27,532 nucleotides of DNA, taken from IMG/VR virus record IMGVR_UViG_3300021959_000311, positions 1-27,532 of that record; one strand, given 5' to 3'. Numbering within the stretch: the stretch's first letter is position 1; each line of letters starts with the position of its first letter. Positions 1-27,532 of the stretch are shown piece by piece. This DNA comes from a virus. Below the pieces are notes generated by a model that saw only the letters and a list, made by a program, of their open reading frames with translations, was not told where the DNA came from and did no database searches. Position numbers and translations under genes: made by a program.

Positions 1-418
1 CCTTCTCATTTATACCAGTAATTTCCACTGGCATCACTGATTTTTTTATTGTTCTAGGTCTTTTGTCCTCGGATTCATCACCCTCTTCTTTTTCCTCTTT
101 TTCTTCTCCAGGAGTGGTGTTAGGTGCTCCAGAGTCTCGACCATCATCGTCTTTTTTATACTTACTAAATCTTTTTTGTGTTACAGAATTGGGGTTGAAC
201 CATTCTTCGGCCATCGCTCTAGCCAATCGACGCTCTTTTTCAATTTCTTCCTTTGTTATATTGGCTTTCTCAAAATCATCTTCTTCTACTTGCAAAGCAC
301 CTTTAGGGTCATCACCAAGAGCAGATATTCTCTTTTTAGCTGTGCCCAGAGTATAATCTGCTAACTTGTCGGTTAGATCAGTAAGTGACGTTATTAATCT
401 TTTAAGATTTTCTTCCAT
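1..418 (-). CDS. N-terminal part of a gene cut by the left edge; tape-measure position
   Basis: An open minus-strand frame starts at ATG 418 (MEENLKRLITSLTDL) and runs without a stop to base 1, so the C-terminus is missing. About 139 residues are visible. The first 40 or so look helical; residues 45-75 are strongly charged (EEDDFEK, KEEIEKERRLARAMAEEW); residues 95-125 are an acidic, low-complexity Lys/Glu/Asp linker. It follows the tail tube and two gp26-like genes in transcription order, which is where long-tailed phages usually place the tape-measure gene. That assignment is position only; no tape-measure motif is visible in this fragment. A CATAAATA late-promoter element lies 12 bases upstream. 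Confidence 0.7.
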   Translation of the reverse strand, partial: MEENLKRLITSLTDLTDKLADYTLGTAKKRISALGDDPKGALQVEEDDFEKANITKEEIEKERRLARAMAEEWFNPNSVTQKRFSKYKKDDDGRDSGAPNTTPGEEKEEKEEGDESEDKRPRTIKKSVMPVEITGINEK

Positions 419-430
419 AAACCTTACAAT

Positions 431-438
431 TATTTATG
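431..438 (-). promoter_or_regulatory. Late promoter element CATAAATA
   Basis: Minus-strand CATAAATA, one mismatch from the T4 late promoter TATAAATA. It lies 12 bases before ATG 418, in the 32-base gap after the 264-aa gp26-like gene. One of a recurring set in this window. Confidence 0.6.
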
Positions 439-450
439 GAAGGACTGTAG

Positions 451-1245
451 TTATTCGTTTGTAAACAGCGTAGCGTCAATTGGTATATTGTCTTCTTCCC
501 TCAAAGATTCATGCGATGTACACAAAAGTTCAGTTTCTCTAGCTTTTTTAACATTTTCAACCAACGATGAACAAACACTCAACGGTAGAGATTCAAACAC
601 ATCTACCATCTGTTGTGGGCTCAAATCAATATCCACATTCACAACATTTTCCCCTATTGTTATTGTTTTGATAAACTTTATCAGCTCATGTATGTATATA
701 TCACCGATAACATCAGTTAGTAGCACAGTCTCATTCTTGTTACCGGATTGTTTTTTTATCTGTTTAGTGAAGTGTTTGTTTAGTAGTGTGTCCCTGTCAA
801 TGTCCGGTTGTTCGCATGCGATCAACAGCGGTCCAGATTTTACTGTAAAGGTGTGTCTCTCTTTAGAGTCATCTAGTTGTTTTTTTATCGACTCAACATG
901 TTTTTGTATGTCTATAACTGTCTCATCTTCACCTATATAGAGTTTCAATTCATTGTTAATCGAGTGTTGTCTCATTTGTAATACCAGTAATGGTTTGTCC
1001 ATCGCTAATAGCTTGACATCACTTGATCTTTTGTTTGTTAACAGGATCTTATTTATACAATTAGCAAATGATAAATTCTCAATCTTCATGTCAACGCTTG
1101 ATGACAATATGTCTTTTTGTTGTTTGACTGTCAGTGGAGTGAAACTCACATACTGCCGGCATGATGGTACATAATACTGATGCTCCTCATGAGTGTTAAG
1201 CTGTTGAATATCTTTTAACAGGTTTTGAAAATTGCTGGTGCTCAT
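451..1245 (-). CDS. T4 gp26-like baseplate hub/tail assembly protein
   Basis: 264 aa, with ATG at 1245. Residues 35-47 (FTPLTVKQQKDIL) match the motif pattern I associate with T4 gp26-type baseplate hub proteins, where a short polar segment is followed by F-x-P-L/F-x-V-K-x-x-K. The C-terminal part has a helical segment (residues 212-239, FESLPLSVCSSL) also typical of that group. T4 gp26 is 208 aa, so this one is longer. It lies 31 bases after a second protein of the same apparent family (1276-2169) and before a truncated gene in the tape-measure position. By location both could act as tail assembly chaperones; this is inference. No transmembrane segment is seen. An AATAAATA element lies 6 bases upstream. 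Confidence 0.55.
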   Translation of the reverse strand: MSTSNFQNLLKDIQQLNTHEEHQYYVPSCRQYVSFTPLTVKQQKDILSSSVDMKIENLSFANCINKILLTNKRSSDVKLLAMDKPLLVLQMRQHSINNELKLYIGEDETVIDIQKHVESIKKQLDDSKERHTFTVKSGPLLIACEQPDIDRDTLLNKHFTKQIKKQSGNKNETVLLTDVIGDIYIHELIKFIKTITIGENVVNVDIDLSPQQMVDVFESLPLSVCSSLVENVKKARETELLCTSHESLREEDNIPIDATLFTNE

Positions 1246-1251
1246 ATTGTG

Positions 1252-1259
1252 TATTTATT
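1252..1259 (-). promoter_or_regulatory. Late promoter element AATAAATA
   Basis: Minus-strand AATAAATA in the 30-base gap between the two gp26-like genes, only 6 bases before ATG 1245. If it works like a T4 late promoter the transcript would begin at or next to the start codon. Confidence 0.5.
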
Positions 1260-1275
1260 ACCGGTTGAATTTTTT

Positions 1276-2169
1276 TCAACCCGCAAAACTTTGAGGATTC
1301 ATGAGATTCTTCTGTTTTTGCTTCTCGTGTTCCTTTCTCTCTTCTTCGAGCTCCTCCTTGTACATAGATATGTATGTATTAACTTCCGCGGGAGTCCGGC
1401 TATCGATATACTCTATCTGAAAATTCAATCTTTTGGCGAGTATGTACCTTGTATACAGCTGTTCATGTAGGTTCCCTTGATATATTAGCTTTATAAATTC
1501 AAAAAAAGAATTGTTGTACAGTTCCAAAGAAAAATTTGTTAGTTCGCCATTTTCATCAGGTACCTCGAGTATAGGTATATTGTAATTACTGTTAATGCGC
1601 TTTATGTTATTCACAATTTCACTAAAGAGTTCTGTTGAAAATGATTCTAACAATTGCTGCCTTTGATTGATTGTCATTTTTGTGAGATCATAAGATTTTC
1701 GTCCTAGTTTTATCTTATGTACTGTGTCATTTAGAATATCGTCTGATGTTACGTGTGTTAGTTTTAATGGTGATCCCATCAACACCGAGCATTTCTCGTT
1801 GATATTGACTTGTTGTATACATTTTTCCGGATGGTTAGAAACTTTATCTATAACATCATACAGATCTATTGCTGCTGTTCTATCCTCTGTATCACCTCCT
1901 TTGATTGACAGTTTTAATTGTTGTGAAACACAAACAATTCGCATATTCAACAACAAACAAAAAAGATCGACACGTGTTAACTTACTATACACTTGTTTAT
2001 CAACAAGCAAGTTTTTTACGAGGCTCGTTAGATATGTTTGTAGTTGTATATCGTCGTTATTTTGTATCAATTTAACAACATCTGTATACTGACCATATGA
2101 CATCTCATGACAATAATAAAAATTGTCTAAAGATGGTAAGTATGTTTTGTATGTAAACTTGTTTGTCAT
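1276..2169 (-). CDS. gp26/gp51-like baseplate hub or tail assembly protein, paralogue
   Basis: 297 aa. The N-terminus has the LPSLDNFYYCHEMSY segment, a short aromatic strand followed by helices. Residues around 67-90 (DLFCLLLNMRIVCVSQQLKL) recall the second helix-strand pair of gp26-like proteins. The middle has a helix (NQRQQLLESFSTELFSEI), and the C-terminus ends in a charged helix (EELEEERKEHEKQKQKN). Start ATG 2169 overlaps the TAA stop of the preceding gene by one base (TAATG), which implies translational coupling. With the next gene it makes a tandem pair of similar architecture between the tail tube genes and the tape-measure position. The family call rests on pattern and context, not on an alignment. 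Confidence 0.45.
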   Translation of the reverse strand: MTNKFTYKTYLPSLDNFYYCHEMSYGQYTDVVKLIQNNDDIQLQTYLTSLVKNLLVDKQVYSKLTRVDLFCLLLNMRIVCVSQQLKLSIKGGDTEDRTAAIDLYDVIDKVSNHPEKCIQQVNINEKCSVLMGSPLKLTHVTSDDILNDTVHKIKLGRKSYDLTKMTINQRQQLLESFSTELFSEIVNNIKRINSNYNIPILEVPDENGELTNFSLELYNNSFFEFIKLIYQGNLHEQLYTRYILAKRLNFQIEYIDSRTPAEVNTYISMYKEELEEERKEHEKQKQKNLMNPQSFAG

Positions 2170-3266
2170 TAATTATCAAGCTGGTTCCCACTATTTTGTG
2201 TGAATCTATCGGATACAAATGTGGATCTACTTGCAGATCTACCAGTTAATGCGCCCTCGCCTCTATCACCACCAATCTGATTCCGCTGGCCTCCGAAAGC
2301 TCCTAGAAAGCCTATCGCTTTGTTTACCTTCTTTTTTATATCAGCAGCCTTATCTACAAAACGCTCCACACTGGCCAATTTTTTCTTGAGTTTTCTATAA
2401 AATCTATTCTTGCTCAACAGTTTATCTGCCATATCCTTCACAAACTTCTTAAAACCTTCCTTGTTCATATATGCATTCATATCAGTCCTTGGTAGACTCT
2501 CCACTCCATAATGTGTATATTGCCATCTCACACTGCAAAGGAACACTTCATTGGCATCGTATGTCAATTCTTGTGCATTCATACCAATTGGTACGCAATT
2601 GTAGAAATGCCATATTTTTCTCTCAACTAATGGAATGTATTGATATGTTTTTGCTAATTGTATAATGCGTATATTTGTCTTGATGTTACGCTTGTTGTCC
2701 ATAGGTGGTCTAGCAACCATTCCCATGTGACTTGCTAACTGTATCCATGGGCGGACCACTAAATCCGGGAAGCTTCGATTCGTTTCTCGGAATTGTATTG
2801 TCAATTCTTGTGGCCCAGGTCGACTGGCGCCTATTTTACCAGGTATAAAGCCCATGTTGTTGTTTATAGCTAGTTCAGACACTGTGTATTGCTCTCCAGG
2901 TAATGTAACACCTTGAGCCAATATACAACCGGCATCTCCACCCGCTACCATGTAGGCATCACGTGTTATCTCCATTTTACCTTGATTGATATCCCACACA
3001 TCATTAGGTGTACCACTAGCATCAACATTACCTCCATGCTGACCGTTGCCTCCTGGTTCATAATTCCACATGGCTTGTGAGCTGATCATTTCCGGGATTG
3101 TTTCGATGTGTACCAGCCACAAAAACTTCATTGGAAACGCAAATTCCCATTTTTCTAGCTGTTGTAAGAAATTTTCTGTGTAACTATAGGGGTAATTGAA
3201 TGGAAAGATGTCTGTACCCAACAAATCATCCACCTTCTCACCTATTCTTCTGATATCGTCAAACAT
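2169..3266 (-). CDS. gp54/gp19-like tail-tube-fold protein (probable tube initiator)
   Basis: 365 aa. The core looks like the T4 tube fold: an early strand with the F-x-W-L-V-x-I-x-x-I-P pattern (residues about 48-58) and a late segment F-Y-N-C-V-P-I-G-M-N-A-Q-E-L-T-Y-D followed by a long strand (SVRWQYTHYGV). T4 gp54 has the same ending (CIPISV, ELSYD, VTFAY), so a baseplate-tail tube initiator role is the best guess. Residues about 285-365 are a basic helix and a Gly/Arg/Ser-rich low-complexity tail not expected in gp54. The start ATG 3266 has an ATTAAATA element 8 bases upstream and lies just after the terminator that ends the tube transcript. gp48 is the main alternative. Confidence 0.5.
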   Translation of the reverse strand: MFDDIRRIGEKVDDLLGTDIFPFNYPYSYTENFLQQLEKWEFAFPMKFLWLVHIETIPEMISSQAMWNYEPGGNGQHGGNVDASGTPNDVWDINQGKMEITRDAYMVAGGDAGCILAQGVTLPGEQYTVSELAINNNMGFIPGKIGASRPGPQELTIQFRETNRSFPDLVVRPWIQLASHMGMVARPPMDNKRNIKTNIRIIQLAKTYQYIPLVERKIWHFYNCVPIGMNAQELTYDANEVFLCSVRWQYTHYGVESLPRTDMNAYMNKEGFKKFVKDMADKLLSKNRFYRKLKKKLASVERFVDKAADIKKKVNKAIGFLGAFGGQRNQIGGDRGEGALTGRSASRSTFVSDRFTQNSGNQLDN

Positions 3267-3274
3267 TCTGTAAT

Positions 3275-3282
3275 TATTTAAT
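3275..3282 (-). promoter_or_regulatory. Late promoter-like element ATTAAATA
   Basis: Minus-strand ATTAAATA, a weaker match to TATAAATA, 8 bases before ATG 3266. It lies just downstream of the terminator at 3293-3316, so it would restart transcription for the baseplate genes. Confidence 0.4.
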
Positions 3283-3292
3283 ACCGAAACAC

Positions 3293-3316
3293 AAAAAAGC
3301 CGTGGAGAACCACGGC
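3293..3316 (-). terminator. Rho-independent terminator after tail tube gene
   Basis: On the minus strand a perfect 7-bp stem GCCGTGG/CCACGGC (3299-3316) with a 4-base loop is followed by six T. It lies 26 bases after the stop of the tail tube gene, as expected for a highly expressed tube transcript that must not read into baseplate genes at full strength. Confidence 0.9.
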
Positions 3317-3342
3317 TTGATTGTCAAAGTTCAACAAATCTA

Positions 3343-3882
3343 TTAGAATCTGTTTTGTCTAACGAAGTGATATCCTAATGTCACATTGAATGTAACAGGA
3401 GCACCGGTGCCTTGAATGTTATAAGCAACTTCACCGACTTCAGTAGGATACGCACCAACCAATGTGAACTGTGCGACTCTTTCTAATTGTGAGTCAAGTT
3501 GCACCAAGTCAACAATTGATGTTTCTTTCGGCATGAAATAGTTACCAGTACTTGTCTCGTCATCAAATGTGTCTCTTGACCATGTGAGTAACAAGTTTCT
3601 TAGTGTGTCACCTCTGTCACAATAGAATGTCAAAGGATATGTACCTGAGTATGTTGCAGAACCTGGCACGTTAAAATTGAGACCCATATACGCTATTTGC
3701 GTACTGGCTATCGAACGTCCGGGAATGCTACCACCTTGGGCATATACTAGGTCATCTTCTGTAACAACGAAGCTACCATCACCATTTTGAATGTTAAGTA
3801 CTCTAAACTGAAAGTCACGGCTGAAATCTCTTTCTTGCGCTACTCTGTAGAAATCTGATATTGTTTGTCTTACGTCTGGCAT
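3343..3882 (-). CDS. 19: Tail tube protein (gp19-like)
   Basis: 179 aa, close to T4 gp19 (163 aa). It polymerises into the inner tail tube through which DNA passes. The N-terminus (RDFQFRVLNI) enters a strand, residues about 45-60 contain the short IPGRS loop typical of tube proteins, and the C-terminal half ends in alternating strands (VGAYPTEVGEVAYN, FNVTLGYHFVRQNRF) as in gp19. It lies directly downstream of the sheath gene, the order found in T4 (18-19). A strong ribosome binding site AAGGAG is at 3891-3896 on the minus strand, 8 bases before ATG 3882. A terminator follows it, giving a discrete abundant transcript. Confidence 0.85.
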   Translation of the reverse strand: MPDVRQTISDFYRVAQERDFSRDFQFRVLNIQNGDGSFVVTEDDLVYAQGGSIPGRSIASTQIAYMGLNFNVPGSATYSGTYPLTFYCDRGDTLRNLLLTWSRDTFDDETSTGNYFMPKETSIVDLVQLDSQLERVAQFTLVGAYPTEVGEVAYNIQGTGAPVTFNVTLGYHFVRQNRF

Positions 3883-3890
3883 AAATTTGT

Positions 3891-3896
3891 CTCCTT
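3891..3896 (-). promoter_or_regulatory. Strong ribosome binding site for tail tube
   Basis: Minus-strand AAGGAG, 8 bases before ATG 3882. It is the best Shine-Dalgarno match seen in the window and fits a gene needing many protein copies. Confidence 0.75.
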
Positions 3897-3902
3897 ACAA
3901 TT

Positions 3903-3910
3903 ACTTATGG
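3903..3910 (-). promoter_or_regulatory. Late promoter-like element CATAAGTA
   Basis: Minus-strand CATAAGTA, 20 bases before ATG 3882, partly inside the last bases before the sheath stop codon. It has room for a leader containing the AAGGAG site. Confidence 0.5.
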
Positions 3911-3911
3911 G

Positions 3912-6900
3912 TTAGGCTACCAATTCGCTGAAGTCTTGACCAGTTCTTGTGGCGTAGAAGTTCACCAAGATGAATTCTGCAGCACGAGTAGGTTTGATGT
4001 AAATATCAATTACCAACTCGTTCCGGTCAATAACATCAGGTGAGTTGTTTCTCTCGTCACACACTAGCAAGTAATCATACATTCCTTGTGTGTTTTTCAC
4101 CTCTTCAAATATTGGTCGCAACACGTTAAGTACTTGTGTTCTTGTGAACAGCGTGTTTGGTTCAAATACAAAGTATTTAACTGTGTTCATGGTCGCTTTT
4201 TGCAAGTACAAGAACAACCTCCTCACATTGATTCTATCAAACGCACTAGGTTTAGCTTGCATGGTCTTCTGACCAAATATCGCGTAACCTTCGTTCGGGA
4301 AGTTAGTGATTGGATTGAGACCAATTTTGTACAATTGATCACGTTCTTTTTGCTTGGGAAAGAAGGCTAAATCTTGTATTCCACTTACTAAACCGCGTGT
4401 GAACCCTGCTGGTGCAACCCATGGATAGAAGTTACTGTCAGTGTTCGCCATGGCGGCGGCAGCAAATCCACTCATCGGTACCCAGACACCTCTGTTCAAG
4501 GCTTTATCGTTTGTGAAGCCCCAGTTGGCGTATGTTGTACAATAACTACTGTTCTTTGCTCCACCGGTCATCATGTGACGTAATGGCCAGTAAATGTGTT
4601 GTGAGAAGTTAACACCAGCTTGGCGTTGTTTACTTGTCAATATTTTACTGTTTTTACCTTGTACGAAGATGTAACGTAACGGATCAGCAATGAAAATGTT
4701 GTCTTTACGTTGGAACTGACTGAAACTCTTGAATGTGTCAAAAATTACATCGTAATTCACCATGAAATCCATGGAGCTACGATTGTCAATCAATTTTGTT
4801 GTGTACAATCCATTACCACTCAATCCGGTGCTACTAACAATGAACTCTCCAATGTTGTAATACTCTTCATCATCATAACTTGTGTTTGTACCACCGTCAC
4901 TACCGACATATATTGTTCCTAAACCACCTTCACATGTGATATCAATTGGGAACAAGTCAAAATTGTCTGCTAGTTCAAATATACGATCTAGTTTTGCTGG
5001 AATATTTCCGGTTTCTTTAGCGGCAGCCAATTGTTGACGATAAACACCATGTGGATACACATTGTTACCGTGTTTCACTTGTGCTGTTTTGCTTCTCATC
5101 AATCCTTGCCAGGATTTGATGTATAGTCTATCCTCTTTCAACTCTGTGTCGTTCAAGAAAGCTTGTGTTACCTTGAAGTCTGTGACTTCCTGTGGGTAGA
5201 TTTTGTCGGCTTCACTCTCAATTTCAGCATAATAGCGTACATCCTTCGAAGGCATTACGCGAATTTTACGTGTTGGGTAGCCGTTCTCATCAAGCCAGTT
5301 ACCGGCATCTTTGGATATACCCTCGTTGAACTTGAGATACAAGTTGTTGCTGTTCTCGGCCTCACTTTCGATGAAGTAACTAGTAGCTGTACCACCTGTT
5401 GAAAGGAATCTTTCGCGGAAGTAGTTGACACTACCAATAACACTGTCAGAGACAAGATAATCTAGTTTGGTTGCATCTGGTTCTAGTGTTGATTGACGTA
5501 CTTTGAACACCGCGATTGTAAGAATGTCGCTGAACTCATCTGTGTTCAGGTCAAATTCGCTCAAATTCTCGAGAACTTCACTCATGCTACCATCTAAACC
5601 GACTTGTTGTTTGTTACCAAACTCATCGAACAAGAAACCAGCACTCAAACTGAATGTCAAGCGACTCTTAAGACCTTCACTTTCATCCGGTACATTCACG
5701 TATCCACCAGTGGTACCACCAAGTCTCTTACTCAAAGATTTGAGTTTACCGACACTATCAAAGTCTGTAGCTGGATTCAAGTTGGTGTTGTCAGAAATAC
5801 CCAGGTAATAACCTTCGAACTTCTCGTTGATGACATATTTCTTGTCGTTAACGATCATCATACCAGCTCCGCCCTTGGATATTAAGTCCTCAAATGACGT
5901 GAATTTCTGATTCTCAAATTTACCAGCATTATGGCCGCTCAATTTGATCTCACCTTTGATGGTCTTTTGAAAGCGGTCGTTGTCAAGCTCGATGTTGCTT
6001 GGCTCGCCAAGATAATAACGATCACTGGCGCTCAAATCCCATCCTACTGAATTGACTGCGGTTGCAACAAGATCAGCCACTTCTGGTGCTTCATAAGCTT
6101 GTAGAGCTGGAACAGATCCGAAATCTGGTGTCGCGCCTTCAGAATCCACAAGATCCTGATTGGTTACTTGCCAGAAACGATCCCCGTCTCCTGCGTCATC
6201 AACATATGTACTCAACGGCACACCAAATGTTTCACGATAATCAAGACCGGCGATCACACTGTCAACAGCGTCCTTGAGTGTTGTTGCAACATATCCTGCA
6301 CCTGGTGATGTTTCACCGAAGCGCCACTCACCAAATGGTATCACTTTTTTACTCAATCTACGATCCACACCACCGGCAAAGCTGAATGATGTGTCTGTGC
6401 TGATTGTGTCATCTGCAAAAGCTCCTTGTACTGTTATCGTGTCTCCTATATTTAATGTGGTTCCACCACCGGCGACGACAACAGCTGTGTGATCTCCAGC
6501 TCCGACCGTACCATTGGCGTTTGCCACCAGTTGATCTACCGTGTATGGATCACGACCACCAGTGAAACTTATTGCGGTACTATTCGGCATGGATACACCA
6601 CCTCCAGTGGTAGCTGTTACAATACCATTACCAAATTGTTCGTTAAGAAGATCCTGTGCTGTGGGTACATCTGCACCACCTGTCAATGCTATTGTTTGAT
6701 CATCACCGGCTGTGTTTCCTTGCACAACATATGCAGAAGCATCTGTTGCGGTGCCAGTCTCGACAATAGCATGTGCGCTGAAAATGTTGCTCAACGCGTC
6801 AGAGTTATTAAATGCGTATGTGTTTGATGTGTTTCCTGCTGCACCAGCTGCGTTGGCGGTGATTGTGATATCGATCTGTTCTAGACCGGCACCAAGTCCT

Positions 6901-7874
6901 TTATCAGCTGAAACAACACCTGTGAATGTGCTTGCCACTGCATCACGGCCTGTCAGATCCACATTGTTATCAGCACCATATGTGTTGGCAGTTGCCTCTA
7001 CTAATGTAGCTGGATCACCAGGTGTAACGTTGGCGCTCAATGTGGCGATCTCACCAGCTTCACCAACAATTGTAAATGTGTTGAGGGCTCCTGCTTCAAC
7101 AGTGTTGATCTCAACAGCACTCACCAGCCCGGTCGTGACATCTGTATGATTCGCATTGTATGTGCCGATGGTGTCATCTAATCCACCTTCTGCATACAAT
7201 TGTGTACCTAGATGTGTGTTTATTAAATTTGTTACGGTCGCGCCGTTGATTGTAGCTTCATCAACCTGTATGGTGAACTCGGTTCCATTCAGCTGAAACA
7301 GATCAGAACCGGCACCAGGTATGACACGCAATGTGTAGTCGTTGTACAGAGCACCTTTTTGCAACACCTTGGCAACGGTTGTTGGTGCTTGATTACTGTC
7401 TACTAGATTGGCGCTAGCGGATTGTGACAGCACTACATCTCCACGCTCGTCCACTTCCTCTGCATCCGCCGGAAACCATGCGATCATGCGCTCGTCTTTT
7501 TCGATTGATAGAACATCCGCGTTTGCAGCGTCTACCATGATTGGTCGAGGTATCACAGGATACACTTGCACGCTGTATTTATCAGCCACTGTGGCTCCAG
7601 CACCGGTACCGTAAGGTAGTCTTGACACCAGCACGTTGGCGGGGCTTTGAAACACCGCTTTGACCGTGTGGTACATGTACCGTTCAGCTGAGTTCTGGGG
7701 CAATCCATAGACTTGCTCGAACTCACTCAAGCTGCTTATTGTCAGCAGCTCGTCTGTGGGTCCTTGATTCGCAAATCCAGGGATAAACACCGTGGTTCCG
7801 ACAGGTAAATTAGGTCGCAAAGAGAGATCTACTTCTTTGACTTCTACTCCAGGAGATTGTATTGTTCTTGCCAT
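3912..7874 (-). CDS. 18: Contractile tail sheath protein (gp18-like), unusually large
   Basis: 1320 aa, about twice T4 gp18 (659 aa). The N-terminus (MARTIQSPGVEVKEVD) and next 90 residues are typical of sheath proteins (GTTVFIPGFANQGP, FEQVYG). The C-terminal 350 residues are also canonical (RRLFLYLQKAT, FEPNT, RPIFEEV, ending VNFYATRTGQDFSELVA). Between about residues 100 and 510 is an inserted region rich in Ala, Gly, Thr and Asp with recurring TGG-x-D motifs (TGGADVPTAQDLL 398-410, TGGRDPYTVDQLV 438-450, AGGVD 500-504). This probably forms surface domains on the outside of the sheath. The DNA of the insert looks richer in G+C than its flanks. A CATAAATA element lies 19 bases upstream of ATG 7874. 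Confidence 0.93.
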   Translation of the reverse strand: MARTIQSPGVEVKEVDLSLRPNLPVGTTVFIPGFANQGPTDELLTISSLSEFEQVYGLPQNSAERYMYHTVKAVFQSPANVLVSRLPYGTGAGATVADKYSVQVYPVIPRPIMVDAANADVLSIEKDERMIAWFPADAEEVDERGDVVLSQSASANLVDSNQAPTTVAKVLQKGALYNDYTLRVIPGAGSDLFQLNGTEFTIQVDEATINGATVTNLINTHLGTQLYAEGGLDDTIGTYNANHTDVTTGLVSAVEINTVEAGALNTFTIVGEAGEIATLSANVTPGDPATLVEATANTYGADNNVDLTGRDAVASTFTGVVSADKGLGAGLEQIDITITANAAGAAGNTSNTYAFNNSDALSNIFSAHAIVETGTATDASAYVVQGNTAGDDQTIALTGGADVPTAQDLLNEQFGNGIVTATTGGGVSMPNSTAISFTGGRDPYTVDQLVANANGTVGAGDHTAVVVAGGGTTLNIGDTITVQGAFADDTISTDTSFSFAGGVDRRLSKKVIPFGEWRFGETSPGAGYVATTLKDAVDSVIAGLDYRETFGVPLSTYVDDAGDGDRFWQVTNQDLVDSEGATPDFGSVPALQAYEAPEVADLVATAVNSVGWDLSASDRYYLGEPSNIELDNDRFQKTIKGEIKLSGHNAGKFENQKFTSFEDLISKGGAGMMIVNDKKYVINEKFEGYYLGISDNTNLNPATDFDSVGKLKSLSKRLGGTTGGYVNVPDESEGLKSRLTFSLSAGFLFDEFGNKQQVGLDGSMSEVLENLSEFDLNTDEFSDILTIAVFKVRQSTLEPDATKLDYLVSDSVIGSVNYFRERFLSTGGTATSYFIESEAENSNNLYLKFNEGISKDAGNWLDENGYPTRKIRVMPSKDVRYYAEIESEADKIYPQEVTDFKVTQAFLNDTELKEDRLYIKSWQGLMRSKTAQVKHGNNVYPHGVYRQQLAAAKETGNIPAKLDRIFELADNFDLFPIDITCEGGLGTIYVGSDGGTNTSYDDEEYYNIGEFIVSSTGLSGNGLYTTKLIDNRSSMDFMVNYDVIFDTFKSFSQFQRKDNIFIADPLRYIFVQGKNSKILTSKQRQAGVNFSQHIYWPLRHMMTGGAKNSSYCTTYANWGFTNDKALNRGVWVPMSGFAAAAMANTDSNFYPWVAPAGFTRGLVSGIQDLAFFPKQKERDQLYKIGLNPITNFPNEGYAIFGQKTMQAKPSAFDRINVRRLFLYLQKATMNTVKYFVFEPNTLFTRTQVLNVLRPIFEEVKNTQGMYDYLLVCDERNNSPDVIDRNELVIDIYIKPTRAAEFILVNFYATRTGQDFSELVA

Positions 7875-7893
7875 AATTGTTGCTTTCTAAAAT

Positions 7894-7901
7894 TATTTAT
7901 G
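7894..7901 (-). promoter_or_regulatory. Late promoter element CATAAATA before sheath
   Basis: Minus-strand CATAAATA, 19 bases before ATG 7874. It leaves a short leader that contains an AGAAAG purine tract as a weak ribosome binding site. Confidence 0.65.
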
Positions 7902-7929
7902 ATTCTGCAGACAGGTTTTGTTAAAAATG

Positions 7930-8511
7930 TTACAACAAAATTGGGGTGAGCTTAGAAAAAGAGAATTCAAACGTTGTGTCTATTGGATCCGGTGAGCGAT
8001 AATTGTAATCAATCTGACCTAAACTCACTGGTATCAATCCAAAATAATCGAATCTCATCACAGACTTGTTGTATTCATCCTTAGGGTACAAGCTAGCTGC
8101 ACCTTGATATTTCTTAAACATAGATTCAGTCATTGACACTGGATCTCCTTTGCTAAACACACTATCATTATCATCATTCATAATGTCTAACCATTTCCAG
8201 ATGACCCAATAGTTGTTGAATCGGTTGTCAATGGTGAAGTTTACAGTGACATTAGTGTATGCTGGGCGACTGTGTGAGCTGAATTTCACAGCTTGCCCTC
8301 CATATCGTATCTCTCCACTACCCACTTGTATGGATGGTAACACCACACCATACACACTAAATTGTAGGGTGTCAGGTATCACTCGATCATCCTGTCGGTT
8401 CTCCGGTTGAGAATACGCGATGTCTTTCATTGCATCCGGTAGTGTGAGTACAAAAGTAAATTTATCTTTGCGGCTCTTGTTGTAAACAGATTGTTGTATC
8501 AAATCACTCAT
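7930..8511 (-). CDS. Tail-tube-fold protein between terminase and sheath (gp19 paralogue)
   Basis: 193 aa from ATG 8511 (MSDLIQQSVYNKSR). An upstream in-frame ATG at 8523 exists, but 8511 forms an ATGA overlap with the terminase stop and is preferred. A beta-rich protein: residues about 40-75 carry strands with the LPSIQVGSGEIRYGG loop, and the C-terminal part reads FDYFGLIPVSLGQIDYNY then a final strand (FEFSFSKLTPILL). That resembles the closing strands of gp19 and gp54. A short helix with W-x-W (VIWKWLDIMN) also fits the tube fold. It could be a minor tube, completion or neck-tail joining protein. Its place between gp17 and gp18 differs from T4, where the two are adjacent. Confidence 0.6.
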   Translation of the reverse strand: MSDLIQQSVYNKSRKDKFTFVLTLPDAMKDIAYSQPENRQDDRVIPDTLQFSVYGVVLPSIQVGSGEIRYGGQAVKFSSHSRPAYTNVTVNFTIDNRFNNYWVIWKWLDIMNDDNDSVFSKGDPVSMTESMFKKYQGAASLYPKDEYNKSVMRFDYFGLIPVSLGQIDYNYRSPDPIDTTFEFSFSKLTPILL

Positions 8512-10241
8512 AAAAATGTCCATCCTTGTTCTTGTAGGTCTGTAACTTCTTTGTCATAAAATGTAGGGTCATCGCCGTTGTCACTGTCAATATATATAGG
8601 TAACGTGCTGTAATTGGATCTCACCTCGTCTTGATACATTGATAATGTGTTGCTAAAATATCTCTCACCATAATCCAATCGATCAATTATTGCCGGTTTG
8701 TTGTGCTTGTCTGTTTCAACAACTTCGAAATACTGCTCGGTGATACCGGTTTCAAGTATCATCAGAGCCCATATCAAACTCATTACTCGGTCGTCCTGCA
8801 CGCTTGTTCCTTTGATTGCTTTCCATGTTCCGTTTGGGTATCTCACGAATGTTTTTAGCTCTTCTAATGTTTCATTATCATGTAATACGACAGAGTATAT
8901 CTCACTTAACCAGTATTTCATGTTCATCACACCTTTGTATTTTGTGTTTGTGTGTGCTATCACTCCTGGTCTTTCGATTGGTTGATTTTTACTAGGAGAA
9001 TAGTTCACTATGTTCTCATAACCGTGTACATTGGCAAGTGTGTCCACCACCTGTGCGCCGCAATTGTTACGTTCAATCAACGCCGGCGGACTGCCCCATT
9101 GTTGTAATATTTCCAGTAGTTTGGTAGTAAAATTATACGGGCTTATTTGATTGCTATGGTAGATTGCGACTTGCTCAATTTCTGTGAGATCTGTTATGTC
9201 TAGAACCTGAATCACACTAGCGGCGTCTCCAACACCTTCTGCGATGTCCACGCCAACTGAATATGTTCTGGTGTCATCCGGTAGTTTCCAAACGTGATAA
9301 TCACCATCTTCAAATATATGTGTTGGTTTGGATATTGTTAATGAGGTTTTCCGGATTAACTCATCATCCAGAACACTCTCTCCAGTTTCGATGAACTGAC
9401 AACCGAATTCTTGATCGAATATTTGTGTGCTACCGAGTGATTTGATCGTGTCTTGTTTCCATTTATCGTCTCTTCCAGGGATCTCCCACCAATCGATTCG
9501 ACTAGATGTCCAGTTGTTGTTACCTTTGACTGCGTTACTATATATATCATGAAACAGATTACCAGTACCGTTAGGGGTGCTGGCGATGAATATTTTACTC
9601 TTCTTACTAGATGATATTATAGGGTACACAGATTTCCAAAAACTTTCAACTAAATGATTATCGATGAAGGCTAGCTCGTCTAGCACTAAGCAGTTACAAC
9701 TATCTCCTCTTCCAGCGTCGCTACTGGTAGTTGAGATGCCGATACTACTACCATTCGTGAGAGTCATGCTGGTTTTACCATACTCCACCACCCCGGGTTT
9801 GAGCCAGTTTGGTAGTTGTTCATACGCTAAACGTATTCTTTTAAATATGTTTATGGCGGTCTGCTCTTTATTGGCTACTACTAATATTCGTTGATCCTCA
9901 CTGAAACATGCCACCCAGAGTGTGTATATTGTCATCATGGTCGTTTTGCCGACCTGTCGGCTCGCTAACACAATATTGAATCGATTGTCTCTCAACGCTC
10001 TTAAAACACGTTTTTGGCATTTATGTAGTGAAATCTTTTCCCTGCCTCTGTCCAGATTTATTATAGTGAAGAAATTTTCTGCAAAGAATAATAAGTTTTT
10101 CTCACATTTCTTGAGATCTGACACCATTTTGGGTGACCATTCAAATTCAGCCTTTTCGGTAGGTAGATTTTTATTACCTAAATACAAGTGCTTTGAATTA
10201 ACTTGTTGTTTTTTTCCGGTAGTTTGAGATTTAGTAGACAT
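8508..10241 (-). CDS. 17: Terminase large subunit (gp17-like)
   Basis: 577 aa from ATG 10241 (MSTKSQTTGKK); a TTG two codons upstream is less likely. It is the packaging motor that pumps DNA into proheads and cuts concatemers. Numbered from 10241, the ATPase domain has Walker A SRQVGKTT (94-101), Walker B LVLDE (185-189) and a coupling segment IASTPNG (about 219-225). The RNase H-like nuclease domain has three acidic sites: VGVDIAEG (D332), ERNNCGAQ (E390) and DDRV (483-484). Length matches T4 gp17 (610 aa). The stop overlaps the start of the next gene (ATGA). A CATAAATA element lies 10 bases upstream, and the divergent plus-strand gene begins at 10259. Confidence 0.95.
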   Translation of the reverse strand: MSTKSQTTGKKQQVNSKHLYLGNKNLPTEKAEFEWSPKMVSDLKKCEKNLLFFAENFFTIINLDRGREKISLHKCQKRVLRALRDNRFNIVLASRQVGKTTMMTIYTLWVACFSEDQRILVVANKEQTAINIFKRIRLAYEQLPNWLKPGVVEYGKTSMTLTNGSSIGISTTSSDAGRGDSCNCLVLDELAFIDNHLVESFWKSVYPIISSSKKSKIFIASTPNGTGNLFHDIYSNAVKGNNNWTSSRIDWWEIPGRDDKWKQDTIKSLGSTQIFDQEFGCQFIETGESVLDDELIRKTSLTISKPTHIFEDGDYHVWKLPDDTRTYSVGVDIAEGVGDAASVIQVLDITDLTEIEQVAIYHSNQISPYNFTTKLLEILQQWGSPPALIERNNCGAQVVDTLANVHGYENIVNYSPSKNQPIERPGVIAHTNTKYKGVMNMKYWLSEIYSVVLHDNETLEELKTFVRYPNGTWKAIKGTSVQDDRVMSLIWALMILETGITEQYFEVVETDKHNKPAIIDRLDYGERYFSNTLSMYQDEVRSNYSTLPIYIDSDNGDDPTFYDKEVTDLQEQGWTFL

Positions 10242-10245
10242 TATC

Positions 10246-10253
10246 AATAAGTA
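10246..10253 (+). promoter_or_regulatory. Late promoter-like element AATAAGTA (rightward)
   Basis: Plus-strand AATAAGTA, 5 bases before GTG 10259. It overlaps the leftward element at 10252-10259, so the two promoters share one 14-base near-palindrome. Confidence 0.4.
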
Positions 10254-10259
10254 TTTATG
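10252..10259 (-). promoter_or_regulatory. Late promoter element CATAAATA before terminase
   Basis: Minus-strand CATAAATA, 10 bases before ATG 10241 of the terminase gene. It overlaps the rightward element of the divergent gene by two bases. Confidence 0.6.
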
Positions 10260-11056
10260 TGAACGAAACTAAAGATATCAAGGCACTAGAGAGTATGTAT
10301 ACCACACTGTATGAAAATAATGAAGACAACAAAGTCTGGAAAAAAGGTGATTGTCCGGAGGTCCTAGGAGATTCTGAACTAGCGCATCAGCTCAAACCAG
10401 AAGAAAATAGGCCGGAAAATGCGGATGAGGATGCAATCGAACCGGATGACGAAAATGAGCTGTATGTGAAGAAAATTAGTGAACGGTTAGAAAAGGGAAA
10501 AAAATCCGGGAAAAATGTCAACGAACAAATAAATAATTCTAGAATTATGAGCAACGAACCTAAAAACATTTTTGATAAATTATATGACACAATCATGGAA
10601 GGTGATGATCCTTTTGGTGACCTGGACGGTATGAACGATGAGTTAGATGCCGGCGGAGAGGACACCGAAAGTGGTGATAGCCTTGATCTTGGTGGAGATG
10701 AAGTTACATTCACACTACCCCGGGATATAGCAGAAAAGCTTCATGACGTACTGATGGATCAACTCGGTGGAGATGATGAAGAGATGGATTCCATTGAAGA
10801 TATGGATGACGAGGGTGAAGATAGTATGCTAGGTGATGCTGTTGTATCAGAACCAGAACCAAAAGCTTGTGCAGATGGTACTGGAAAAATGACCGGTCAT
10901 GACAACAAAGTAGCTTTGACAGCTGATGGTGGCAAAGCTGACGGTGGCGATGTTAAAGAAGATCCAGAACCGAAACCTTTAGCGGATGGTAAAGCAAAAC
11001 TACAAGGTAAGGATAACAAGGTTCATAATCCAAAAAGTTCCGGTTTGCTCAAATAA
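10259..11056 (+). CDS. Acidic probable virion or scaffold protein with duplicated C-terminal repeat
   Basis: 265 aa from GTG 10259; ATG 10295 (MYTTLYEN) is an alternative, but the GTG keeps a helical leader (DIKALESMYTTLYE). The function is not recognised. It is very acidic, especially residues 115-195 (runs of D and E), and has no cysteine except C32 and C203. Two L/I-x-E sites that fit T4 prohead protease (gp21-type) cleavage are visible: LYE 17-19 before N, and IME 112-114 before G, the second at the end of a helix starting at an internal Met. Residues 198-219 and 235-257 are a tandem duplication of the pattern PEPK-x2-ADG-x2-K-x2-G-x-DNKV. A prohead core or internal head protein is the best guess. 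A strong terminator follows at 11088. Confidence 0.7.
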   Translation: MNETKDIKALESMYTTLYENNEDNKVWKKGDCPEVLGDSELAHQLKPEENRPENADEDAIEPDDENELYVKKISERLEKGKKSGKNVNEQINNSRIMSNEPKNIFDKLYDTIMEGDDPFGDLDGMNDELDAGGEDTESGDSLDLGGDEVTFTLPRDIAEKLHDVLMDQLGGDDEEMDSIEDMDDEGEDSMLGDAVVSEPEPKACADGTGKMTGHDNKVALTADGGKADGGDVKEDPEPKPLADGKAKLQGKDNKVHNPKSSGLLK

Positions 11057-11087
11057 AAAAATTTCCCCCACCAACTAAAAATAAAAG

Positions 11088-11113
11088 AGCCGTTCATTTG
11101 AACGGCTTTTTTT
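11088..11113 (+). terminator. Rho-independent terminator overlapping the next late promoter
   Basis: Perfect stem AGCCGTTCA/TGAACGGCT followed by seven T (11107-11113). The last T is also the first base of the TATAAATA element for the next gene. It lies 32 bases after the stop of the acidic protein gene. Confidence 0.9.
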
Positions 11114-11120
11114 ATAAATA
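11113..11120 (+). promoter_or_regulatory. Late promoter TATAAATA, exact T4 consensus
   Basis: Exact TATAAATA, 6 bases before ATG 11127. It is the only perfect T4-consensus copy among the promoters listed here and anchors the reading of the other variants. Confidence 0.7.
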
Positions 11121-11126
11121 TTATCG

Positions 11127-11516
11127 ATGACACTATACGAACAATCGTTTTGGAGACAATTAGATGAGTTCAGCAGCTTGCAACATAATGGACCAGATGC
11201 ACGTAACGCTAAACATGATCGTGTGAGTGTTAATCCTACAAACAAGAACCAGCACCAAGTTGCAGGGCAGTATCAATACAGATTGAAGAATGGTGAGCGA
11301 GTGGAGCGTGGTGAGTTAAACAGCAAAATAGAAGCTATCAGAAGCAACCAGGCGAATACAAAAATCTTGTCACCCATGGATATACAGTATATCAAAAAAG
11401 AATATCAAATCGATCTTACAGACGATGAACCTAAGGAGTTAGGTAATTCTGGGATGGTTGTACACGTAGATAAGACAGGTATACAAAAAGTTTACAAATT
11501 GACAAAAAAGACATGA
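11127..11516 (+). CDS. Small late protein of unknown function upstream of neck protein
   Basis: 129 aa. The start ATG 11127 lies 6 bases after TATAAATA. Not recognised. The N-terminus (MTLYEQSFWRQLDEFSS) is an amphipathic helix carrying L-Y-E and L-D-E motifs. Residues 20-60 are polar and Asn/Gln-rich; residues 70-100 are helical (ELNSKIEAIRSNQ, DIQYIKKEYQIDL); the last 20 residues form a probable hairpin ending in basic residues (VYKLTKKT). The stop overlaps the next start (ATGA), so it is translationally coupled to the gp14-like gene and is probably a virion or head-completion component. Confidence 0.7.
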   Translation: MTLYEQSFWRQLDEFSSLQHNGPDARNAKHDRVSVNPTNKNQHQVAGQYQYRLKNGERVERGELNSKIEAIRSNQANTKILSPMDIQYIKKEYQIDLTDDEPKELGNSGMVVHVDKTGIQKVYKLTKKT

Positions 11517-12256
11517 GTGAGTTGGATGATATTTTTAAAAATAATTGCGGTTTTCGTTTTCTAGATAAACAAGCAAATGTTAATGAAAGAGAAAACTACA
11601 AGGGTTGGTGGTTAGAACAAATATATCAGTATGGTACGATTGTAGATTTTTATACAAACAACACAACAACAGACACAATGGATCCATTGTATGGTGAAGA
11701 ACCGACACAAGTGTTCTCGGACCCGAAGAAGCTTATTTTTGCATTAACCTTGAATGAAAATAGTGTGGTGTTACAAAAATTCGGCTTGATGGCTGATGAT
11801 GAACTCACTGGTTTTATTCCTATCGAGAGTTACACGCTGGCCATGAGTTCTACAGACAATCCGTATCCAGAACCTAAAGCTGGAGATGTTATAGAACTGT
11901 CGGAGTTCGGTTGTAGTCGACCGGGAGGGAGAGGTCCTAAAAAGTTTGAAATAACTGAAAGATTGGACCAAGATGTTGAATTGATGAATCCATTGTTAGG
12001 TCATTACGTGTGGCTGATTAAGGGTAAGCGCTTCGATTATAGTTATGAGCAAGGTATCACACGAGAACCAGCATTAGAGCAACCAACAGACGATACATAT
12101 CATGGAGGATTGAGCGCCGATGATTATGGTTACGAGTATGAAACAGAAGATGACACACTATATTTTAATGATGTTGACCGGCAGAGTAGAAACATCTTTG
12201 ATTACAGTGTGTATGGTGACTATGATGATATTTACGGTGGTTATGTTGATGACTAG
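11513..12256 (+). CDS. 14: Neck protein, gp14-like
   Basis: 247 aa, against 256 aa for T4 gp14, which joins the filled head to the tail. The pattern agrees with gp14 proteins of marine T4-like phages: YGTIVDFYTNN (40-50), DPLYGE (57-62), FGLMADDELTGFI (90-102), PKAGDVIELSEFG (121-133), then FEITE and the segment LLGHYVWLIKGKRFDYSYE (161-179). The C-terminal 60 residues are acidic and Tyr-rich. The first base of the ATG overlaps with the stop of the upstream gene (ATGA). The gene lies near the terminase gene, as neck genes 13-15 do in T4, but on the opposite strand. Its TAG shares the CTAG palindrome with the stop of the convergent minus-strand gene. Confidence 0.6.
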   Translation: MSELDDIFKNNCGFRFLDKQANVNERENYKGWWLEQIYQYGTIVDFYTNNTTTDTMDPLYGEEPTQVFSDPKKLIFALTLNENSVVLQKFGLMADDELTGFIPIESYTLAMSSTDNPYPEPKAGDVIELSEFGCSRPGGRGPKKFEITERLDQDVELMNPLLGHYVWLIKGKRFDYSYEQGITREPALEQPTDDTYHGGLSADDYGYEYETEDDTLYFNDVDRQSRNIFDYSVYGDYDDIYGGYVDD

Positions 12257-12588
12257 TCTGTACGATCAATTATACTGTTACTGTAATTGGGTATAGTTTC
12301 TCCTTTGATTTCACTGATGAATCGATCACCTTGGCTCAGATTGTCGAACTCTAGTGTGATTCTTGATTCGCCAGGGGCGGTAAAAACATAACACACCTTG
12401 TTATGTTCATTTTTATGAACTCGTACAAGTGTGTACGGTAGATTGTGTTTTAATTGTTCTCTCTGTTTTTTAAATAGCGTACCACGCGATGATTTCATGT
12501 CTCGGATTTGACTGCTGGTCATACCAGGTTGTATTCTACCAACAGATCTATCGGAGATAGTTATAGTTACTCCTGGTATGTAGTGCAC
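12253..12588 (-). CDS. Conserved-looking phage protein of unknown function
   Basis: 111 aa. Not recognised. The N-terminus (MHYIPGVTITISDRSVGRIQPGMTSSQI) looks like a short beta segment followed by a turn of the kind seen in DNA- or RNA-binding beta folds. The middle is basic (KSSRGTLFKKQREQLKHNLPY). The C-terminal half is probably beta (YTLVRVHKNEH, VCYVFTAPGESRITLEF). It overlaps the preceding gene by 22 bases and is the last gene of a leftward unknown block; its stop overlaps that of the convergent gp14-like gene. Confidence 0.7.
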   Translation of the reverse strand: MHYIPGVTITISDRSVGRIQPGMTSSQIRDMKSSRGTLFKKQREQLKHNLPYTLVRVHKNEHNKVCYVFTAPGESRITLEFDNLSQGDRFISEIKGETIPNYSNSIIDRTD

Positions 12589-12857
12589 AGCTTTTCTTTT
12601 TGTAAGTCTGATTCAATTTCAAATAGCATGCTTTCCGTACGTTCATCAATATATTTTTGTATTGCTATTGGTTTAACCCAATTGACGTTACTACTCTTGA
12701 CACCTAGTTGTTTTGATTTTTGATCAATAATGTCAACAGCCTCAATGAGCGACATCCATCTCGCTACCTCATATTCAGACAGGACATGTGTTGTATCTTT
12801 TTTGTTTAGAGAGTCAAACTCTCTGTATGTATTTTTGTGTTTCTCTATATCAATCAT
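12567..12857 (-). CDS. Small alpha-helical protein of unknown function
   Basis: 96 aa, with no recognised domain. Almost entirely helical and charged by eye, with one Trp-rich helix (YEVARWMSLIEAVDIIDQKSKQLGV). A second helix near the end (IDERTESMLFEIESDLQKEKL) may form a coiled coil. It overlaps both neighbours by a few bases, so it is part of a translationally coupled leftward block. Confidence 0.65.
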   Translation of the reverse strand: MIDIEKHKNTYREFDSLNKKDTTHVLSEYEVARWMSLIEAVDIIDQKSKQLGVKSSNVNWVKPIAIQKYIDERTESMLFEIESDLQKEKLCTTYQE

Positions 12858-13284
12858 GGTAAAAATTTTTAATTACTTTCAAAAGATATCCAGCTAGATT
12901 TGCTACAAATACTTTGTCACTATCGTTCGTATCGTATTGCTTTAATGATTTATTTAACATTTGTATACCTTGGCATAATTGTTTGAAATTTTTCTTTTCC
13001 TCTGGAGACATTCTTTTAGATGAGCAATAATTATACACTAAATCGTTCAAATTGCACAACAAATCAATATTTGTATAATCTTCACTGATATTTTTACTGT
13101 AACCTTGCTTGAAGCTCTCAAAACATTCATAATCCTTCTGCCGAAAGAAATTGAAGAGTGTCTTGTTGAGTGTATTGAACGACATTACGTCACTACTGGC
13201 ATCCGGAACGATTGTAGTCGCAGGTTTACTTGTTGCTTGCTCTATAACTAAGTTATTTTCTTCTGATTGTTTTTGTTGCATCAA
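12850..13284 (-). CDS. Small helical protein of unknown function
   Basis: 144 aa. Not recognised. A polar N-terminal 35 residues is followed by helical segments with many aromatics and cysteines (LFNFFRQKDYECFESF, LLCNLNDLVYNYCSSK, NFKQLCQGIQML). The Cys residues are not arranged as a zinc site. The start overlaps the preceding membrane protein gene by 32 bases and the end overlaps the next gene by 8. Confidence 0.65.
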   Translation of the reverse strand: MMQQKQSEENNLVIEQATSKPATTIVPDASSDVMSFNTLNKTLFNFFRQKDYECFESFKQGYSKNISEDYTNIDLLCNLNDLVYNYCSSKRMSPEEKKNFKQLCQGIQMLNKSLKQYDTNDSDKVFVANLAGYLLKVIKNFYHD

Positions 13285-13699
13285 TTTTTTCCTTTACATA
13301 TGAACTCACATTTAATGACTGTTTGTCTATAATTTGTGTTTTTTGTGCTATGGTTATATCAACATAAACGGAGTTATCTTTGTTACATTCTGTACAATTA
13401 AATTCATTATCATCATCAAGTTTTATTGGTATGAAGTTCGATGCATTACAATATGCGCAGATTGCATCCACGCCTTGTTCCATAAATGATGTGATTCGTT
13501 CTGTCTCTTCACGTTCCCGTGCGACATTTAAACGATATTCTAAAAATGAATTCCACATGTAAAACATAATAAACTGAGCTGCTATACAAACTAAAAACCA
13601 ATCTAAAAACACTAAAGAAAATGCGTGACTGATTATTAAACTTAGAGCTGTAGCAACAGCAACAGTCTTAATTAAAGACAGGATTATCTGTTTGAACAT
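13253..13699 (-). CDS. Membrane-anchored zinc-ribbon protein
   Basis: 148 aa. Two hydrophobic segments at about residues 5-30 and 32-50 form a hairpin with a very short turn, so both ends are likely cytoplasmic. A charged helix (56-75) leads to a zinc-ribbon-like domain with C81-x2-C84 and C102-x2-C105, then a polar tail ending in basic residues. The function is unknown; the design would place a metal-binding module on the inner face of the host membrane. It starts just after the stop of the 147-aa gene and overlaps the next. Not a standard T4 gene as far as I recognise. Confidence 0.7.
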   Translation of the reverse strand: MFKQIILSLIKTVAVATALSLIISHAFSLVFLDWFLVCIAAQFIMFYMWNSFLEYRLNVAREREETERITSFMEQGVDAICAYCNASNFIPIKLDDDNEFNCTECNKDNSVYVDITIAQKTQIIDKQSLNVSSYVKEKIDATKTIRRK

Positions 13700-13700
13700 T

Positions 13701-14144
13701 TTATGCGTGATCTTCAGGAGTACGCGTACCGATCCCTGGTACGGCGAGGTCGTCTATATCTTTAACAACGCTCTGTATTGCGCTACCTATAGTCGCGAGT
13801 TTTTTTATAATTTTCATAGTCACTTTTTTAGCAGTTTCATTATCTTTAATAATACTGAATTTTTCATATTCTGCAACTTTATCTTTTATGTGTGTGCAGT
13901 CTACATATAGTTGACCTAGTTGATCTGATAAGCCGTCTTGTAGTGGATATGGTAATCGGTTTGGTGCTTTTTCCATCTCACCTTCCCAGTCCTTTGCCTG
14001 TTTAACCAGATCCATTAAAGTAACCTTGCCGGGCTTCAGTTGCATAGCTGATTGCCCGGGGCCACCACCTACACCTAAATAATTGTTAGAACCTACCTGT
14101 AAATCTTCAAATAGTGTGTGTTTTTTGTTTTTTTCTGGATCCAT
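13701..14144 (-). CDS. Late protein of unknown function, divergent late promoter
   Basis: 147 aa from ATG 14144 (MDPEKNKKHTLFEDLQ). An in-frame ATG at 14150 lies inside the promoter palindrome and is less likely. Not recognised. An L-F-E motif at residues 11-13 could be a prohead-protease site, although Asp follows. A Gly-rich segment (YLGVGGGPGQSAMQ) is followed by helices (VTLMDLVKQAKDWEGEMEKAP, QLGQLYVDCTHIKDKVAEYEKF, KKVTMKIIKKLATIGSAIQSV). The minus-strand CATAAATA lies 9 bases upstream, so expression is expected late. Confidence 0.7.
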   Translation of the reverse strand: MDPEKNKKHTLFEDLQVGSNNYLGVGGGPGQSAMQLKPGKVTLMDLVKQAKDWEGEMEKAPNRLPYPLQDGLSDQLGQLYVDCTHIKDKVAEYEKFSIIKDNETAKKVTMKIIKKLATIGSAIQSVVKDIDDLAVPGIGTRTPEDHA

Positions 14145-14147
14145 GAT

Positions 14148-14161
14148 CATAAATATTTATG
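14148..14161. promoter_or_regulatory. Palindromic divergent late promoter CATAAATATTTATG
   Basis: A perfect 14-bp palindrome that reads CATAAATA on both strands. The leftward copy (14154-14161) is 9 bases from ATG 14144. The rightward copy (14148-14155) could serve the plus-strand gene at 14186, which also has its own closer element. Confidence 0.6.
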
Positions 14162-14168
14162 CAGTACA

Positions 14169-14176
14169 AATAAATA
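14169..14176 (+). promoter_or_regulatory. Late promoter element AATAAATA
   Basis: Plus-strand AATAAATA, 9 bases before ATG 14186. The intervening bases include AAAGG, a usable ribosome binding site only if the transcript starts close to the element. Confidence 0.55.
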
Positions 14177-14185
14177 TTTAAAGGT

Positions 14186-14620
14186 ATGAATATATTTCGA
14201 TCAAGATTTTTTAACATGTTAAATGAAGCTCCGGAGGATCTCCCGACCGATCCTACGCTCGACGCTGAACAACAGGCGGTCGCGACCACAATGGAGCCAC
14301 AGACTGATGTGAGCCAATTAGATGTGCCGGACAACCCGGAGATTGCTCTCAAACAACAGCAGAGTGCCAGAACAATACAAACACTAGAGACGTGGATTGG
14401 TGAAGTTGAAAACTTTATTGATTATCTCAACGGTACAGAAGAAGGATCCATTAACTATACTCTCAATTCTTCAGATTGTGACAGTTTGCTGACTGATGTT
14501 CAACGTAGTGAGAGTAAAAAAATCAGCCGGTTGGCGCAAGATATGTCAAGTCTTAGTGAGTCATTAAAGCAATACCTCATGCTCGCCAGACGAAAAGAAA
14601 CATCTAGAGATTCTATCTGA
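14186..14620 (+). CDS. Small probable virion protein with cleavable-looking N-terminus
   Basis: 144 aa. Not recognised. The N-terminus (MNIFRSRFFNMLNEAPEDLP) is a short basic-aromatic helix ending in L-N-E before A, matching the L-x-E rule for T4-type prohead protease and so resembling a capsid-targeting peptide. Residues 20-50 are acidic and Pro/Gln-rich; residues 55-140 are helical (ARTIQTLETWIGEVENFIDYL, SKKISRLAQDMSSLSESLKQYL), possibly a coiled coil. It stands alone on the plus strand between two leftward blocks, behind a late promoter, and its end overlaps the primase gene by 8 bases. Confidence 0.7.
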   Translation: MNIFRSRFFNMLNEAPEDLPTDPTLDAEQQAVATTMEPQTDVSQLDVPDNPEIALKQQQSARTIQTLETWIGEVENFIDYLNGTEEGSINYTLNSSDCDSLLTDVQRSESKKISRLAQDMSSLSESLKQYLMLARRKETSRDSI

Positions 14621-15629
14621 TCTGATTTAGCTTCAGTATACCTTTCGCACCACAATAGGTGTTTTTCATGATATAATCATGCGATAGGTGATTCACATTG
14701 AAGTGTACACACATATCATTCACATCTTTAAACTTTGTACCGACATCCTTTGGCCATAAAAATACACATTGATTGCTATCGAGTAGTTTCCTGGTTTTGT
14801 TCTTACTAGTTTCATCCAACCACTGGCTATCAAGCACCCATACTGACTGCATTAGAAATAATCGATCTATTTGTTGTCGCTGTAGTGTTGTGAAGGACTG
14901 TCGGCTATTGTCTTGTATGCCAGCAACTGCTACTGAATTTTCTATAAAGAATGAATCAATTGGTCCTTCTGTTATGAAAATATTATCCGCGCTGGATTTT
15001 ATATTGTCGTAATTGAATAAAGACTTTTCACTGTTAACTTTAGATAGATACTTTGGTGTATTGTCATCTAATAGTTTGCGTGATTGATAGAATGTACATC
15101 TACCGGTGTTGTCATAGAACGGTATGATCAACCGGTTCTTGTGTGTGTAATCGTTTAGAGACACATATAGAGATTTAGGTTTGTTTGTTGCTTTGTTTAA
15201 TCTTCTATCAACTATAGTCACTATTGCTTTACGTACAACAGAGTGATTTTTATAATATGATAGTTGTGTTTTGTCAAAAATGTTGATACTGTCGCGTGGT
15301 AGATCTTCTGATAGTTTTTTTGCTACAGTTTCTTGTTCTTTGGGTATACCATACTCGTAGTCACATCGATCGATTTGTTGCATCATCTCCTTATAAGTGA
15401 TACTCTCAACTTCCATGATCCAGTTAGTAGTTGAACTATACCACCCACAATTATGACAACATATTACATTATCATTCGGTATATAATAGCATCTGCTCTT
15501 TCTACCCCAACTTTTACCCTCTCTACACACAGGACAACCACCGGTATATGTGTTTGTGGATTTAGTGTATTTAGGGTAACCAGCGTGTTGGTAAAATTTT
15601 TGAATGATATACTCTTCTGGTATCACCAT
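14613..15629 (-). CDS. 61: DNA primase, gp61-like
   Basis: 338 aa, nearly the length of T4 gp61 (342 aa). It makes the short RNA primers for lagging-strand synthesis, working with the gp41 helicase. Visible parts are an N-terminal zinc site C32-P-V-C35 with C58-x2-C61, and a TOPRIM-like catalytic region: basic residues RLIIPFYDNTGR (166-177), the glutamate motif ITEGPIDS (219-226) and an aspartate motif VWVLDSQWLD (263-272, D267). The start ATG 15629 has a sigma-70-like promoter 6 bases upstream, unlike the structural genes. The gp41-like gene is 7 kb away in the same direction. Confidence 0.85.
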   Translation of the reverse strand: MVIPEEYIIQKFYQHAGYPKYTKSTNTYTGGCPVCREGKSWGRKSRCYYIPNDNVICCHNCGWYSSTTNWIMEVESITYKEMMQQIDRCDYEYGIPKEQETVAKKLSEDLPRDSINIFDKTQLSYYKNHSVVRKAIVTIVDRRLNKATNKPKSLYVSLNDYTHKNRLIIPFYDNTGRCTFYQSRKLLDDNTPKYLSKVNSEKSLFNYDNIKSSADNIFITEGPIDSFFIENSVAVAGIQDNSRQSFTTLQRQQIDRLFLMQSVWVLDSQWLDETSKNKTRKLLDSNQCVFLWPKDVGTKFKDVNDMCVHFNVNHLSHDYIMKNTYCGAKGILKLNQIR

Positions 15630-15635
15630 ACATAT

Positions 15636-15664
15636 ATGATAATATACCAGACATTAGATATCAA
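15636..15664 (-). promoter_or_regulatory. Sigma-70-like promoter for primase
   Basis: Minus-strand TTGATA (15659-15664), a 17-base spacer and TATCAT (15636-15641), with 6 bases to ATG 15629. The bases after the -10 (ATATG) match those after the queC -10. The expected transcript would start at or near the ATG. Confidence 0.5.
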
Positions 15665-15665
15665 T

Positions 15666-15851
15666 CTATTTCTTTTTATCTTCAACTGATACAATACCTT
15701 TTTGTATGAATCTTCCGGAATCCGGGCATACCCAATGTGCTTCTGTATATATCTTACCGTCACTCTCTCGCGTGCGGATCTGTGGACGTACAGGAGCTCC
15801 GCTGTGTGGTGATGTAATTATTTTGGGTTGCACAAGAGATATGTTATTCAT
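15666..15851 (-). CDS. Small protein of unknown function with WxCPxxGxF motif
   Basis: 61 aa from ATG 15851 (MNNISLVQPK); ATG 15857 is an alternative but abuts the promoter element. Not recognised beyond being a compact basic protein with the segment AHWVCPDSGRFIQKG near its end. There is a single Cys, so it is not a zinc finger by itself. The start region lies over the end of the RNase H gene, whose final codons AAT AAA TAA form the AATAAATA element. Confidence 0.65.
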   Translation of the reverse strand: MNNISLVQPKIITSPHSGAPVRPQIRTRESDGKIYTEAHWVCPDSGRFIQKGIVSVEDKKK

Positions 15852-15856
15852 ATACA

Positions 15857-16780
15857 TTATTTATTGATGTCAAGACTATTTACAATGTCTTCTAAGGTCT
15901 TCCCGAGTTTTTTGCTGTCAAAAACTGGCTCCCAATCATGTCTTTTTGATGTAATTGCATCCATATTCAGACTCTCGCACAATTTAAAGAAGGCTTCTAA
16001 ATCCGGATCATGAGATCTTAATTTTTCATACTGCTCTTCATATATAGCTACATCTTCCGGATGTTTTTCATGGCCAACAGTTAAATCGATCATCTCTAAA
16101 TTGAAAAAATATGGAGCCAGTTTAGTTTCTCCCAAGTCTTCTACCATCTGTTGATCGTCTTCATATTTTTCGATATATTTCTTCGCAGTTTTTGGTCCAC
16201 ATTTGTCTACACCTGGTAGGTTGTCTGATTTATCTCCTATTAAAGATTTATATCTTATGAAGTTATCTAGGTCTATACCTACAGTATCCTCGAAGTTTTG
16301 ATCATCTATAATGATATCTTTGATCGGGCTGTATACATAATTTTTTTCAGACACTAATTGTAACATGTCTTGATCCACACTCACAATCACAACTCCACCG
16401 GAGATATTTTTACTCAGCCATGATATCACATCATCTGCCTCTAGAATCCCAGGGTACATGTTCTTCACACCTAGCTTGGTCAATAGCTCCGTGGTTAGAT
16501 CTTCATGTTTAAATACCTTCGCGTTCTTTTCTGCAGATCTGGTTCCTTTATAGTCTGCTTGCTTAGCTTGTCGCCGGTAGTTTTTAACACCCCTAACCAA
16601 CCTTTTGTCCCACACAGAATATATATTATTACATTCAAACATATTCGCGTATTTTCTAACACTGGTTAGAAATATATATGCCGGGTTAACGTTTGTTCTT
16701 ACGTTTTCTGCTATCCACACTGCTCGGTGAAGTAGATTGCTTGAGTCTATTAATATCGCTTTTGGCTTTTGCTTCTTCAT
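15857..16780 (-). CDS. rnh: RNase H / 5'-3' exonuclease of the T4 Rnh (FEN) family
   Basis: 307 aa from ATG 16780 (MKKQKPKAILIDSSN); T4 RNase H is 305 aa. An upstream ATG at 16807 exists. It removes RNA primers and a little adjacent DNA from Okazaki fragments. Acidic metal sites are all visible: ILIDSSNLLHR (D12), EADD (114-117), VDQD (135-138) and GDKSDN (182-187), followed by a helix-hairpin-helix (LPGVDKCGPKTAKKYI). Metal ligands look complete, so the enzyme should be active. The first 95 bases overlap the previous gene in another frame. Its stop codon is part of a late-promoter-like element for the next small gene. Confidence 0.9.
   Translation of the reverse strand: MKKQKPKAILIDSSNLLHRAVWIAENVRTNVNPAYIFLTSVRKYANMFECNNIYSVWDKRLVRGVKNYRRQAKQADYKGTRSAEKNAKVFKHEDLTTELLTKLGVKNMYPGILEADDVISWLSKNISGGVVIVSVDQDMLQLVSEKNYVYSPIKDIIIDDQNFEDTVGIDLDNFIRYKSLIGDKSDNLPGVDKCGPKTAKKYIEKYEDDQQMVEDLGETKLAPYFFNLEMIDLTVGHEKHPEDVAIYEEQYEKLRSHDPDLEAFFKLCESLNMDAITSKRHDWEPVFDSKKLGKTLEDIVNSLDINK
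15858..15865 (-). promoter_or_regulatory. Late promoter-like element AATAAATA at rnh stop
   Basis: Minus-strand AATAAATA made from the last codons of rnh, 6 bases before ATG 15851. It has the same spacing as the elements at 1252 and 11113. Chance is possible in such AT-rich DNA. Confidence 0.35.
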
Positions 16781-17036
16781 ATTGTGCACAACATATTTTA
16801 TATACATTATGTGGCAATTTTCTTATAAGGTCAACTATTTCATTATCAAGACCATGTTGAAATGTTTCTTGTTCAATAGATAATACTTCCATCTTTGGTA
16901 GCATTAGGAATTCGTGAGAATTTTCAACTGTTTTTATATATACGAGGAAATTACCTTTGAGTGAACCACGGCTTACAGCATATATTCTTCTTTCAAGATG
17001 ATTTCTGCTGATTAAATTTCTGAATAAGCTTATCAT
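16686..17036 (-). CDS. Conserved-looking phage protein, unknown function, overlaps rnh
   Basis: 116 aa from ATG 17036 (MISLFRNLISRN); an upstream ATG at 17063 adds nine residues. Its pattern (ERRIYAVSRGSLKGNFLVYIK, then FLMLPKMEVLSI, then EIVDLIRKLPHNVYKICCAQYE) looks like a small alpha/beta protein common near replication genes of marine T4-like phages, though I cannot name it. The final 30 residues are basic and lie over the RNase H start in another frame. The first 44 bases overlap the end of the RmlD-like gene. The double overlap suggests tight translational coupling. Confidence 0.65.
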   Translation of the reverse strand: MISLFRNLISRNHLERRIYAVSRGSLKGNFLVYIKTVENSHEFLMLPKMEVLSIEQETFQHGLDNEIVDLIRKLPHNVYKICCAQYEEAKAKSDINRLKQSTSPSSVDSRKRKNKR

Positions 17037-17904
17037 CTTTAGTTTCCAACATACTCTCAACACACCTGGCTAAACTTTGCTTGGTTGGTGGTAGCTTCAA
17101 TCCTAAACTTGATATTTTATCATCACTCAACACACAGTTTGACCTTTTGGCGATCGTCTGTGTGTATAACTGATCTAATGTGATCTTAGACCAGTTTGGA
17201 TTTACAAGTCCATAAGAGGTTAAAGTTTCTACAATTTCAGAGGTCATTAACGGTTCTGGATTGATCACATTATATATACCGTACGATCTCTGTATGTTGT
17301 TATCGAGTATATCGATTAAAAAGTATAATATATATCCACACAAATCCTCTAGATTAGTAACTGAGTTTTTCTCGTCAATTATATTATCGTATTTTAATAG
17401 TTTTGTTAAAATATTTCTTTCTGACCATGTAGAGCAAAATGGCATTCGTATACGAAAAATATAAACCGGGCGATCTTGTAGCATCATTTCACAAGCATGC
17501 TTTGTTTTACTGTACCAGCTGCTATTTGCAGACAAAAGACCGAAATTTGGTTCATCGGTCTCGGTATACATTCTATCATAACCATTATATATACACCCAC
17601 TGGATACATGTATCATTGGTACCAGTGTATCCTTGCAGGCCTTTTGTATATTCACTGGTACATTCACATTATAGTACCAAGTGTTCTCTTTATCAGACTC
17701 ACAAGCGTCTACATTGGGTCTCCCGGTGTAACCACATGTATTGATAACAGCTGAGATTGATTTTTTGTCTATAAAGTCTATTAAACTGCATCTGTTTGTA
17801 TAATTCAATTCTTTTTTGCTAACAAAATATACATTATAACATTTACTCAGACATACATTTAATGCGGACCCAACATACCCTTTACCGAGTATCAATATAT
17901 TCAT
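16993..17904 (-). CDS. RmlD-like NAD(P)-dependent sugar-nucleotide reductase/epimerase
   Basis: 303 aa, an extended short-chain dehydrogenase. The nucleotide-binding loop GKGYVGSA (7-14) is followed by an acidic and basic strand end, then HVSSGCIYNG (99-108) and the catalytic Y131-x3-K135 (SWYSKTK). These are the marks of dTDP-4-dehydrorhamnose reductase and related nucleoside-diphosphate-sugar enzymes. The C-terminal part (residues 205-290) looks like the substrate-binding half. The substrate cannot be read from sequence. It sits in the replication block between unknown genes rather than beside other sugar genes; a possible partner is the glycosyltransferase-like gene at 23777. Related enzymes occur in cyanophages, where they may alter host surface sugars. 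Confidence 0.8.
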   Translation of the reverse strand: MNILILGKGYVGSALNVCLSKCYNVYFVSKKELNYTNRCSLIDFIDKKSISAVINTCGYTGRPNVDACESDKENTWYYNVNVPVNIQKACKDTLVPMIHVSSGCIYNGYDRMYTETDEPNFGLLSANSSWYSKTKHACEMMLQDRPVYIFRIRMPFCSTWSERNILTKLLKYDNIIDEKNSVTNLEDLCGYILYFLIDILDNNIQRSYGIYNVINPEPLMTSEIVETLTSYGLVNPNWSKITLDQLYTQTIAKRSNCVLSDDKISSLGLKLPPTKQSLARCVESMLETKDDKLIQKFNQQKSS

Positions 17905-17908
17905 ATTT

Positions 17909-18298
17909 TTAATAATGTGGTGGTTGATGTGGCGACATCGGTGGTTCGATGAATTTTTGGAAAAATTTTTGTATCAATGTACCTAGTGAGTCACTGTCTT
18001 TTTGAGTACGAGCATTCACTAAAGATACCGGGTCACCATTGACTGTGTATCCTAACAATATAAAACAGCTTAAATGTTCTTCTATAAATGAGTTTATAAT
18101 TGATATCTGTTTCTGAGATAGGTTACGTTTCTTGGCATATTGTTCTAAATTAGCTTGCAACGCGTATTGTATTTTCTTTTTGAACGCGGCATCTCCGGTA
18201 TCCTCTTTCTTTACCTTTTTGTTAGTTTTAGAGGGTATTGTTTTTTTCTTAGGTTGTCTCTTGTTTGGAGACTCATCGCTGTCCTGTGTCATGTACAT
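17909..18298 (-). CDS. Small protein with basic N-terminus, unknown function
   Basis: 129 aa; ATG 18298 or 18292 (MTQDSDESPNK). Residues 10-35 are strongly basic (KRQPKKK, KTNKKVKK), which could bind nucleic acid. Residues 45-125 are helical with a conserved-looking core (FIEEHLSCFILLGYTVNGD, then SDSLGTLIQKFFQKF). The end is Pro/His-rich (PPMSPHQPPHY). It lies 4 bases before the RmlD-like gene and 6 bases after the preceding stop. Not recognised; T4 regA and gp33 do not match by eye. Confidence 0.7.
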   Translation of the reverse strand: MYMTQDSDESPNKRQPKKKTIPSKTNKKVKKEDTGDAAFKKKIQYALQANLEQYAKKRNLSQKQISIINSFIEEHLSCFILLGYTVNGDPVSLVNARTQKDSDSLGTLIQKFFQKFIEPPMSPHQPPHY

Positions 18299-18304
18299 TT
18301 GTAC

Positions 18305-18634
18305 TTATGATTTCTTGATATAAAGGCTATTATTCCCGGGAGTCACACCACGTTTATTTAACATATTTACTATAACCTCCATGCTACTAGTTCTTAATGT
18401 CAAATTTCTCTGAAATGATCTACCACCATCGTTAATTTCAAACTCAGGTATTTCAGACAATTCTTCTCTGTTTATGTAACATGTCATATACACTGAATCT
18501 GTTCCGGGATTTATTAGAATTGTCCATTTTCTAGGATCCTCAAATGAATATTTATTCATAATATCCCACACAACAAATTTGTTGTCTTTAAGACGTTTCT
18601 TAAAATATGATAATGTGTGTATTTTGTTCTTCAT
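18305..18634 (-). CDS. Small protein downstream of gp45, unknown function
   Basis: 109 aa. Not recognised. It starts basic (MKNKIHTLSYFKKRLKDNK) and continues as an alpha/beta mix (FVVWDIMNKY, KWTILINPGTDSVYMTCYIN), with a final helix (SMEVIVNMLNKRGV). It begins 8 bases after the clamp gene. In T4 the clamp gene is followed by clamp-loader genes 44 and 62; this protein is too small and lacks an ATPase motif, so it is neither. Confidence 0.7.
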   Translation of the reverse strand: MKNKIHTLSYFKKRLKDNKFVVWDIMNKYSFEDPRKWTILINPGTDSVYMTCYINREELSEIPEFEINDGGRSFQRNLTLRTSSMEVIVNMLNKRGVTPGNNSLYIKKS

Positions 18635-18642
18635 GTATGTAT

Positions 18643-19380
18643 TTAACCCACATAGCCGGAAGATACAACCATTATAGTTGTGTCTTCAGTATCTATTTTG
18701 AATAAAAACACATTTAACTCCGGATTTATGTTTATTGTCAATTTCTCAAAACGTATTGAACTGACAATTCTAATTGTCTCGAAACTTAGCGCGAGTTCTT
18801 TCGCTAATTGCTCTCCTGTATATTTATCCGCGACTTGTAGTGTGAAGCTATCGACATTATGTCTTTGCCTGTCAGTCAAACTGGCGTACACTTGTGAATC
18901 CTTTGTGTAAAAATATATTTTATTAGTATCTGTTGTAAAGGTACTACCTTTCACGAGTTGATTGATCGTGTTACTGTCAATTTCGAATCGAAAACTAAAA
19001 TCAATATTTTTAATTTTGTTTATATCTACAGATGGTGGTTCAATAATACCGTCCTCGAGTAAGTGATACTTAAACCCTACATTTTTGGATTTATATTCTA
19101 TATTATTATTGTTATATAGTAACTCTACAGTCTCATCAGTGATACATGATAGCACCTTGACCAACTTGTTTATATCTGGTATATTTAAATAAACGGTCTC
19201 TGTAACATCATTGACTTGCTTCATCGAACATGTGACAATCAACGTACCGTCACTACTTGTACTCAACGAAAATAACTCAGATGGTCTGACTTTAATTACA
19301 GTATTTTCGGTGAGCTTTCCTATAGGGGATAGAAAGTTGTTTATAAATCCATTTTTACTATTTAGTTTTATCTGGGACAT
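18643..19380 (-). CDS. 45: Sliding clamp, gp45-like
   Basis: 245 aa (T4 gp45 is 228 aa). It forms the trimeric ring that holds the polymerase on DNA and, in T4, also activates late transcription together with gp33 and gp55. The sequence has the two-domain clamp pattern: N-terminal KLTENTVIKVRPSELFSL with a strand-rich first half, then a second half with SFRFEIDSNTINQLVKG and LALSFETIRIVSSI. The C-terminal strand ends IMVVSSGYVG. Its start overlaps the preceding gene by 23 bases. Together with the T4-like late promoters in the window, it suggests clamp-activated late transcription here too. Confidence 0.8.
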   Translation of the reverse strand: MSQIKLNSKNGFINNFLSPIGKLTENTVIKVRPSELFSLSTSSDGTLIVTCSMKQVNDVTETVYLNIPDINKLVKVLSCITDETVELLYNNNNIEYKSKNVGFKYHLLEDGIIEPPSVDINKIKNIDFSFRFEIDSNTINQLVKGSTFTTDTNKIYFYTKDSQVYASLTDRQRHNVDSFTLQVADKYTGEQLAKELALSFETIRIVSSIRFEKLTININPELNVFLFKIDTEDTTIMVVSSGYVG

Positions 19381-19939
19381 CTAGTTTAATGGTAATAGTT
19401 TTTGTTTGTTTTGCTAGTTCTGAAGATATGATATCCAATATATCACTTGGGTCTTTGAATGTACCTTTAATTTTAGATGTTGAAATTGTATATGCAACAC
19501 CTCTTTTGAATTTTTCAATTTTCTTGTATGTGCTGATAATCTTTTCTAGTTCATAAACTCTTTTCTCGAGATCTGTGTTATTGGCCACCGGTGGGGAGGT
19601 GGTGATCGGTTCAACCAGTGGTTCAGGTGGAGGTGCAAATGGTTGTGGAACCGGAACATGAGCAGTCTGCTGCGGTGCTGTTGCCGGTGGGGGTGATATC
19701 ACGTTTTGTTTAACAATTTTTTGTAGGGCTTGCTTGGGATCCATCTTTACAGCTTGAGTGAATGGATTACTACCACCTACATTTTGTCGATCGATCTCTT
19801 TTAATTGCCCGGTGACTGTACCTAACAACCCAGCGACCGCTAAAACCTCATCACGATTGATTGTACCACCTTGTTCATGATTACGTTGATTGTACGGATT
19901 ATCTTGGTCCGTACTATCTGGAGCGGGTTTATTAGACAT
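19358..19939 (-). CDS. Pro-rich linker protein between gp32 and gp45, unknown function
   Basis: 193 aa. Not recognised. The N-terminal 25 residues are polar; residues 28-75 are helical (INRDEVLAVAGLLGTVTGQLKEI, DPKQALQKIVKQNV). Residues 80-118 form a Pro-rich linker; residues 120-145 a predicted coiled coil (DLEKRVYELEKIISTYKKIEKF). The C-terminal domain (146-193) looks alpha/beta (GVAYTISTSKIKGTF, TITIKLDVPDKTK). It overlaps gp32 by 8 bases and gp45 by 23, so it is made with the two core replication proteins and may bridge them. That role is inference from position. Confidence 0.7.
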   Translation of the reverse strand: MSNKPAPDSTDQDNPYNQRNHEQGGTINRDEVLAVAGLLGTVTGQLKEIDRQNVGGSNPFTQAVKMDPKQALQKIVKQNVISPPPATAPQQTAHVPVPQPFAPPPEPLVEPITTSPPVANNTDLEKRVYELEKIISTYKKIEKFKRGVAYTISTSKIKGTFKDPSDILDIISSELAKQTKTITIKLDVPDKTK

Positions 19940-20825
19940 CGTCTAGACCGGCTAGCAACTCTTTGACTTTTTCATCTTCTAGATCTTCTCCTTCGTCATC
20001 AGATTGTGTAGATTCTACAGTTTTATCTGAGAAGTCCATCGGTACGTCTTCGTCTAATTCTGAATCAGATTGTGCTGATGTCGATACAGGTGATTCGGTC
20101 AACACTTGTTCTGTTGCCGGTACATGGCAATGAAAGTGTTCATTTAGCATATGCTGTAACTCTTCATATGTTTTTGATTTGAATACATTTTCAAGTTCAT
20201 GGCCGCTATCATACACTTCCTTGATTCGAGAATCATCTAAACCGGGCACCGCACCAGGAACTAAAAATTTACTTGAAACATATGTCGGATAATCTCCTTG
20301 CTTCTCACAACGTACACGAAATGTACATCCTTTATCGGATAGATCAAATATACGCTCACCAAATTGATCTGCATCTTCTCCGGTGATACCGTCCATAATA
20401 ATTTTATGTAATTGTTTTCCAAATCGGAGTATTTTGACAGTGTCGTTATTTTCTGGGTCGTCTGGATCGTTGATAACATACGCGTTGACTAACCAGTTCT
20501 CTCTACGATATATCGCTTCTGACTTGGCCTTTTCTTCTACGGTTCCGGAACGATATATCTTTAACCGATACTCCGCGATTGGATCACGATCACCCCATGT
20601 AGTAGGGCTCAAAGCAGTTACATATTGACCGGTGGAATAACTGGTCCAGCCGTGACTGAAATAATGGTAGAAAGTTTTACTTGGATCTTCAACATTAGGT
20701 AGTAACCTAATCTCATATGAGTTACCAGGCTTGGTTCTCAATATATCTGCCATCTTGTTAGATGAACCTTCTTTAGTTAAAGCATCTTTGATGCTAGCGA
20801 ACATGGATTTTGTGAATGTACTCAT
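19932..20825 (-). CDS. 32: Single-stranded DNA-binding protein, gp32-like
   Basis: 297 aa (T4 gp32 is 301 aa). It coats single-stranded DNA in replication and recombination. The N-terminus is polar and basic; the core has YHYFSHGWTSYSTGQYV (53-69), RENWLVNAYVINDP, ILRFGKQLHKII and EKQGDYPTYVSSKF. The C-terminal 50 residues are acidic (DEDVPMDFSD, DDEGEDLEDEK), the protein-interaction tail. No Cys lies in the region that carries the T4 zinc site: SPTTWGDRDPI (73-83) stands in its place, so zinc binding appears lost. A sigma-70-like promoter precedes ATG 20825, with a purine-rich AAAGAAAC leader. Confidence 0.88.
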   Translation of the reverse strand: MSTFTKSMFASIKDALTKEGSSNKMADILRTKPGNSYEIRLLPNVEDPSKTFYHYFSHGWTSYSTGQYVTALSPTTWGDRDPIAEYRLKIYRSGTVEEKAKSEAIYRRENWLVNAYVINDPDDPENNDTVKILRFGKQLHKIIMDGITGEDADQFGERIFDLSDKGCTFRVRCEKQGDYPTYVSSKFLVPGAVPGLDDSRIKEVYDSGHELENVFKSKTYEELQHMLNEHFHCHVPATEQVLTESPVSTSAQSDSELDEDVPMDFSDKTVESTQSDDEGEDLEDEKVKELLAGLDDV

Positions 20826-20834
20826 TGTTTCTTT

Positions 20835-20863
20835 ATTTTAAATGTTTGTTTGTTTTTTATCAA
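20835..20863 (-). promoter_or_regulatory. Sigma-70-like promoter for gp32
   Basis: Minus-strand TTGATA (20858-20863), a 17-base spacer and TAAAAT (20835-20840), 9 bases before ATG 20825. It lies within the end of the preceding gene. The -35 is identical to that of the primase promoter. Confidence 0.5.
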
Positions 20864-21200
20864 CTTTTTTTCTTAGTATTTTTACGAATTCTTGTGGTGT
20901 GTATTTTGTTTTGTTTATTTTTTGTTTGTATAATCGAAATATGTTATAAGCTTTCATTAAGGTGTAAAATTTGAGATCGTACTGCACTTTCTCGGGATAC
21001 ACAACATATGGAGCTTCAAACCATTCATTTATGTTTATATTATCGTAACTCTTAAACATTTTTGCAAGCTTTTTTATTTGTGAATATTCTGGTTTGTCAG
21101 TGAAATCTTCCCATTTTTTTCTTAACTTGAACGGTTTGCCGGTTTTGCTGCGAGTTGTAGCTAACCAACAGTTGTAGATCCTTTTCTCTAAATCGGTCAT
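20838..21200 (-). CDS. Small basic protein of a probable conserved phage family
   Basis: 120 aa. The pattern IYNCWLATTRSKTGKPFKLRK, then LKFYTLMKAYNIFRLY, recalls a small family seen in T4-like and other phages with no assigned role that I know of. It is basic, with a WFEAPYVVYPE loop in the middle. The start ATG 21200 overlaps the stop of the previous gene by one base. In T4, genes 59 (helicase loader) and 33 (late co-activator) lie next to gene 32; this could occupy one of those roles, but similarity is not visible. Confidence 0.7.
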   Translation of the reverse strand: MTDLEKRIYNCWLATTRSKTGKPFKLRKKWEDFTDKPEYSQIKKLAKMFKSYDNININEWFEAPYVVYPEKVQYDLKFYTLMKAYNIFRLYKQKINKTKYTPQEFVKILRKKVDKKQTNI

Positions 21201-21511
21201 TAAGTTATATTTAATACTGGATTTTCTTGCAGGTAATTACGAATATATTTCGATCGGTGTAGTGTTGGATCATAATCTAAAAAGCACTTTAACGCTTCAT
21301 AATCAGAATCTACTTCACATAAACTTTTAAACACATCTCTCAGCTCCTGTTCCTTTAACACGCATAAAAAGATATTAGCCATATTCATTTTTTTATTTTT
21401 AATTATACAAACCAACGAACAAAATTTCAAGAACAGTGGTGAATATTCATTACTGTATGCAATCTTTACTGGATCTGTTGCTGCTAGGTTACTTTTTATG
21501 GGGACGCTCAT
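21200..21511 (-). CDS. Small protein of unknown function
   Basis: 103 aa, starting at an ATGA overlap with the DHH gene stop. It has a Cys-rich hydrophobic helix (YSPLFLKFCSLVCIIKNKK), a second helix (MANIFLCVLKEQELRDVFKSLC) and a final basic and aromatic stretch (RSKYIRNYLQENP). Not recognised. The hydrophobic helix is followed by a basic cluster, so an integral membrane role is not excluded, but its length is short. Confidence 0.65.
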   Translation of the reverse strand: MSVPIKSNLAATDPVKIAYSNEYSPLFLKFCSLVCIIKNKKMNMANIFLCVLKEQELRDVFKSLCEVDSDYEALKCFLDYDPTLHRSKYIRNYLQENPVLNIT

Positions 21512-22407
21512 ACTGGTTGTAACATTTTAGTCAAAGTCATTACCTTTTCATTGAGTTTACCTCCGGCGGAATTTATGTGCCCTCCTCCTTCTGCTATTGT
21601 AGTTGCAAGTTTTCCTAGATCCAAATCAGGTATACGATTTTTGTTTTTTCTGAAGCTGACTCGACTTGTCTTTAAATTGATCACCATGCAAATATCACAA
21701 TCGAAACTATCCACAACATAATGTGCTACCTCGTTGAGGTTCTCACTTGCCATGGTAGCGTATATTTTATATTTTTTACCAGAGATTGGGATCATGCCGT
21801 GATATACATCTAGTTCTGAGATCACTCTAGCAACCTTTTTGTTGTTCAAATGTATCATGTTGAGATGAGTTTGATTAAATCCCTTGAACCCATTTCCAAA
21901 ATCTCTCTCAAATTGTTGGGCCCTGTCACCAACATAATTCCATAATACAACATTCATATTATATGAATTTTTTAACTTTAATTCGTAACTATCATAATCG
22001 TCAACCATCAGCACCAATGTTTTTTGCTCTTGTGTCAGTTCTCGATCCGGGTGTTTGGTTTTGAGCAGTTTATACATTAACTTGCAACATGAACTGTATG
22101 GTTCAACAATTGCTCGGGCTTTCTTATATACATGTTTATTTTGTACATGTGAGTCATGATGGTCAATTATGGTAACGTTTTTTCGATCTATTAAATCAGT
22201 GCAGTTCTGTGAAACATCTAAATCAAATATATATATTTTATCATATGTGTCTGGGTTGGCTTTTTTCATCCAAGCAGAGTAAGTCCTCCGGAAATTTGAT
22301 TGAGAACATATATGGTGCTCGACCTTTAAATTTGTTAACCATTTGAAAACTAGATATGACCCTATACCATCCAAATCACAATCACTAAAAATAACACATT
22401 TTTTCAT
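21508..22407 (-). CDS. DHH/DHHA1 family phosphoesterase
   Basis: 299 aa. Family marks are complete: DCDLDG (9-14), FDLD (61-64), DHHDSH (82-87), VDDYD (135-139) and the DHHA1 motif GGGHINSAGG (274-283). DHH enzymes include RecJ exonuclease, NrnA-type oligoribonucleases and cyclic dinucleotide phosphodiesterases; at under 300 aa with both domains it looks most like NrnA-type enzymes. It could recycle short RNA primers or nanoRNA, or destroy nucleotide signals of host defence; sequence cannot decide. It lies between the gp41 helicase and gp32, in a translationally coupled chain, which favours a nucleic acid role. Confidence 0.85.
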   Translation of the reverse strand: MKKCVIFSDCDLDGIGSYLVFKWLTNLKVEHHICSQSNFRRTYSAWMKKANPDTYDKIYIFDLDVSQNCTDLIDRKNVTIIDHHDSHVQNKHVYKKARAIVEPYSSCCKLMYKLLKTKHPDRELTQEQKTLVLMVDDYDSYELKLKNSYNMNVVLWNYVGDRAQQFERDFGNGFKGFNQTHLNMIHLNNKKVARVISELDVYHGMIPISGKKYKIYATMASENLNEVAHYVVDSFDCDICMVINLKTSRVSFRKNKNRIPDLDLGKLATTIAEGGGHINSAGGKLNEKVMTLTKMLQPV

Positions 22408-22448
22408 TATTAATAGTAAATATTTACATGTATTTTTTTGGTAATCAA

Positions 22449-23780
22449 CTAGTCACTCAATAGGTTCAAACTTGACATTGTCTCGGTCATGTCTATATTT
22501 TGTATTAGTTGTTCTGATGCTTGTTTGAGCGTCAAAGTATCATAATTTATCTCCATAATCACGCTACCGAAATTTTCACCAAATCGGTTTTTCATCACAC
22601 CTAGCTTTAGTACACCCATCTCTATATCCTCTTCTTCACGCCAGATACTAAATATAGCATCTGCTGTTGCTGCTAAACCGTAACTCTCACCAACAGTGTC
22701 TAATCCTGGATTTATTTCATTGTATCCCTGTCGATTCAATTGTGTGGCGGTTATCACAGGGCATGAAAAAACATAACTCAACGCTCTTAATTCTTCAGTA
22801 GCGTTCTTAATGCGTTCATACGAGTTTGTTCCAATGTCGCTTCTCAATAAATTAACATAATCCACAACTATCGCGTCAATTTCAATTCCTCGATCGGTCA
22901 ATTTCTTTATATAACCTTTTAAATGTTTGCATGTAATTGTGCTTGGTGGAAACTCCTTTACTATGACACGTGACTTAGACTTAGTACGTTTGTACTGCTT
23001 TACAGACTCCTCTATATCGTCGGTTCTCTCATGAAGCTCTCGGATAGGAATTTGAGTTAAATTTGTTGTTATTCGTTTTGCATACACAAGTTCGCTCATT
23101 TCTAGACTGATCAATAATACTGTCTTGCCTTGATCTGCAATGTTACGTGCTACGTTGCCAAGAAAGATACTCTTACCAATGTTTGTTTCGCCAGCAAATA
23201 CATATATCGCGCGGCCATTTTCTAAAAACCCACCATCGAGTTTTTTATCTAACCAATCCCAACCACAAGATATAGTATCATCTTGTGTCTGTAAATCGCT
23301 TATATGGCGATCTATATCGTTAAAATAATCCAAACCTATATCGGTCGCGAGGGTTATCCCGCATGCTTTCTCGAACTTGTTTAATATTGCACTTGTATCA
23401 ACATCTGTAACTCCGGTTTGGTCCGCTACCTCTAGTAGCGTGTTGTATACCGCTTTTTCCTTTAAAAATTTCTCTGTATTTTCATATAATTCATCTCTAT
23501 TAAATTTTTTATCAAAATTATCAAACAAACTGACAACATTTTTAAAATTTGTCTTCAGTTCCGGTGTTGTCAAATAACTTTTTATCTCGGTGAGTGATGG
23601 GGCCACTGAGCGTTTATTATAAAAGTCCTTTATAATATCAACAATCTTTCCTATGTCTTTATTTTCGAAAAATTTAGAGTCTAGATGATCTATAATATTA
23701 GCTAGATACGGTTCATCCGTCAACATGTTATAAGCTATAACAGTCTCATAGAATGTATCATCTAATGTGGTTAATGTCAT
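22449..23780 (-). CDS. 41: Replicative DNA helicase, gp41-like (DnaB family)
   Basis: 443 aa (T4 gp41 is 475 aa). It is the hexameric helicase that unwinds the fork and works with primase. The N-terminal domain (residues 1-140) is helical. The RecA-like domain has Walker A GETNIGKS (197-204), the H1a-region acidic residue after LLISLEMSE (229-230), Walker B IDAIVVDYVNLL (301-312), and the DnaB-type segment TATQLNRQGYNE (about 344-355). The start ATG overlaps the stop of the glycosyltransferase-like gene (ATGA). In T4, uvsX lies just upstream of gene 41; here about 3.3 kb of other genes separate them. Confidence 0.9.
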   Translation of the reverse strand: MTLTTLDDTFYETVIAYNMLTDEPYLANIIDHLDSKFFENKDIGKIVDIIKDFYNKRSVAPSLTEIKSYLTTPELKTNFKNVVSLFDNFDKKFNRDELYENTEKFLKEKAVYNTLLEVADQTGVTDVDTSAILNKFEKACGITLATDIGLDYFNDIDRHISDLQTQDDTISCGWDWLDKKLDGGFLENGRAIYVFAGETNIGKSIFLGNVARNIADQGKTVLLISLEMSELVYAKRITTNLTQIPIRELHERTDDIEESVKQYKRTKSKSRVIVKEFPPSTITCKHLKGYIKKLTDRGIEIDAIVVDYVNLLRSDIGTNSYERIKNATEELRALSYVFSCPVITATQLNRQGYNEINPGLDTVGESYGLAATADAIFSIWREEEDIEMGVLKLGVMKNRFGENFGSVIMEINYDTLTLKQASEQLIQNIDMTETMSSLNLLSD

Positions 23781-24451
23781 TGATAGTTACGTAAAAACGT
23801 TTGTTGAGATCTAAGGAATGATTTATCGTTCAAGTTTCTTAAGCCTGGGCTGTGATGCGTTACATGTATAGGGTATGTTCCCATTTTTAATTTTTTGTTG
23901 TTTGCATCAATACAGCTGGCTATATCGTAATGATGATAGAGGTAATCCTCGTTGAATTTCCAACCCACTTCCAACACACGTTTCAAATCGACAGCTAAAA
24001 ACAAACCATCTAGTATTAAACATCTACTAGGCCATGGACCAAAACTAGTTACAAATGTTTTTGAACTGTTATCCATCGAATGTGACACAGCTCCAGACCA
24101 GCTTTGCTGTGATGACATTCTATGCCACAATGCTGGTTCTGAGATTTTTATTTCTTTTGCTCCTGCTAAACCAACTATATCGTAGTTCATGTTTTCAATT
24201 GCCGCGTACAGCTTGCCTTTGAGCTTCAAGTCGTCAATAAAAACATCATCATGTACAAACAATACAATGTCATGTTTGATTAAATTCTCAGGTGTTATGT
24301 ACCTGTTATAACATTCAGAAAGTCCTTTCTTGTTGTTCGCTACAATTACTAATGATACATCGTCTTTTAAACCGTTTAATGAATTTACTAATTGTGTGTT
24401 TTTACCATCACCTTTCGTGCATGTGACGACTAATATTTTTTTCATTTTCAT
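23777..24451 (-). CDS. Glycosyltransferase-like protein (GT-A fold, StrF-like)
   Basis: 224 aa. The start ATG 24451 overlaps the stop of the amidotransferase gene (ATGA); a second ATG at 24445 is possible. The N-terminus KKILVVTCTKGDG is a first strand of a nucleotide-sugar fold. The metal-binding-like motif FVHDDVFIDD (65-74) takes the place of the DxD motif. A later acceptor region has LILDGLFLAV (145-154), then YLYHHYDIASC (170-180) and HVTHHSPG (196-203). These patterns match small phage glycosyltransferases related to the StrF domain. The target could be modified DNA bases or a virion or cell-surface glycan. Operon position with queC makes DNA a testable option, not a conclusion. Confidence 0.65.
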   Translation of the reverse strand: MKMKKILVVTCTKGDGKNTQLVNSLNGLKDDVSLVIVANNKKGLSECYNRYITPENLIKHDIVLFVHDDVFIDDLKLKGKLYAAIENMNYDIVGLAGAKEIKISEPALWHRMSSQQSWSGAVSHSMDNSSKTFVTSFGPWPSRCLILDGLFLAVDLKRVLEVGWKFNEDYLYHHYDIASCIDANNKKLKMGTYPIHVTHHSPGLRNLNDKSFLRSQQTFLRNYQ

Positions 24452-25158
24452 AAAAAGAATGGACTGTTACTTTCAAACTCTCCGCATGTGGCAAGCCCCT
24501 CGCTCGTCACACAATATATTACACCTTCCTTGAGCTCTGTTTTGCACATGTCACATCTTGTTGAGCTAAAATCACCTGTCATTATATTACCGTACAAAGT
24601 ACTACCACTGCGCACAATATATGTATCACCTGTTAATTTACTATAAATCCAACATGCAAATGTACCTTTCAACATATTACACACTTCCTGTATTGCTTTC
24701 ACTTCCGGGGTATCCGTTACGGTTCCATTATCATGTACACTGTCGTTAAATTCGAACACATATGATAATAACACAGGTATAACAGAACTATCAACCGGGT
24801 TATCATGAACACCTATATTTTCTTTTATCAACTGCTCTGTGTTTTCTAGGACACCGTTATGTGCCACAATATAATGTATGCTGTTGAATGGGTGGCTAGT
24901 AGAAGGGCTGAATTTTCTTTGAGCGCTAGTAGGCGCTTGTGTGTGTCCTAGGAATTGCTCGTATTCCTGCTGAAAGGCATAATCGCCTGTCAAATTTGTT
25001 GTGCTGGGTTGCTTTCTCACATATGTCTCTTTAATGAGACCAGGATTGACAGTATTCTTAATGTACACGCTACCATAGGAAAATGTGCCCCGTTGTTTGT
25101 TAATGTTGTATAACTGCTCATACACATAAAAATTATGACTTCCAAATATACCGCACAT
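24448..25158 (-). CDS. Class-II glutamine amidotransferase, QueC partner
   Basis: 236 aa. The start MCGIFG places the catalytic Cys2 at the N-terminus after Met removal. Further class-II marks are GHTQAPTSA (71-79), VAHNGVLEN (98-106), and the D123-S pair (PVDSS) followed by a G-x-F-A-C segment (about 165-169). Near the end is a C202-x2-C205 pair. It releases ammonia from glutamine for a partner synthase, which it lacks itself. The queC gene ends 37 bases upstream, so the pair probably acts together, like the amidotransferase-QueC fusions described in some phages. It has its own sigma-70-like promoter. Confidence 0.85.
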   Translation of the reverse strand: MCGIFGSHNFYVYEQLYNINKQRGTFSYGSVYIKNTVNPGLIKETYVRKQPSTTNLTGDYAFQQEYEQFLGHTQAPTSAQRKFSPSTSHPFNSIHYIVAHNGVLENTEQLIKENIGVHDNPVDSSVIPVLLSYVFEFNDSVHDNGTVTDTPEVKAIQEVCNMLKGTFACWIYSKLTGDTYIVRSGSTLYGNIMTGDFSSTRCDMCKTELKEGVIYCVTSEGLATCGEFESNSPFFL

Positions 25159-25166
25159 AGTATTTG

Positions 25167-25194
25167 ATTATACGACTTTAGCTTTGATGTTCAA
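25167..25194 (-). promoter_or_regulatory. Sigma-70-like promoter for the amidotransferase gene
   Basis: Minus-strand TTGAAC (25189-25194), a 16-base spacer and a perfect TATAAT (25167-25172), 8 bases before ATG 25158. The -35 lies just downstream of the queC stop region. The predicted leader is a base or two. Confidence 0.6.
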
Positions 25195-25195
25195 C

Positions 25196-25906
25196 TTATA
25201 ATATTTGTTTTGCATTATATTTATCCCATGGAATGTCTCTATCATACTCTATGGGATCGATGTAACCTGCGTCTAGGAATCCTTTGATACGTGAGCTACA
25301 CGCTGTGCATTCACCGCATGCTTTTTTTCTACCTTCATAACAGGTCCATGTTAATGAAAAATCAACGCCCAAATCAACACCCATTTGAACAATATCTTTT
25401 TTGCTCTTTAGTATCAGTGGTGCAACTATTCTGATACGTGTCCGGCGGTTCAGTTCATTTACTTTGTTTATTGCATCTAAAAATTCTTTTGAACCGTCCC
25501 AAAATCCGGCTTGACTATCTACCAATGCAGATCCATGAAATACGGTCTCAGCACCGATTGATTCTGCATATGCTGTACAAATAGATAACATCATCATGTT
25601 TCTATTAGGTACATAATTGACTGTTTGTGGGTCACCTAAAACATCTTTTGTTTTCGCTACATCAATTTCGTTATTAGTTAGTGCGCTCGTGGTAACAATA
25701 TCCTTGAAAAACTTTAAGTCTAAAACCTTGGTGTTTTCCCCGGTTTTTTTGTATACATTTCGTTGCGCACATGTTAGTTCGCGATCTTTATGCTTTTGAC
25801 CATAATCATAGCTTACAGGGTACACTTCAAATCCTTCGCTTAATGCTAGATGTAAAATTACTGTAGAATCTAAACCTCCGCTGATTGGTACAACACACTT
25901 TTTCAT
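25196..25906 (-). CDS. queC: QueC-like 7-cyano-7-deazaguanine synthase
   Basis: 236 aa, normal QueC length. QueC turns 7-carboxy-7-deazaguanine into preQ0 with ATP and ammonia, through an amide intermediate. The ATP-binding PP-loop SGGLDST is at 9-15, VPNRN at 99-103, and four zinc cysteines at C189, C197, C200 and C203 (C-x7-C-x2-C-x2-C). The usual substrate segment YPDCR is replaced by FWDGS (about 135-139), so substrate or product may differ. No folE, queD, queE or dpdA is in the window. A divergent late gene begins 52 bases upstream; queC has its own TTGAAT-17-TATAAT promoter. Confidence 0.9.
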   Translation of the reverse strand: MKKCVVPISGGLDSTVILHLALSEGFEVYPVSYDYGQKHKDRELTCAQRNVYKKTGENTKVLDLKFFKDIVTTSALTNNEIDVAKTKDVLGDPQTVNYVPNRNMMMLSICTAYAESIGAETVFHGSALVDSQAGFWDGSKEFLDAINKVNELNRRTRIRIVAPLILKSKKDIVQMGVDLGVDFSLTWTCYEGRKKACGECTACSSRIKGFLDAGYIDPIEYDRDIPWDKYNAKQIL

Positions 25907-25912
25907 TCATAT

Positions 25913-25941
25913 ATTATATGAACTATGTTTATTTTATTCAA
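25913..25941 (-). promoter_or_regulatory. Sigma-70-like promoter for queC
   Basis: Minus-strand TTGAAT (25936-25941), a 17-base spacer and a perfect TATAAT (25913-25918), 6 bases before ATG 25906. It is the best sigma-70 match in the window. The transcript would start at about the ATG itself. It lies next to the rightward late element 25946-25953. Confidence 0.65.
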
Positions 25942-25945
25942 CTAC

Positions 25946-25953
25946 AATAAATA
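25946..25953 (+). promoter_or_regulatory. Late promoter element AATAAATA
   Basis: Plus-strand AATAAATA, 5 bases before ATG 25959, divergent from the early-type queC promoter in the same 52-base gap. Confidence 0.55.
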
Positions 25954-25958
25954 ATATT

Positions 25959-27086
25959 ATGAATAAACACCGGAAGGATTCAAAAGCGTTATTTGAAGCA
26001 TATCAGCAGATACAACAAGTCGATGAAGGTATATTTGGTCGCATGGGCAACAAAATACAAAAAAACTTAGGATTAACTAAATCACAGCGCGCGGCCGGAG
26101 CAGCTGGAGTTGATATGGATACAGATGCAAAAAAGATGTCGACAAACTTTGCTGCGGCATTAAAAACATTAGCTCCAGGCTCAAAAACCATAACCAAACA
26201 AATGTTAAATAACTTTCTAGTTGGACAACACCAAAAAATACAACCAGATTCTCTACAATCTGTAGCTAGTTTACCAGATCCGGTGAAAGTGAGTGATGTA
26301 CAAAAAGCCTTGCCTCAAATAATACGGGACGTTCACTCACAATTTTCATTTGGGGTACAACAACCAGACATAGCTCCGGCAACACCGGAATGGACTTTTG
26401 ATGATAAAGAACTACCTGGTGGAACCCCGGACACTGATAACCAAACCGGGTCATCGGAGGCTGGGGCATCAGATGTAAGTAGTATAGTTGATCAAATCAA
26501 CTCTTTATCACCAGAAGATAAGCAACAAATACTAACTACCTTGCAATCAGAGCCCGCGGCAGAACAACCGGCAGTTGAAGAACCAGCGCCGGAACAACCG
26601 GCAGTTGAAGAACCGGAAGAGGACGAACCAGCGGCGGAACAACCAGCAGTTGAAGAACCAGCGCCGGAACAACCGGCAGTTGAAGAACCGGCAGTTGAAG
26701 AACCGGCAGTTGAAGAACCAGCGGCGGAACAACCAGCAGTTGAAGAACCGATTGCACCAGTTAAACAGAACCCTAATGCAGAAAGAATGAATCAAATAAA
26801 AAATGTCGCAATGAAAATGGTGCGCGGACAAGGATTTGATGTTTCTGCAGAAGATAAAGCTTTGGTTAACTCAATTAAAGATGATTTAAAGGCGCGCGTG
26901 GAAGGCAACCCAAATCAACCTCAATACAGAATAGGTGGTGGTGTTAGAGTCAGTAACAAGCAGGCACAAGCACTTATAAATAGTGGCAATATATATGACG
27001 CGATTCCGATCTTAGAAGATATTTTTATATCTAAATCAATATTGAAGAGACCTGGATTTACAAGTATCGATTGGGGTAGATTCTAA
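25959..27086 (+). CDS. Probable virion protein with Pro/Glu/Ala repeat
   Basis: 375 aa. Not recognised. The N-terminus (MNKHRKDSKALFEAYQQ) has L-F-E before A at residues 11-13, a good fit to a prohead-protease site at the end of a capsid-targeting-like peptide. Residues 20-130 look helical and globular. Residues 135-175 are a polar linker. Residues 200-264 are an imperfect repeat of five- and ten-residue units (AVEEP, AAEQPAVEEP), an extended acidic spacer. Residues 275-375 form a second globular part rich in basic residues (QALINSGNIYDAIPILEDIF, then SILKRPGF). It stands alone on the plus strand between uvsX and queC, and its TAA overlaps the uvsX stop. Confidence 0.75.
   Translation: MNKHRKDSKALFEAYQQIQQVDEGIFGRMGNKIQKNLGLTKSQRAAGAAGVDMDTDAKKMSTNFAAALKTLAPGSKTITKQMLNNFLVGQHQKIQPDSLQSVASLPDPVKVSDVQKALPQIIRDVHSQFSFGVQQPDIAPATPEWTFDDKELPGGTPDTDNQTGSSEAGASDVSSIVDQINSLSPEDKQQILTTLQSEPAAEQPAVEEPAPEQPAVEEPEEDEPAAEQPAVEEPAPEQPAVEEPAVEEPAVEEPAAEQPAVEEPIAPVKQNPNAERMNQIKNVAMKMVRGQGFDVSAEDKALVNSIKDDLKARVEGNPNQPQYRIGGGVRVSNKQAQALINSGNIYDAIPILEDIFISKSILKRPGFTSIDWGRF
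26556..26750 (+). repeat. Imperfect 15/30-bp coding repeats (AVEEP / AAEQPAVEEP)
   Basis: Tandem units of 15 bases (GCAGTTGAAGAACCG) and 30-base compounds with small changes at third positions. They are in frame with the 375-aa gene and encode residues 200-264. Unit number probably varies between relatives by slippage or recombination. Confidence 0.85.
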
Positions 27087-27532
27087 TCTACACTGTAACT
27101 ATACTGTGCTTTGAGTTTTTTCTCTAGCTCAGGTAGTATATGTTCATCCCAAAGCTTCTCATCATCTTTCCAGTTTTTGTAATAGCCTAGCTTCTTTCCA
27201 GGTACACCCTCTTTCTCGCTTGGGAGCACAAAAGTACTACCGGTTTGCTCGATCACACCATGATTCACAGCCATCTCTCTCAAACCACTGTATTTGTCCA
27301 ATCCACGCTTGAAGTTCAGGTAAGCCTCACACTCTAGAAATGGTGGTACAAATCGATTCTTAACTGTGAGGGCGCGTAATGTTGTGCCACTGACCTTGTT
27401 AGCTTCTGGTAACAATTCGTCTGCCTCACCTCTGCTAGCATCATGCTTTTCGTCGCGCTTAGCTAGCTGTACCAACACACTGGCAAGGTAAACTGGCCCT
27501 TTACCACCACTCTGCGCTTTCACAAGAGTGGG
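27083..27532 (-). CDS. uvsX: UvsX recombinase, C-terminal part cut by right edge
   Basis: 149 residues are visible; the frame is open to the last base (PTLVKAQSGGKGP) and the N-terminus with Walker A lies outside. UvsX is the T4 RecA-like strand-exchange protein used in recombination-dependent replication. Matches to the T4 C-terminal half are the SGGKGPVYLASVLVQLAKRD strand, TLRALTVKNRFV (where T4 has a Lys-Ser-Arg segment), and DKYSGLREMAVNHGVI against T4 PYSGLLDMALELGFV. A GTG in the frame is not the true start. The stop shares bases with the convergent gene. Next downstream in T4 would be gene 40 and 41; here it is the queC cassette. Confidence 0.85.
   Translation of the reverse strand, partial: PTLVKAQSGGKGPVYLASVLVQLAKRDEKHDASRGEADELLPEANKVSGTTLRALTVKNRFVPPFLECEAYLNFKRGLDKYSGLREMAVNHGVIEQTGSTFVLPSEKEGVPGKKLGYYKNWKDDEKLWDEHILPELEKKLKAQYSYSVD

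Follow-up and report, generated by a model that had tools for sequence, protein, structure and literature searches.

Can one short symmetric sequence serve as the late promoter of two genes transcribed away from each other? Two elements in a 27.5-kb piece of an uncultured T4-like myovirus (the window, meaning the whole stretch of DNA analyzed here) raise this question. A preliminary description reported a perfect 14-bp palindrome, CATAAATATTTATG, at 14148-14161 and a related near-palindrome, AATAAGTATTTATG, at 10246-10259, and both are present with exactly these sequences at these coordinates. It further read each as a late element on both strands, lying between divergent late genes and accessible to only one polymerase at a time, and hence as a possible switch. 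Both sites do lie between divergent genes; those flanking 14148 can be called late only presumptively.

The virus, its relatives and its late-promoter machinery

The window carries genes for the terminase large subunit, tail sheath, tail tube, baseplate hub, primase and a DnaB-type helicase, together with a single-strand binding protein and a UvsX-like piece. No DNA-level match to it was found among GenBank phages, and its terminase is 31-37% identical to those of cultured T4-like phages. Related terminases occur on 67 viral contigs, with identities of mostly 77-100% in a near clade, about 55-63% in a far clade and 32-35% in distant relatives. No tRNAs were found in the near clade, hence they offer no hint of the host, and a first scan of genome contigs for a host returned no match. 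An alignment scan recovered one Verrucomicrobia-labelled MAG contig (L141/L146, CAIYYI010000011.1) with a 48%-identical terminase and AATAAATATTTATG nearby; as a single, possibly misbinned contig on a very long branch, it was rejected as a host clue.

The tail sheath gene (3912-7874, minus strand) encodes 1320 aa, with the sheath-family match confined to the last ~210 residues; its L008 and G005 orthologues fall short of this length, at 1151 aa and about 857 aa, and T4 gp18 has 659 aa. Three genes belong to the tail-tube family phrog_45 (2169-3266, 3343-3882 and 7930-8523, minus strand), one of them between terminase and sheath. A glutamine-amidotransferase-like gene adjoins a QueC-like gene (24448-25158 and 25196-25906, minus strand), a pair that possibly points to 7-deazaguanine DNA modification.

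Homologues of gp55 (phrog_234) are encoded by four relatives (G001, G002, G003 and G005; E values of 7e-30 to 2e-35), and no gp55 gene was identified within the 27.5-kb window. Among these records, which are partial genomes, gp45 was found in G005 and G006 only. Boxes of 8 bp close to TATAAATA precede the terminase, sheath and neck-region genes (Table 1).

Table 1. Coordinates of the two sites, their flanking genes and further late boxes in the window
Feature	Position	Strand	Remarks
Terminase large subunit (gp17-like)	8508..10241	-	phrog_5989 3.6e-57; Pfam Terminase_6N 1.9e-15
Site 1, near-palindrome AATAAGTATTTATG	10246..10259	both	Putative overlapping divergent late promoters: terminase (-), head-region gene (+)
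Late box AATAAGTA of + gene	10246..10253	+	5 nt before GTG 10259; predicted +1 = 10259 (leaderless)
Late box CATAAATA of terminase	10252..10259	-	10 nt before ATG 10241; predicted +1 = 10246 (5-nt leader)
Acidic 265-aa gene	10259..11056	+	GTG start conserved; near head-closure-like gene
Late box TATAAATA	11113..11120	+	6 nt before ATG 11127
Conserved 147-aa gene	13701..14144	-	Start as in orthologues
Site 2, perfect palindrome CATAAATATTTATG	14148..14161	both	Two overlapping late boxes
Late box CATAAATA of gene 13701-14144	14154..14161	-	9 nt before ATG 14144; predicted +1 = 14148 (4-nt leader); orthologues TATAAGTATTTATTGAAC-ATG
+ half of palindrome	14148..14155	+	At most an additional promoter further upstream for gene 14186 (leader of 25 nt)
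Separate late box AATAAATA of gene 14186	14169..14176	+	9 nt before ATG 14186; 21 bp beyond palindrome
Conserved 144-aa gene	14186..14620	+	Conserved
Late box AATAAATA	1252..1259	-	6 nt before ATG 1245
Late box GTTAAATA	18640..18647	-	5 nt before ATG 18634
Late box AATAAATA	25946..25953	+	5 nt before ATG 25959; leaderless spacing

Two palindromes, each of two late boxes

In each 14-mer, a T4-type late box of 8 bp on one strand overlaps its counterpart on the other by the 2 central bp; a palindrome is thus shared by two boxes, as proposed, and the boxes themselves are offset rather than identical. In site 1, two pairs break the symmetry: the outermost and an inner one (AAGTA on the plus strand, AAATA on the minus strand). 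The symmetric 12-mer ATAARTAYTTAT occurs exactly twice in the 27.5 kb, at these two sites, and in 400 order-1 shuffles its mean count was 0.02 and never two. The looser 10-mer TAARTAYTTA has four copies in the window against 0.45 expected. It is rare in long relatives (one in 98 kb, two in 88 kb, four in 82 kb), and the only two cores of the 88-kb relative (G002) are the two orthologous sites. In the near clade, YTTA follows 12 of 35 divergent-pair boxes and 2 of 71 boxes elsewhere (Fisher p 2e-5, a value to be read with the genomes being related and a shared site counted for both of its genes, so that the observations are not independent). Lacking a G+C-rich stem, the palindrome was rejected as a terminator or hairpin.

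Site 1 provides the stronger case for sharing. Its symmetric element has a readable box on either strand, each at a workable distance from the start codon of its gene (gaps, counted in nucleotides between box and start, of 5 on the plus and 10 on the minus strand), and the 17-nt gap between the two genes contains no other late box for either. The TAARTAYTTA core, R/Y aside, is kept in all 15 distinct terminase sites of the near and sister clades. In the 14 near and sister sequences that were tabulated (terminase strand: CACMTAARTAYTTA), every position of the core is fixed except for transitions at R and Y, and variation is free from the second base after it. In a tree of 44 terminases, these 15 near and sister rows have the core, and neither the far clade, with its 22 rows, nor two intermediate rows do. 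A sixteenth match comes from a MAG contig whose branch is very long, and lies in a different context. The far clade lacks a palindrome at this junction and has a separate box for each direction, so that the near and sister clades have a single overlapping site in place of the two boxes of the far clade. The conserved GTG at 10259 (GTGAA) aligns with ATGAAT in the far clade, the box ending 5 nt before the start in both; an alternative start of the plus gene at ATG 10295 was set aside in its favor. TAAGTA at gap 5, the form found here, is enriched in the near clade. Conservation supports the view that site 1 is a true bidirectional late promoter. The idea of one element serving divergent genes, with polymerases excluding each other, thus fares well at site 1, where both halves are conserved at workable spacing with no other box, and less well at site 2.

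A further late box lies inside the plus gene of site 1, at 10528-10535 (plus strand), 11 nt before an in-frame ATG at 10547, and about ten near relatives have it in the same position (TAAATAMTTC...ATGAGC). It is probably an internal promoter for a short isoform, and this putative promoter resembles one annotated for T4 gene 17.

Site 2 tells a more qualified story. The preliminary description took the palindrome at 14148 for a late element on both strands; the part that stands is its putative role as promoter of the minus gene, for the plus gene has a box of its own at 14169-14176, which had been overlooked. Orthologous boxes (TATAAATA, CATAAATA or GATAAATA) occupy the same place in the near relatives that have this region. 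Read on the plus strand, the palindrome has TAAATA in the majority of near relatives and TAATTA in one of them (L008/L112) and in most relatives at 44-54%; since the plus half is lost in some relatives, it appears optional, perhaps providing an extra upstream start. The evidence at 14148 is weaker than at site 1 and suggests mainly a promoter of the minus gene, with the plus half at most a second upstream start. ATG 14150 was rejected as the start of the minus gene, since its orthologues start at the position of 14144; ATG 14150 would lie upstream of the predicted +1.

If only one strand were active at each site, the palindrome would be a by-product of the AT-rich sequence that follows a box (box plus TTTATG or a GTG start). 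The dispensable plus half of site 2 fits such an account, as do two palindromic cores that lack evident sharing: the 14169 box of the window and AATAAATATTTAT-GTG at a divergent pair in a relative (G005:C1:70895-70904), where each gene has a separate box and a palindrome by itself is consequently no proof of sharing. Two observations nonetheless make this account decidedly unlikely in our estimation, namely the scarcity of YTTA after non-divergent boxes relative to divergent ones and, at site 1, a plus gene with no other box and two halves kept at all 15 distinct near and sister sites. If the palindrome were an operator through which a dimeric repressor or activator switched both genes, instead of or besides the two boxes, its dyad symmetry would be explained, and so would its strong conservation, for the most part at two sites. 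At site 1, however, both halves fit the box seen across the clade and stand at functional distances from start codons, the far clade has the same halves as separated, nonpalindromic boxes, and variation at R and Y breaks the perfect symmetry of site 1 in most genomes; we judge an operator very unlikely.

Box-to-start spacing and predicted leaderless mRNAs

Close spacing is a property of the clade at large. Start codons were assigned by a simple gene caller and by conservation, the caller having misplaced the 14186 start and some others; the counts below come from related genomes and are not independent. TAAATA before start codons peaks at gap 5 (31 of 313 near genes and 43 of 289 far genes), gap 6 being next, and the far clade has nearly no boxes at gaps 0-4. 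With TAAGTA included, TAARTA at gap 5 precedes 40 of 313 near and 43 of 289 far genes against about 0.2 expected from internal ATG/GTG codons. Additional contigs, intermediate relatives among them, show peaks at 5-6 and 9 nt, and the gap-5 peak is absent from G009, a more distant T4-like record. At gap 5 or 6, T4, Thanatos-1, ACG-2014h, phiM9 and Cr30 have zero boxes and HTVC008M has two; in the first five, most boxes lie 20-39 nt from the start. A Shine-Dalgarno-like (SD-like) motif accompanies just 1 of 117 gap-5/6 genes of the clade, as against 10 of 11 genes in T4 and 14 of 14 in Thanatos-1 with boxes 12-40 nt away.

The T4 late box spans -13 to -6 (PMC1524935), and a gap of 5 therefore puts +1 on the start codon. 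By T4 geometry, many late mRNAs of the clade are predicted to be leaderless, and spacings of 9-10 nt would give short leaders rather than strictly leaderless messages. Sigma70-like TATAAT sequences peak at gap 6, one base beyond the late boxes, as sigma70 geometry predicts, and many have a TTGA-type sequence about 17 bp upstream. The arrangement of TTGA, 17 bp and TATAAT about 6 nt before the start is found clade-wide, for example upstream of the gene at 25196-25906 (minus strand), and early genes too look leaderless. Two apparent promoter classes with peaks one base apart, each fitting its own geometry, are the strongest internal support for this prediction. A -10 element at start-codon distance with no SD motif is the leaderless signature, and it is found in the clade and differs from what cultured T4-like phages have. 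It is most improbable that TAAATA is instead an A/U-rich translation initiation signal with the true promoters further upstream: the clade has few SD motifs, a trait also of bacteria with A-rich initiation contexts, but the sharp minimum at gap 5, the separate TATAAT peak at gap 6 with its TTGA-type -35 about 17 bp upstream and the gp55 homologues all fit promoters. We found no papers on leaderless T4-like phages or on palindromic T4 late promoters among the open-licence papers searched.

Proposed mechanism and comparison with known systems

We think it probable, from the sequence comparisons above, that this clade puts gp55-type boxes near start codons, that site 1 acts in both directions but in one at a time, and that site 2 is mainly the promoter of its minus gene. 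NNTAARTA boxes, with no -35 element, would sit about one -10-to-start distance from the start codon, and many late mRNAs would begin at or within about 5 nt of it. With box and start packed so closely, divergent starts 17 nt apart would have overlapping boxes, an overlap that palindromy (TAARTAYTTA) would achieve. At 10246-10259, RNA polymerase with the late sigma would load in either orientation and melt nearly the same stretch, beginning either the leaderless mRNA of the head-region gene at 10259 or the terminase mRNA, with its 5-nt leader, at 10246. Because the predicted +1s are 13 bp apart and both open complexes would form in nearly the same segment, one polymerase would be accommodated at a time. 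At 14148-14161, the minus gene would be the main client, the plus gene being served by the 14169-14176 box. We infer start sites, lateness, two-way activity and exclusion alike.

In T4, the polarity of the loaded gp45 clamp sets the direction of late activation, and the same polarity could control direction here; for a replication-coupled activator, clamp orientation would, if this is true, offer a natural and testable control. The boldest version, a widespread lineage with mostly leaderless early and late mRNAs in which clamp polarity, that is, replication direction, picks the gene at a two-way terminase/head junction promoter, we hold to be rather unlikely. The leaderless signature, if true, would mean that a T4-like clade present in many aquatic samples expresses much of its gene content independently of Shine-Dalgarno initiation; it would say something about the host of the clade, and standard gene callers may misplace the clade's starts.

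The box is that of the T4-type late promoter (gp55/gp33/gp45; consensus TATAAATA at -13 to -6), likewise with no -35 element; its first base varies as in RB49, KVP40 and S-PM2 (PMC1524935, PMC2984593), and a gp55 homologue is present in relatives, as in the T4-type system. The clade differs in its box-to-start distance (typically 5-11 nt without SD, mostly 20-39 nt in T4-type phages), in its tolerance of the TAAGTA variant and in the overlapping palindromic pair. In leaderless mRNAs such as those of mycobacteria (PMC4633059), the promoter element likewise puts +1 at the start codon; here the arrangement is deduced from sequence, for early and late genes of a T4-like phage. Two-way promoters are documented for sigma70-type sites, and a conserved one made of T4-type late boxes would extend this use of symmetry to a phage sigma and a replication-coupled activator. 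Sigma70 bidirectional promoters have symmetric -10 elements with starts usually 18, also often 10 or 23, bp apart (PMC12825309, PMC10268837); simultaneous binding is sterically excluded (PMC12825309), and, basal activity being low, the two directions hardly interfere with each other as long as neither is activated (PMC12825309, PMC10268837). Mutual exclusion is established for these promoters, not for T4-type late promoters. Site 1 resembles them in its one short symmetric element of -10 type, its expected two-way starts and its capacity for one polymerase at once. Unlike them, it is a late-sigma element of two 8-mers overlapping by 2 bp, with a predicted start separation of 13 bp, and both of its predicted products are mRNAs of conserved genes.

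Follow-up and report, generated by a model that had tools for sequence, protein, structure and literature searches.

A conserved queC–amidotransferase–glycosyltransferase cassette points to a probable DpdA-independent 7-deazaguanine modification in aquatic T4-like phages

The 27,532-nucleotide viral DNA analysed here (IMG/VR record IMGVR_UViG_3300021959_000311, referred to in full length as the window) carries three consecutive genes, encoding a QueC, a class-II amidotransferase (GAT) and a glycosyltransferase (GT), that are probably part of a DpdA-independent, nucleotide-level 7-deazaguanine pathway, in which a glutamine-fed QueC serves the replacement of guanine in the phage DNA. The product would most likely be 7-amido-7-deazaguanine, possibly the amidine G+. 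This reading is preferred because the gene set of the relatives of the window matches that of the Campylobacter phages CP220 and CPt10; gene content, synteny, motifs, the fold and the absence of DpdA from the relatives examined were observed here. The features concerned are the following.

27083-27532, minus strand: C-terminal part of uvsX, cut by the window end (phrog_97, 6e-12), upstream neighbour of the trio
25959-27086, plus strand: 375-aa Pro/Glu/Ala-rich ORF with the start MNKHRKDSKALFEAY, between uvsX and queC
25196-25906, minus strand: queC, 236-aa ORF
24448-25158, minus strand: gat, putative class-II amidotransferase, 236-aa ORF with the start MCGIFG
24448-24451, minus strand: ATGA overlap of the gat stop and the gt start, read in the sequence
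23777-24451, minus strand: gt, predicted GT-A glycosyltransferase, 224-aa ORF
23777-23780, minus strand: ATGA overlap of the gt stop and the gp41 start, read in the sequence
22449-23780, minus strand: gp41, DnaB-like replicative helicase (PF03796/DnaB_C, 4e-26; phrog_19, 1e-70), downstream neighbour of the trio
16993-17904, minus strand: RmlD-like NDP-sugar enzyme (PF04321, 5e-20), in the same replication cluster

The ORFs and the sequence confirm the head-to-tail order of queC, gat and gt between uvsX and gp41 with both ATGA overlaps, as first described in the initial annotation, whose assignments of gp41 and of the UvsX C-terminus also hold given the DnaB_C and phrog_97 matches. The spacing between queC and gat is 37 bp, and gp41 is translationally coupled to the trio as its downstream neighbour. 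The cassette had been described as inserted between uvsX and gp41, which is misleading, since a large clade normally has its cassette at this place, G022 excepted. The three genes occur in the same order on 36 first-pass viral contigs and at most of about 130 further loci, from marine and freshwater uncultured T4-like viruses, so that a one-off insertion was rejected. QueC lies upstream of GAT at 94 of 94 testable loci and GT downstream of GAT at 113 of 114, two locus sets that overlap and are thus not independent, and uvsX stands upstream of the trio in the relatives. In G022, uvsX and gp41 are directly adjacent and the trio lies 120 kb away, and in L381 the order is swapped to QueC-GT-GAT. 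Because it is conserved over dozens of contigs, the arrangement is not due to chance, and the trio is a conserved unit that moves together.

The queC product is predicted to belong to the 7-cyano-7-deazaguanine synthase family, matching Pfam PF06508 with an E-value of 2e-57 (194 bits; cut-off 22) and NCBIfam TIGR00364 with 176.6 bits (cut-off 150.3). In an alignment that includes the QueC of KVP40 and CP220 (alignment A5), the residues S9, G10, G11, D13 and S14 of the PP-loop SGGLDST and the Cys4 zinc site (C189, C197, C200 and C203) are invariant.

Single-sequence matches of the GAT are weak (GATase_6, 1e-4; phrog_12378, 1e-7), and the GAT family profile (alignment A2) matches the glutaminase domain of GlmS at 3e-14. 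In the same alignment, C2, which is exposed after removal of Met, H100-N101-G102 and D123 are invariant. The GlmS residue Arg73, which binds the glutamine carboxylate, is replaced by Gln in the window GAT and most of its relatives (GHTQAPT), Arg being found at this position only in the lineage of L037, L038 and L381, and the use of glutamine by the GAT is therefore not certain. The GAT is a stand-alone homologue of the class-II (Ntn, Cys2) GATase fold, and it is presumed to use glutamine and to be the ammonia source for QueC. Matches of the GAT to Acinetobacter GlmS were dropped, as their surroundings are housekeeping genes of a chromosome, although the record bears a phage label.

As in the window, the Vibrio phages KVP40, nt-1 and 2.275.O have a separate GAT gene (phrog_12378) directly after QueC, and the window GAT is homologous to those of KVP40 (2e-16) and 2.275.O (1e-21), with the HxQAPT motif common to both sides. 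However, the regions searched in KVP40 and 2.275.O contain no GT and carry a QueF-like gene, and nt-1 is described as encoding DpdA2 and ArcS and as containing only traces of deazaguanines (PMC6884629). In Enterobacteria phage 9g, whose modification is dG+, a class-II amidotransferase is paired with QueC for 7-deazaguanine in DNA, as proposed here (PMC6884629). In contrast to the separate genes of the window and its relatives, in which DpdA was not found, the Gat and QueC of 9g are fused, DpdA is encoded and there is no GT; FolE, QueD, QueE and QueC of the 9g-type modification are present in the relatives, whereas its DpdA transglycosylase was not detected in the 33 records searched.

Within the 27.5-kb window itself, QueC is the only one of these four proteins present, and folE, queD, queE and genes for the phosphoribosyltransferase (PRT) and the kinase were not found, a point against the pathway reading. 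The initial annotation had proposed that the phage makes a deazaguanine base, with folE, queD, queE and dpdA to be sought elsewhere in the genome. The first part of this proposal is supported, as relatives with the same cassette carry FolE or FolE2, QueD and QueE, but the implied DpdA route is not: a DpdA profile (alignment A3) detected DpdA in 0 of 33 relatives' records, which are mostly fragments, and in 4 of 4 control phages. The Pfam TGT family PF01702 was invalid as a test, missing the DpdA of G024 and G025 that the DpdA-specific profile found. Likewise, Pfam radical-SAM was too insensitive for QueE, which was recognised by phrog_2076, the NCBIfam QueE models and homology.

All four trio records of at least 130 kb (G022, G028, G029 and G030) encode FolE or FolE2, QueD, QueE, a PRT and a kinase, with NrdA in G022 and ribonucleotide reductase homologues in G028 and G029. 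The PRT belongs to the XGPRT/Gpt family (PDB matches from 2e-31 to 1e-21), and the closest solved relative of the kinase is a deoxyguanosine kinase (9e-6), the only isolate matches of the kinase being 13 Campylobacter phage records. These XGPRT-like and dGK-like genes indicate a nucleotide-level route. Also against the pathway reading, no PRT is present in the closest relatives, G015-G017, whose fragments span 82-98 kb. The kinase was rejected as a specific deazaguanine marker, since genomes that have the GT and no pathway (G027, G041 and G048) still keep it.

In CP220 and CPt10, all dG is reported to be replaced by 7-amido-7-deazaguanine, with 100% of the dG of CP220 reported as dADG (PMC8306585), and a route through a modified dGTP has been proposed (PMC6884629). 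These phages (Firehammervirus), which are also T4-like and lack an annotated DpdA, share FolE, QueD, QueE, QueC, a Gpt-like PRT, a homologous P-loop kinase and NrdA/B with the relatives of the window, the genes folE, queD, queE and queC and those for PRT, kinase and NrdA/B all being encoded in CP220. However, no GAT or GT was detected in CP220, and its QueC is not beside uvsX/gp41; as dADG is formed in CP220 although no GAT was detected there, what the GAT would contribute to the pathway is uncertain. By analogy with CP220, the amide form is plausible (PMC8306585). CP81 was dropped as a comparison phage, as it is a Fletchervirus and not of the dADG genus.

In the proposed pathway, GTP would be converted to 7-carboxy-7-deazaguanine by FolE/FolE2, QueD and QueE, encoded elsewhere in the genome, while the GAT would hydrolyse glutamine and pass the ammonia to QueC for an ATP-driven amidation of the base. 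The XGPRT-like PRT would then form the nucleotide, which the dGK-like kinase and ribonucleotide reductase would turn into the deoxynucleoside triphosphate for incorporation by the replisome of the same gene cluster. The GT would be co-expressed with this deazaguanine machinery, its acceptor being the modified base or something else. We infer each catalytic step, their order and the presence of the unlinked genes in the window's own genome. Such a pathway would name a concrete route for the DpdA-less entry of deazaguanine into DNA, namely an XGPRT-like PRT and a dGK-like kinase. The results suggest that genomes with 7-deazaguanine but no DpdA, reported to date for phages of Campylobacter, have a wide distribution among T4-like phages of aquatic habitats.

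The window GT has no match to PF13712 (Glyco_tranf_2_5) or another family in a single-sequence search, although PF13712 is matched by 28 of 29 members of the GT family (E-values up to 1, best 6e-12). The window GT carries an HDD motif at residues 67-69, and its AlphaFold2 model (pLDDT 94.9) fits best to majastridin (ORF6 of the Rhodobacter blasticus ATPase operon; 2nxv/2qgi), a UDP-binding GT-A protein, with Z 19.3, an rmsd of 2.7 and 20% identity over 197 aligned residues; majastridin is, however, a cellular protein from a different setting. The model thus predicts a GT-A fold glycosyltransferase of the UDP-sugar type. No isolate phage was found with a detectable GT of this family.

It is possible, though less likely than not, that the GT acts within the replication cluster or on a virion protein or glycan, being tied to the deazaguanine genes by position and co-expression only. 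GalNAc-T type protein O-glycosyltransferases are among the closest solved folds, and within the tree of the trio there is a nested lineage, with good support, that has retained the GT but neither QueC nor GAT. This lineage includes a 236-kb record (G027) lacking the whole deazaguanine pathway, in which a scan by eye identified no substitute, and Verrucomicrobial chromosomal copies nest within it. Against this, in G022 and L381, where the trio is not at uvsX/gp41, the GT has stayed together with QueC and GAT, and GAT is almost never found without GT.

More tentatively, and rather unlikely on present evidence, the GT could extend the pathway by placing a sugar on the 7-deazaguanine, e.g., on the exocyclic amide nitrogen. 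Consistent with this are the adjacency and ATGA overlap of gt and gat, the co-occurrence of the trio in three gene orders or contexts, the GT-A fold with UDP-sugar relatives and the RmlD-like gene, which is conserved in G016, G017 and G028 and is a possible candidate for supplying the sugar donor. However, the lineage that lost the pathway argues against a strict dependence of the GT on deazaguanine, distant bacterial relatives adjoin other glycosyltransferase-like genes, and no DNA-specific feature was found in the GT. The α- and β-glucosyltransferases of T4 would be alike in adding a sugar to a base hypermodified at the nucleotide level with a dedicated kinase, but they act on hydroxymethylcytosine and have the GT-B fold, unlike the GT-A fold predicted here. 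If true, glycosylated 7-deazaguanine DNA would be, to our knowledge, a new class of DNA hypermodification, shared by hundreds of uncultured T4-like phages from aquatic habitats, and it would affect restriction, CRISPR and the sequencing of viral DNA.

It is improbable that the phage raises preQ0 for the queuosine of host tRNA and leaves its own DNA unmodified. This option has been raised for phages without DpdA (PMC6884629), which the relatives appear to be, but their pathway is accompanied by XGPRT-like and dGK-like genes with no known role in tRNA queuosine, and CP220, with the same gene set, has dADG DNA. Very improbable is a QueC acting, with nitrogen from the GAT, on another carboxylated metabolite or on a protein terminus like the QueC-like Cap9 of type IV CBASS, as the QueC profile reaches Cap9 at 1e-15 but true QueC far more closely (2pg3, 1e-45; 3bl5, 4e-41; TIGR00364 above its cut-off), and QueD and QueE co-occur in the relatives.

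The opposite-strand 375-aa ORF that separates uvsX from queC was omitted from the initial annotation. The motif at its start is possibly a candidate prohead-protease site, and G030 and G027 have similar ORFs, located elsewhere.

The initial annotation had placed a queC-amidotransferase (GAT)-glycosyltransferase (GT) cassette between uvsX and gp41, and this was borne out by ORF calls for the three genes, by ATGA overlaps at both the gat/gt and gt/gp41 junctions of the window sequence and by synteny in relatives. Because the window comprises a viral fragment of 27,532 bases, pathway genes outside it were read from relatives.

22449-23780, minus strand, gp41, directly after the GT gene
23777-24451, minus strand, GT gene, glycosyltransferase
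24448-25158, minus strand, GAT gene, stand-alone class-II amidotransferase
25196-25906, minus strand, queC
25959-27086, plus strand (opposite the trio), 375-aa ORF between uvsX and queC
27083-27532, uvsX C-terminus, upstream of the trio

In an initial search, QueC, GAT and GT stood in window order on 36 viral contigs, with gp41 next in nearly all. Profile scans yielded at least 495 GT and at least 442 GAT relatives in viral contigs; among loci of the best 80 of each, QueC lay upstream of GAT in 94/94 and GT downstream of GAT in 113/114 with enough sequence, counts that are not independent because some loci share one contig. In G022, a 218-kb viral record, uvsX and gp41 are directly adjacent and the trio lies ~120 kb off on the other strand. 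The trio of L381, a phage-like contig placed in a Chitinophagaceae genome bin, is arranged QueC-GT-GAT and adjoins kinase and primase. Given these arrangements, the trio genes behave as a unit that is not tied to the replication operon.

The window QueC is canonical by family score, and an alignment showed its PP-loop and four zinc cysteines to be invariant in KVP40, CP220 and the window's clade. The GAT family shares homology with the glutaminase domain of GlmS (3e-14), and also with the stand-alone GAT that adjoins QueC in two phages, KVP40 and Vibrio phage 2.275.O; it retains Cys2 and the HNG motif and, in the alignment, has Gln at the position of Arg73 (GlmS numbering). This residue, GAT residue 74, is Gln throughout the stand-alone family including KVP40, and Arg in the L037, L038 and L381 lineage.

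Relatives encode FolE or FolE2 (the latter by PF02649, 1e-72), QueD and QueE (PHROG phrog_2076, 1e-44), supporting the earlier proposal of a deazaguanine, and these genes adjoin a phosphoribosyltransferase (PRT) and/or a P-loop kinase. All five functions occur in 4/4 trio records of at least 130 kb (G022, G028, G029, G030); FolE2, QueD, QueE and kinase are present in the close relatives G016 and G017 (88-98 kb fragments). Against solved structures, the PRT profile matched purine PRT/XGPRT (2e-31 to 1e-21), and the kinase's best match was deoxyguanosine kinase (9e-6).

The implied insertion of the base by the transglycosylase DpdA is unlikely, as is DpdA itself in the window's phage: a profile of phage 9g and five viral-contig sequences detected DpdA in 4 control phages, whose sequences were part of its own input, whereas it found DpdA in 0/33 relatives, including 218-, 217- and 236-kb records. 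A single-sequence search with 9g DpdA matched the controls and no clade member. The Pfam TGT model was dropped as unsuitable for this purpose, since it overlooked the DpdA that the dedicated profile detected in G024 and G025.

Among 50,697 phage records, the kinase matched just 13, every one a Campylobacter phage. CP220 carries folE, queD, queE, queC, a purine-PRT-like gene, the same kinase and NrdA/B, and its annotation lists no DpdA. In CP220 and CPt10, 100% of dG is reported to be replaced by 7-amido-7-deazaguanine (PMC8306585), and a modified-dGTP route has been proposed for such phages (PMC6884629). By analogy with this precedent, a DpdA-independent, nucleotide-level route is the best explanation, in which FolE/QueD/QueE would produce 7-carboxy-7-deazaguanine, QueC would amidate it with ammonia from GAT, PRT would form the nucleotide, and this would then pass via kinase, RNR and polymerase. 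The product may be either amide or amidine, since the fused Gat-QueC of phage 9g yields the amidine dG+ (PMC6884629). In other QueC phages, PRT-matching ORFs were seen at L051:7936-8835, L052:9681-10733 and L053:8932-10221; the first two also match FolE and their loci bear DpdA, which suggests that FolE-PRT fusions exist in DpdA-bearing phages.

The GT model is a confidently predicted GT-A fold (pLDDT 94.9), closest among solved structures to majastridin (Z 19.3, rmsd 2.7, 197 aligned, 20% identity) and then to the GalNAc-T group (near Z 14); PF13712 is matched at E up to 1 (best 6e-12) by 28 of 29 family members, though not by the window protein, and tblastn at E 0.01 gave no match among 50,697 phage records. 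That the GT puts a sugar on the deazaguanine base, as first suggested, is rather doubtful. Its gene adjoins and overlaps that of GAT and moves together with QueC and GAT; however, in a FastTree phylogeny of 117 tips a GT-only lineage (support 0.996), itself enclosing Verrucomicrobial chromosomal copies, is nested among trio lineages. Within it, G027 (236 kb) keeps GT and kinase without FolE, QueD, QueE, QueC, GAT or PRT; pathway genes were likewise not found in G041 (57 kb; GT and kinase), nor were they or the kinase in G042 (56 kb; GT alone). Because such GT-only records exist, the GT can have a use without deazaguanine, or else deazaguanine never was its acceptor.

The chromosomal copies (L377, L378, L379, L382; Chthoniobacteraceae/Verrucomicrobia) are 37-44% identical to the phage GT, and their placement suggests acquisition from phage by host. 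Other glycosyltransferase-like ORFs lie near the queD-queE cluster in relatives (L097:11755-12930, L097:13487-14341, L093:1408-2869 and L100:12997-13773), the last weakly matching TET-associated glycosyltransferase (TAGT) and PHROG glycosyltransferases. An acidic opposite-strand ORF in the uvsX-QueC-GAT-GT interval varies in position among phages (window 25959-27086, plus strand; G030:81809-82723; G027:114998-115771), and its start (ALFEAY, LIFEAY) resembles the T4 prohead-protease/capsid-targeting motif. Many otherwise unrelated ORFs of G027 begin MNDxxLIWEAY and are perhaps packaged internal proteins.
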